NCBI GenBank assembly: GCA_021464415.1
Contig: CM038471.1
Coordinates: 10,133,386-10,197,385 of the forward strand
DNA length: 64,000 nt
Direction of reading: 5' to 3'
Source of the DNA: Lonicera japonica
Taxonomy: Eukaryota > Streptophyta > Magnoliopsida > Dipsacales > Caprifoliaceae
Shown: in pieces, positions 1 to 64,000 of the stretch
Numbering within the stretch: the stretch's first letter is position 1
How the letters are laid out: every line of letters starts with the position of its first letter
Notes under the pieces: generated by a model
What the model saw: the letters and a program-made list of their open reading frames with translations, nothing else
Told to the model about the DNA's origin: nothing
The model's database searches: none
Position numbers and translations under genes: made by a program

Positions 1-4
1 CGGG

Positions 5-675
5 TAGGGATGTTATTTTGGTAAACCAGTCAGTAAATAACCCTTACCAATACCAAAACAAAAATAAGAAGTTGAATACTAGATTTACCAGCTTACCAAT
101 TGGTAGTTGAAATCAGAAACCAATATCAAACCGCTTGATTGTTTGCTATATTTGATATATTTTGGTAAATTTCAGTTTTTCCATTACTTTCATTTATTTT
201 GATTTCGGTGACTAGTATTATAAGTGCAAAAGTGTATAAAGTATATTTGATTGCTTTCGCTTTCGATATACTAGGACACTTTTCGATTGAAAGTATTAGG
301 AATTTAATACTTACACGATGAAGTGAATAGCTACAATTAATTGAAAGTTAGTTGTTAAAAGATCAGTTTGCGGTACCAGTCTGAAACTTTTTGAAAAAAA
401 TTAATAACTTGTATGTATAAATTCTTGGTATTTATGGTCTTGACTATATCTTATAGTTTTTGGAATTGGTGTTTTCGATATCACACTTTTTGGTATTTTT
501 CGGTACAATAAATCAGTATTTCGGTTTTTATACATGTAATAACAAAACCAAACCAAAATATTTTGGTATTTTCAGTTTCGATAAATCTCGGTATATAAAT
601 ATATCTTACCAAAACCATTTTTCCTCGGATTAATTCGGTCGCTTTCGGTAAAAACTGTACCGAGTGACACCCCTA
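5..675. mobile_element. hAT-like non-autonomous element (TAGGG ends)
   Basis: The left end begins TAGGGATGTTATTTTGGTA and the right end, read on the minus strand, begins TAGGGGTGTCACTCGGTAC, giving diverged terminal inverted repeats with the TAGGG start typical of plant hAT MITEs. The interior is AT-rich with repeated TTGGTA/ACCAAAA words and no coding sequence. Only four bases of left flank are in the window, so the expected 8-bp target duplication cannot be tested fully; the last three (GGG) match the end of the right flank GGTGTGGG. Confidence 0.6.
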
Positions 676-1025
676 GGTGTGGGTTAAGGTGGGCCAGGTT
701 TGAATTCCTTCATATAATATACAACATAGTTTCAGTGGTCAAAATTAAACCTCTCTCTAGGTTGTGTTCGGGCCAACCATATTTCCCGGAGGCTTGTAGT
801 CGAGTTTGGCCAAACCTACGTCAAAATTGATCTAATTTATTAAGACAAAGTATTGGTTTTAGTCTAGTATATCACCCGTGCCACTTTATACTTATGTATA
901 TATTAATATATATATATATATACTCTTTCGCCCCAAACTTAAAAGTTATAATCTGACTTTTAAAAGTTTCAAAATATAATATATTTTTTATAAGATGAAA
1001 AGTCAATATACTTATATATATATAT
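676..1025. other. AT-rich spacer, nothing recognised
   Basis: This stretch between two transposon-like elements has a (TA)n run near 904-922 and no open frame or recognisable repeat. I see no gene signal. Confidence 0.5.
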
Positions 1026-2233
1026 CAGTGTTGTTAAAGGCGTTGGAAGGTGCGTATCGGGGCGCGCATCAATGCACCTTGAGGGAAAAACGCAGCGAAG
1101 CTTGATGAGAACAGCGTTTTGCACACTATGTGCATGCCTTTTATATGAGGCTTACGCATATTTGATGAGGCGCACACTTTTTACGCATTTTGGCTGAAGT
1201 TTAAGCTTTTTGTGCATTTTTTTTAATACCACAAAACCAAAACGATGCCGTTTTGAGTCAAATAAAAAAAATAAAAAATAAACCCAGCTTGTTGAATCAA
1301 TTGTAAACCCTAGAGACGAAGGAGAGACGAAGTTACGAACTAAAGCATAAACAAAGGCTTCTTAGAGCATCTCCAATAGTCTTTTCAAAAATAACTCTAC
1401 AAAAATAATTTTGTTGACCTATGTGGCACTTTGAAGAGCCATCTTAAATAATGTTTTCAATGCGCTCATAAAGCCTTTTTAAATATATTATTATTTTATT
1501 TTTTTATATTATTATATATTAAATGTTTTACTTTCCAACAATGTCATTTTAAATTAGCACAAAGTCCCATTAATAAATTATTAAAAAGTATGTTTGAAGA
1601 GCTCTTTCATCACTCTTCATATTTGAAGAGTGAGAAAGACTCTTCAAATTGGAGATTCCATTTTGCTACTTCTATTTGAGTGAATTTTGCTGACATGGCT
1701 CTTCAATAAATATGCAGTTTAGTCCTTTGAAGAGCCTGTTGGAGATGCTCTAGCTCATCACTTCTTCAGTCTTCAATCTTCATTTAAGGTATAATGGTAT
1801 ATATAGGCTGCTTACACCATTTTTACTTTTTCCTTTTCAACATTCCTTCTGTAGTTCTACCTTGAAGTATTACTAGTATTTTATTATAGTATTGTGGTAT
1901 TACCTTTTCTTTTATTATAGTCTTTTTTCTTTTTATTACTTTTTCAACATTTTTTCAGCCTTGTAGTATTACTTTTACATTGATTTTACGTTCATTGTAG
2001 TATTACTAGTATTTTCTTTTTGGTTTCTAAAGACTTTATTTTAATTGTAATATCTACTTTTATTTTTTAAGACTGTGTTATTTGACATTTAGAATTGATT
2101 TGTTTGCTTATAATATTTTTTTTAATATAAAAATATTTTGCACGAAAGGCTTACGCCTCGTCACATCAAGGCTTATGCCTTGCCTTCTGGCATGAAAATG
2201 CCTAGGCTTACGCTTTCGCCTTGAACAACACTA
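1026..2233. mobile_element. hAT-like non-autonomous element with 8-bp target duplication
   Basis: The ends are inverted repeats: the left starts CAGTGTTGTTAAAGGCG and the right, on the minus strand, starts TAGTGTTGTTCAAGGCG. The flanks are ATATATAT (1018-1025) and ACATATAT (2234-2241), an 8-bp direct repeat with one mismatch, as expected for hAT; low-complexity flanks weaken this. Sub-terminal DNA is rich in inverted GGCTTACGCC-type words (1140-1190 and 2145-2215). No transposase is visible. A separate MITE (1365-1750) is nested inside. Confidence 0.65.
1365..1750. mobile_element. MITE with GAGCATCTCCAA termini, nested in hAT-like element
   Basis: The left end GAGCATCTCCAATAG and the right end TGTTGGAGATGCTC are inverted repeats, the common plant MITE terminus associated with PIF/Harbinger-like elements. 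The interior is AT-rich with repeated GAAGAG(C/T) words. The flanks share only TA (TTA left, TAG right), so the target duplication is ambiguous. The same terminus class recurs at 15858-16554 and, decayed, at 57694-58207. Confidence 0.65.
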
Positions 2234-2394
2234 ACATATATATATACTCTTTAGTTAAAAGAAGAAGTCTGTTCTTTAGCTAAAAGAAGGAAGCCCTTTC
2301 TAGAACTTGACTGTATAAATCTATATGTACTCTTTGTTGAATCTTTAAAAATTCAAATTGGATTGATAAAACATAGTTTCTATTCATTTTTGTA

Positions 2395-2590
2395 TAAAGG
2401 TCACCTGAAGAATTTGGTTGTATGTCTGGGTTATATTTCTAAGATGAGCGTGTCAAGGATGATATTTTTGACAGTATGGTGATGAAGTTGCAGAGTCTAC
2501 CTATTAAATATTTAAGAGTTCCACTTGTAGCTACTAGACTGAAGCCTAGTGACTGAAGAATTTTGAGCAAGAAACTAGCTTAGTGTATTG
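2395..2590 (+). pseudogene. LINE reverse-transcriptase remnant
   Basis: Translation of roughly 2495-2580 reads QSLPIKYLRVPLVATRLKPS, then a stop, then RILSKKLA. This matches the region after the RT core in plant L1-type LINEs (consensus LP(I/V)RYLGVPL(I/V)STRL). Only about 60 codons can be followed, with stops in frame. No LINE start, poly(A) tail or endonuclease is seen, so this is a short scrap. Confidence 0.6.
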
Positions 2591-2774
2591 TGTGACATAA
2601 TTGATGTACTAAATTCTATAGTAAAAAAAAAACAATTTAATTCTTAACCATATATTGATTAGGTTAAAGTTATTGCGTAAATATTTTTAAAAAAAGTGTT
2701 GAAACCAAAATCAATACGTACTTAATTTGAGATGGAGAGAGGGAGGGAATATATATATAATCGAAATTTTTTAC

Positions 2775-5338
2775 CGTTCTTCCCTCCCAAAGTTGTTTAA
2801 GCCAACTGCAATGTAGTCGAAGTCCAACAAGAAAGTCTACTTCAAACGTTGTTGGGAGATATTTTGAAGGATATTCGTCCCAATTAATCCACCGTAGCTC
2901 ATTCGGAAGATGATCAGGACCTTTAGGAATGCGGGTGTTATGAATTTCCAGTAATCTTAGTTTGGACATCTTTCTAAATGCATTAGTCCCCATTTCTAAA
3001 GGCGTTAAGTGTTCGGGATTCAGCAGTATGCCTTCAATGTTTTCTGTACCCTAACAACCACAAATAAACAAAATCCAATATATATATAATTAGTAAGCAA
3101 AGAAACATATACGCGTACATCTATTAATACATTCATTTATTATTATATTTCCTTCATGTTAATTGCATTTCAAATGGAGGGTTGAAGCTTAGAGTTTAAA
3201 GAACTTATCACCGTGTTTCTTGTTAATACATATTCAATATCGCTGGTATCCCACAGCCTGCTATACTTTCCTGGTTCTCGAGGAAAATTCTGGCGAACAA
3301 TATGCCGACCCATTTCTTGTATCAATTGATGCATACAAACCCAACCATCTGAACAATGTATCAATGATTTATGAACAAGAATACTTATGGAAAGTTTCGG
3401 GTAAAAATCGAAACTGTCAAGTATCCTAGTTACACATTCTTTGTTGCTTCCTCCGTAAAAACATGCAATATCTAGGAAGGTATTTTGCACACTTTCATCT
3501 AAACCATCAAAACCTATTTTTAGTTTGTCAAGAATACCTCCATCTGGGCCTACTTCCCTTAGTTTTCGCAATGATTCTTTCCAAATATCCAAGTCTTCAC
3601 AGCGTAGCATGGAACCCAAGACTTCAAGAGCTAAAGGAAGCCCTTCACAATAATATATAACTTGATCTGAGAGCTCCTTGAAATCTTCTGGAGGACACAT
3701 ATCATTAAAGGCCTTCGAACAGAATAGCTTAGTAGCTTCAATATAATCTAATACACTCGCCTTATGTATTTGGACCTCATCACGCACAAGAAGCAGTTTT
3801 CTATCCCTAGTTGTTATTATAATTCTACTCCCTGGACCAAACCACTCCTGACTTCCAGCTAACTTTTCTAATTGCTCTGAACTATCAACATTGTCAAGAA
3901 CAAGAAGAACCCTTGTCGACTGCAGTCTTGTCGTCATTAGTGCAATTCCATCCATATCACTCGCTATCTGCAAATCCTTCACCCCCAGGGTTTTGGAAAG
4001 AAGGTGATGCTGTAAACTTCTGAGACCGTCCTTCTTTGACACTTCTCCAACTTCATGAAGAAAACAGGCAACTTCAAACTGATCTTCAATTTGAAGATAA
4101 ACGGCCCTTGCTAAAGTTGACTTGCCTATTCCACCCGATCCCCATATGGCAACAATGCGAACAACATTGGACTCTTCACCCAACAACAAAGTCACCTCCT
4201 CTATACGAGACTTCATGCCAAATAGAACCTTGTCTTCAACTTTAATTTTAGATGGGAGTTTACTCCAAATCTTTTGGACAATTCGGTCAATAAACTTTGA
4301 TTCATGCCTATATATTATAAAGAATATCAATAAGAAAATATAGTAAAGAAACACAAAACCGATAATATATGACATGGTTTGTTTTTTGGGGTTAAACATT
4401 TAAGTAAACTTTATTCTATTTAAACTTAATTCCTAATACTATATTTTCTATATAATATAATTAGAGGGACAAAATTGGTACTACCACTATCTCTTTACAA
4501 TATTAAAGCCGCAACCTTACCTAATAGGCTAACATATAAGATACAATTTCTGAATTAGGTGCAATCGAAGGGCAACCTTAAGGTGGGGTGAGTTTATTAA
4601 GTCTTCTGAACTTAAGAGGTTTGTTAATGTATTCGGATCTAAAACAGATTTAAAACCTCATAATTCTAAATGGACCACCATTTAAGACTTAAGTGCAATC
4701 AAAGGGCACCTTAAATAAATAAATAAATAATAGAATATATATATATATATATATATAATATAATTGAAGTTAATTATGAAGTATGAGCATATAGGAGCAG
4801 GATTAGTGTACCCATCCGCAGTTTTGTTCAATTCCAATCCAGCTAAGTTTGCTGCGTCTGTAAGAGCTTTTCTCCAGATTTGGACCTTGTCCGAGTCGTG
4901 TTTGCGAAACATTTCTCCAAAATGCCCTTCTTGTTTCCTTACATCCGAGGGCTCCACGTCATAGAAGATTGGGATAACTGTTTGTCCCTTTGGTGATGTA
5001 CTACTACATTCCATGATCTTCACAAGCTCATCTAAACACCACCGCGAAGAAGCATAGTTTCTGGAGAAAACGACGACGGCAAAGCTCGATTCCTCGATGG
5101 CTTTGAGGAGGGCAGGGGAGATTGATTCCCCTGTTTCGAGCCTCTCATCGTCCTTGAATGTGTAGATGCCACTCCTTTTAAGAGCAGCGTAGAGATGATC
5201 AACGAAAGCCTTCCTAGTATCTTCCCCTCGAAAGCTTAAAAATACATCGTACTTGCACCTATGAATATGATGATCTTCTGCCGAAGAGGAAGAATAAGCA
5301 GCAGCTTCAACTTCCGAAACCTCTTCAATTTTTACCAT
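2775..5338 (-). CDS. TIR-NB-ARC (TNL-type) disease resistance gene, LRR part missing
   Basis: Intracellular immune receptor of the TNL class. Inferred exons: 5338-4812 (TIR), 4307-3212 (NB-ARC), 3050-2775 (start of the LRR region), each bounded by GT/AG with compatible phases; the first two sum to 541 codons. TIR motifs: [20 protein letters not shown] near residue 30, and SSRWCLDEL with the acidic residue needed for TIR NADase activity. NB-ARC motifs in order: P-loop [13 protein letters not shown], kinase-2 [28 protein letters not shown]-type [12 protein letters not shown], then [10 protein letters not shown]. Exon 3 holds the LRR-start motif [19 protein letters not shown] and ends LKQLWEGRT at a GTAAAA donor. 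A normal TNL continues with several hundred LRR residues; none is found at lower coordinates, where LINE and hAT sequence follows. The Asp of the MHD motif is Gln here. It may be a truncated TN receptor or an expressed pseudogene. Confidence 0.85.
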
Positions 5339-5384
5339 ACTTTTGCTTAATTTTAAAGCTTAAGCTTCAGTGAATGAGTAAGAA

Positions 5385-5410
5385 AAAGAAGATATATATA
5401 TATAAATGTG
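5385..5410 (-). promoter_or_regulatory. candidate TATA region of the TIR-NB-ARC gene
   Basis: About 55-65 bases upstream of the ATG at 5338 (minus strand) lies a TTATATATATATATC run, the best TATA-like sequence in a sensible position. It could equally be a random TA microsatellite, since similar runs are frequent in this DNA. Confidence 0.35.
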
Positions 5411-5518
5411 GATCAAACTCCCTCTTATAGATCTACTACTACTAGTCTTGCTCTTAATCTCTCGCTAGCTAGAAAATATCAGCTATTACTCGTCTTTTTA
5501 CCACTCCCTTCCTTTATA

Positions 5519-5705
5519 GTACGTTCTAGTCACAGTCGAAACATCGTAGAACCTGTGCAGAACGCGGTTATTTGGGGGTAAAAACAAAAAAATAAAAATA
5601 AAAATAAAAAATCCTACTTTCCTACTATTATACTTGGCCCACTAATATTCTAGTGACAGTGCTAAACTTCGTGGATCTTGCGCGCACGCGTTTATTTAGG
5701 GTGGG
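5519..5705. repeat. diverged direct duplication upstream of the TNL gene
   Basis: Two segments of about 60 bases, 5519-5578 and 5646-5705, align: each has TTCTAGT(C/G)ACAGT, then CGT(A/G)GA(A/T)C(C/T)T, then a GTTATTTGGG or GTTTATTTAGG tail. They lie 180-370 bases upstream of the TNL start codon, so they could belong to its promoter, but they may only be an old local duplication. Confidence 0.5.
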
Positions 5706-5984
5706 TTAATTATTGCCGCCCGTCAAATCTCTTTGTAATATTTTTATATTAACTCAATGTAATAAGATTGAATATACGTATATTGACCCAGTGCAATAGG
5801 ACAAAATATGTGTACATTATTTGGTGCAATAGGGCCGAGTCAGTGTAATTTTTTTTTGTTTTCAACATTGATTTGATCCTATTACATAGAGTAAATAATC
5901 ATATACTCGGTCTTATTGTACGTACCGATTCCGCGTGAAGAGTAGTATAGAGAAATTTTCAGTGTGACAATAACTCCACCCTTT

Positions 5985-7480
5985 ATTTAGGGGTATTATG
6001 GTAAATTCAAAAAATGACCATCGAACCAAACTGATTTGAACCGGTTCATTAAAAATTGAACCAAACAAAATCGAAATCAAAACATAGAAATTAAACCAAA
6101 ACCAAATAAGTTCGATTTAAGTTTGGGGTGAGTCAGTGCAAGATAGAATCGAACCATATGCAAAATCACGTCATTTTAAATTTATTTTTGAGCTCTTGAT
6201 TAAATTACAATGACTCCTTCATACTATTTAATTTTTACCTATTAGGGACAAATTGTATTTTACAGTGCCTCGTGATTGCGCATTTCACTTTGTTATTACA
6301 AATACTCCTTTTTGTTAATTACAGACTTACGGGGCCTTGGAGATTGGTACAAGTGGGGTTTTAAGCCCCCATTTAGATTTGAAAAAAATTCATAGTAGGT
6401 ATGATATTTTTAAATTGCTATAAGGGCCTTTTTTTTTAAATTTAAAACTATGGAATTTTTTTTTTGTAAAACTTTTAGAAATTGGGGGTCTAATTTGTAT
6501 GTATTACTAGAGAATGATTGATCTTCACATTTGACTCTATTAATTATACAAAAAAAAAAAATGATATTGGCCTTCAAACGTAAATGTGAAGTAAATTAAA
6601 AGAGTTATATTTAGATTAGGAATGTTTATTAAAATGGAAACTAAAATTATATAATTATAATTTAATTTTAATTGGTGGATATACTTATTAATTTTAAAAA
6701 GGGTAATATTGTAAAATTTCGTTTAAAATTTCCTTAATTTGAGGGTGGATTAACTGAAAGATTTGGTGGATGAAAACAAAATCACCCTTTTAGAGTAGAA
6801 TAACACATAGACCCATATTATATTTTGGAAATATATCTTATCTTCTCTCATTCTACTTATTTGTAACTAAATAGAAGGAAGGTTTAGGTCTATTTCTTCT
6901 AATTATAAACAACAAAAATCTCCCCAACCACCAAAGGAAAATATTTGAAACTAATATATGAAAACGCATAAATTTCTCAAACAAAAATAAAATAAAATTG
7001 GAACATTGAGAAACTTATATTAAAAAACATTAAAAATGAAGATGTTTTTCAATGTTTTCAAGATATGAAGCATCGGAAAAGAATTTTTGTGACGTGTTTA
7101 TTTTTTGTACATGTCTTCATATAATAGATGTTTAATATAGGATATTTTTCGGTGTTACTACTCCTTGTAATTAAAAAAATTGTTTAGCCCCCACTGAGTT
7201 AAAATTCTGGGATCACCACTGCTTGATTGGCAATCTGATGGCCACTGGTTTGAAATATGTGTTTATGTATTAATTATATTTTGATTTGCATCAGGTTGTA
7301 TACTTGTGTATTATTAATATTGTGATCAGCAACAAGTTATATACTTATTCGTATTAACTTAAGAATGATTAAAAATAGATTAAACTTGAATCAAAACCAA
7401 AACAAAAGGTTTGGTTAGGATTTAGGTTTGGAGGATTCGAAAACCGAACCAAAATTCGGTTTGGGTTTGAGCCTCATAAT
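5985..7480. repeat. diverged element with AACCGAACC-type ends, copy 1
   Basis: The left portion (5985-6170) and right portion (7360-7480) are rich in degenerate GAACCAAA/TTTGGTTTGGG words. The same left and right portions occur again at 9850-10005 and 10240-10351, in the same order around different interiors. Such ends are common in old plant non-autonomous transposons. No coding capacity or target duplication could be identified. A sub-block at about 6333-7221, with GTGGGG(G/T)TTAA-like inverted ends, may be a further insertion. Confidence 0.4.
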
Positions 7481-9845
7481 TCTTACTGGACCAAAACCGA
7501 AAACATGCCCACACTTATTTGTGTTTAATTTTTTTTTCATATTTTACTACTATTGGACTTGGCCCACTATTTACCATCTTGGATACAACTCTGGGTTGAC
7601 AGGGAGTCCTACAGGTCAAATCCCAGTAGTGTGATTGTGGATTACTCAAGCTGCGTAAAATTTGGCCCAGGCATTGCTTAGTATATAACCAAAAAAATCT
7701 TATTTTATAAATTTAAACTTATTTATATCACTAATAATTCTTTATATTTTTTATGACTTTTAGATTACTAGCGATCAACAGAAAGAGTGCCCTGGGTTGT
7801 CAAATGGCATCTTGATCACTTGGAATTCCAATAGTGATACCAACTTTTGGAGGTCAATTTGTGAATTGTATATATACATATTTATTTATTTTAGCTTACA
7901 CTTAATACGCATATCACGTGATACGTATGAAATTCTTATACATCTATTTTGAAGAGAGTAATTAACCAAAATAATAAATGCATAATTGGCTTATTGTTAT
8001 GGAAAAAAATTGATTGCATATAATTATCAAGCGCATATAAAAAATTGCTTATCTACATTTAATACACACTCAAAATAATTGTATATTATGACTATGTTTT
8101 ATTGCAAGCGTATGTAAAAGGTTGCAAGAGAATTTTATTTACAAACGAAAATTATGACAATGCTTGTATAAAAAACATAATTAAAATCCATTAATTGTAT
8201 ATATTATGCCTCTATTTTGTTCCGCTAAGAAAATAAAAATAAAAAGTGCATAACATAACAAGTTTCCATGTAAAAAAAAGAGTTAGATATGGGATCTAAG
8301 ATGATATCAATTTCAAAAAATAAAAAATAAAAAAGCAACAGTAACACAAATAGTTGTACAATTTTAGTCACAGTAGTTATCATCCTTATGACATGCTATT
8401 TGGGTTAAAAATAAACAAATCTTATTTTACGATTGTCAGACTTAGTTCAGCAATTATCATCTTTAGTTCATCTTTGAGGTTGACAAGAAATTCTTTAGGT
8501 CAAATTTCAGCAACTGCACAAATATTATGTCGCAGCAGTGAATCTGGTCTAAATTGCACAGAAGAATTAATCGAAGTGTGTGAAAAGTTGACTAGACAAT
8601 ACCTAATATTAATCAAAAAAATCATATTTCACAAATCTAAACTCACTTACATAACTCTTTTTTTTGATGGATTTTTTAAAGTAGAAGAACGGATCACATG
8701 GAGTTTCAATAGTGATTACCATCTTTTGGAGTTAAATTTGTGAATTATATATATATATTTTACCAAACACTTGATACGCATATAACCGGTGATGCCAGAT
8801 ATGTATACGTACGTGTGAAACTCTTATACACCTATTTTGAAGAGAATAATTAACCAAAATAATAAATGCATCATTGGCTGATTATTATTTTTTAAAAAAA
8901 AGAATTGATTGCATATAATTATCAAGCTTGTCTAAAAAATCGTTTTCCTGCATTTCATACACGCTTAAAATAATTGTACATTATGAATATGTTTTATTGC
9001 ATGCGTATGTAAAAGTTGAAAGAGGGTTCTATTTACAAACCAAATTTAAGAAAAAGTTGCAAGAGGGTTCTATTTACAAACCAAATTTAAGAAAATGCAT
9101 GTATGAGAAAATATGCCAGAACTTTTTAATTAAAATAATTGTATTTATTATGCCTATGTTTTGTTGCGACATTAAAATAAATAAAAAATAGCGTGACTTC
9201 TTACCATGTCAAAAAAAATTTGAAGGAAAAAATAGATATAAGATCTAAAATGATATTAATTTCAAAAAAAAAAGTGAATAACAACACATGCATTGCGCTA
9301 GATAATACGACAATTTACCGCTGCAGTAGTCTTACTCATAATTTCCATGAAGTTTCCACTGTTAATAGTCTTACTCTTAGTCATCGCCAGCAAGAAAATA
9401 TGACAATTTACCCCACTTTTGACACAAATAGTAGTACAACTTTAGTGACAATGGAAAGAGACTTCATGGTTCTTGCACCAACGTGCTATTTGGGTTAAAA
9501 ACTAACAAATGCTATTTTACGATTATCAGACATGGTACATCAATTATTGTTTTCGGTTCAGCTCTGGAGACAGACATATAATTCCTTTAATTGAATCCCA
9601 ATGGTTGTAAAAATATTATATGTGACAGCAACGAATGTGGTTTAAGCTGCAAAGGAGGATTAGTCTGACGTGCGCAAAAGTTAGCCCGGACAACGCCGAA
9701 TATAAAGCAAGAAAATCATATTTTACAAATCTAAATTTATTTATATCACTATTCTTTATATCTCTGATGGATTTCAAAGTACTAGATGACTTGATCAGTT
9801 GGAGTTCCAATAAACTAAATTTTTGAAGTTAATTTGTGAAATGTA
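7230..9845. repeat. diverged ~1 kb repeat units, copies 1-2 and start of 3
   Basis: Blocks with the same order of landmarks recur: GATCACTTGGA(A/G)TTCCAAT, then TTTGTGAATTGTATATATA, then a TACGTATGAAA-like run, then TATTTTGAAGAG(A)(G/A)TAATTA, then AATAATAAATGCAT, then a CAAGCGCAT/AAAAATTGCTT run and GTATATTATGACTATGTTTT. Copies start near 7790, 8690 and 9785; the third is cut near 9850 by the next element and resumes near 12040. Open frames here (8354-8743, 8928-9191, 9193-9498) have no recognisable protein and follow the repeat, so I do not call genes. Confidence 0.6.
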
Positions 9846-9849
9846 TATA

Positions 9850-10351
9850 TATATAGGGGTATTGTAACGAACGTGAAAATTGAATGATGGATCCGAACCA
9901 ATCCGTTAAAAACCAAACCGAAAAAAAGAAGCGAAATTGAAACTTAATATATTTGGTTCAGGTTTGGGGTGTACCACTGCATAAACAAACCGAACAAAAT
10001 CGAATCATTGCATATATGACTCGAAAATAATATTACTTCATTATCTAAAATTTTATGTTTCTAAAATTTACGCTCTAGTGAGTACTCATCTCTTTAAACT
10101 ATTATGAATATTGGAGTTATATTATAAATGTAAGAGTTAATATTTTTTATCTTCAACATAAGTAGGAACAAATATAAAGTTATTATTTTTTTTGATTGAA
10201 ATAAGTGTTGCCTCACAATTTATGTTCTTTATAAAAAAAATATGAAAACTAAATTAAACCGAACAAAATTTTTTGGCTCGAGTTTGGTTTTAGAAGATTT
10301 AAAAACTGAACCGAAACTGAACATTTAAATTTGGTTTGGGTTTAGGTCTCT
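9850..10351. repeat. AACCGAACC-type element, copy 2 (left part)
   Basis: This resembles 5985-7480: GGGGTATTGTAACG at the left, GAACCAATCCGTTAAAAACC, then GGTTTGGGGTGTACCACTGC, and a right part with AAACCGAACAAAAT and TTTGGTTTGGGTTTAGG. It is interrupted at 10352 by the solo LTR, whose left target duplication TCTCT is 10347-10351. No coding capacity was seen. Confidence 0.45.
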
Positions 10352-12002
10352 TGATAAACGCATAATATTGTCATGTTTAAGCTCTTTCCCGGAGTCGCTT
10401 GACGCGTTTGTTGCTTTAATTTTGCCTAATTATCCACTTATTTTTAGATTAGTGCCGTAGCGAGTTTTGTATTTAACATGGCCCAAGTTGGTGTGTATTT
10501 TGTAGTATTCCATGTGTTTGTAGGATTGGAGTACAATGGTGTTGCATAGATTGATCAAGAGTGAGCTCGGAGGCTTGCAAAGTGCTGAGTGAACAAGTTC
10601 CAGACCCATGATCAATCATGGGCAAAGCCATGATCGATCATGGCTTGCAAAATTTCTGGCAGAACACTTCCATGATCGATCATGGCCCCGCGAGTGCACC
10701 AACTATCTTTTGCTTTTAGCCTTATTTTGGGGAAACTTGTTCCTAGATATTTTTCCTTGGATAGTTTATTAATTTAAGTACTCCTTTAGCTATTGTTTAG
10801 TCTAGGGAGATAGAATATAGATCATTATCTAGTTTTACACACTTAGAAGTTCTAGAGAGAAGGGAGAGCTCTTTGAGTATTGTTCTTCATTTTTCCTTTG
10901 TAAGTGTTTAATTTGTAAGAATGATTTCTTCTTCTATAATATTTGTTCTTGCATCTATTATGGAGTAGTCTATTACTAAGGTTACAGAGGTTGATTGCGA
11001 TATGATTTTTGGTGATTAATGGCTCAATCCATATTTAAAGTTTGATAAATATTTGTGAATCCTCTTCTTTTTCACCATATCTTCCATTATTTCATGCTTT
11101 CTAGGTATTTTCATATTAAGTTAAGACTTCATATGCCTTGTATATTTAGTTCTTGGATGATAATAAACATACAACATATTTATATGGTTCTAGAAAGCTT
11201 GTAGTCTTTTTCCCCCATTCATGGAGTTTCTTGTCCTTTTTGTAGAAATTATGAATAGTTCATAAAACTCCATAGATGGATTGTAAATTTGTTTAGCTTA
11301 TCTTTGATTCATTTCTTGATATATTGAGTGCTTCTTACACTATATGTGATACTTAGACTCTTTATTTTCTAACATAAGTGATAAATGATGAGATGACAAA
11401 TTTATCCCATAAACTTCATTCCGTTTCATTGTTAGGATTCACTTTATAATTTTCATTCTTTAAATCATGAGATTGCATACACTTGCTTTATGTTAAATCT
11501 TTTTATGATGAGTTTGTCATATCTATCTCGGATTAGCTTCATCGGGAATGGGTTGCCTTGCTTCACACCCGTAGCTAAGAGATAGGAACGATAACCTCGT
11601 CTTTGGTGGAATGTTGTTTGTTTCTCTCCTGATATAGCTTCAATCCGGGAATGAGGCGCCTAGCGTCGCACCCTTTGCTATTGAGAGATACACCAACATT
11701 CCCCTTATCTTAAGAAACCTTGTGTTGAAACCTTTGTATGAGCTATCGATCACCGTCTCTTAAATCGTAACTAACCTCCACCTACCTTAGTGCTTTCTTA
11801 TTAATTTTCGCATCTGTTTTACATTTACGTTGTTCTACAACAAATCCAACTCACACAAAATCTGAAAATCACTTAATCCGTAATCCATTCCATCCCTTTT
11901 CACTTATCCCTGTGGTTCGACACTCGAACTTCCGAGACTATAATACAACTTGACAAGTTTGCACTTGGGCTCTATCAAAGCGCGTTATTTTAAGTTGCGT
12001 CA
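10352..12002 (+). mobile_element. solo LTR, 1651 bp, with TCTCT target duplication
   Basis: The element begins TGATAAACGC and ends GTTGCGTCA, so it has TG...CA ends. It is flanked on both sides by TCTCT (10347-10351 and 12003-12007), a perfect 5-bp target duplication. Near the right end, CCTGTGGTTCGACACTCGAA followed by a GACTATAATACAACTTGACA run is typical of the R-U5 end of plant LTRs, so it reads on the plus strand. No internal region follows: this is a solo LTR left by recombination between the two LTRs of a full element. Three copies of a 16-bp palindrome lie at 10606-10685. Confidence 0.85.
10606..10685. promoter_or_regulatory. three copies of 16-bp palindrome CCATGATCGATCATGG in the solo LTR
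   Basis: Copies lie at 10606-10621 (CCATGATCAATCATGG, one centre base changed), 10628-10643 and 10670-10685 (both perfect palindromes). They sit in what should be the U3 promoter part of the LTR, upstream of a weak TATA-like GAATATAGAT near 10813. Repeated symmetric sites suggest binding of a dimeric protein; function is inferred. Confidence 0.6.
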
Positions 12003-12009
12003 TCTCTTA

Positions 12010-12521
12010 ACTTCTACCCCGATCGAAACAGAAAACACCCATATATATAAATATATTCAAACCTACACTGGATACACGTACACATGACACTTGATACGTA
12101 TACGTATGAAACTCTTTCACATCTATTTTGAAGAGAATAATTATCCAAAATAATAAATGCATCATTGACGTATTTATATGAAAATAAATTGATGGCACAT
12201 AATTCTCAAGCGCATCCGAAAAATCACTCCTCATATTTCATAACGGTTTAAAACATTTGTACCTTATGACTATATTTTATTGCATGTAAATATGCATATA
12301 GTTTGTAAGCGCGTCTAAAAAATCACTTTTCTACTTTTCATTCAAGCTTAAAATAATTGTATATTACGACTATGTTTTCTTGCATGCATATGTAAGGGTT
12401 CCAAGTGGGTTATATTTGCAAACGAACTTAATTTAAGAAATTAATGCATGTATGAGAAAACATACCAGAACTTCTTAATTAAAATAATTGTAAAAATTAT
12501 GACTATGTTTTGTTGCGATAT

Positions 12522-12552
<31 letters not shown>

Positions 12553-14690
12553 ACATAATTGATTACAATGTGCTTATGTACTAATAATATTTTTATTTGC
12601 AGCAGGTTGTATACTTGTGTATTAATAATATTGTGATCGGCAACAAGATATATATTTATTCGTATTAACTTCTTTTTATAAAAAAATCACATGTTTAGCT
12701 CTCAAAGTAGACCCTATTGAACGAAATTGGATTAACCGAGTATTGAAGATGAGCTAAGTATTATTAATAAGAACTCCTACAATCAAAGAAGAATAATTCT
12801 AAGAGAAGACAACAGAATATTTATAGATAAATGCACTAATATAGTTATCTAGCAAAATTTCAATCGTAATTAAATTACGCGCCTCTACACCTATATAAAG
12901 AGGCTCATTTATCATGTAACAGGTATGAATTTTCATTGAAGAAGTACAAGAACCCAAGTAGACACATTGCTGAACCATGTTACATCTTGGTATTGTGTGA
13001 TTGGTTGCATTCATTTGTCACTACTTCCTTAAATTCGTTCTTCTTATAATTTACCCGCCTCCAATTTAACGCCTTCTATGGGAACGATGTCAAGAAATGT
13101 TGATAACTTGGATTAGGCTGTCGATCCCAAAATTCTTTATTTATCCAAATTATCCCAATATAACTTGCCTATAGCTATTGACATTACAAGTCGATCAGTC
13201 TTTTAATACGTTAATATGATCCTTAGTGACATTTTGTTTTTAATTTTTAAGGACAATTTATTTATACTTATGATGGATATTAGAGTCCTAGAGGACTAGT
13301 TGATCACTTGGAGTTCCAATTGTCATACCAATTTTTGGAGGATAATTTGTGAATTGTATATATATTTATTATAACCCATCCTATACACTTGATACATATG
13401 CGACACATTACACTTGATATGTACATTGTATGCAACACTTATACATCTATTTTGAAGAAACTAACTAACCAGAATAATAAATGCAGCATTCACTTATTTT
13501 AGTGAAAAAATCAATTGCGAAGGCAAAATTAGAAATCAAAAGTAAGATACAGTTTCAAAGTGGTTGAAATCCATCTTCATTATATATAATAGTAGAGTAA
13601 ACAACAAAAATGGATTATTAGTGGGGTGAGTTCAAATCAAGAATTTGTTGATATATTTAATCTCAATGGTACTAGTCCTCGCCAAAGAATTTGGATACGC
13701 TGTCTTTAATAGTCCATAACGTACAAATACAGATATACAAAACAAAATTGGGATATACTTACAAAAAACACAAGTTAACGAATGTGCTCAATCTTTTTGA
13801 AACTTGGCTGGAGGGCTTTGATACAATTGTGAAAATAGGATTCTTAGTCACTCTATTTATAAAAGTTAAATTATGATAATAGGTTCCGCAATGATATAGT
13901 TGAACAAGTTACTTATAGTTGTAATTTTTAAAGAAATTATAGTGAACAAAATATGTTGATTTATTGTAAATAAAATGAGGTCCCAAAAAATATGAATGCA
14001 AAAATATCCGTGGCAGACTTAAGAAATGAATAATTAAATCTGGTAGAAAATAGAGACGGTAAAGCTAACTTTACACAAAATCAAAAAAAATGTACTCCAA
14101 AAAATTTAGTACAACTTCTGTTTTTTCACATAATGTGTGTTTTACTATGAAAATGTATTCTACTATAAAAAAAGAATTCAAACACAATTTTGTACAAAAC
14201 CAATAGTTTAGTAGGATAATTGAAACAATTAAAAGGTTTAGAGGTAAATTGAAACAATAGAAGTGTTTTAAAGTTGAAATGAAGGAATACCCTCACTAAC
14301 AGCACAAATGTGAACGGAGGTAAACGGAGTGGGTTGATTGAAACAATTAAAAAATTTAGTGGGGTAAATTGAAACAAATTAAAGTTTAGTAGCCAAAATG
14401 AAACTTACTAATAATTTAGTGGATACTTTTGCTGCGTACTCTACAATAGTATAATCATACATATAATTATTAAGCATGGCTAAAAAATTGCTTCTCAACA
14501 TTTCATACACACTTAAAATAATTGTTTATTATTATTATTATGTTTTATTGCATGTAAAGGTTGTAACAGAGTTGTATTTTCAGATAAAATTTAAGAAAAT
14601 GCATATATGAGAAAACATACAAAAACTTCTTAATTTAACTTATTATATATTATGTGTATATGTGTTTTGTTGTGATATAAAAAAATCATA
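12010..14690. repeat. diverged ~1 kb repeat units, rest of copy 3 and copy 4
   Basis: The landmarks of the 7.2-9.8 kb array resume at 12040 (GATACGTATACGTATGAAAC, then TATTTTGAAGAGAATAATTA) and run to about 12520. A second block, 12555-12680, matches 7255-7370 (GGTTGTATACTTGTGTATTA). Another copy runs 13270-13516 and resumes at about 14450-14690, separated by about 930 bases of unrelated AT-rich DNA (13517-14450) that is probably an insertion, though I found no clear terminal repeats for it. A (TA)n microsatellite lies at 12527-12552. No genes recognised. Confidence 0.55.
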
Positions 14691-15207
14691 CCAAAACTTC
14701 TTCAAAGTACAACATTTCAACTTTTAGAATTTTTGAACATGCATATTCAAAACAATTCGTTCCGGTCTAAAAGTACACACAAGTATAATAAAATTTGTCA
14801 TCAAATTCAACTAGCTTAAAATTCTGGGAGTTCAGGTAAGTTCTCAAATTACTTAATAATTTATTTTTTAAAATTTCCAGAATTATTAAAATTGAAAAAA
14901 TGCTTTTGGTAAACTTTTAATTTGGCTGATGTTTGTAATTTTGTGTACTTTGGACTTTGTTCAGCTTTGGTTTTAATGTTACACACTTTGTGCGCCAAGT
15001 ATAGTAGGTTAGTATTTATTAATTTTGATCCGTGCCATTATTTTTTTGACCTGAGACTCTGAGAGTTTAATTCACGCCTAGATCTATTTATGTGCACCTG
15101 TTAGGCACGTGAATGACAGTGGAAGTAGTTGGCTACATTGAGTGCGATATATGCCACTTGTTGTACAACTTCATTTTTTTATTTTTTTCTGACCGACGTA
15201 TTTATAC

Positions 15208-15820
15208 TACTTTTAACGGATCGATTTTATGTTGAGTTAAAATTGTGTCGAGTAAAAAGCATCAACATCCATATATAATCTATTTAATAAATGGGTAAAA
15301 AATTTAAATTTATACATGACTCATTTAATTAAAGAATGACACGATCCGATTCATTTAACCCGTTTACGATAAATGGGTCGCTTCGGGTCATATACGAATA
15401 ATATTTAGTAACCTACTAATAATTCAACTAAGTAATTAATTACTAAAATATACACACATAGTAATTTATATATATATATATATAGAAACAACAACAACTA
15501 AAAATCATCGTCTATTGTAATTGTGTTAAAAAATTTAAAGTTTTTAAAAACCATAGGTAAATATTTATTTATCATATATGGGTTACACGGGTTACAAACG
15601 GGTCTACACGACCCGAAATCGACTTGTATATATTCTTACCGAGCTAAACGGATTTTATTCGGATCTCACGAATGTACACAAAATTGACTCGTTTAATAAA
15701 CGGGTTTGACGGGTCAACTCGATTATGACCCGCACCCGTTAAGGGTTCACCCAAACCCGATAAATTCGTGTCGATTTTGTATTGTGTTATCGTGTCGTGT
15801 TATAAATTGTCGGGCCTACT
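15208..15820. mobile_element. non-autonomous insertion rich in ACCCG/CGGGT words
   Basis: Copies B and C lack these roughly 610 bases between the GACCGACGTATTTATA-like left flank and the GGTTGAATATAA right flank, so this is an insertion in copy A. It is full of CGGGT, ACCCG and GTGTCGTGTT words, as in a common class of plant non-autonomous elements. The flanks read TACTAC and TACTAG, a possible short target duplication. Terminal inverted repeats are not convincing, so the class is open. Confidence 0.45.
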
Positions 15821-15857
15821 AGCGTTATTCGATTGGTAAAGGTTGAATATAAGCTAA

Positions 15858-16554
15858 GAGTATCTCCAATGAAATAATTAAAATTAAATAATTAAAATAA
15901 TTTTTGATTATCTATTTAATAAACCGTTAAAGTCAATGATAGAACATAGAAGCCTTCCCAATAGTTAATTTTTCTCAATAATCAAATTTGTGAGGTATAT
16001 TATATTGATTGGTCATAAATTAATTCATTTGAGTTTTGTTTCAAAAAAAAAAAAAAAGAAGGGAAAGATAATTTAAATTTGAAAAGATTATCTTTTTGTC
16101 AATAAAATTAGTGGGTCCCTCAATTGCAGGGCCAAACCTAAGAATTCGGGGGCTTGAAGCGAAATTTATCAATGAGGGCCTCCGTCCTCAAATTTTTAGG
16201 TCTTTTTTTTTCTAAGCATCCAAATTCAAAGAAAATAAATAAAATTAAATTAATTTACATAAATGATCACTACTTATTTTTTGATCAATGAACTTTCCCA
16301 ACTTCAAACTTTAAAAAATTATGGGGCCCTCGAAAATTTGGGGCTGAGGCAAAAGCCTGTTGCAGCTCACCTCAGGTCCAACTCTGCTCATTTGGTTGTT
16401 GAAGAAGGTTATTAACTTTGATTATAAAAGGAGTATATTTGGTTCTTGGTTAAAAAGTTGCTAAAATTTTATTATCCCATTGAGGTAGTGTTTTTAGTCA
16501 ACATTGTTAAAATTGATTATAATTGTTATTTTGATTATACCATTGGAGATACTC
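15858..16554. mobile_element. PIF/Harbinger-like MITE with TAA target duplication
   Basis: Ends are GAGTATCTCCAATG and CATTGGAGATACTC, perfect inverted repeats, flanked by TAA at 15855-15857 and 16555-16557. Copies B and C of the surrounding repeat carry the uninterrupted site (GAATATA-GATTAATATATT in B), so the insertion is proven by its empty sites. The 3-bp TAA duplication fits PIF/Harbinger. A hAT-like MITE is nested at 16127-16386. Confidence 0.85.
16127..16386. mobile_element. hAT-like MITE (CAGGGCC ends) nested in a MITE
   Basis: The left end CAGGGCCAAACCTAAG and the right end, minus strand CAGAGTTGGACCTGAG, are inverted repeats. The flanks CTCAATTG (16119-16126) and CTCATTTG (16387-16394) form an 8-bp target duplication with one mismatch, as for hAT. 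The interior contains GGGCTTGAAGC and GGGGCTGAGGC words of the common plant CAGGGCCGGCCCTG family. Non-coding, 260 bp. Confidence 0.75.
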
Positions 16555-19410
16555 TAATATACATTATATTTATGGGTTAAAAAAAATATTAAGTTTATAT
16601 TCAGTCTTTAAAAATTGAATAACATATACTTTTCTTGATTCTCAAATACTAAATAAAAAGTGAAAGTGAAACTAAGTGCTTTGTGGGATGAAAATATCAC
16701 CACCATTTTTACTACAAAAAATATGGACAATGTTATTTACACCCCCTCATATTTCTAACAAACACTTGTTTTGCAAATATTCATCTATGATAAAAAAATT
16801 ATCACTAACACCCCTTAATGCCTACCTAATTGGAGGTAAGTGTAGTTACATACATTTAGCATACATGGGGATAGTTTATTTGTAAGAACTCGCCTAACAT
16901 CAGGCAATGGAGTGTCAGAGTATTTTTTTCAAATAAAACCCACACAATTAGAAGTAAGAGTACTTACATAAACTTGACTCAAATTGAGAGAATGTATTGC
17001 AAAGTACTCGTATAACACCAGGCAATGAATGGGGTATTTGTTATAAATAAGGGAGGGTGTGTTATAATGTATTTTTAGTTAAATTCTAAAGGGAGATGTT
17101 TATTTGAGAGGTGTAAATAACACCTGCTAAAAATATTGGGTGTGATATGTCACTTATGTTGCTCTAATTTATTTTTATTTTGAGAGATGTGTTTGTACTA
17201 ATTTTTTTACACCGAGCAGTGTTCGAGGCAACTTTCGTGCACCTCAACTAATTATCTGTTGCAGCTTAAACTACACTCGTTGCTGGTCATAAAATGTTTT
17301 TGCATCCGCCTGAGTTCAATCTGGGAAGCTCTCAATTGACCCCAAAGCTAAACTCGGTGCGGTAATAATGACTATGATGTTTGTACTATTTTTACCACTA
17401 AAAATTAACGCACATACAATGCGAATGTACGTATAGTTTTAATTTAAAATAGAAAAAATAAAAAATAAAATTATTGTTAACTCAATGGTTAAAGAATTTT
17501 ATATTTAACCTTTAAATTTCAGGTCTCGCTTCATTAATAACATATTATTTTCCAACATAATAATAAGGGTAAAAATGAAAATTTGATTTATTGGAATAAT
17601 AACCATTTCAAATAGGACAACCGTTCGTAAGTTTAATAAAATTTACAGACAATTCTCAGCTACATATTCCTTCAACCCGGCTAAATTGTATTCAACTTAA
17701 GTTTCTATAATTGCCAAAGTTCACTTCATCTTTGTATTACTAACATTTTAACCCATCATACTTTAAAACATATTTTAAGTAATTATTTCTTATTCTTTAA
17801 TTTATCGTATTAATTAATTATTTTTGTCAAAAAATTGGCTGAACGTGATATATTCATGAGATTTCTTTTAGATATCCTAAATTAAGAAATCATTATACTT
17901 TTTTGATGTCTTAGAAATTAAATTTTCATTTTTGTGTCAATTTTATTTCATTTCATGCCGTATTATCATGTCGGTTTGAACACGAGAATTTTTTTAATTG
18001 ATAATCTAATTTTGAACTTTCATGTCAAAGCCTTTTACGATTTCGTTTAAAATAGAGGGTGGGTGAATGCGTCTTTGGCTCTCTCACGTAAGAGTAATTC
18101 GTTCTTTTATAATAATTGGATAGTTGGGGTTGAAAATACTTCTTTTTGCAAATATAAGGTATAAAATATTCATGAGCTAAAAGTTTCTTTTAGAAAGGCC
18201 TTTTTCTAACGTAAATTGTACTCCTTGATCCCAAATTAAAAATAAGGTTTGACTTTCAATAATTATTAATGATATGTATACATAATCATCTAATTTTGAC
18301 TTCATAAATTGTTAAAACCAAAACTTGTTTTATTATAAAATTTGTTGTGTAGATTATGCCTGAAAAGGAAACTGAAATATTTTTAATTTTGGACATCAAA
18401 AAAAAAATCACTTTATAAATATGTTATGTTCAATCATTTTTTTATTTTTTTTATAAAAGCTAATTAATTTAACTAATAAATGAAATAATACAAAACTGTT
18501 ACTTAAATTTTGAATTCGGTTATGATACCGAATTATTAGTGTTCTTTCTATTTTACTCTTGTGTTTATTTTTTGAATGAAAAATTATTTGGCAGGACTAA
18601 ATCCACGAGTCTATGTTAAAATAGAAATCACATTTTCATGTGGCTAATTCTTTATTTATTAAATATTTTTTATTTTAATTTAAATACCAGCATACATAAA
18701 AAAGGAGCATGTACACATATTGTATGCCGTGTGCTAAGTATTCTTACATGGGTTAAAATGTTACTAATGCAACGATTGGGATAAAATTAAGCAATTATAA
18801 GTTAGAATTTTTTTTTAATTAAAATGTGTTAATTCGAACATGTGGCCAAGAATGAGTCTATAAGTTTTGCTAAAACTTACGGACATCACATAATCATTTT
18901 CCTTTCAATTACCTTTGCATTAATAGAACTTTGCATTAATAGAACACTGCTAGCATGAAAGGATGTAAGTTTCAAAAAGACTTACAGCCCGTTTGCTCTG
19001 ACAATTAACCTTAGGATTCTTCCACACAAATATGTTTCCTATGCATAATTATAAAAGAGTACTTAGACATGTACTTAATATTTAATAGGTCCTTAAATTA
19101 ATTGATCTGATCAGTGATTAATTGATTGTGCAATTTTTTTTTCATATTCTTATGATAGATGATTCTTGTTTCAAAATTGAATAACCAATTTTTAGGTTCA
19201 GTTGTAGGTATAACCAATTACTAGCCCTAATTTGAGATCAACAATAACAATCGAACTAAATTGAGAGACTTGTATATATACTAAAATAAGTTTTTATTCT
19301 TTTACTTTTAATTAAGTGTGTCTATTTAGCTTCAAAATAATTTAGGCATTTTTTTAACAAAAAAGGAAAGGGGAATCGAGAACTAAACGTACTAAACCAT
19401 CCCTATAATC

Positions 19411-20008
19411 GGGTGCTAGTAAAAGCACCATTCTTTTCTAATTTTTGCACCATTTTTAAAAAAATATTAAGGGTGCCTTAACTAATTAACAACACCTTGG
19501 AAAAATTTTCTTCTAGGATAAAAAGCAAACATATGCAGACTTAGATTTATGCTTTCATAAGAAGACAAAGGTGAAATTAAATTTTTTATTTGTAAAAAAA
19601 TGTTCCTCATTTCTCTCACAATATCTAATTAAACACATTGCAATTAGACTTTATCAAGCAAAATTAAAGTGATCAGAGAAGTAACGAGAAAAAAAAAACA
19701 AATATTCTCTCGATCTTTTATACAAGAATCTGCACCTTAATTTCGATAATAGTGTTAAGAAAAGAAAGAATTTGATTTATCGTATGAACCATATTAATAT
19801 AGATAGGTGTTTATTTAGGCACCCATATTCTCTCGATCTTTTATACAAGAATCTGCACCTTAATTTCGATAATAGTGTTAAGAAAAGAAAGAATTTGATT
19901 TCTCGTATGAACCATATTAATATAGATAGGTGTTTATTTAGGCACCCATAACTCTTTTTTAAAAAAGGGTGTCAAAACTAAAATTCGATGGTGCCTTTAC
20001 CAGCACCC
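19411..20008. mobile_element. Mutator-like MITE with perfect 9-bp target duplication
   Basis: The left end GGGTGCTAGTAAAAGCACC and the right end, minus strand GGGTGCTGGTAAAGGCACC, are inverted repeats. CCTATAATC occurs immediately on both sides (19402-19410 and 20009-20017), a perfect 9-bp target duplication as made by Mutator-type transposases. The interior includes further GGTGCC/GGCACC words and a 123-bp tandem duplication. Non-coding. Confidence 0.85.
19702..19947. repeat. 123-bp tandem duplication inside the MITE
   Basis: 19702-19824 is repeated almost exactly at 19825-19947 (start ATATTCTCTCGATC, end TTTATTTAGGCACCC). Only one or two differences are visible (TTATCG versus TCTCG), so the duplication is recent compared with the MITE ends. 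Confidence 0.9.
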
Positions 20009-21150
20009 CCTATAATCAAGTGTTGGGTTTGTTCAATTTTATATCCGACTCAGTTATGATTTTAAAACCAGATAATTAAATCATCAACCCAAACAATAGC
20101 TTCAAATAATCTAGGTCACCAAATGTAGTACTTCCTCGCAAACGAGATTGCCATCGGACTTGTAGCGTGTTGGCCTCCTCATTATTTTCATCGTAAAGAA
20201 ATCTTGAGTTTCATCCATACAGACGCGGTCATCGAATTTGTTGTTGTATCCACCCAAATAAACGTGGTTATTGAATCGTTATTGTGATCACAAGAAAATA
20301 TTTTCATTACCACTTGGTCTAAGTTGTAATTAAAGAACAAAAACATGTGTCAAATAGGCATACAAATTAATTTTCTAAAAGTGGACACAAAAGTAATATT
20401 AAATATGGATTTTGGTTAATAAATCTTGATGGGCGCAAGAGCGTAGCCATGTCTTGGCTACCCTGGACCGTAGCTCGGATCTAATTTTTTCAAAAAAAAA
20501 ATTTGGTAATAAGCTTAAATTTTATTTTTAAATATATATATGTATATGTGTAGAGCCCACCTCATTTTTTTTAATATTATTACTCTACATCTATTAAAAT
20601 TGTATCCATTTATTTATTACTCTCCATTTAAATAATATTAACTAAAATATATGTCAAATACCCTTTCTTTCTTTTTTTTCACTTTTCACTTTTCCGAATT
20701 TCGATTGTCTTTTTGTTTGTATTTATGGTGTACATAGCTAGATATAAGAAAAAATTATTATATTCTTTGTATATTTTATATCTACACTTCTAACGTATAT
20801 AAAAAGTTGATATCTTTTGTATGTATTTGATTTATTATATTTTAACGTTGTTATTATTTAATTCTTAGACCTGGTCATTAAATGACAAAATTAACTAAAA
20901 GGTTCATAATTAAAAAAGAAGAAAGTTTTTTTTTTCTTTTTTTGTTAAAGTTTTAAAAAAAGTGGTTTTAATCGTTGTTGTAGAGAAAAAATAAAAAAAA
21001 AAAATTAAGAGCTTGGTTCTAGAGAATTAATAAAAACATTTAGTGTCAAATGTAAATAGTATAATGTAACCAAATACTTCTAAACCTACTGCACTAAATG
21101 TGAGGCTGAAAATTCTCCGTAACTTTCACAAAAGTTACGGACGGTTATGT

Positions 21151-21340
21151 AGTAATATTATTATACACAATCAAGTCAAGTCTCCTCCTCATCATTTTAT
21201 CTTATTTATTTATTGTATGTATCCATTAAAGCAGCTGCAGAGTCTGGAGGTCATTGATTCCAAGCAGAGTCCAAAACTTATCGACCACCTACTTGCATTT
21301 ATGCTCCCAAAAAATCTGACATCGGTAGCTTTATAATAAT
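21151..21340. repeat. copy A (right end) of the ~3 kb repeat
   Basis: This matches the end of copy C (about 55935-56100): TATTATTATACA, then AATCAAGTC, then ATTTATTTATTG, then GAATCTGACATTGGTAGCTT in C versus AAATCTGACATCGGTAGCTT here. The short frame at 21100-21336 overlaps the transposon end and this repeat and is not a gene. Confidence 0.75.
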
Positions 21341-21627
21341 AACAATACGTTATTATTTTATTTTTTTAACATTTTATAAGTGTATATTTTCTCTTTTTAA
21401 TACTTTTAACGCTCTATTTAATTTTAAATTTAATTAATATTAATCTAAAATTTTTTTTTTTATCTTTCTCTGCACTTTAAAAAAATAAATTTAATCACTC
21501 TACCTACCCACATATCTCATCTTTAATCTTCTTCTTCCAACTTCTTTTTCTACGAATGAACCAATCATTCACAGCCTAATTTGATGCAATACTACTACTA
21601 GATTTTATGTTTATATTTACTTGTGGT

Positions 21628-22416
21628 CAGTGGCGTAACTAGGATTTATCTATGGGGTAGGCTAGGTTAAAAAGAAATACATGGGGGTTTGAGGGAGATA
21701 GCCAAAAAAAAAAAAATTTGGAGGTTATCTTAAAGTATTTACCAAATATTGACTTAAAAACAATAAAAAATGAATACTTATTTGGATGAAACAAATGCAA
21801 ATACTAAACACTTATATAATAACGTATCATAATTAGATATTTAAAATAGGCAAAAGGTGTTTTTTGTTATATCTAGTCACATGTGACACAAAAAAATACA
21901 TTATATAATCTAATGAAATTGAACCCTACGATCCTTTCACGAATCAAAATAATTTATGAGCAAATCCAAATCAATGTATTTAGCAAACTTTCTTTTCATT
22001 GTGAGTATCATGCAATCTTCAAGGTAATCATCATCCATCTTGTTACAAAGAACTTTTTTCACAAGTTTCATAGCTAAAAATGGACGTTCCGTTGATACTG
22101 TGGAGACCGAAAAAGTCAATACGAAACGAATTAATCTATCAACCAAGGAATAATTATCCCTTTTCCTTGTTTCAGCTAAAGTTCCTTACCTTTTTAATTA
22201 AAGTTCGGTACATTTTCAATTGTTAAGTATAGCAAACACTTACTTTCTCGGGATTTTAATTCATTATTTTAATAAACCTTAAATTTTAAATACTATTATA
22301 CATATATATTTTTTTTGGACGGGCTTTTCGCACAAAAACTCCTATACTATTTTACATATATATTTTTTTTGGGACGGGATAAAGCCCGCCCTAGCCGACT
22401 CTTGGCTTTGCCCCTG
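21628..22416 (-). mobile_element. hAT transposon deletion derivative with perfect 8-bp target duplication
   Basis: CTTGTGGT occurs on both sides (21620-21627 and 22417-22424). The element begins CAGTGGCGTAACTAGG and ends CTTTGCCCCTG, short inverted-repeat-like ends of the plant hAT type. At 789 bp it is too short to be autonomous, yet it keeps the transposase C-terminal part at 21937-22146 on the minus strand, so it is an internally deleted copy of a larger hAT element. Confidence 0.85.
21937..22146 (-). pseudogene. hAT transposase C-terminal dimerisation domain fragment
   Basis: About 70 codons include STVSTERPFLAMKLVKKVLC and NKMDDDYLEDCM, matching the hAT family dimerisation region (consensus S.ATTER.FS.MK..K..LR..M.D..L...). 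The N-terminal BED zinc finger and the RNase H-like catalytic part are absent. In the intact family this segment mediates transposase multimerisation. It is a remnant inside the deletion derivative at 21628-22416. Confidence 0.8.
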
Positions 22417-22444
22417 CTTGTGGTATGGTGTCACCCATTTTTCC

Positions 22445-22451
22445 GTGTGTA

Positions 22452-22486
<35 letters not shown>

Positions 22487-22490
22487 AAGA
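22445..22490. repeat. GT/GA compound microsatellite
   Basis: A (GT)n run is followed directly by a (GA)n run. The short open frame crossing it (22315-22545) codes for alternating residues from the repeat and is not a gene. Confidence 0.95.
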
Positions 22491-22529
22491 CTATGAAAGT
22501 TCACTCTGTTTTGTCGTGGATGAATGTCT

Positions 22530-22701
22530 ACTCGGTTTTGAATAAAGTACACATCACTCGGTCCTAAGGAACCGAGTAGAATTGGGAAAATGACCCAAAG
22601 CTTAATTCGGTTCCCTAAGATCGAGTGACTTGTGTTATACTCGGTTCTTTTTGGCCGAGTATGATGAACAATATTCCGTTCCTAGGAACCGAGTAAACAT
22701 T
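22530..22701. repeat. cluster of CTCGGTTCC/GGAACCGAG inverted motifs
   Basis: Within 170 bases, imperfect palindromes of the form ACTCGGT-TCC-TAAGGA-ACCGAGT recur: 22556-22577, 22605-22625, 22639-22660 and about 22674-22694, plus a half site near 22530. Each could fold as a small hairpin. No gene is recognised nearby; the cluster lies between the hAT element and the GAA microsatellite. Confidence 0.7.
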
Positions 22702-22861
22702 TTTCGTGCTATGTTCTATTTTTTTTATTTTTATTGCGTTTGTTTGTATCTAATGATTTATGAATGAAATGAAATGTAAAGAAGTAACAAAAATATGTGT
22801 CATACTTCTTTTGGAAAGGCATAATGATTTGGATGGTGGTGGTAGTGGTAGCGGCGGTGGT

Positions 22862-22925
22862 AGAAGAAGAAGAAGAAGAAGAAGAAGAAGAAGAAGAAGA
22901 AGAAGAAGAAGAAGAAGAAGAAGAA
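22862..22925. repeat. (GAA)n microsatellite
   Basis: About 21 tandem GAA units, preceded by a GGTGGTGGTAGTGGTAGCGG stretch at 22832-22861. Confidence 0.97.
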
Positions 22926-22979
22926 TTTAATTAATGAGGTTAATAATTAATTTGAGTTTAAATGGTTTAGAGTAATTAA

Positions 22980-24308
22980 TGTAGGGAATTAGGGCAGTAA
23001 TCATGCATCACATACACTAATTTATGCACTAATCATTAAACCCTAGGATATATACAGTTCAATAAAAATCGATAGAAGACGTACCTTGTATGAGATTCGA
23101 ATTAAAATCAATGAACACGGTGGACATAAACCTTCTGTTGTTGTCGTTCTAGCGTTGAAAACACAACGCCTCTACGGTATGCACACACGAACGAGAGCGG
23201 ATCCTTGCTTGGTGTACTAGCGCCTTTAGGGTTCTCACACCTATTTCATACTCTGCCTCTTTTCTCTCTTAGACGGCCAAGAGGAACAACGGTCCCTTTT
23301 AAAAGGGAACCCTAGTGAGAAACCCTAAGCAACAAAACGAATTAGGCCCAAGTCCAACTTGGCGCGTTTTCAATTCGTTTTGATCCAACTCGTTTTGGTG
23401 TGCGACCCTGTAGGTTTATACTCTTTGGTAGCATAATTAAAAGTCCGTTTTATTATACGAATAGTAAGCGGTCTCTAGTAAAACATTACTATTACCCAAA
23501 GGGTATAATGGTCAAAACAACACAACCTTAAATTGATATTCCACATATTAACTCCTTTTGTCAATCGATATCTAGATTGAACACAAGACTAGGCAAGTGT
23601 CATTCTTGTATAGTTCAATCTGTATTTCTTGATCTCTAAGTATAATTAATCTAAAACAAATGACATCTCATTTGTGCATGGCCATGCAAATATTAATTAT
23701 ACTTATCAAGGGGCCCAAAGATATCTCTCTCATTATATGAGAGTGACAAATCCCATCTTGATCAACCACACACCTCTACATAGTTCATAGTATGCTCGAT
23801 CATCATCTTTATAATTACTCAGTCAAGAGCAACGTTTGATAATGCCTGACATGCTAATCCCTATGTTGGTAACCATGGCGATCTCAGGTCTGAGGATAAT
23901 ACGATATCACAAAAGGGGAACATCACTGATGACATTATGTAACACTCCTCGCAGTGTCCCCAAAGCGGGTCGGTCCAATACTTTGTTCCCTAACAAGTAT
24001 CAGTATGTTCAGCTTGATATCTCCATATCCATGACTTGTGGAACATAGTCATCAGCTGACCCATACACTAATCATTATATCAATGTGATCCTAGGTTATT
24101 GACACATGATCAGGGACATCTAAACAATATTATTATAACATCACTAGCATCCCACAATCTAGTCACGTACTTGATGAACTAGTATTAATAAATATTATTT
24201 ACAAGAGAATATAAAGTAAAATGAAATAAACTTTATAAATGACAATAAGCATAAGATATCCAAGTACAAATCATAATATATGAATAGTCCTAGGACATAT
24301 CTCTTTCA
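22980..24308 (-). mobile_element. LTR-like unit, probable solo or truncated LTR
   Basis: The segment begins TGTAGGGAATTAGGG and ends ATCTCTTTCA, so it has TG...CA ends on both strands. It replaces the first bases of copy B of the A/B/C repeat (B starts at 24309, just after its first few bases as judged from A and C). Internal sequence such as GGTAACCATGGCGATCTCAG and CCATATCCATGACTTGTG resembles a widely spread plant copia-type LTR region (recognised from memory), probably minus-oriented. The flanking 5-mers ATTAA and CTCAA do not match, so no target duplication is visible and the boundary is uncertain. The 70-codon frame at 23836-24048 follows this repeat and is not a gene. Confidence 0.5.
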
Positions 24309-24465
24309 CTCAAATTACTTAATAATTTGTTTTCTAAAAGTTCCAGAATTATTAAAATTGGAAAAATGTTTTTGTTAAACTTATAATTTGGCTTGATGTT
24401 TGTAATTTTATGTACTTTGGACTTTATTCGGCTTTGGTTTTAATGTCACACGCTTTGTGGGCCTC

Positions 24466-25827
24466 TTGATTCAAAGTCGCCGTTTCGGAAGCCAACTCGG
24501 GCACTCAATTTTCAACTCGGATACTGGTATCGGTTTCGGTTTTGGCGATATGGACCAATTTATTATTTAAAAGGCCCAAAAAATTAAAAAAAAAATATGA
24601 AAAAAAATCTAAAGTATGAAATTAATAAGATGGATCAATTATATAAGTATAATAACATTATCTAGTACAAATTACATATCCTACATCAAAATACAATCAT
24701 CTGTCGCACTTGATAATAAAATATTACATCATAATTCAATAAATATATAACAATACAATCTTATACAGTTCAAATATCTTAAATATAAGTTCAATTAGGC
24801 CTAGAATAAGGATATAGAATATAATTATTATCATTACTCAAGGACTCCAATGATAAAGAATAAGGATATAAAGGAGGTTGAGAATTAACACTTGTGGGGT
24901 AAGGATGAGAGGAATGACTAGATGACCCATAATCAAGAAAATTTGGTTGGCCATGGTGATAATAGTATGCAAACTTCCAATAATCACTGCTACTTGAAGA
25001 TCCATCATGATACGTTCCACGATCACTTTCATAATAACTACCACAAGCAGCGATACTATTATTTGATCCACCCACTACTAGTATAATTTTGTGCAGAACC
25101 TCCATAACCAGTGCGAAAACCATAACTAGTTATTCCGTCTCCGAAAATGCTATGTCTACGACTATCATAATCATAGTCGTATTCATATCTACCGTAATAG
25201 TGTTAACCTAAGTTTAAGCTCTGCAATTGATCATCAATGTACCGATAGCTTTGTGAATGAGGATCATAGTCACTAGAATATTCATCATAATTAGGGAACC
25301 TAGTTAGATCTGCTAGATGCCTACGTTCTTTTGCTTTTTTTTTCTTGCTTATTTTCCGTTTCTTTTTTTTCTTTCTTTTCTTCATTCTTCTAATCTTCTC
25401 TTTTTAGGATTAAACCAATTTAATTAAGCAAAGATTAATAAATTACTTTGAAACAACTGAACAAATCAATATTTTTTTTAATAATTGCTAATTTAATTAA
25501 ACAAAGATTAACAAATTATTTTGGGACAAATCAACATTTTTTTCAATAAATACCAATTTACAATTCAAGTATTTAAAGTCCAATATGGAGTAACTTTTTT
25601 TTTCTTTCTTTTTTTTTCTTTAACTTTAGTCACTTTATTCAATTATTCAATACGGAGTGAAATATCGGCGAAATATCGACGATTCGATGTGATTTCGGTA
25701 AAATATCGGTGATATTTTGAAATACCGCGATTTTAATTATATTGGGTCATAATAGCTGTTCGGTACCCCCTATTTTAATTCGATATCGGCCATCTCAGAT
25801 TGATTGCGGCCGATACTTTAAACCATG
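24466..25827 (-). mobile_element. Mutator-like insertion, 1362 bp, with 9-bp target duplication
   Basis: GTGGGCCTC lies on both sides (24457-24465 and 25828-25836); copy C has one copy of the site (GTGGGCCCAGTCTAGC). Ends are weak inverted repeats, TTGATTCAAAGTCGCC and, minus strand, CATGGTTTAAAGTATCGG, and both ends carry TATCGG/CGATA words. A 9-bp duplication suggests a Mutator-type transposase. The interior has two short minus-strand frames (24791-25385) and no recognisable transposase. Confidence 0.6.
24791..25385 (-). pseudogene. Lys-rich then Tyr/Ser-rich protein fragment in the insertion
   Basis: Reading from 25385 downward, a Lys-rich start (about 20 residues) is followed by RRHLADLTRFPNYDEYSS and YRYIDDQLQSLNLG, then a stop at about 25203. 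Downstream frames continue with YYGRYEYDYDYDSRR-like and GGSNNSIAACGSYYES-like Tyr/Ser/Gly-rich sequence to 24791. The shift of frame between the two parts suggests a decayed single gene. I do not recognise the family; such tails occur at the C-terminus of some transposon proteins, but that is only a guess. Confidence 0.35.
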
Positions 25828-26880
25828 GTGGGCCTCGTCTAGCTGGTTAGTATTTACTAATTTTAACCCGAGGCTTTTGATACAATAATTCACGCGTAGA
25901 TTTCTTATGTCCACCTACCTGTTAGCACGTGAATGAGAGTGAAAGTATTTGGCTATATTGAGTGTGATATGGCATTTGTATTGTACAATTTTTTATTTTT
26001 TTTTCCGACATACTATTTTTATTGCTTGAGTTATTTAATTTATAACGGCCGAATATAGATTAATATATTCTGTATTTATGGGTTGAATAAAGAATTATTA
26101 AATTTATATTTAATTTTTAAAAATTGAGTAACATGCATTTTATTTAATTCTCAAAAATTGAATAAGAGATAAGAGCAAAATTAAGTGTTTAGTGGGATGA
26201 AAATATCATAACCATTTTTATTATAAAAATATGGGCAATGTTATTTATAACCTCTTATATTTGTCACAAACACCCTTTCTGTCATAAACATTCTTTTATG
26301 ATAAATTTATTATGGAAAGATGGAAATAGTTTGTTGGTAAGATCTCACATAATATCAAAAAATATTGGAAGGGGTATTTGTGATAAATAAGAGCGTGTTA
26401 TAATGTATTATTAGTTAAATTCTGAAGGGAGTGTTCATTTGAGGGGTGTAAATAACACTTGCCAAGAATATTGAGTGTGATGTGCCACTTAAGTTGTTCT
26501 AATTTATTTAGATTCTTGACTGATGTGTTTGTACTATTTTTATTTTATTTATGCTGGATGGTGTCTGAGGCAACTTGCGCGCGCCTCGATTAATTACCCG
26601 TTGCAGCTTAGACCACACTCGTTGTTGCTCATAAATGTTTTTGCAAGCGCTTGAGTTCAATTTGTGAAGCCCCCAGTTGATCCCAAAATTAAACCCAGTG
26701 CAGTAACCGTTAAGATGTTTGTACTATTTTTATCACTAAAAGTTGAAGCACATACAATACGGATGTATGCATAGTTTTCATTAAAAATAAAAAAAATAAA
26801 ATATAAAATTATTGTTAACTCAATGGTTAAAAGATTTTATATTTAATCTTAAAATTTCTAGTCTCGCCTCATTAATCAAC

Positions 26881-27238
26881 ATCGCTGTTGCTCTTTAGAG
26901 ATAGCGATTTTGAAAATTGTCAAAAATGTTATTAGAGATAGCGATTTTACCTAAAAAAAGGCTACCCATTCTCATGTTTTTTTTTTAACTGAGATAAATT
27001 TAAACTCTTAAAATTGCCATATCTTCTGGTGGAATAACCCAATTTTTTATTTAAGTTGAAAAGTACCCCATTATCTTAATTAAGATTGAAAACAATCATA
27101 TTTTTAAAAAAGTCTTTATGCCACTAAAATTCTTTAAAATCACCGCAAGTTAAAAGTACAAAAAAAAAAAAAAGAACTACACACCACATTTTTTTTTTGT
27201 GATAAAATTAAAAAAGTACTGTGGCGTGTCAAGTAAAA
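26881..27238. other. AT-rich spacer between copies B and C
   Basis: This contains a direct repeat TAGAGATAGCGATTTT at 26896-26911 and 26933-26948, and long A and T runs. No gene, TIR or LTR was recognised. Confidence 0.5.
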
Positions 27239-27309
27239 AAATTGTGAAAATTCAAGTATGTTCTCAAATTACTTAATAATTTATTTTCTAAAAGTTTCAG
27301 AATTATTAA

Positions 27310-28817
27310 TGTTGACCTAAGGTCTTAATCTTATTTTGATAATAACAATAAATTAATCATGTGTAATTTAACAAGTTTCTTGATATAAGTATGCAGTTCA
27401 TTTATTTGGAAAATTTAAGAAAAACATGACAAGGATCATTCTTTCACTATTCGATCATTGGACAAGACAATGAAGATCAAATCTATCAATGCAAATCATG
27501 AAGCACAACTGATCAAAAGATTGTATGAAAAGCTTCAAGGAAAAAGTTTCAAATGAAGATCAATCCGAAGAAACAAATCAAAGTATTCGAAGACTCGTTA
27601 ATTTAATAATTGAGTGTGTGCTTAAGATTTATGCAAAGTTACTTTATTGATCAAATCCTTATAGCTCAAATATATTCATACATATTTTAAAGATTGATTC
27701 AAACAAGCTTGAAATTGAATTTATTTGAAAAACATCATTTTACAAAGACCGAGTTTCAAAATAAATTCATATTAATTTTAAATGATCACATTTTTAAGCT
27801 CTAATAAAAATAGGTATCTTAGAAACATATCTTTGAGGATCACAAATCATTAGAATTTTATTTGGAACTAAATTGTTAAATTGCAAAAATATTTTTATTT
27901 TACATTTAAAATTCGCTTAATTTTTGTCCAGTTTTGATCTAACGGTAAGATGGAGGCCTTTCCGAACTCCGATCATTTTGAAATTTTGCAGTAGTCAGAC
28001 AACATCTCTTGACACTTTTGAATAAAATTTGAGCATGATCCAACGGTCTATTTGGGATAAATTAACAAAACAAATTTTAATTTTTTGTCAAAACTAGCTG
28101 TTGAAAAGTTTGAAAATGTGTACCTTGGAGCCAAAACCTTTCTTAATCATCCCCAACGGCCATATAGTTTTGCAAGCTATAAATATGAGGTCCTAGACAT
28201 GTTTTAACACACTTGAATCATTCTACAAACTTATTTTACATATATACAAAGTTATTCAAGTATTCAATTCATTTTATTGATCATATTCTTTATTTTTGAG
28301 ATATATACTTTGATCAATCTTGATAACTCTAGTGTGAGCTTCATTTGTAATCTTCAAATACACTTGAGAGTTATTGTATTGGTGTGTATCACCACAAATA
28401 ATTTGTTCTTCATTTGAAAAGAGAATTTGTCTCTTTGTAGAGCAAGAGAGAATATCTTGTGAGAAGTGTAGTGTGTATAACTACATTGTGAGTGTTGCGT
28501 GCATAACAACATTTGTATTGAGGTTTGATCTTCACCCGAAGAAGATTGAATAGTGAAAGTTCTCGGGGAACTAACCGAGCGCGGAGTAGGGGGAACAAGC
28601 CGAACCGTGTGGACAAAATTTTTTGACTTCGATCGGTTCAATCTTTCTATCTCTTACTCTATTAAATTGTGCTATTTATTCATTGTGATTTGAATTATCT
28701 TTGTTTCTTAATTGCTTGATAAATATAGACATTAAATATTATTAAATCATTTTTAAAAATCCGATTAAGTATTAAAAATCCTATTCACCCCCCTCTAGGG
28801 TTGTTTTTCGATCAACA
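27310..28817 (+). repeat. 5' LTR of copia element
   Basis: Begins TGTTGACCTAAGG and ends TTTTCGATCAACA. A candidate promoter element GCTATAAATATGAGG lies at 28177-28191, followed by the transcribed R-U5 part. Preceded by target duplication ATTAA. Short frames inside (28354-28641) have no protein identity. Confidence 0.95.
28177..28191 (+). promoter_or_regulatory. TATA box of the copia 5' LTR
   Basis: GCTATAAATATGAGG contains a TATAAATA core and lies about 640 bases before the LTR end, consistent with U3/R organisation of long copia LTRs. The same sequence is present in the 3' LTR near 35010. Confidence 0.6.
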
Positions 28818-28819
28818 AT

Positions 28820-28830
28820 TGGTATCAGAA
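28820..28830 (+). promoter_or_regulatory. primer binding site (initiator tRNA-Met type)
   Basis: TGGTATCAGAA starts two bases after the 5' LTR and matches the first 10 bases of the plant initiator tRNA-Met complement (TGGTATCAGAGC). It primes minus-strand DNA synthesis in this family. Confidence 0.85.
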
Positions 28831-28873
28831 GTTGTACTCTCATTTTGATTTAACAATCTTAGAGTTTACGATT

Positions 28874-30590
28874 ATGTCTATATATCAAGGAACCGGTCTT
28901 TCCGAAGGTCTCTCCACCCATAGACCACCTCTATTTGATGGTAAAAATTATAGTTATTGGAAAAGTAGAATGAGTACATTTTTACAATCTAGTGATTTTG
29001 AACAATGGAGAGTTGTACTTGAAGGATCCTATGAAATTACCAAAAGAGATGATAGTGGAAAAATTGTTCCTAAGAAAATGTTCGAGTATGATAAAAATGA
29101 TATTAAGAAAATTCAATATAATGCTAAAGCCTTAACTGCTTTAAATTGTGCATTAAGCATGGATGAATATAACAAAATTTCTAGTTGCAAAACAGCCAAA
29201 GAAATTTGGGATAAACTTGAGATTACTTACGAAGGAACCACTCAAGTTAAAGATGATAACATAAATATGCTTGTTCATGATTATGAATTATTTAAAATGG
29301 AGCATAATGAATCTCTTACTTTCATGTATAGTAGATTCTCTATTATCACTAATACTTTAGATCTTCTTGGAAAGGAATATTCAAATGAGGACAAGATTCG
29401 AAAAATTCTTAGAACTCTTCCCAGGAAATGGAGACCTAAAGTGACGGCTATCCAAGAAGCCAAGAACCTCAAAACGCTAAGCATGGATGAACTCTTGGGT
29501 TCACTTAAAACCCATGAGAAGGAATTGGAAAGAGAAGAAAAAAGTGAATCGAAAGCCAAAAAGTCATTGGCCCTCAAAGCAACTCAACTAGAGGATGATG
29601 AGGAGTTGATGGTAGGAGACAAGGATATGGCTCTTATTTCTAGAAAATTTATAAAATTTCTAGGTAAGAAGAAAAATTCTCAAGGAAAGAATAAACAACG
29701 ATCGATCAAATAAAAAAAGAGGAGAAAATGAAGAAATCAAAAAGTGCTATCATTGCCATGAACCCGGTCATATCAAGACAAACTGTCCAGTTAGAAAGAA
29801 GGACAAAAGGGATAAACGAGATAAAGTATTGAAACAAGTGAAGCATGCACTAAAAGGAACATGGAGCGATTTCGAAAAAGGAAAATCCGATGCCGACTCT
29901 AGCGACGAGGAAACGGCAAATCTCTGCCTTATGGCAAGAGACGATGAGATATATCCTACTTGCAATTCATTTAGTGATGATAATGTCTCTATTAACAATG
30001 ATGCACATGATGAGAATGACTATGATGAATTATATGATATGTTTGAAGAATTGCATAACAAGTTTAAGAAATTGTCTAAAGAATATGCAAGTCTCGAAAA
30101 GGAAAATTTGATGATTTCTAGCAAGTGTGAAAATTTTGAGAAAGAAAATATAGTTTTGAAAAATGAAATTAAGACCTTAAAGAAAGGAAAGGAGAAAGAA
30201 ACTCCAAACACACTTGAAATAGAAAATATCAAATTGAAAGATTAAGCGGATGATTTGACTAATAGTCTAGCCAAGTTTACCAACGGAAAGGATAACTTGG
30301 AAAAACTATTAGAAATGCAAAGGTGTGTATTCGACAAAGCCGGTTTGGGATATAACCAAATTGACAACCAAAAAGATTACAATTTTTTTTTAAAACATAC
30401 ACACCTCATGATCCCACTCATCTTTGCTCATATTGTGGTAGAAATACTCATTACGTGGATCATTACTATTATAGAAATGAAAGTTTCCCTAAGAGGAAGC
30501 TTGTTTGGATTCCAAAAGGAACCATTATGTTTGCTAACCCAAAGGGACCTAACACATTTTGGGTACCAAAGGAGAAGTTACTTAAAGTTA
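28874..30590 (+). pseudogene. copia gag, broken
   Basis: The start is taken at ATG 28874 (MSIYQGTGLSEG) rather than the upstream ATG at 28832, since homologues start here. The N-terminal UBN2/gag-polypeptide region has FDGKNYSYWKSRMSTFLQS and LRTLPRKWRPKVTAIQEAK. The first frame stops at 29713 in an A-rich run; the CCHC zinc knuckle CYHCHEPGHIKTNC is in another frame at about 29747-29790, showing a frameshift. A coiled-coil-like E/K-rich stretch follows, with a TAA at 30243-30245 and a second frameshift in the T-run near 30385. A second, atypical CSYCGRNTHYVDHYY motif follows near 30430. Gag packages element RNA in cytoplasmic particles. Confidence 0.85.
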
Positions 30591-30598
30591 TGGTATAG

Positions 30599-33500
30599 GT
30601 ATGCCTGAAAGCCAAAGGTAGCAAAACCAAGTGGTTCTTGGATAGTGGTTGCTCAAAGCACATGACGGGAGACAAAAACAACTTCTTAAGTCTTATTCCT
30701 AAGCGAAGAGGAAATGTGACTTTCGGGGACAACGCCAAGGGAAAAATCATTGGTATAGGTAAGGTTGGTAATAAATCTTCTTATATTGATAATGTTTTAC
30801 TTGTTGACGGTTTAAAACATAACTTGCTTAGTATTAGTCAATTGTGTGATAAAGGTTATGAAGTTATTTTTAAATCCGAATGTCGCATTGTTAAAAATAT
30901 TAGTGATAATTCTATATTGTTTGTTACTTATAGATCTAATAACGTATATACTCTTGAATTGAATGATTTGTCTCAACAAGATGTTAAATGTTTATCTGTG
31001 TTAAATGATGCTTCTTGGTTATGGCATAGAAGATTAGGTCATGCTAATATGGATTTAATTAATAAATTATCTAAAAAGGAATTAGTTAAAGGATTGCCTA
31101 AAACTAAATTTGTTAAAGATAAAATTTGTGATGCATGTCAACTTGGTAAACAACACAAGTCTTCCTTTAAATCTAAGAAAGATATTACTACTACTAGACC
31201 ACTTGATATGTTACATTTAGATTTATTTGGACCTAATTCGATTGCTAGTTTAGGTGGTAAATTATATGCCTTTGTAATTGTTGATGATTTTTCTAGATTT
31301 ACTTGGGTATTCTTTCTTGCTCATAAAAGTGAAACACCTCGTGTATTTGCTAAATTCTGCAAAAAAGTTCAAAATGAAAAGGGTACTTCTATTATACATG
31401 TTAGAAGTGATAGAGGTAGAGAATTTGATAATATTGATATTGAGAATTTTTGTGATGAGCATGGTATTAATCATAACTTTTCGGCACCCAGAACTCCTCA
31501 ACAAAATGGTGTGGTTGAAAGGAAAAATAGATCTCTTCAAGAAATGTCTAGAACCATGTTAAATGAACATTCTTTACCGGAATATTTTTGGGCGGAAGCC
31601 GTTAATACCGCATACTATATAACTAATCGTGTTATTATTCGTAAAAAGTTAGATAAGACACCTTACAAATTATGGAATGATAAAAAACCTAATATTGTAT
31701 ATTTTAAGGTTTTTGGTTGTAAATGTTTCATTTTAAATGATCGTGATCATTTAGGAAAATTTGATGCTAAATCCGACGAAGGAATATTTCTTGGATATGC
31801 TACTAATAGTAAAGCTTATCGTGTTTATAATAAGAAAAGTTTAGTTGTTCAAGAATCTATGCTTGTTGTTTTTGATGAATCTAATCTTTTTGCACCCATA
31901 GTGCATTCCGATGATGATGTTGAAATTATCCAAAAAGTTTCGAATATTCAAATTAATGATACATCTAAGGAAGAACCATCGAGTGCTCAAACTTCTTCTA
32001 AAGAGATAGAAAGTAAGGGTGAACAAAACTCGAATGATTTACCTAAGAGTTGGAAATTTGTGTCCAACCACCCTATTGATCAAATTATTGGAGATCCATC
32101 TAGTAAAGTCATGACTAGATCATCCTTACGAAATGTTTGTAATAATGTGGCATTTGTTTCTCAATATGAGCCTAAAAACATAAATGAAGCCGAACAAGAT
32201 GAATCTTGAATGATGGCTATGCAAAAAGAGCTCAATCAATTTGAGAGAAATAAAGTGTCGATACTTGTTCCCAAACCAAATTATCATACTACTATAGGCA
32301 CTAAATGGGTATTTCGGAATAAAAAGGATGAAAATGGTGTTATTGTTAGAAATAAAGCTAGACTCGTTGCCCAAGGATACAATAAAAAGGAGGGCATTGA
32401 TTATGAAGAAACATATGCACCCGTTGCACGTTTAGAAGCTATTTGCATGCTACTTGCTTACTCTTGCTTTAAAATTTTCAAACTATATCAAATGGATGTG
32501 AAAAGTGCTTTCTTGAATGGATTTATTGAAGAGGAAGTTTATGTGAAACAACCTCCCGGATTTGAAAATTATACGCATTCGGATTACGTATTTAAATTGT
32601 CTAAAGCATTATATGGCTTGAAACAAGCACCCAGAGCATGGTATGATATATTAAGTTCATTTTTGCTTAATAATGGATTTGTTAGAGGCAAAGTAGACAC
32701 TACTTTATTCATTAAGAATCATGTCAATGATATGCTACTTGTGCAAATTTATGTTGATGATATTATTTTTGGTTCTACTAACGACAATCTTTGCAAAGAA
32801 TTTTCTACTTGTATGCAAAAAGAATTTGAAATGAGCATGATAAGAGAGATGAATTATTTTCTCGGATTGCAAGTAAAGCAATGCAAAGATGGAATCTTTG
32901 TCAATCAAGAGAAATATGTGAAGAAACTCTTACAGAAGTTCGACATGGAAGGCGTTAAATCAATGAGTACGCCCATGAGTTCAACGTTGAAACTTGACAA
33001 AGACGAAAGTGGTAAGAGTGTCGACATAAAGAAGTATCGAGGTATGATCGGTAGCTTACTTTATTTGACGGCTTCTAGGCCAGACACCATGTTTAGTGTT
33101 TGTTTATGCGCACGATTCCAAGCAAATCCAAAAGAATCCCATTTACACGCCGTAAAACGTATATTCCGTTATCTTTCTGGTACTAGTTCTTTGGGTTTGT
33201 GGTATCCAAGAGAGAACATATTTGAACTAATAAGTTATTCCGATGCGGATTTTGCGAGTTGCAAAATCGATAGGCAAAGTACTAGTGTCACATGTCACTT
33301 TTTAGGACACGCACTAGTATCTTGGTCAAGTAAGAAACAAAATTCGGTGGCCCTTTCAACGGCCGAAGCCGAATACGTGGCGGCCGAAAATTGTAGTGCA
33401 CAAATTTTATATATTAAACAACTACTAGAAGACTTTGGAATTAGTCTTAGTCACATTCCCATTAAATGTGATAACACAAGTGCTATTAGCTTGACCAAGA

Positions 33501-33700
33501 ACCATATACAACACTCACGTACTAAGCACATTGAGATAAGACATCATTTTATTCGTGATTATGTGCAAAAAGGTGATGTTGATATTTAATTTGTTAGCAC
33601 CGAATCGCAATTTGCGGATATTTTCACTAAACCACTATCGGACGATCGTTTTTGTACTATCCGTCATGAACTTGGTATGACTAGAGCTTGTGACATCTAG
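30599..33700 (+). pseudogene. copia pol: protease, integrase, reverse transcriptase, RNase H, broken by stops
   Basis: Protease: WFLDSGCSKHMTGD near 30630 with the DSG active site. GAG-pre-integrase: LWHRRLGHANMDLINKLSKK. Integrase core: DDFSRFTWVFF, SDRGREFDN and QQNGVVERKNR give the D,D,E residues. RT begins near 32210 with [13 protein letters not shown], then [25 protein letters not shown] and the catalytic [10 protein letters not shown] at about 32750. RNase [18 protein letters not shown] and [13 protein letters not shown]. The C-terminal end, FADIFTKPL, reaches the stop at 33700. Stops interrupt it at 30596-30598, 32207-32209 and 33587-33589; each is one transition from a CAG, TGG or CAA codon. 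Otherwise the two long frames (523 and 459 codons) are open, so decay is recent. Confidence 0.9.
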
Positions 33701-34127
33701 TTTAATTAAATATATATATATATATATATTTCTCAAGACGGAAAGCTGTCTTTTTTTTAAAAAAAAAAAGTCAAAATATACAACGCCCCCCACGTGTATT
33801 TAGAATCCACCGCCTTCGCATGGCCTAGATCCCTTTTTAATGTCGCCATAGGGGAGAAAATGTGTGTGGTGTTGGTGTTGTGATAAGATTTTAAATGCTT
33901 TTCTATGTGTTGTGATAAGATTTTAATTGGTTTTCTACATTCACAGTTTTGAAAGGTTTATTTATAATATATATACATATTAGTTTTGGTTTTAAAACTA
34001 TCTCAAATATTTACAATATTTTTTAATTGTCATCTTTGCATAAATTGAGGGGAAGCATATTATTTATTTACATTTATATGCTATTTATGCTTGTTATAGT
34101 AAACACACATTAATTTATTGTCATAAT
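33701..34127 (+). other. copia 3' untranslated region
   Basis: This contains a (TA)n run at about 33711-33730, a direct repeat of GTTGTGATAAGATTTTAA near 33874-33928, and a purine tract AATTGAGGGGAAGC near 34043. No ORF is present. Confidence 0.6.
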
Positions 34128-34140
34128 AAAAAATGGAGAG
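34128..34140 (+). promoter_or_regulatory. polypurine tract of copia element
   Basis: AAAAAATGGAGAG ends two bases before the 3' LTR start TGTTGACC. It is the expected plus-strand primer site. A second purine tract (AATTGAGGGGAAGC) lies about 90 bases upstream. Confidence 0.65.
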
Positions 34141-34142
34141 AT

Positions 34143-35651
34143 TGTTGACCTAAGGTCTTAATCTTATTTTGATAATAACAATAAATTAATCATGTGCAAT
34201 TTAACATGTTTCTTGATATAAGTATACAGTTCATTTACTTGGAAAATTCAAGAAAAACATGACAAGGATCACTCTTTCACTATTCGATCATTGGACAAGA
34301 CAAGGAAGATCAAATCTATCAATGCAAATCATGAAGTACAAATGATCAAAAGATTGCATGAAAAGTTTCAAGGAAAAAGTTTCAAATGAAGATCAATCCG
34401 AAGAAACAAATCAAAGTATTCGAACACTCGTTAATTTAATAATTGAGTGAGTGCTTAAGATTTATGTAAAGTTACTTTATTGATCAAATCCTTATAGCTC
34501 AAATATATTCATACATATTTTAAAGATTGATTCAAATAAGCTTGAAATTGAATTTATTTGAAAAACATCATTTTACAAAGACCGAGTTTCAAAATAAATT
34601 CATATTAATTTTAAATGATCACATTTTGAGCTCTAATAAAAATAGGTCTCTTAGAAACATATCTTTGAGGTTCACAAATCATTAGAATTTTATTTGGAAC
34701 TAAATTGTTAAATTGCAAAAATATTTTTATTTTACATTTAAAATTCGCTCAATTTTTGCCCAGTTTTGATCTAACGGTAAGATGGAGGCATTCCCGAACT
34801 CCGATCATTTTGAAATTTTTACATTAATTAGACAACATCTCTTGACATTTTTAAGTAAAATTTGAGAATGATCCAGCGGTCTATTTGGGATAAATTAACA
34901 AAACAAATTTTAATTTTTTGTCAAAACTAGCTGTTGAAAAGTTTGAAAATGTGTACCTTGGAGCCAAAACCTTTCTTAATCATCCCCAACGTCCATATAG
35001 TTTTGCAAGCTATAAATATGAGGTCCTAGACATGTTTTAACACACTTGAATCATTCTACAAACTTATTTTACATATATACAAAGTTATTCAAGTATTCAA
35101 TTCATTTTATTGATCATATTCTTTATTTTTGAGCTATATATTTTGATCAATCTTGATAACTCTAGTGTGAGCTTCATTTGCAATCTTCAAATACACTTGA
35201 GAGTTATTGTATTGGTGTGTATCACCACAAATAATTTATTCTTCATTTCAAAAGAGAGTTTGTCTCTTTGTAGAGCAAGAGAGCATATCTTGTGAGAAGT
35301 GTAGTGTGTATAACTACATTGTGAGTGTTGCGTGCATAACAACCTTTAAATTGAGGTTTAATCTTCGCCCGAAGAAGATTGAATAGTGAAGGTTCTCGGG
35401 GAACTAACCGAGCGCGGATTAGGGGGAACAAGCCGAACCGTGTGGACAAAAAATCTTCGACTTCGATCGGTTCAATCTTTATATCTCTTACGCTAATAAA
35501 TTGTGCTATTTATTCATTGTGATTTGAATTATCTTTGTTTCTTAATTGCTTGATAATTATAGACATTAAATATTATTAAATCGTTTTTAAAATTCCGATT
35601 AAGTTTTAAAAACCCTATTCACCCTCCTCTAGGGTTGTTTTCCGATCAACA
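34143..35651 (+). repeat. 3' LTR of copia element
   Basis: Begins TGTTGACCTAAGG and ends TTCCGATCAACA, followed by ATTAA. It aligns end to end with 27310-28817 with scattered substitutions and one or two single-base indels. Confidence 0.95.
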
Positions 35652-35744
35652 ATTAAAATTAGAAAAATAATTTTGTGTACTTTTGGACTTTGTTTAGCTT
35701 TGGTTTTAATGTTACACGCTTTGTGGGCCCAGTCTAGCTGGTTA

Positions 35745-36031
35745 CTACATCTGTCCCAATTTAATTGTCCAACTTTGAAAAATTAAAAGTTAAGGACACA
35801 TAATGATTATTTTAAGAGAAAATGTTTATTTCGAAAAATGACATTTACTTTTCTCCTACTAAAATAAGGTGGCAGGACCAACAATAAATAAAGTGGTGAG
35901 AGCTTAAAGGGTAATATTAGAAATAATAAAAAGTGTTATAATTAATGACTTACTAAATATAAAAAGTAGACAATTATTTTGAAATATCCAAAAATAAAAT
36001 AGTGGATAATTAAATTGGGACGGAGGGAAAA
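35745..36031 (+). mobile_element. Stowaway/mariner-like MITE, copy 1
   Basis: The left end CTACATCTGTCCCAATTTAA and the right end TTAAATTGGGACGGAGGG are inverted repeats of the CTCCCTCTGTCCCA type, with TA flanks as used by Tc1/mariner elements. Copies A and B of the surrounding repeat lack it. It is a short non-coding element, related in inverted orientation to 36204-36482. Confidence 0.8.
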
Positions 36032-36203
36032 ATATTTACTAATTTTGACCCGGGGCCTTATTTATTTCACCTGAGACAATAATTCACGCGTTGATTTCTT
36101 ATGTCCACCTACCTGTTAGCACGTGAACGAGAGTGAAAATAGTTGGCTACATGGAGTGTGATATGACATTTGTGTTGTACAACTTTTTACTACTAAGGTA
36201 CTA

Positions 36204-36482
36204 CTCCTTCTGTCCTAATTTAATTGTCCACTATTTTATTTTTAGATGTCCTAAAATAGTTATCCACTTTTTATATTTAGCAAGTCATTAATTAGAGACT
36301 TTATATTATTTTCAATATCACCCTTTAAGCTATCACCACTTTTTTATTGTGGATCCCGCCACCTTTTTTTATTAGAAAAAAAGTAAAAGTCATTTTTGAA
36401 AATAAGCATTTTCTCTTAGAGTAATCATTATATCTCAAATTTTTGTTTGTCAAAGTTGTACAATTAAATTGGGACAGACTGC
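36204..36482 (-). mobile_element. Stowaway/mariner-like MITE, copy 2, inverted
   Basis: Starts CTCCTTCTGTCCTAATTTAA after TA and ends AATTAAATTGGGACAGAC. Its reverse complement aligns along its whole length with 35745-36031 (shared GACTTGCTAAATATAAAAAG-like and GGTGGC(A/G)GGA words). The two copies form a 280-bp inverted repeat with a 172-bp spacer. Confidence 0.8.
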
Positions 36483-36586
36483 ATGCTTTTATTTAATTTA
36501 TAAGGGTTGAATATAAATTAATATATTCGGTATTTATAACTATAATAAAGAATTATTAAATTTTTAAAAATTGAATAACATGTATC

Positions 36587-38099
36587 TGTGAGAATCCGCA
36601 AATGCGACCCCCGGGTCTCGTCCCCGTTTGTTTGGGTGTCTGAAACATCGGAATGGATTCCGTCGTTCCATTTGCTGGAGTGTTTTTTGATAATTCATAT
36701 CACATGTCCATATGTTCTATTTTTAGATGCAAAGGGGTTCGTTCAGAGTCGCCAGTACGTTTTACGAGAAAACGGACAAAATAGTTGTGTAAGAGGAAAG
36801 GCTATAGACAAGCCTTTCTTTACACGTTTGTCTACGAAACCAGGATTCTATAGGGTTCGGAAACTATATTACGATTTGGGAAGGTGTTAAGCACCCATTC
36901 CGCCTTTTCGGTCTCTAGTGGTCTTTTATATGTTTATTCTATGTTGAAAAACTTGGATGCTTTTACTGACAGTCTACTACTCTCTAAGTGAAAACCCTAA
37001 TTTGGGAAAACGGGAAAAGGGATGAAAACCTCTGTGTTCCTGGATCCAATGTTTAGTTTTGAGAGATGAAAATACAAGTGTCAAGAGTTGTTCTTACTTT
37101 AGAGGGAGTTTTACCGTGTTATTTCTCAGATAACAACGATTTTTCTCGGATTTGGATTCATTTGTGAAAAAGTGTTGGATCTTGTATCGGAACTAATTTA
37201 ATATGGAATTAGAAATCTTGAGGAGAGTTCTACCAGATGTATCACAATCTATGAAACAGATAGGATATACCGGGTTTTTAATTCCTAAGTAAGTTTTACC
37301 GGTCCGGGTTTTGAAAATAGGATTTTATCCGAATGGTAATATACTTACTCTTCTGGTTTTGTAAATAGTTTTATCAGGGTCTTTTGTTTTGAAAACGGTA
37401 GACTATTTGTAACTTGGCAATAAGTTTATTCAAAGAAAACGTGGACAAAACAACAGAAATAAAACAAGTACACGGATGTTTAATGTTAAATACTAGAAGA
37501 GACTTTCTTTACCTTCCCGTCGAGAATAATGATAAGAAAGAAAATATAATATGGCAGAGAGATCTCCGGCAATAATGATCTTTTCCTTCTTCAGATATTT
37601 CCGAGAATTCAATTCCAGAGACGGGACACGTCAAGTGTCGAGAATAGATTCGATAATTCTTCAGAAATAAGACGATAATAGAGAATGCTTGATAAAAGAC
37701 TAAAAATCATATTTAAAGCTTAGAATTCTTCAATCCCAAGTTGCTGTCCTCAAACCCTTGGGGTGTTTGCCTATTTATACTGGTCGGAAGAGTATGTCGC
37801 GCGACACTTCCCCAAAAGGGGCATATGTCGCGCGACAAAGTGTCTTATGTCGCGCGACAAATGGCTGAAGTGATGTTTCTGACAGACTGATGTGTCAGAG
37901 AGTGGATGGTCTGGTGTCAGGAGGGATTGTCGTGCGACATACCCATTTGTCGTGCGACAATCTCTCTTAAAAATAGGTTTGTTGGCCAACAAACCCTTTC
38001 GGGGTAGTTTCGGGTGCTCGGGTGGGTCCCGGGCCCAAAAATAGTAGTTTTCGAAGGTCGTTAGGGTTCTTGCGGGAGTCACGGATCGGGGTGTCTACA
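36587..38099 (-). repeat. 3' LTR of the Ty3/Tat element (left side)
   Basis: Plus-strand sequence begins TGTGAGAATCCGC and ends GGTGTCTACA. It carries five copies of the 12-bp palindrome (37795, 37826, 37848, 37928, 37948) just upstream, on the minus strand, of TATAAATA at 37779-37772. Preceded by GTATC. Confidence 0.95.
37772..37959 (-). promoter_or_regulatory. LTR promoter: five TGTCGCGCGACA palindromes upstream of TATAAATA
   Basis: Perfect copies TGTCGCGCGACA are at 37795-37806, 37826-37837 and 37848-37859; copies with one CG changed to TG (TGTCGTGCGACA) are at 37928-37939 and 37948-37959. On the minus strand all are upstream of TATAAATA (37779-37772); the nearest ends 15 bases before it. 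The sequence CGACAATCCCTCCTGACA (minus strand, next to the 37928 copy) recurs at the DUF7745 gene promoter. These are likely sites for a dimeric DNA-binding protein; which protein is unknown. Confidence 0.75.
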
Positions 38100-38214
38100 G
38101 ACCCTCTTGACTCAAGCTCCTTGCTTGTAAGGATTTGAGGCGACTGGAAGATAACATGATCCATGGCTCCCGCAGGAACTCTAAGAAAGTGTGTGTATGC
38201 AAAAAGTGTTCGTG

Positions 38215-39125
38215 AACGCCTCTGGAGAGGGCTTGTGTTTGGTTTTTGCCTCCGGAGAGGGCTTGTGTTACCTCATTGCCTCTTTCGAGGACTTTTATTT
38301 GTTCCACTTGCCTCAGATGGGAGGACTACCATTGCTCTATTAGCCTCAGATGGGAGGACTACCGTTGCTCCACTGTGCCTCTCTGGGAGGGCTTCGCCTC
38401 AGGTGGGAGGACTACCGTTGCTACACTGTGCCTCTCTGGGAGGGCTTCGCCTCAGGTGGGAGGACTACCATTGCTACACTGTGCCTCTCTGGGAGGGCTT
38501 CGCCTCAGGTGGGAGGACTACCATTGCTCCACTAGCCTCAGATGGGAGGACTACCATTACTACACTGTGCCTCTCTGGGAGGGCTTCGCCTCAGGTGGGA
38601 GGACTACCATTGCTGCACTGTGCCTCTTTAGGAGGGCTTCGCCTCAGGTGGGAGGACTACCATTGCTCCACTAGCCTCAGATGGGAGGACTACCATTGCT
38701 ACACTGTGCCTCTCTGGGAGGGCTTCGCCTCAGGTGGGAGGACTACCATTGCTGCATTGTGCCTCTCTGGGAGGGCTTCGCCTCAGGTGGGAGGACTACC
38801 ATTGCTACACTGTGCCTCTCTGGGAGGGCTTCGCCTCAGGTGGGAGGACTACCATTGCTACACTGTGCCTCTCTGGGAGGGCTTCTGATCTTCTCGCCTC
38901 AGATGGGAGGACTGCCATTGCTACACTGTGCCTCTCTGGGAGGGCTTCTGATCTTCTCGCCTCAGATGGGAGGACTACTATTGCTACACTGTGCCTTTCT
39001 GGGAGGGCTTTTGATCTGTAAGAAGAAAGAAAAATTGCCTCTGGGAGGACTTTTGTGAGTAATTTTGCCTCTGGCGAGGGCTTGTGTTTGTGATTTGCCT
39101 CTGGCAAGGACTTATGTTTGTGATC
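38215..39125. repeat. 53-bp GC-rich minisatellite in the 3' region of the Ty3 element
   Basis: The core array 38310-39012 is built of 53-bp units made of GCCTCAGGTGGGAGGACTAC, then CATTGCTACACTGT, then GCCTCTCTGGGAGGGCTTC; about a dozen units, some shortened. Degenerate half units (GCCTCTGG..GAGGGCTTGTGTTT) flank it. Because 53 is not a multiple of 3, every frame is open in turn and the long frames here are artefacts. Tat-type elements often carry such variable tandem repeats before the 3' LTR, and these can seed satellite DNA. Confidence 0.95.
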
Positions 39126-39895
39126 TGGTGAATTTGTTCTTTGTCTCTCTTAGACTGCTAGAGTGAGAGAGAGAGATTTTCGTGAGGTTGAAAAGAGCTT
39201 CTCGGGGTCTAATCTTTATCCGGATGTCCGTTTTCCTGTATCTTTCTGAACTTTACTCTCATGTTTTCTTCGAGGGAAGATGCTTTTCTCAGAAGGCAGT
39301 TTTCGGATTTCTCTTGCTCTCCGCAGAGTGATGTTTCGAGGATTTCCAAACCATTTCTTCTGTATCGTGCTGAAAAGAAAATTTGTTTGAAAGTTCAATC
39401 TCTGATCTTTGTTCTCTTCTTAGTTTTCTCTTTTGGTGGGCCCACATCGTATTCTATTTTTCGATGCCCTTATTTTTCCCTCTTTTGGGAAAGACTTTTC
39501 CTGGCCTTTTCTGTTTTTGACCAGGAGTTTTTTATCCCTTCATCGTGATCAGGAGCCTTACTCACCCAAAACGAAGCCCTGAGCCGGTTTTTGGCCTAGC
39601 TGTCACTTTTGGTGTGGCTCCCCCTGTCACTCTGCATTTCTGTTTTTCTCGCTCGCTTTGGGCGCTCATGCGGGTTCTTTCTCTTTTCTACTCTTTCAAT
39701 TTTTTCTATTCCCGTTTTATTTTGATATCTTGCTTTTTCTCATTGATGGTCTCGGTCTTTCTGGGAGATCAGAGACTACTTTTAACCGTTTGTATTTTGT
39801 TCTCGTATTTCGGAGAGATGATTTGGAAGTCCTCCTTGAATTTTTATCCTGTGTGTGCGGTTTTTAGCAATTTTCTCGAAAACTGCTTCTCTGGA
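39126..39895. other. non-coding spacer in the Ty3 element
   Basis: Pyrimidine-rich on the plus strand, with repeated TTTTCT and CTTTTGG words. Plus frames at 39261-39548 and 39545-39919 are low-complexity Phe/Ser/Leu-rich and match no family. I see no gene here. It may be the 3' UTR of the minus-strand transcript. Confidence 0.5.
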
Positions 39896-40035
39896 GCACC
39901 CCTGCAAGAGATAAAATGAGACAAAGGTCAAAAATCAGGGGAGGGGGGGTTTGTCGCGCGACACTTCGGTGTATAGCTCTTTGTCGCGCGACAATGTGGC
40001 CATTTGTCGCGCGTCAAACTGCTCGACTATATAAG
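39896..40035 (+). promoter_or_regulatory. promoter of the antisense PMD gene: three palindromes and TATATAAG
   Basis: TGTCGCGCGACA is at 39952-39963 and 39982-39993, and TGTCGCGCGTCA at 40005-40016, followed by TATATAAG at 40028-40035 and the ATG at 40175. A CCCCTGCAAGAGATAAAATG stretch at about 39899-39918 is matched by CCCCTGCAAAAGAATAAAGT near 44321 upstream of the DUF7745 ORF, so the two antisense promoters share more than the palindrome. A CT-rich leader (40070-40100) follows, as in plant 5' UTRs. Confidence 0.75.
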
Positions 40036-40174
40036 CCCCTTGCTGAGCTCATTCCACCTCATTCTCTCCTTTCCCTTTCTCTCTCTCTAGCTTTATTTCT
40101 CTTTTCTCCTAAGCGCGGAAGCCCTGCCGCTTTTCCGACTTTTCCGATTTTTCTCACATTTTCCATATACCCGG

Positions 40175-43100
40175 ATGGACCCTGCTCATCCTGATAGACT
40201 GGAGGGTGACCAGGAGGAAGTCACTTTTACAGATGCTCAGGGCGTTCTTCGCTGCAGCCCTCACCATGACGACTGGGCCGACCTCGATTGGTACGGTGAG
40301 GATGGGGTAGACAGCGGTCGGGCGGTGGTCTACCGAGACAATACCCGGGCTGCTCCGGTCCCGGACGTTCCGTGGCTCTTGATGGAGCCTGTTTCTCACG
40401 AGATCCGTCGTCGATCTCTGGTATGTCTTCTTTTTATTCGTTCGTTTATTTCTGTCGTTTCCTGCATGTTTATTTAAATAAATGTTAATATGCATGTTTG
40501 CTTAGAAATAATATCCGATTTAGTGAACACATACTTTTACTTGTGATACCCTTTATGCTATAGAAAAATTACATAATTTTACCGCTAATAATCTCTCATA
40601 TTTACACCAAAGTACCCCTAGGTTTAGAAAAAATTACATAATTTACCCTTATAACCCTATATCTCTCATAATTACACCAAACTACCCTCAGGTTTGAAAA
40701 ATTACATAATTTACCCTTATAACCCTATATCTCTCATAATTACACCAAAGTACCCTCAGGCTTGGAAAATTACATAATTTACCCTTATAACCCTATATCT
40801 CTCATAATTACACCAAAGTACCCTCAGGTTTGGAAAATTACATAATTTACCCCTATAACCCTATATCTCTCATAATTACACCAAAGTTCACATAATTTAC
40901 CCTTATAACCCTATATCTCTCATAATTACACCAAAGTATCCTTAGGTTTGGAAAATCACATAATTTACCCTTATAACCCTATATTTCTCATAATTATACC
41001 AAAGTACCCTCAGGTTTGGAAAATTATATAATTTACCCTTATAACCCTATATCTCTCATAATTACACCAAAGTACCCTCAGGTTTGGAAAATTACATAAT
41101 TTACCCCTATAACCCTATATCTCTCATAATTACACCAAAGTACCCTCAGGTTTGGAAAATTACATAATTTACCCTTATAACCCTATATCTCTCATAATTA
41201 CACCAAAGTACCCTCAGGTTTGGAAAATTACATAATTTACCCCTATAACCCTATATCTCTCATAATTACACCAAAGTACCCTCAGGTTTGGAAAATTACA
41301 TAATTTACCCCTATAACCCTATATCTCTCATAATTACACCAAAGTACCCTCAGGTTTGGAAAATTACATAATTTACCCTTATAACCCTATATCTCTCATA
41401 ATTACACCAAAGTACCCTCAGGTTTGGAAAATTACATAATTTACCCTTATAACCCTATATCTCTCATAATTATACCAAAGTACCCTCATAATCCTGTACT
41501 CGTTCTTTTTGTCTGCAGTGGGTTGGCCGTGGTTGGGGTTCCCCCAACACCATTTATTTAGAGTGGCGACAGGCACCGGCTCCTGTCCAGGAGTTACTCC
41601 TTGCGACTCCTTTCGGCTCTCTCTTCGACGCCCTCCCGGAGCGGGTGTCTAGGGCGGCTGTGTTGGTGTTGGCTCTGGCCTGTCACTAGTGGGACACCAC
41701 TCACACTTTTCACTGGAGCTGGGGGGAGATGACGATGACCCCCCTCGACTTATTTGCTTTGACCGAGATTCCTTCAGGGGGGTCCCTATCCAGATTGATG
41801 TCCCTTTGCGCCTGACGGTAGAGGATATCGTGAGCGCACTTGGGTGGTTTCCCGAGCGACGGAGTTCGGGCGATACGATCCCCCGAGCGGTTCTGGTCAC
41901 GCGTCTGGCCACAGAGAGAGCTCGCTTGGTTGCTTCAGGAGCTTCGATGACTCGTCAGGAGGCACGTCAGTATGCCCGCGTCCTTCTTTTACTGACGCTC
42001 CATGACCTTTTTGAGGCCCGTGGGGGGGACACGGCCCATCTCTGGTGGCTGCCCTATCTCCGGGATTTCAGCATCATGTTCGACTACGATTGGGGCGGTT
42101 TCATTCTTGCCGTCCTCTATGATGCTATGGACCAGGTTTCTCGCCACTTAGCCCTGAACCTTAAGGGCTTTTCTTTGCTGTGGGAGGTATATACTTTTGT
42201 TCCCTTATCTTTGTTCTAGTTCTTTACTTTTTTATTAGTTGATTGTTGCTGATATTCTTTACATTTCCTCTTCAGAGTTGGTTTGTGGCGTATACTCGTT
42301 TGGGTCGCGCCCAGGTAGATCTCCTCGTTGAGAACGAGGATCAGTTTCCCTTTCTCCACCGATTCATTGCGGGGAACTACAGGGCTCCTTATGTATACCG
42401 AACTCGGGAGACCGGAGCTGCTGCCGTCCATGACCTACTGGAGGAGCAGGTAAATTTTTTAGTATTCTTTCTTTTCAATAAATAAATTGTAAATAGAATA
42501 TAAATAACTGAAATAAAATTTTGTTCTCTTTGTAGATTGAGTGGGCCCCCTGGGGTGATCTGGGTCTCCATTTCGGATATGGCCGTGCTCTGACCGCCTC
42601 GAGGACCAGGCGGCTGATTAGGGATGAGTACGGCCTTCATTTTTACTTGGGCGAGAGAGTTATTCGCCAGCATACACCGGCCCAGTGGCCCCGGGTTCCT
42701 ATATTTCCACCGGTTCTGATGAGGCGGACGGGCAAGATTGATCCGGTGACGGTGCGGCCTTGGTTGACGGTCTTGGCTTTCAGACGTTCACTGAAGAGGG
42801 AGACTACACTGCTTTCGCTGCCTGTTATTTGATGAGGGAGCCGAAGGGGACTCGGGGATGGGTCTTCTATGAGAGATATCGGGCGTTGGGAGGCGATCCC
42901 CATTACATACGAGGACAGACCCACCTAGCTAGGACGGTTCCGGGTCACCTGCCACCTGTCCCCGATCAGAGGGACAACAATTTGGATTCTGAGGTCGAGG
43001 ACCCCGAGGGGGAGAGGGACATTCCTGCTGCTGTCGAGAGTGGTGATAGATCAGGGGGTGAGGGAGGTGATACGACGGCGGCTCCGGAGCAGCCGCCTCA

Positions 43101-44208
43101 GACGACGCCCATAGAGGAGCAGCGCGCTGAGGGTTTTGAGTTCCCTACCGGCCCTTCTGTGTCTCCAGAGGTCCTTTTTGATGTTGCCGAGGCTGCCGAG
43201 GGGAGAGCAGGATTTTTTGAGCGGTCCTGGGAGCCTGCGGACCTTGGGGAAGATTACGAGCAGTTTGGGCGGACCCCTCCTGCTGCGGTGACTACTCCTT
43301 CTAGTGGGGTCCCGCCTTTGAGAGCGACGGCCATGGTGGATCCTCCAGGTGTTCGTACCTACGCTACACTGACCCCTCTTTTGCCGACTGCTATGGGCCC
43401 TCCAGCCCGATCTCCAGGTCTCGGCGGCTCATCTTCTCGCCCTCTTTTGTTCCCTATTCGCGAGGAGGGGGGGTCCACTTCTGCTAATGTTCCAGCGGGG
43501 CCGTCCATTCCTTGGGTAGATCTACCCCCACTTCCCAGAGATATCTCTTATGTCGGCGCCGGTTTACGTCGATACACTGTCCCCGAGTATCCTCTTCCTG
43601 AGGACACTTTTGACTACTTGGGTGGTCGCCCTGGTGATGAGGTACCTACTTCAACTTCTCTTGATACTTTTATATTTATATTTATTTATTTTGACTGTGC
43701 TGATTCTCTTATCTTATGTCTTTTACAGCGGGTGAGTGTACGGGTGACGGATCTGCAGGCTTGGCACGCCCAGTACCTCTATAGCTGGAACCTGCTCCAG
43801 TACGTCGGTCGAGACCCTCCAGCATACATGCGTGACTACCAGAGGGCTATTGACGTTTCTTTGCGGCCGGACGACCCCCTGACTTCTTCTCATGCCCGGA
43901 CGGAGTCTCGGAGGAGTAGTAGTCGGACCTCCAGGCGTTCTCGATCCTCGGTGATCCGTCCCACAGCTCCTGTCCAGTCGACGGGGCCCTCCCAGGCGGC
44001 AGTTCCTCCTGTTCAAGGCGTCCCAGTGGTTGACCTTACTCCCGAGGAGGGCTCGGGTGATAGTGGGAGCGTGTCAAAACGCGCTCGAGTAGATTGGTTT
44101 TTTCCTTTATGCATTTTTGTTAGTTTGAAACAGATATGTAGTTTTTATTTTTATAGACTTGTAGACAGAGATTTAGTTTTGAAAACTGTTCTTTTATTGG
44201 TTTTATGA
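40175..44208 (+). pseudogene. antisense plant mobile domain (PMD) gene, five exons, broken
   Basis: Exons from frame and GT/AG sites: 40175-40420, 41519-42186, 42276-42449, 42536-43641, 43729-44208. Exon 2 carries PMD motifs: DTTHTFHWSWGEMTMTPLDL, later ARVLLLLTLHDLFEARGGDT and AHLWWLPYLRDF; exon 3 starts SWFVAYTRLGRAQ; exon 4 has HFYLGERVIRQHTPAQWPRV. The C-terminal part is Pro/Ser/Arg-rich (SRRSSSRTSRRSRSS) and looks disordered. PMD proteins are found in plant transposons and in the host proteins MAIN and MAIL1, which act in gene expression and transposon silencing. Breaks: TAG at 41687-41689, a one-base loss in the G-run at 41777-41782, and a frame change near 42757. Intron 1 is filled by a 68-bp minisatellite; intron 4 (87 bases) is in frame without stops. 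It lies antisense to gag-pol, downstream of its own TATA and palindromes. Confidence 0.75.
40556..41487. repeat. 68-bp minisatellite filling intron 1 of the PMD gene
   Basis: About 14 tandem copies of a 68-bp unit: ACCCTCAGGTTTGGAAAATT, then ACATAATTTACCCTTATAAC, then CCTATATCTCTCATAATTAC, then ACCAAAGT. The period is exact in the centre (for example 40751 and 40819); the first copies are diverged and one near 40880 lacks about 20 bases. There are no spacers between units. The array sits between the donor at 40421 and the acceptor ending at 41518. Confidence 0.97.
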
Positions 44209-44320
44209 AAGATTCCTTATTCGTGTCTGATGATATACATGTATTCCTTATCTGTGATAATTTAAATGAATCAGTAATTTTTTAGGAGCCATACCTTGTA
44301 ACGCGGTAGTACTTAGGGCC

Positions 44321-44507
44321 CCTGCAAAAGAATAAAGTGAGCACAAAAATGCATCCAGAAGCGATTCTTTTGGCAAGAATGACTCTTACGTGTAAGAAAA
44401 AACAAACATAGGGTGACCCTAAAGGAGTCTGTCGCGCGACAATCCCTCCTGGACATGGGTTTGTCGCACGACAAACAGGCACAGGACCCTCTTTTTTGCT
44501 ATAAATA
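44321..44507 (+). promoter_or_regulatory. promoter of the antisense DUF7745-like gene: two palindromes and TATAAATA
   Basis: TGTCGCGCGACA at 44430-44441 and TGTCGCACGACA at 44462-44473, then TATAAATA at 44500-44507, then the ATG at 44546. The sequence CGACAATCCCTCCTGGACA next to the first palindrome matches CGACAATCCCTCCTGACA beside an LTR palindrome, and CCCCTGCAAAAGAATAAAGT matches the PMD promoter. This supports a common origin of the three promoters. Confidence 0.75.
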
Positions 44508-44545
44508 CATCCATCTTCCTTCCTTCATCCCTATACCTTCCAAAA

Positions 44546-45802
44546 ATGTCTTCTTATCGCACAAAATCTAATTTTTCTTATGTCAATGCCCGAGATGCTC
44601 TGATATCTTCTGAAAACGGCTTGAATTTTGGTGCATTTAGTCCTTTGGCGGGCTGGTGCCATCGTCCAGTAGATTTTTCCTTTTTGCTAGGTGCTTTGTA
44701 TTTCTGGAGCCCTGCGGATCATCTTTTTCGTTTTGGGCTTGATGAGCTCTGCCCGACCTACGAGGAGTTTTCCTGGCTGTTGCGTTCTGACGTTCGTCTC
44801 CCGATGGCAGTTCCCATAGAAGAAATCGGTCCTCGAGATATGCTGATTGCTCTGCTAGCCATTCCCCAAGCGGCCTGTGATAGTTTTATTACCGACGGAC
44901 TCCTTGACCTCCATAAAATGGTGAGGTTCTTTCATTGTTATGAAGATAGGGCCTCTTACGACGTGGGGCGTACTGCGGCGGCCTTGATCTGCCTTATTTC
45001 TGATATGTTACTGGTGACGGGTTCCTCCCGTGTTGATCCGACTATTCTGAGTTTGATCTACCATGCTAGAAATGGAGAGTCCATAGTGCCTATTGTTCTT
45101 ATAGAGACTCTGAACGGTCTAGATGATATTCAAAAGGGGGCTTCACCTTTCTTCAGGGGACGTTCGCGCTTATTATACATGTGGCTGCTGAAGCGTTTCC
45201 GATCGGTGGGTTTCAACGGGGTTCGGCTCGATAATCCGACGCATTTCTTCCGTCGTCCCCTTTTTGGGGCTTTGACTATGTCTTCCTCTGATTGGACGGT
45301 GTGGTTTTCAAAGAACTTTCGGGCTATCCGGTGGAACATTCCTTGGTGGAAGCTGAGGGCGATGGTGCTTAGTACAGGGGGTCAGAACTATGTTCGGCTC
45401 CGCTGGCTCTGGTTTACTTCCTTTTATCTCCCAGGACGCCCCCTTTGTCAGTTCAACGTTCCTCAGGACATTTTCCATGGTCTGAACAACTTCTCCTCTG
45501 AGTCCAAATTTGTGACCCCGCATGTTTCTTTATCGGTAGAGAGGATGTGGCGTGCCCGACTAACTTGTCAGTTCAACTATGCTCGTTTTGGTATTACTCG
45601 TCCACTCCGGGCTGACATTATCTGCTCTTGCTGGCAATCCCTGGAAGGAGAACTGATTGATGACCCCTTTCAAATGGAGTGGTTCCGATTCATGGATGCC
45701 GGGGCCACTGATGATAACATTGTCTTTGCGTATCAGATCCTGGACGAGGCTCGTATTGATTTGGCTACTGAGGACCCGGTGTGGCCAACCCCTAGGGATT
45801 AG
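44546..45802 (+). CDS. antisense extra ORF of Tat element, DUF7745-like, intact (418 codons)
   Basis: An uninterrupted frame with a good plant start context (AAAATGTCT) 46 bases after TATAAATA. Residues 48-80 include FLLGALYFWSPADHLFRFGL and DELCPTYEEFSWLL, matching the pattern FWD....F.F...DL.PT.EEY..LL of a domain common in plant retroelement extra ORFs and, from memory, catalogued as DUF7745. The C-terminal half is Trp/Arg-rich (WNIPWWKLRAM, VRLRWLWFTSF). There is no signal peptide or clear membrane segment. Function is unknown. It is convergent with integrase (ends 46024, minus) across 221 bases. It is the only complete coding frame in an element whose gag, pol and PMD genes are all broken. 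Confidence 0.7.
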   Translation: MSSYRTKSNFSYVNARDALISSENGLNFGAFSPLAGWCHRPVDFSFLLGALYFWSPADHLFRFGLDELCPTYEEFSWLLRSDVRLPMAVPIEEIGPRDMLIALLAIPQAACDSFITDGLLDLHKMVRFFHCYEDRASYDVGRTAAALICLISDMLLVTGSSRVDPTILSLIYHARNGESIVPIVLIETLNGLDDIQKGASPFFRGRSRLLYMWLLKRFRSVGFNGVRLDNPTHFFRRPLFGALTMSSSDWTVWFSKNFRAIRWNIPWWKLRAMVLSTGGQNYVRLRWLWFTSFYLPGRPLCQFNVPQDIFHGLNNFSSESKFVTPHVSLSVERMWRARLTCQFNYARFGITRPLRADIICSCWQSLEGELIDDPFQMEWFRFMDAGATDDNIVFAYQILDEARIDLATEDPVWPTPRD

Positions 45803-46023
45803 TTTCTTCTGTATGCTGTATCTCCTTTATAACTTTCGGTGTTCTGAACCACCTTAATAATATACGAGGGACTGTTTTATGGGAAATAAATTTCTTTACA
45901 AAGTTTAAACCGGGCCTGAAGTCACTTCTCAGGCTGCCTACGTTCCCCTTTTTTGATTTTTCAAAAACACAAATTTGAGTTGGGGGCTCAGGTTTACGTA
46001 GTTCTTGTCTATACATGTTATGC
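45803..46023. terminator. convergent 3' ends of DUF7745-like gene and pol
   Basis: The plus-strand ORF stops at 45802 and pol stops at 46024 on the minus strand. The 221-base gap contains AATAATATAC and GGAAATAAATTTC on the plus strand, candidate weak poly(A) signals. Transcripts from both strands would overlap here and could form double-stranded RNA; this is inferred. Confidence 0.35.
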
Positions 46024-49000
46024 CTATTGATAATACTTCTTCAGTCGGTCTATGTTGAGTGGTGAGTGCAGTAACTGTCCGTCTAAATCAGCGAGTATAG
46101 CGGCACCCCCCGTATTGATTTCTTTGACGATGTACGGCCCTGGCCACTTCTGTCCAAACTTTTCCCTTGGGTCCCTGGCTGGTTCTCGAATTTCTTTTAA
46201 TACAATGTCGTTCTCATTGATACCTCGAGTCTTCACTTTCTGGTTAAATGCTCGAGCGATTCTCTTCTGATACCCTTGGTGGTGGTATGCGACTTTCAAT
46301 CTCTTCTCATCCAGTAGGGCTAGCTCGTTATAACGTGCCTGGACCCACTCCAGTTCATTGACTTGATTCTCTAGCATTACTCTGAGGGAGGGGACCTCTA
46401 ACTCAACAGGGAGGACTGCTTCCATCCCGTATGTAAGAGAAAACGGGGTTGCACCGGTGGAGACCCTCTCGGTGGTTCGGTATCCCCACAATGCGTATGG
46501 TAATTTCTCTGGCCAGTCCCGGCAGGTGTCGGTCATCTTGCTTAGGATATTCTTCAGATTCTTGTTGGCGGCTTCAACTACCCTATTGGTTTGTGGTCTA
46601 TACGGCGAAGATTTGTGTCGGGTGATACCGTATTCCTCTATAACTGTATTGGCCTCTCCTTCAAAGTGAGTGCCATTATCCGAGACGATCTCGTGTGAGA
46701 CCCCATACCGGCAGATGATGTTCCGTCGGATGAATCGGGCAACTTTTATGGCGTCAAGGGTTTGGAAAGATTCGGCTTCCACCCATTTGGTGAAGTAGTC
46801 AATGGCCACTAGTATGAATTCATGGCCGTTGCTGGCTTTGGGTAAAATCTTCCCGATGATGTCAATTCCCCAAGTCACGAAAGGCCAGGGAGCAGTCATG
46901 TTGTACAGCTTTTTTGGTGGAAGTTTCTGAGATTTAATATAGATTTGGTAATTGTGGCAATGGCGTACGTGATTAACGCAGTCGTTCTGCAGGGTTGACC
47001 AGTAATAACCTTGTCTGATGATTTTGCGGGCAAGTGTATGGCCGCTCATGTGAGGTCCACAATCGCCCCCATGTATCTGATCCATCACTTTGACAGACTC
47101 TTTTTCAGTGAGACATTGGAGATGGGTCCCGTCGTAGTTCCTCTTATATAGCCTGCCGGCACAAAGTATGAACCCTGATGCTAATCTCCTGAGTGTGACC
47201 CGTGTTTTCTTGTCTGTTTGCTCGGGATACTGGTGATTTTTCAACAGGTTCCAGATATCGTAAAACCAAGTGGTTGAGTCCCCTTCCTCTTCATTCTCTA
47301 CCTCCAGGGCCATGCAGTGTGCTGGTCCTGATTTCTTTTGTATTGTAAGAGTTATTTCTTCCATCCCCTCCGGGATATTAATCATAGAGGCCAAGGTTGC
47401 CAGTGCGTCAGCAAAACTGTTCTGTGACCTGGGGACATAATAAAACTCCGCATGCTCGAACTTTCCAGCGACGTCCTCCAGTCGGGCGAGGTAAGGGACT
47501 AATTTCTCATCTCTGATCTTTCATTCCTTCAGAACTTGGTGGACCACTAGTGCTGAATCTCTGTATACCTGTATTCTGTGTATACCCCTTTGGAGTGCGA
47601 TCTCTAACCCGAGTATGCAGGCTTCATATTCGGCCATGTTGTTGGTGCAGAAGAAATCTAGACGATATGATACCGGGGAGTGAGTTTGGTCTGGAGAGAC
47701 TAAAAGGATGCCTATCCCGATTCCGTTTCGGTTGGCGGCTCCTTCGAAATACAATTTCCAGTCTTCATCGATCTCGACATTCATGATAGTTTCATCCGGG
47801 AACTCGGCTTCTTCTAGCATGTCCCCCAATATCGAATTATGGGTCAGGTAATCAGCTATGATCTTTCCTTTGACTGCCTTCTGGGTCATGTAGGTGATGT
47901 CGAATTCGGAGAGCATGAATAACCACTTTGCCATACGGTTCGAGAGAGCCGGTTTCTCGAAGAGGTATTTTAGCGGATCAATTCGTGATGCCAGGATGAC
48001 TGGAAAAACCAGCATGTAGTGCCGTAATTTCTGTGTTACCCAGACGAGAGCGGTGCATGATTTCTCCAATGGTGTGTAGTTTATCTCAAATGGGGACAGC
48101 TTCTTGCTGATGTAGTAGATGGCCTGTTCTTTCCGTGTATCGGTCAGATGTTGGGCTAGCATGGCTCCTGCAGCTAAATCAATGACGGTCAGGTATAGAA
48201 TTAGTGGTAGTCCGGTTTGTGGCGGGGCTAACACTGGGGGTTTGGAGAGGTAGTCTTTTATTCTGTCAAAAGCTTCCTGGCACTGATCGTCCCACTTTCT
48301 TGGTGAAGACTTCCTCAGGAGTTTGAAGATGGGTTCACAAGTCTGCGTGAGTTGAGAAATGAACCTGCTAATGTACTGCAAATTACCCAAGAACCCTCGA
48401 ACTTCTTTCTCGGTACGAGGTTCGGGCATGTCTTGGATAGCTCGGACCTTGGAAGGGTCTACCTCGATTCCCTTTTTGCTGACGATATAGCCCAGGAGTT
48501 TCCCTTTGGTTACCCCGAACACATATTTCTGCGGATTGAGTCTCATCTGATACTGGCGGAGCCGGTCAAAGAAGGCTCGCAAGGTTGGTACATGGCCTTC
48601 CCTCTCCTTCGACTTGATTATCATGTCGTCCACATACACCTTTACTTCTTTATGAATCATGTCATGGAAGATAGCTGTTGCCGCCCTCTGATATGTTGCT
48701 CCGGCATTCTTCAACCCGAATGGCATAACGGTGTAGCAGTATGTCCCCCATGGCGTGATGAATGCAGTTTTCTCTTGGTGATCTGGGTGCATCTTGATCT
48801 GATTATACCCGGCGAAACCATCTACAAATGACTTCAGGGCATGGTTGGCGGTATTATCCACTATCAAATCAATGTTGGGTAATGGGAAATCGTCTTTCGG
48901 GCAGGCTTTATTGAGATCTCGATAATCCACGCACATGCGAACTTTCCCATTTGCCTTTGGAACGGGCACAATGTTGGCTAACCATGAAGGGTACTCGATC

Positions 49001-49300
49001 ACCCGTAAGAAACCCACACTCAGTTGTTTCATCACTTCTTCTTTCACCTTCGGGACCATTCTGGCGTAAGTTTTCTCAACTTCTGCTTGACGGGCCTAAA
49101 TTCTGGCTTGATGTGTATTTCGTGCATGACTATCTGGCTGTTCAAACCTGGCATATCTGCATAGGACCAGGCGAAGACATCCACGTACTCGTTCAGAGTT
49201 TGTGTGAATTCTTCTCTTTCTGTCTTACTTAGACTTGCCCCAATACGGACCTCTTTCCTGTCTTCTTCCGTCCTGAGATTGACTATAAGAGTGTCTCATT
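46024..49300 (-). pseudogene. Ty3/Tat pol: reverse transcriptase, two RNase H regions, integrase
   Basis: Read on the minus strand. From about 49290, a leader with YVDVFAWSYADMPGL and EFRPVKQKLRKL is out of frame with RT, showing a frameshift at about 49060. RT: VRMCVDYRDLNKACPKDDFP, MPFGLKNAGATYQ and the catalytic YVDDMIIKS. RNase H 1: PLILYLTVIDLAAGAMLAQ, with a changed first Asp region as usual in Tat. The archaeal-like RNase H reads WKLYFEGAANRNG (Asp to Glu at the first catalytic position) and NNMAEYEACILGLE. Integrase: zinc-finger region with HCHNYQ in place of the usual C..C, then TWGIDIIGKI, VSDNGTHFEG and NRVVEAANKNLKN (D,D,E), ending LNIDRLKKYYQ. A single TGA at 47521-47523, one transition from TGG, splits an otherwise open frame from 49059 to 46024. 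Confidence 0.92.
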
Positions 49301-49653
49301 CCTCGCTCTGTATACACTGCTCCTTCGTTCAGGGTGTTCGTTCAGTCTTTCCAATTCCATATAAGCAATTACAGAATTAAAATTAACAAGATAACGCAAA
49401 ACAGAGTATTCTTCATTGATAATGGTGTTTACAGGTACAAGCTTAAAAAGTAAATCTAGGAGTGATTCCTCCCTAGTCTTACCCTCACTCTTACCCTTAT
49501 AATTTCACTCTTTCCCCCTTTTTCTTGATAGTCCGGATTAGCGTGTATTAAGTGTACAGGGTCGTCTTTTGGCTCGTTGTCCCGCAGAGCCATGATGTCG
49601 AGGAGATCTCCGATCATTTCTTCCTCTTCATCTTTCTCGTCTTCATTTTCTTT

Positions 49654-51345
49654 CTACGGCCCGATTGTCAATTTGGTAGAGAAGCTGTGTATGACGTTTT
49701 CCTTGATATAAAGGTCCTCTTCTCCTTCTTTGACAAAAAACCCATTCAGAGAGCTAAAACTCGGATACTGATGCCCTCGGCTTCTTCTCTCTTGGTCATC
49801 TTTTCCGGTGTGTTGGTACCCCAACCCTTCTTTTTCGTGGCTCGTCACTGGCTCTAGGGCTTGGAGTAACCCTGGCTGCCCCATTCCTAGACTGGCTCCA
49901 GGTAAATATTTCATCATTCTCAGCATATTTGTGATCTTGGTGCTGAGACCGGGGATATTGTCAGGGGGTAGATACTCGATTCTCTGGGTGGTGAGGGCTT
50001 GTACTTGAGGCTCGTAAGAAAAGCCTCCCAACTGTATGCTTTGGCTCCCGATGCCCAAAACAGGTAATTCCAGATCTGCCAAGGTCCTCTCAGGATCTCC
50101 TTGGATGGTGATTATATTCCCTTCGAATGGTATCTTGATCTTCTGGTGTAAGGAGGAAGGGAGTGCTCCTATGTCGTGTAGCCACGCTCTCCCCAACAGG
50201 AGGTTAAAACTGGAGGGGATGTCTATGATTTGGAAGTCGGCCGGAAAGTTTCCGGGACCGACCATGAGATCTAGTTTTAGGGAACCCAGAACGGCCCTTC
50301 TGGTGTTGTCATAGGCTCTAACAGTCACAGCTGATGGGGAAAATTCTGAGTCTAAGATACCCAGACATCTGGGGGTCTTCAGGGGGCAGACGTTTATGGT
50401 TGACCCGTTGTCGATGAGGACTTGCGGCAGGATTTTCCCTCGAGTCCGGACAGTGATATGGAGGGCCAGGCTGTGTTTTCTTTCCAATGGGGATAAGTCT
50501 TCATCTGAAAATGACAGACTTCTTTGGACTGTAAGTGACCAGATCATGTTTGGCAGTTGCTCGGGCGTGGAGCCTGGTGATATGACGGCCTCGTCTAGGA
50601 GTTTGATGAAAGCGGTCCTGTGAGGTTTAGAGGCAACCAAGAGGCCCCAAATGGTGATGTGTGCCTGAGTTTTCTTCAACTGTTCCAACACTCGATCTTC
50701 TCCTATTTCCTTAGGAGGTGGTGATTTCTCAGTATCCATTGGTGGTGGCTGGCATACCCTTCCTGAACGGGTAATTTGTTGTATCCAAAGAGATGCTGGG
50801 TCTGATCCTTCTGGGGTTTCTGATGACTCTGGCTCTGCCGACCAACTAAAAGTTTCGGGGGAGGTTTCTGTCATACAGATTGTCTCCTTGGGAAGGTCTC
50901 GGGGCTTCCACGGTTGTTTCTTCTTATTCTGGGTCCATCCTATCCTAGATTTTCTGGGATTGGTTTTGATTGTAAGTGGCTGTGAGATCCCCTGATTCGC
51001 CTTTCCTAAACCCTGCCCGGGTAGGAAGTTCATCTTAGCCATCCATTGGTCGATTATCGGATTGAGGCCTGGGGCAATTTGAGCCTTTGCTGGTAGCACA
51101 ACGGGTGCCTTATAGGCTGGGTCATCCCGAATGAGTCCTGCGGGGTCAAAGCCTTCTTCATCAGTGGTCAAGGCGTTAATTCCCGCGGGTGGAGCATGGT
51201 TGGGAAGGGGATTGTTGGTAACATTGGGTCCGCTGGGTGCGAGAATGGTTCCGGCTTCAATGAGGTCCTGGATACGATGGCGAAGAGCTAAGCAGCGTTC
51301 CGTGTCATGGCCTACTGCTTGATGGTATGCACAGTTCTCATTCAT
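49654..51345 (-). pseudogene. Ty3/Tat gag C-terminus and aspartic protease
   Basis: A 563-codon frame. It opens with a gag end motif CAYHQAVGHDTERCLALRHR, a variant knuckle of Tat gag. The protease core is QVLIDNGSTINVCPLKT, with DNG in place of DTG/DSG as in Tat elements, and FNLLLGRAWLHDIGALPSSL. Two Gly-rich motifs, GQGLGKANQG and GASLGMGQPG, flank it and recall G-patch-like segments seen in Tat polyproteins. The frame ends before the RT leader, about 350 bases short of it, with further frame changes between. Confidence 0.85.
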
Positions 51346-52812
51346 TCTCCAGGTGCTGCGAATAGGGTTTGGTGGGGGGCGCGGGTTGAGTGGAGAGCCT
51401 GGCTTTTCGAAGTAGTTCCAGGCTTTTAACCAGGGTAGTGGGGAGGGTGCAGAAGTTTCTCCTTCTCTTAGCCTTAGTGCTCGAAAGGTCTCCTTGTGCG
51501 GGCCAACTCATCTAAGGGGCTGGTTGTGACTGTTGAAAAGGATTTTATTGGTAGGGGTATGAGCTTAGTTGATTCACGGCTAGAGTGGCTGTCTTTCTCC
51601 CGGTGTATGAGGCTTTCTTAGTATCGGTTTCTACTTTCTTGGCCAATTCTTCCTCTACTTGCGACCCCATACTCAACAGGGCTCTGAAGTGTGGGAACAC
51701 ATGTTTTCCCATGCAACTCAGTACGGCTGGAGTGAAATTCTTCTGTATGATCTCCAACTGTTCTTCTTCATCGGGCCTTTTGGACATTTGGGAGGCCATC
51801 TCTCTCCAGCGGGTGACAAAGTCGCTGAAGCTCTCTTTCTCGCCTTGCTTGGCCATTTCCAGGTGTTTACGGGTAATTTCTAAATCCTCGTTGGACCCGT
51901 ATTTGGTCATGAACTCCTTCACGATATCTCCCCAAGTTTTTGTGTGGTGTCTCTCCAAATCGAAAAACCATCTCAGGGCGGCCCCCGTGAGAGTCATATG
52001 AAAGGCCTGAGCCAGCTCCGGCTCTCCACAGCCGGATACTTGCATGGATCTGATGTAGGATTGAAGATGGGTTTTGGGGGGTGTGGTCCCTGTAAATTTG
52101 GTGATGGAAGGGAGTTTGAATCCCTGGGGTAATTTTGCTTCTGGGCAGAGGGAAAAGGCATTCATATCTGTAATCTCGTCTGCCCCTTTTATCAGAGAAA
52201 TCCCTCTTTGCAGAACCTTCATCTGCTCTTTCAGTTTCTTCATCTCTTCGCTTTCTCTTGACACCTCATCGGGTTGTTCCCGAGCTATAACCGATTCTGC
52301 ATACACTGCCCGAAGTCGGTTGATGTCTGGGTATTCATTAGGAGGGGCTACTGGGCCGGTGGTGGAATAGGTCTTGCGGGGACTTGTGGCCATGGTTGGT
52401 ATTGGGGATCGAGGCCTTGCTGAGGTTGTGGCCAGATGATGGGTGGCTCTTGTTGTTGGTAAGTGGGGCCTGAATCCGGGGCCCATTGGTTCTGATTGTT
52501 GGGATCGGTCTGAACGGGACCGGCCATGACAGGGCCCGTTTGGGGTAGATTGGTTCCTTGAACTGGGGGAAGCATTTGCGATGACTGCCCTTGATCTCGA
52601 TTCGGTGGTAGCCGTTCAAACCCCGGTGGTGCGGTCCGTCCGGCTGACAACTCTTCTACTCGGACTCGGGTATTCTGTTGCTCATTTGTGAGGCTTGCTA
52701 GGTTCACGCTGACGGTCGTCAACAAACGGTGCATCTCGGCTAAAGTTGGCTGAACTGTAGACGCCTCGGCTAGGCTCTGATCTGTCTCTTGATTCTCGCG
52801 TCCATCGGCCAT
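51346..52812 (-). pseudogene. Ty3/Tat gag, broken
   Basis: The start is placed at ATG 52812 (MADGRENQETDQSLAEAS), since the same frame upstream reads leader sequence unlike gag. The first part is Pro/Gln-rich (PPIIWPQPQQGLDPQ) and reaches a TAG at 52350-52348; the continuation is in another frame (52486-51545), implying a frameshift between about 52480 and 52350. The gag domain there has FKLPSITKFTGTTPPKTHLQ, AFHMTLTGAALRWFFDLE and SFSDFVTRWREMASQM. Stops at 51544-51542 and near 51510 and a further frame change near 51350 precede the gag C-terminus. A heptad-like EEMKKLKEQMKVLQRG suggests a short coiled coil. Confidence 0.88.
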
Positions 52813-53551
52813 TTCGGGTGTGCTTGGTCTTACTAGTCTTCCGGTATGATCTCGACCGGCCCAACCTTCCAGTCTGTCGTCGCTTTTACGGCTGTAGACG
52901 AAACCACGTGGCGAAGGTGAAGGAAGACTATGATGCGACTCGATTTTTGCCAAAAGAACCACTAAAAATCGCCGAGGGAAGCTCGGGTTTTCAAAAAAAG
53001 GTGTTTGTAAAGTAAGCCGTAAGGTGGTACATCCCCTACGGCTGTTTGACAAGTGTTTTAGCTGACTCAATCTTATATGCAGCGCAGGTGTACGAACGGT
53101 TAAGGCTTCAGGCTCCCTCCTATTTGGCAAGACCTTGCGATATACCCCAGGGGCGGGTACGTGCAAGAGCCTTTTGATATACTTCCCGGGTACGTGAGTG
53201 TTCTCGTCACTCGATATACCTCGGGGGTGTAATTGGCCAAGGAGAGTGGAAGTAAATGCTTTCGGTTTATGTTGGCCCAAGCAAGCCAACTCCCTACTCA
53301 CTTATAATACTTCCGAGGGTTTGGGGTAAATTCACACTTGTAGAACCAATGCATGATTTGTGAAAGTGCATGTAAAGTTCGAAAGGTTGGTTTCACAAAT
53401 ATCATTATCTTTATTACGTATTTTGAAAAACTCCCATTTTTAGAAAAAGGTTTCTTCTCGATCAATTAACATAAGTAGGGAAAACAGTAAAAGCAAGTAT
53501 TCAACAGATAAACAAAAAGTCCACATATAAGAGTCTAGTTTTTTAACCCTA
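52813..53551 (-). other. Ty3/Tat 5' leader with a 37-bp triple repeat
   Basis: Between the PBS and gag. GATATAC(C/T) occurs on the plus strand at 53139, 53176 and 53213, exactly 37 bases apart, within a tandem unit that also carries GGGTACGTG. A frame continuing upstream of gag ATG 52812 to 53301 is leader read-through and not considered coding. The leader could hold the RNA packaging signal; that is only a guess. Confidence 0.6.
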
Positions 53552-53569
53552 TCCCCAGCAGAGTCGCCA
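53552..53569 (-). promoter_or_regulatory. primer binding site of the Ty3/Tat element
   Basis: On the minus strand TGGCGACTCTGCTGGGGA starts one base after the 5' LTR end (53571). This TGGCGACTC... PBS is the type used by Tat/Ogre elements, reported to match tRNA-Arg. It fixes the element orientation as minus. Confidence 0.85.
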
Positions 53570-53570
53570 C

Positions 53571-55106
53571 TGTGAGAATCCGCAAATGCGACCCCCGGGT
53601 CTCGTCCCCGTTTGTTTGGGTGTCTGAAACGTCGGAACGGATTCCGTCGTTCCATTTGCTGGAGTATTTTTTGATAATTCATATCACATGTCCCTATGTT
53701 CTATTTCTAGATGCAAAGGGGTTCGTTCAGAGTCGCCAGTACGTTTTACGAGAAAACAGACAAAATAGTTGTGTAAGAGGAAAGGCTATAGACAAGCCTT
53801 TCTTTACACGTTTGTCTACGAAACCAGGATTCTATAGGGTTCGGAAACTATATTACGGTTTGGGAAGGTGTTAAGCACCCATTCCGCCCTTTCGGTCTCT
53901 AGTGGTCTTTTATATGTTTATTCTATGTTGAAAAACTTGGATGCTTTTACTGACAGTCTACTACTCTCTAAGTAAAAACCCTAATTTGGGAAAACGGGGA
54001 AAGGGATGAAAACCTCTGTGTTCCTGGATCTAATGTTTAGTTTTGAGAGATGAAAATACAAGTGTCAAGAGTTGTTCTTACTTTAGAGGGAGTTTTACCG
54101 TGTTATGTCTCAGATAACAACGATTTTTCTCGGATTTGGATTCATTTGTGAAAAAGTGTTGGATCTTGTATCGGAACTAATTCAATATAGAATTAGAACT
54201 CTTGAGGGGAGTTCTACCAGATGTATCACAATCTATGAAACAGATAGGATATACCGGATTTTTAATTCCTAAGTAAGTTTTACCGGTCCGGGTTTGAAAA
54301 TAGGATTTTATCCGAATGGTAATATACTTACTCTTCTGGTTTTGTAAATAGTTTTTTCAGGGTCTTTTGTTTTGAAAACGGTAGACTATTTGTAACTTGG
54401 CAATAAGTTTATTCAAAGAAAACGTGGACAAAACAACATAAATAAAATAAGTACACAGATGTTTAATGTTAAATACTAGAAGAGACTTTCTTTACCTTCC
54501 CGACGAGAATAATGATAAGAAAGAAAATATAATACGGCAGAGAGATCTCCGGCGATAATGATCTTTTCCTTCTTCAGATATTTTCGAGAATTCAATTCTA
54601 GAGACGGGACACGTCAAGTGTCGAGAATAGATTCGATAATTCTTCAGAAATAAGACGATAATAGAGAATGCTTGATAAAAGACTAGAAAATCATATTTAA
54701 AGCTTAGAATTCTTCAATCCCAAGTTGCTGTCCTCAAACCCTTGGGAGTGTTGGCCTATTTATACTGCTCGGAAGAGTATGTCACGTGACACTTCCCCAA
54801 AAGGGGCATATGTCCCGCGACAAAGTGTCTTATGTCACGCGACAAACGGCTGAAGTGATGTTTCTGACAGACTGATGTGTCAGAGAGTGGATGGTCTGGT
54901 GTCAGGAGGGATTGTCGCGCGACATAATAGGGATTGTCGCGCGACATACCCATTTGTTGTGCGACAATCTCTCTTAAAAATAGGTTTGTTGGCCAACAAA
55001 CCCTTTCGGGGTAGTTTCGGGTGCTCGGGTGGGTCCCGGGCTCAAAAATAGTAGTTTTCGAAGGTCGTTAGGGTTCTTGCGGGAGTCACGGATCGGGGTG
55101 TCTACA
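53571..55106 (-). repeat. 5' LTR of the Ty3/Tat element (right side)
   Basis: Aligns end to end with 36587-38099 with few substitutions. It is 23 bases longer, mainly because of a 22-base duplication that adds a sixth palindrome copy (54913 and 54935). Followed by GTATC. Confidence 0.95.
54757..54966 (-). promoter_or_regulatory. LTR promoter of gag-pol: six palindrome copies upstream of TATAAATA
   Basis: Copies: TGTCACGTGACA 54780, TGTCCCGCGACA 54811, TGTCACGCGACA 54833, TGTCGCGCGACA 54913 and 54935, TGTTGTGCGACA 54955. TATAAATA is 54764-54757 (minus strand). Relative to the other LTR most changes are CG to CA or TG, as expected from deamination of methylated cytosine. Confidence 0.75.
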
Positions 55107-56214
55107 GTATCTTATTTAATTTTTAAAGACTGGATAAGAGATAGGAGTGACATCAAGTGTTTAGTGGGATGAAAATATCATAATCATTTTTACTAAAAAA
55201 AAATATTAGCAAAGTTATTTACAACCCTTTATATTTGTCATAAACACATTTTTTGTCATAAACATTGTTCTATGATAAATTTATTATGCAAAGATGGAAA
55301 GAGTTTGTTTGTAAGAACCCACCTAATATCAAAAAATATTGAAAGGGGTATTTGTGATAAATAAGGAGGTGTTATAATGTATTATTAGTTAAATTAGGAG
55401 TGTTCATTTGAGGGGTGTAAATAACACTTGCCAAGAATATTGGGTGTGATATGCCACTTAAGTTGTTCTAATTTATTTTGATTATTGACTGATGTGTTTG
55501 TACTATTTTTATTTTATTTATATTGGGTGATGTTTGAAGCAACTTTCGTGCATCTCAACTAATTACCCGTTACAGCTTAGACCACACTCGTTTTTGCTCA
55601 TAAATGTTTTTGCAAGCGCTCGAGTTCAATTTGTGAAGCCCCCAGTTGATCCCAAAGCTTAACCCATTGCAATAACCGTTAAGATGTTTGTCCTATTTTT
55701 ACCACTAAAAGTTGACGCACATACAATGAGGATGTATGTATAATTTTAATTTAAAATAAAAAAAATAAAAAATAAAATTATTGTTAACTCAATAGTTAAA
55801 TTTTTTTATATTTAACCTTAAAATTTCTAGTCTCGCCTTATTAATAAAATATATTTTTTAATATAATAATAAGGATAAAAATAAAAAAAATAATTTATTA
55901 GAATAATAATTGCTTCAATTACCTTTGAATTTATATTATTATTATACAAGCAAATCAAGTCTCCTTTATAATCTTATTTATTTATTGTCTGACTCCATTA
56001 AAAAAACTGCAGGTGACTGATTTCGTTCAGAGTCCAGAAATTATCAACCACCTACCTACATTTATGCTCCAAAAGAATCTGACATTGGTAGCTTTATCTA
56101 TATTATATATAAAAATATAAATAACTTAAAGTATTTTTTTTTTTATTGACAAATATATTTTTTTATTTTAAAATTAAAATTTTCTATTTAAAATGAAAAT
56201 AACGTTGTACTAAA

Positions 56215-56625
56215 AATAAAATTGTGTATTTTATGCTTTTCATTCAAAATGAAATTTACAATAGTATTAAATTATTTTACTAATAAAAAAATTATGTATT
56301 TATATTTTTTACTCAAAATGAAATTCGTAATATTATCAAATTACTCTACTAATGAAAATCTTTAAAAATATTAAATTAAAATCAAATTATGTATTTTATG
56401 TGTTCTACTCAAAATAAAATTATGTATTTTATATCTTTTACTCGAAACAAAATTCACAATAGTATCAAATTACTCTACTAATAATTTTTTTTATATATTT
56501 TATGCCTTCTACTCAAAATGAAATTCACAATAATATCAAATAACTCTACTAATGAAAATCACGTCGTACTACTCAAAATAAAATTATGTCTTTTACTCCT
56601 TTTATTCTACTCAAAATAGAATATA
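56215..56625. repeat. degenerate ~95-bp AT-rich tandem repeat
   Basis: Four to five diverged units with the landmarks ACTCAAAATGAAATTCACAAT, A(G)TATCAAATTACTCTACTAAT and TATGTATTTTAT. Lengths vary. Non-coding. Confidence 0.6.
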
Positions 56626-56708
56626 TACACACATAAGCCATATCAAAAAACACAAAATAAATTACCAGCTTCTCGAAATATACACAGTTCGTTCTCTCTC
56701 TTCAAACA

Positions 56709-56771
<63 letters not shown>
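56709..56771. repeat. (TTA)n microsatellite
   Basis: About 21 tandem TTA units. The minus frame across it gives a run of Asn and is not a gene. Confidence 0.97.
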
Positions 56772-56772
<1 letters not shown>

Positions 56773-57342
56773 AACGGATCCTATTTCATGAAACAACAGT
56801 TCAACATAATAATTGATGTTAGTTAGTATTTTTATAATTTGTTTTATGGTCGACAATAGTTCTCTCTCTGCGTAAATAAATTTTTTTTTACTAGTTTATT
56901 GGTTAGTGTTTTTTTTTTATTGGTTAATGGTCGACAATAGTACTTATTGGTTAGTGTTTTTTTTATTATTATTGGTTGCGTACACTTTAAATTTAATTAA
57001 TTTTCTTGTCTATTGGTTAAATAAAAAATACAATTAATTAAACTAATAATAATGTACTAATTATATAATATACTTCAATACAGGTTTATGATTGGCCACC
57101 CGCGAAAATTTGGTGTAACAGTTTTAGTACACCTAATTGATTATACCATTTTCTTACAATTTTAAATTACCTTCTACACTTGATATTATTGTTTTTGGTT
57201 TATTTGTTATATATTTATCAAGCTTTTGCTTTGGATAGAACTTCTTTTATTTTTTTTGCCAATTTTTTTTACATATTTATTACTAAAATTAATAACATTT
57301 GTCAAACACTAAAGTCACGTGCAACGCACGTGTACAAAAGCT
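56772..57342. other. AT-rich intergenic DNA, nothing recognised
   Basis: TTGGTTAGTG-TTTTTTTT and GGTCGACAATAGT words are duplicated at 56850-56960. The GTCACGTGCAACGCACGTG sequence near 57314 resembles a terminus seen in old plant transposons, but I could not find a partner end. Confidence 0.4.

Positions 57343-57427
<85 letters not shown>
57343..57427. repeat. (TAA)n microsatellite
   Basis: About 28 tandem TAA units. Confidence 0.97.
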
Positions 57428-57428
<1 letters not shown>

Positions 57429-57693
57429 ATATTTAGTTCCTTTTTCCTTTTTCAAATACAATCCATAATAAATTTAGATGAGATTCTTGGAAGGATGGAG
57501 GGGGATCGAAACCCGATTGACTGAATTATGATACATTATTTTTACTACTCGGACCAATCCTGGGATCTCACACATTTGTCTCTTTAACAATTTTGAAGTA
57601 AAAAACTAAGAAATGATCATATAATTACTCTCCTCATAAAAATTTGAGCAATGGAAGGGAAATGACTCATCAAGTAGCAGGTAGATTCGTTAA

Positions 57694-58207
57694 AAGCATC
57701 TCTAATAATAATGTGTAAAAAAATATAGACTAATAAATAATTGACATTTGGTTGATAAAAAATTATTTTACACATAAATTATACACATTCTCATTTTTGT
57801 TCCAATAGTTCATACTTATAATCTTGTGTAAAATTATGATGCAACAATTATATGAAAACACATGGAATATATAATATTCAACATTTTTTATAAATATTTT
57901 TTATTTATAATTAAATAGTCAATGTATGTATTGATTTAAAGATCTTGATAAGTAGTAGAATTCAAATATGCAAGTTTTATTACAAAATATATTTTTAATT
58001 TTTAATTATATTATTTTGAATTTTTTGTAAAAAGTTAGAAAGAGAAAATGATGAGGTGAATGTGTAAAATAAATGTATAAAATACATACCTATTTTATAT
58101 AAAACATGATATAACATATTTTACACAATATCATTAAAACACTAAAAAATATACATAATGTATAAATTTTATATAACATAATTTACATATACTCATTAAA
58201 AATACTC
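57694..58207. mobile_element. decayed MITE of the GCATCTC(C/T)AA class with TAA flanks
   Basis: The left end AAGCATCTCTAATAATAATG and the right end, minus strand GAGTATTTTTAATGAGTATA, are diverged inverted repeats; TAA flanks both sides (57691-57693 and 58208-58210). The interior is AT-rich with repeated TGTGTAAAAT/ATTTTACAC words. Same terminus class as 1365-1750 and 15858-16554. Confidence 0.6.
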
Positions 58208-58210
58208 TAA

Positions 58211-60119
58211 TTTAATTGTGCGAATAATTGAAATGACTAATAAAATTAGTCAATGTAATTGTCAAGTCATTTAACAGGTACATTAGTGTTCTTACGAGGA
58301 TAGGTACACATACATTGATACACATTAATTATGTGTCAGAGATGTACCATATTATATGTTAACAAATATTTTGTGTTATATAATATTAACTAGTGTGTAA
58401 ATCCGTGCGATCTATGGGCGGCGCGGCTTTCTTACAATATTGATGTCAAATAATAAATATAAATATAAAAAACCGTACATTAAAATTTGGAATATGCATG
58501 ATGTAGTATTTCAAGAGGAACCCACACAAACCTAGAACATATCTTGAGCTCAAGTATCTAAGTTGGATTTTTCATAGTTTGTAGCTAAAGAGAAAGAGTT
58601 ACTATTATTTTTTATAAAATAAAATAAAATTAATTAATATAAAAGGAATAATAAAATTTACTTAATTTTTAACTTTCATATGATTTAGAAGAAAGGAAAA
58701 AAAAAAAAAAAACATTCATGCAAATTGTTTAAATGCAAATATTGATAGAGGGAAGAAACTCTGAGGGTCCAAGTTTTATCCATCACCATCGCCAGCGTTA
58801 ACAATACTCGAATATTAGGTAGGCATTATGGGTTCAACTTGCACCATTCCTTTTTAATAGATTTTGAGTCCTTGATTGGATTTTGAAATGTCCTATCATT
58901 ACTTTAAAATATATAGTGGTAAGATTAATATTTAATGGTCAGATTAATATTCAAATTTGAATTCAAATCCAAATATAATCGTTTAAATCTTATGTTGTTA
59001 CGAAATATTGACCTCAAAGTAGGCTGCCCTATTATGTTGCTACTAAATATTGTATCTAAAGATGGTCTTTGTAATGGTACGAGATTGATCGTGTAAAACT
59101 ATAGTTCTTTTGTAATTGAGGCTAGGATTTTGTAATCGAGCCTATGCTTTGACCATTAATAAATCACAAGGCTAGTCTATCAATTTTGTTAGTCTCAATT
59201 TGTGAATTATATTTAGTCATGGCCAACTTTATGTGGCATTATCAAGATGTACAAGCTCGGACCATATTAACATTCTTTTACAAATATTTATTTCCTTAAC
59301 TTATTTTTTGTCCCTTTTTATTTGCAATCGGATATTATTTCATATACCTTTTAATGATACTTTTATTTTGTACTGTTAATATTTTTTTCGTGATGCCGTA
59401 CTGTCAGCATGGGCATGGGCAATACCTAATTAAAAGAAATTAGATGGAATGTGTAATGGAGAGGAGTCAAGACTTGTTTTGTGAGTTTATTAGGGAAAAA
59501 TAAAATAAAAAACGAGGCTTACGTCTCAATATTCCTCAAGACCTATATCTCGCATCGCACAAGCAAAACACCTCAAACCTGCTTTAGGTCTTTTAAAACA
59601 TCGAAAAAAACCACCACTACTATTCAAAATTACTGTGAGCCTCTATACAAACCTACCCCACATCTACACCTATACGAAATGAACCAATTCAAAACCTCCA
59701 AATCCATCGGTTCATCAAAACCTCTCAATTACTGTTCACCAAAACCACCAATGTTCATTTATAGTAAAAAAAAAAAAAAAAAAAATTAATAGTCGTGCCA
59801 CCCTATAATATAGATTTATAGATAGAACAAGATTCATATGCCACGATTTATTGGCGAATAAAATGTTAGGCCAACAGCTTGTGAGGTCAATATTGGCTGG
59901 GAGGATAGCACGAGTAATTAATAATGTTACACATTCCAAATTATTTTTGAAATGTGTATTATGAATGCTAGGCCGGTTATGTCATTCACTTATTTAATAA
60001 TTTTCAGATCATTCTAATTCTAAGATGAAACACGAAACAATCACCCCCTCCAAATCACTTATATTAAAATATGAAAGAGATCAAGATCCTGTTTTGATTG
60101 CTTAATTGTAGCTTCTAAA
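58211..60119. other. intergenic DNA, nothing recognised
   Basis: AT-rich with a poly(A) run at about 59767-59785. The frame 59481-59789 (102 codons) ends in the poly(A)-encoded Lys run, has no family match and biased composition, so I do not call it. A TAACTAGTGTGTAAATCCGTG sequence near 58387 resembles ends of old plant transposons but no partner end was found. Confidence 0.5.
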
Positions 60120-61368
60120 CTCGCAAATATATCCGCTGGGACATGATGCATCATATCGTGTCCTCGGCAAGATATTCATGAACACCACCATTCATCTCGA
60201 TCCAACTTGACCCAGGCTTTTTGTTTATCTTTTGTGCTCTCATAATATTTCCCATCTTTAATGCATCTTACCATCTATTTGCATCACAGTAAATATTCCA
60301 CAAAAGTACAACCACCCCATCATCCTGTTCTAGTTCAATCTCCTTCTTTCCCGCCATTTCGACCAGTTTTAACTTCCCATTACGTAGCATCTGGGTCAAT
60401 GGGCATATGCTCAATCAACTCTATTGCCTCCTCTAAACGCCCTACTCGGCCAAGAAGATCCACCATACACCCATAATGCTCGATCTTACGTTTCAAACCA
60501 CAACAATTGATCATCTTATTCAACAAGTTCTGCCCTTCACTAACTAAACCAGCATGAATACAAGCTGATATCATGGAAACAAATGTAATCTCATTTTGTG
60601 TTTGCTCAGAAGCAAGCATGTTATCAAAGACCTCAAGTGCGTATCTATTAGAGCATTAAGCCAATCCTGAAATCATGCTTGTCCAAGAAAATACATCCTT
60701 GATAGGCATCTGGCCAAAGATCTCTACAACCAACTCAAGGCTTCCACTCTTTTCAATACATATCTATAAGAGCATTATTAATAGCTACATTAGTGGAAAG
60801 ATTGGCCAAGAGCTCCAATATCAGCACAACCAGAAAAAAAAAAACAGCTACTATCATGATAGCCATAGGACTATCTTCACTTTTTGCTCTTATCCACCTA
60901 AAAAGTTCTAACCCCTGAACCGAGGTCTTCCCACCAACATCCCCCACAATCATCCTCGTCCAATAAACTACATTCCTTTGAGGCATTTCATCAAACACTT
61001 TTCGGGCAGACTGTATATCACCACACTTGATAAACCCATTAAGCAAACTAGTCCAAGAAGTTACATCCTTAATCACCATATTCCTAAACAAAACCTCAGC
61101 CATCTCAATTCTTGCATTTCTACTATACATATCAATCATAGCATTACCCATGATTGGTTCATTGCCCAATTTAAATATTAACACCATCCCATGAACTATT
61201 CTCCCATGTATCAAATATTTGCTCCGTCCACAAGCTGATAGGGCACCAAAAATGGAATCCATGACCATAGAGAATTAACTCAGAGACTGCTTTTCTTGGG
61301 AATTGGAGGTGTGAATAGAGAGAGATTAGACAGGTTCTTAATCTGATTGAAGACACTTTGGGCTTCAA
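60120..61368 (-). pseudogene. PLS-class pentatricopeptide repeat (PPR) pseudogene with E domain
   Basis: Read on the minus strand from ATG 61368. PPR motifs: NAMIDMYSRNARIEMAEVLF, VTSWTSLLNGFIKCGDIQSA, RKVFDEMPQRNVVYWTRM, NNALIDMY, then in another frame TFVSMISACIHAGLVSEGQN and EHYGCMVDLLGRVGRLEEAI. The C-terminal E-type motif is near 60180-60240 (KKPGSSWIEMNGGVHEYLAE). These proteins usually go to mitochondria or chloroplasts and act in organelle RNA processing or editing. Frameshifts occur near 61260, 60770-60640 and 60380, and a stop follows DPDAT at 60380. At about 410 codons it is shorter than typical family members. Probably a decayed copy of an intronless PPR gene. Confidence 0.85.
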
Positions 61369-62224
61369 CTGATATGTTCAGTTTTGTCTAATTGTTTACT
61401 AGTTTGCAAGAGAAGTGTTGGTGATTGCAGAGGCCGAGGGTAATAGGCATAAATTTGAATGATGAGCTTGTTTTGGGTTCCACATTTGTCTAATAGATAT
61501 CGAAAATTTGTTAATTTCTGTTACCTATTTGTCTATGGGCCTTTTTTCATTCTTTATTGAATAAAGGACTAATACTTGTTGGGCCCTTTGCCCTTTTGGT
61601 GTTCATTGAATAAAGGCCCTCAGCATATTTCATTTTTTGGCATAATATTAAATGATTTCAACCGCCTTAGAGTTTGTGTAATGTTGTTTAATTTATTTTA
61701 CGGTTCTCTTTTCAGGAATTTATTTATGGAATAACCTTTTAATCTTGTAGCTACAAAATTGAAATTAGGGATAGTAATCGTGCCACTTAATGTTTTTATT
61801 TAATTGTTATTTTCATATTGAATATATAGAAGTTGTATGATTCATAGGATAAAATACATATACAAAGATGTGGCAAACGCGATGTACATGTAATAACAAT
61901 TATAATAAAGGATAATGCTGCCTTGTAGTTAAGATCTTTGCTCATTTTTAAAGTGGTATAGGTTCCCTTTCCGTTCCCCTCTCAAACCACTCGGATATTA
62001 AAAAAATAAAATAAAATTTGTCTGACTATTCTTTTAAGAAGTAAATTAAGTAATTTTATATGTTCCAAACTGGAAACCTACATTTCCTTTAGATTAAATG
62101 AGAAATGATACTTAATTTGCAACGGATAAAATTAATATTTAAGACATTAGACATTTTCGTTGTTAACCGCTCTTTATGCTACAACTGGGAGGGCAAGACG
62201 CTATAATGCAAAAGGCAAAAAAAA
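61369..62224. other. intergenic DNA, nothing recognised
   Basis: AT-rich sequence upstream of the PPR pseudogene; a GGGCCTTT..TTCATT..GAATAAAGG phrase is repeated at about 61536-61570 and 61580-61620. No ORF or transposon end recognised. Confidence 0.5.
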
Positions 62225-63960
62225 ATCCAGTTGAAGTCCAACATGATCAGGCATAGAGTACAATGGACGTTATTTATAGATGGCTCTTCCACCAAGAATG
62301 GGTCTAGTGTCAGCATTGTCTTAAAAACCATTGAGGGATCAGTCATTGAGCAAGTTGTCCGTTTAGGGTTTGAAGCCTCTAATAATGAGGCTCTGATTGT
62401 GGGATTGAAGAAAGCAAAGTCTTCGATGCTCAAAATTTGCTGATACATTGCAATTCCCAGTTAGTGGCTAATCAACTTATTAGGGAATATATTGCTTGAA
62501 ATGAGAGGTGGAGACTTATATGAAGCTTGCTTAAAAATTGTTCAAAGGTTTCCGTTTGGCCTACGTGGAAAAGTTCCCTAAAGCAAGTAACTTCCATACA
62601 AATGCGCTAGTTACATTGTCCTATGCCGTGGATTCAAACCTAAAATGAACTATAGAAGTGGACTTTCTACCAAGGCCAAGTATAGAGGCCGTCCAAATTA
62701 TTGTGAACTACATGGAGACTGATCTTGGAGGAAGCTGGTTGGATCCAATCATTCAATACTTGAAAGATAGAACCCTACTAGAGGATAACAACGAGGCATA
62801 CAGGGTTAAGGCTAAGTCATCTTGGTATTGGCTCTCCCCCGATTGAGTTCTTTCTAAAAGATCCTACTAAGGCTCCTACATGAGATGTGTTCACCCTAGA
62901 AGAGTTAGGATGTCTTATTCGAGTTACATGAGAGTAGTTGTGGTAGCCACACAGGTGGCCAATCTCTTGCCCATATGGCCAAGAGTCGAGGCTATTGCTG
63001 ATCGTTCATGTAAAGAGACACCTTGGCCTATGTTCGAAAATGAAACAAGTGTCAAAATTATTTGCTGATCATTCACCAGCAGGCAACAGAGCTCCATCCG
63101 GTCACTAGTCCATAGCATTTTGCATAATGGGGACTAGATGTTCTGGGGCCATTTCCACAGGGTTCTAGATCCCGAAGATACCTTTTGATGGGAGGAAATT
63201 ACTTCACTAAATGGATTGAGGCAGTACCACTTCATAACATAGCAAAATACAATGTCAAAAGTTTCCTTTGGAAGAACATAATCACAAGGTTTGGAGTTTT
63301 AATGATGCTAGTGTCGAACAACATCACTTAATTTAATAACAAAACTATTCAAGAGTTATCTAGCAAGTACAACATTCAACAAAGTCTCTCCAGTGTGGCC
63401 CATCCCTAAAGCAATGGGCAGGCTGAGGCCTCTAACAAAGTTATTGTGGATTTTCTGAAAAAACAATTGGAAAGAGCAAATGGGATGTGGGTGTAAAAAC
63501 ATCCTTCAATCATATGGGCATTCCTAACCACCCCGAGGAGATAAACTAAAAAAAATGCCGTTCTCCCATACATATGGAACATAAGCTATAATACCTCTAA
63601 AGGTCGGCTTACCAAAGCTCAGAACAGCTCAAATACAAGCTGGGGTTAACGATGCAATTTTCGAAGAAGCATTGGATTTAACCGAGGAATGAAGAGAAAC
63701 CGTGCTAATTTGTTTGGCTAACTACAAACATTCACTCTTTCAAAGAAAACAAAGACATGTTAAGGCAAGGGAATTCCAAGTTAGAGATCTAGCACTATGG
63801 AAGACATTGTGCAACTGTAACTTAAAGAGGGTAAGCTCGGCCAAAATTGGGAAGGAAAGTACAAAGTTACCTCGGTAGGATCAACAGGGGCATAATACCT
63901 AGATCAATCCCAATTCTGTGAAACATCTCCAACCATAGAATATATTATAATTAACTAGGA
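62225..63960 (+). pseudogene. decayed Tat-like Ty3 RNase H and integrase remnant
   Basis: RNase H (archaeal-like, Tat type) at 62258-62440: WTLFIDGSSTKNGSSVSIVL and VVRLGFEASNNEALIVGLKK. The linker at 62658-62846 has VDFLPRPSIEAVQ-like sequence and WLDPIIQYLKDRTLLEDNNE. The integrase follows with many stops: ELHPVTSP near 63085, GNYFTKWIEAVPLHNIAKYN, WKNIITRFGV, and NGQAEASNKVIVDFLKKQLE; SDNGTQF is decayed to SNNIT. An integrase tail REFQVRDLALWK lies near 63770. No LTR is seen before the window ends. It is clearly older than, and different from, the element at 36587-55106. Confidence 0.8.
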
Positions 63961-64000
63961 ATAAGTCCAGAAGATATGTAAGGCTAGCAAAGGGCTATTG

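Follow-up and report, generated by a model that had tools for sequence, protein, structure and literature searches.

The window analysed here, a 64-kb stretch of Lonicera japonica DNA, harbors a retrotransposon on the minus strand, bounded by two LTRs of 96% identity and a short target repeat (Table 1). Between the LTRs lie gag, RT, RNase H and integrase, and RVT_3 matches located after RT_RNaseH and before rve reveal an additional RNase H. The extra PMD ORF known from Ogre/Tat elements is recognized through the relative L054. Judged by this sequence organization, the element is an Ogre/Tat-type retrotransposon of Ty3/gypsy, which carries two further genes on its antisense strand.

Table 1. 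Features of the element and of the palindrome sites in the window (positions are those of the window).
Feature	Position	Strand	Details
3′ LTR (element on minus strand)	36587..38099	-	flanking repeat GTATC (5 bp) at 36582-36586
3′ LTR TATA box, TATAAATA	37772..37779	-	nearest palindrome site 15 bp away
Palindrome cluster, U3 of 3′ LTR	37795..37959		5 sites: 37795, 37826, 37848, 37928, 37948; 3/5 exact
U3 position with a different perfect palindrome	37980..37991		TGTTGGCCAACA in window; TGTTGCGCAACA or TGTCGCGCGACA in sister copies
Palindrome sites 5′ of PMD gene	39952..40016		3 sites: 39952, 39982, 40005
PMD gene TATA box, TATATAA	40028..40034	+	
Antisense PMD gene, predicted 5 exons	40175..44110	+	end approximate; exon borders read from splice signals
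Palindrome sites 5′ of second antisense gene	44430..44473		2 sites, 32 bp apart: 44430, 44462
Second antisense gene TATA box	44500..44507	+	
Second antisense gene, PMD/DUF7745-like	44546..45802	+	open in window
pol: RT, RNase H, additional RNase H, integrase	46027..49095	-	two stop-free stretches
gag and adjoining ORFs	49657..53301	-	one ORF with G-patch domain
5′ LTR	53571..55106	-	flanking repeat GTATC at 55107-55111
5′ LTR TATA box, predicted gag-pol promoter	54757..54764	-	
Palindrome cluster, U3 of 5′ LTR	54780..54966		6 sites: 54780, 54811, 54833, 54913, 54935, 54955; 2/6 exact

The antisense PMD gene has its intron 1 filled with 68-bp repeats, and the reading frame of the window copy is interrupted by a stop at 41687-41689 and changes near 41770. 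Against PMD (PF10536), the relative L054 scores 39.5 bits, above the cut-off of 34.9, and both the L011 pieces (31.5 and 23.6) and the window copy (22.9) stay below it; the piece of L006 yielded no PMD match in the Pfam scan. A PMD piece of 61 codons gave a dN/dS of 0.07-0.20 in nine of ten comparisons and 0.47 in the tenth.

The second antisense protein of the window has no Pfam match at an E value of 0.01 or better. Four of five relatives match PMD (PF10536) at this threshold, and four of the five match DUF7745 (PF24924) at 12.3-20.5 bits, under the cut-off of 26, the fifth having no match to the latter; three Lonicera homologues score 17.5-24.7 bits against PMD, again under 34.9. In view of these sub-cut-off matches to both families in the relatives, we term the protein PMD/DUF7745-like. 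This corrects the label “DUF7745-like” of an initial annotation, made from the letters of the window. The second gene shows a dN/dS of 0.065-0.129 at a dS of 0.17-0.67 over nine comparisons; a separate W/L054 comparison of this gene was out of register and was set aside. Both proteins of the antisense strand are related to PMD and under constraint, their dN/dS being mostly about 0.1. Structure prediction provided no confident fold for the second protein (mean pLDDT 31.6 and 33.0), and its relative P0001 from Lonicera macranthoides gave no sequence match when compared with solved structures. The N-terminal residues of P0001 are consistent with reading through a TATA box and two sites spaced 32 bp from each other. 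With P0002 as the query, the matches listed all have 34-42% identity and are taken to belong to the same family; a second family of such proteins, with another site of its own, was not detected in the genome.

A scan of both strands of the window, allowing up to two mismatches, detected 16 sites of the palindromic 12-mer TGTCGCGCGACA or a variant, whereas 100 shuffled sequences contained 0.40 on average and two at most. Each of them lies a short distance upstream of a TATA box, at an LTR, at the PMD gene or at the second antisense gene, and beyond these promoters the 64 kb contain no further site at this threshold. The initial annotation had described five or six sites in each LTR, three at the PMD gene and two at the second antisense gene, each just upstream of a TATA box, with no copy elsewhere in the window; the scan recovered every one of these sites, the boxes were confirmed, and the absence elsewhere was borne out at up to two mismatches.

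Throughout the genome, the exact 12-mer occurs 29,561 times, compared to a single copy of the reversed control. In 13 sampled C1 stretches, all 53 exact sites belong to the element family, 41 in LTRs, nine in the 5′ region of PMD genes and three in that of second antisense genes; thus, among the sites sampled, the 12-mer looks private to this retrotransposon family. A site precedes TATAAATA by 8-30 bp at 5,048 places genome-wide, at least one of which (C1:576069) is a fortuitous TATAAATA beyond the far end of an array, compared to none for the reversed control. In the sampled DNA, sites lie upstream of TATA in 49 cases and downstream in none. The sites are 11-29 bp away from the TATA box and do not cover it. 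The number per promoter varies among copies, with 4-11 in the LTR, usually three at the PMD gene and usually two or three at the second antisense gene. The PMD promoter has three sites in 10 of 11 copies and one in the remaining copy, L051, where the stretch between site and TATA is shortened. The second antisense promoter retains at least one site in 36 of 36 copies examined, with one left in L045; L056, whose sequence stops short of that promoter, was left out of this count. The DNA preceding three genes of other PMD families contains no site at a threshold of two mismatches (0/3). The control gene L048 of another PMD family has a lone two-mismatch match, located inside its coding match. Altogether, the proposal of one module at three promoters is upheld: the sites are far above chance, recur in the relatives sampled from the same genome, are tied to TATA, and are confined to three regions rather than equally frequent at random positions of the family.

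Such an arrangement might also be read by a pre-existing host activator, so that one host signal would drive all three promoters, with the antisense proteins doing something else. Multiple copies placed 11-29 bp upstream of TATA fit an ordinary activator, and one factor suffices for several promoters that share a site; nevertheless, all 53 sampled exact sites fall in the element family with no host-gene set among them, and we consider a host transcription factor unlikely. To our knowledge, no plant factor has this 12-bp consensus, which the half-sites of ARF (TGTC), CAMTA (CGCG) and BZR (CGTGCG) resemble only in part.

Further analysis of the U3 alignment revealed a position, 37980..37991 in the window, that holds three different perfect palindromes across copies. 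Among the 18 of 29 U3 sequences usable here, six have TGTTGGCCAACA, two TGTTGCGCAACA and one TGTCGCGCGACA; L013 and L068-L070 are one step off a dyad, an extra A breaks the dyad in L005, L006, L009 and L061, and L017 is degenerate. The 11 sequences without a usable row are L007, L008, L010, L057-L060, L062-L064 and L072. In the whole set of 187 clustered sites, 126 are exact and only four are altered yet perfect palindromes, so that symmetric double changes were dropped as a general test of the dyad; over half of the remaining changes are single CpG transitions.

The spacings among the 187 clustered sites take only the values 20-23, 30-34, 72 and 80-81 bp. The first two classes approximate two and three helical turns; however, strict helical phasing is not claimed, because 80-81 bp corresponds to no whole number of turns and the spacing is inherited. 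Site number changes by whole units, which measure 32 bp in the second antisense promoter. Once the sites are masked, the three window promoters share only a 10-bp flank (LTR and second gene, E 0.045) in addition to 8-mers (E 0.7-0.9), and this near absence of similarity rules out that they are copies of one promoter. As the 10-bp flank is common to the units of the LTR and the second gene, part of the sharing may be due to copied units, and single units may have been exchanged between these two promoters. It is highly improbable, in our estimate, that the palindrome, rather than being a protein site, acts in RNA, where it would form a hairpin or a contact for dimerization of the genomic RNA, or that it arises as a side effect of the turnover of tandem repeats. 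The internal and 3′ LTR sites are indeed also present on genomic RNA, the paired changes at the U3 position would suit a hairpin as well, and the unit-wise change in number fits turnover. By contrast, three promoters with almost nothing else in common have the site at a location tied to TATA, and the spacers separating the sites diverge around a preserved 12-mer, a pattern not expected from repeat turnover by itself.

Comparison of the two LTRs within single insertions (eight pairs) showed differences at 33 of 612 motif positions (5.4%) and 63 of 2320 other positions (2.7%), whereas between subfamilies (12 pairs) the relation is reversed, with 80 of 879 (9.1%) and 575 of 3153 (18.2%), respectively. 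The corresponding ratio of motif to surroundings is 1.99 within insertions (bootstrap 1.32-3.24) and 0.50 between subfamilies (0.33-0.68). The direction is consistent in 7 of 8 within-insertion pairs and in all 12 between-subfamily pairs, which were picked by the analyst and share sequences; disjoint between-subfamily pairs gave P values of 1.4e-4, 2.4e-6 and 1.3e-7. The weakest between-subfamily pairs are L007-L014 (0.217 in the motif against 0.235 in the rest) and L008-L014 (0.144 against 0.185). CpG retention is 0.64-0.87 inside the motif, compared to 0.18-0.58 outside. Conservation of the motif beyond its flanks, suggested as a check in the initial annotation, is thus found between subfamilies; for the second antisense promoter alone it is not significant by a shift control (60/376 and 56/341 shifts), because the TATA region of that promoter is conserved as well. 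A low mutation rate is ruled out as the cause, since within insertions the site mutates faster than its surroundings. Fast change within insertions together with slow change between subfamilies argues for selection, by which the palindrome appears to be kept against its own high mutation rate. These data fit a host activator equally well.

The number of sites also varies with the age of the copies. In three LTR pairs whose U3 is 99.75-100% identical over the 399-433 bp compared, each LTR carries nine sites, and site number correlates with U3 divergence at a rho of -0.86 (n = 11, from few, related lineages), the least-diverged pairs holding most sites. Perfect dyads near TATA are typical of operators, and CpG-rich sites could recruit silencing, both of which would suit a repressor of the element or the host that lowers the activity of the three promoters in the manner of copy-number control. 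However, under such self-limitation, escape would favour the loss of sites rather than their abundance in the least-diverged copies, and the sites are upstream of TATA, not over it. We therefore regard repression as improbable.

We propose that the palindrome is a promoter element private to this Ogre/Tat-type family, which is maintained by selection and bound by a PMD-related dimer that activates or de-silences the three promoters, a reading to which we give just short of an even chance. One of the two PMD-related proteins predicted from the antisense strand would, as a dimer, bind the palindrome and switch on or de-silence the LTR, PMD and second antisense promoters together. Gag-pol and the two antisense genes would then constitute a single regulon under a positive loop, comparable to the role of VANC in VANDAL elements. 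Binding by a dimer is suggested because the palindrome is a dyad, and the putative binder is sought in the antisense proteins because site and antisense genes are conserved jointly. The positive sign is based on the location 11-29 bp upstream of TATA and on the association of recent amplification with more sites. In its widest form, the proposal is a retrotransposon with its own transcription factor, whose antisense PMD-superfamily proteins bind the LTR and their own promoters in a positive loop, and whose winning lineages multiplied the site; we hold this version tentatively, at somewhat below even chances.

VANDALs are DNA transposons. In the cited parts of the Arabidopsis studies, a short motif is highly enriched in the non-coding DNA of one VANDAL family, is gained and lost by repeat units, and is bound by the element's own protein VANC, which has an anti-silencing activity (PMC5735166; PMC10398659). 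Likewise, the family of the Lonicera element repeats a short motif in its non-coding DNA. The motifs differ in that YAGTATTAY of VANDAL, as given in those parts, is non-palindromic and forms arrays in non-coding DNA including introns (PMC5735166; PMC10398659), whereas the Lonicera motif is a dyad associated with the TATA boxes of three retrotransposon promoters, and its binder is putative. The parallel with VANC drawn by the initial annotation accordingly stands as “works like”, with a motif repeated in its own family, and not as membership in the VANC system.

Similarities are also seen with other elements and proteins. Ogre/Tat elements, in the sections cited, share with the present one a PMD ORF, found as an extra ORF in 57% of Ogre elements, and the additional RNase H between RNase H and integrase; these sections describe no cis element common to the LTR and antisense promoters (PMC6317226; PMC5418596). 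Unlike the Ogre/Tat elements described there, the Lonicera element has two PMD-related antisense genes. Retand resembles it in antisense genes between pol and the 3′ LTR, tandem repeats and a suggested regulatory role, but encodes TRP28 instead of PMD, and the cited part names no cis site; the same source cites an accessory gene of Grande with its own promoter (PMC11963269). In Arabidopsis, the PMD proteins MAIN and MAIL1 are linked to the expression of genes that share the “DOWN” promoter motif; they are encoded by host genes, binding is not shown in the cited part, and “DOWN” is likened here by description only (PMC7156037). Within the searched portion of the open-access PMC literature, no mention of the palindrome as a regulatory site was found; the 12-mer string appears in a chicken PRMT4 paper and the inner 10-mer in others, none of which, by title, concerns plant retrotransposons.

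Although the additional genes of Ogre and Retand elements were recognized years ago, no function has been assigned to them. If true, the proposal would provide one for the antisense PMD genes of Ogre elements, which have long lacked an explanation, and an apparently selected site common to sense and antisense promoters makes the statement that these genes “may regulate” directly testable. Should binding be demonstrated, a molecular activity, the recognition of specific DNA sequences, could be ascribed to PMD, with implications for the part that the host PMD proteins MAIN and MAIL1 play in gene silencing. VANDAL would then be joined by an LTR retrotransposon that has a sequence-specific regulator of its own.

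The site, the 12-bp palindrome TGTCGCGCGACA with its close variants, lies in a minus-strand LTR retrotransposon that is flanked by GTATC at either end. Pfam gives the order gag, G-patch protein, RT, RNase H, additional RNase H and integrase, and two genes on the opposite strand are located between pol and the 3′ LTR. This layout fits the Ogre/Tat clade, in which 57% of Ogre elements are reported to carry PMD (PMC6317226). The broken PMD copy of the window scores below the Pfam PMD cut-off, and the PMD exon of a relative, L054, exceeds it. Matches to the repeats of PMD intron 1 recur in L051, L053, L054 and L056, the four stretches of the L007-type subfamily that reach the intron.

Features in and around the element
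Feature	Position	Strand	Remarks
LTR retrotransposon, long	LTRs 36587-38099 and 53571-55106	minus	LTRs 96% identical
Antisense PMD gene	40175 to about 44110	opposite to element	introns predicted
Second antisense gene	44546-45802	opposite to element	418-codon open reading frame
68-bp tandem repeats	40500-41569		take up intron 1 of the PMD gene
53/63-bp repeats	38257-39019		lie between 3′ LTR and PMD promoter
Nested inverted repeats	35750-36478		immediately left of insertion site; arms 90 and 45 nt; perhaps a foldback or MITE-like element
Long TAT and ATA microsatellites	56709-56773 and 57342-57427		right of element; about 0.6 kb apart

Allowing at most two mismatches, the site occurs 16 times in the window versus 0.40 expected, exclusively in the four clusters described in the initial annotation. 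Exact copies number 29,561 genome-wide, compared to one for the reversed control. Thirteen stretches were fetched around listed site places, all less than 4.5 Mb from the start of contig C1; their 53 exact sites all reside in LTRs (41), PMD 5′ regions (9) or second-gene 5′ regions (3). In the copies sampled, the motif does not fall at random positions. Upstream of three genes from other PMD families no site was found with up to two mismatches; one such control gene, L048, has a lone two-mismatch match inside its coding match. Binding of a host factor would explain the same DNA facts, but all sampled exact sites belong to this retrotransposon family.

The motif is found at the LTR, PMD and second-gene promoters of copies sampled in the Lonicera genome. 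A two-mismatch scan of 36 second-gene promoters (33 aligned and three later) detected at least one site in every one (two in 26, three in nine, one in one), the third site being an extra 32-bp unit. PMD promoters have three sites in 10 of 11 cases and a single site in the other, and LTRs carry 4 to 11. The divergent L007-type subfamily also retains the site at both PMD (L051, L053, L055) and second-gene promoters (L052, L054). The site sits 8-30 bp before TATAAATA at 5,048 genome places, compared to none for the reversed control. Among 25 distinct forms drawn from these places, the gap is 15-16 bp and LTR-like in 19 and 25-29 bp in six, five of which are second-gene-like; in the sixth, C1:576069, TATAAATA occurs by chance on the far side of an LTR array. 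In the DNA examined, the site lies upstream of TATAAATA at 49 places and downstream at none. Once the sites are masked, the three window promoters are unrelated except for a 10-bp flank. The site might instead act in RNA, but such a role leaves the link to TATA unexplained.

Searching with the 418-residue protein returned a single match, a Lonicera macranthoides protein 92% identical, in which MGLSRDTSPWKWVCRATNRYRTLFFAINTP precedes the usual start as annotated. LSRDT and CRATN would each correspond to one translated copy of the site, with a spacing of 32 bp, and FAINT would correspond to TTTGCTATAAATAC; judging from these residues, the N-terminus probably represents read-through of the second-gene promoter.

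Since the two LTRs are identical at insertion, their differences represent mutation after insertion. In eight within-insertion pairs, the site differs at 33/612 positions (5.4%) versus 63/2,320 (2.7%) for the rest of U3 up to the TATA box, a rate ratio of 1.99 (bootstrap 1.32-3.24); rapid decay would be expected of a site that contains three CpGs. Between subfamilies, the site changes more slowly (80/879, 9.1%) than the rest (575/3,153, 18.2%) in 12 pairs, a ratio of 0.50 (0.33-0.68). The direction agrees in 12/12 between-subfamily and 7/8 within-insertion pairs. Because the former overlap, three alternative sets of non-overlapping pairs were tested as well, giving P = 1.4e-4, 2.4e-6 and 1.3e-7. 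A shift control supports site conservation in the LTR (0/636) and PMD promoter (9/467), and gives no support at the second-gene promoter (60/376). Overall, the way in which the dyad changes fits selection. Both antisense genes evolve under constraint, with dN/dS of 0.065-0.129 for the second gene (nine comparisons) and of 0.07-0.14 for a 61-codon PMD piece in eight of ten comparisons, the remaining two giving 0.20 and 0.47.

One U3 position reads TGTTGGCCAACA in the window, TGTTGCGCAACA in sister copies and TGTCGCGCGACA in one copy, all perfect dyads; intermediates are seen, and an extra A breaks the dyad in four copies. Site number is higher in LTR pairs less diverged in U3 (rho -0.86, 11 pairs), also among seven subfamily representatives (rho -0.80, P 0.03), and each LTR carries nine sites in the three pairs that diverge least (99.75-100% identical over 399-433 bp). 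This trend, drawn from few related lineages, speaks for a site that acts positively; repression fits less well, as young copies carry more sites. In L065, whose U3 is identical in both LTRs, a block of about 100 bp is duplicated at 3177-3414 with 89% likeness and two sites per block, so array growth involves units of different sizes. Dozens of second-gene copies (C1, C2, C3, C5, C9 and other contigs) tie in score and identity to protein P0002 among the matches listed, an indication that a single lineage multiplied in a recent burst. In the window copy, four of six sites are altered in the 5′ LTR (54780-54966) and three of five are exact in the 3′ LTR, so its own promoter appears to have decayed.

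In the portions of the open-access literature searched, no site common to LTR and antisense promoters is named. The cited papers describe VANC proteins whose binding sites are short motifs repeated in the element that encodes them (PMC5735166), silencing that involves host PMD proteins and a promoter motif enriched in genes needing MAIN and MAIL1 (both PMC7156037), captured PMD in MULE elements speculated to serve anti-silencing (PMC5418596), and a suggested regulatory role of Retand's antisense TRP28 genes (PMC11963269). The VANC parallel drawn earlier stands for the proposed logic of the Lonicera element, whereas element class, motif and protein all differ. Altogether, the dyad at three promoters is family-specific and TATA-linked, and the antisense proteins are constrained. 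We propose that a dimeric protein, presumably one of these two, binds the dyad, and that its binding would result in activation or anti-silencing.
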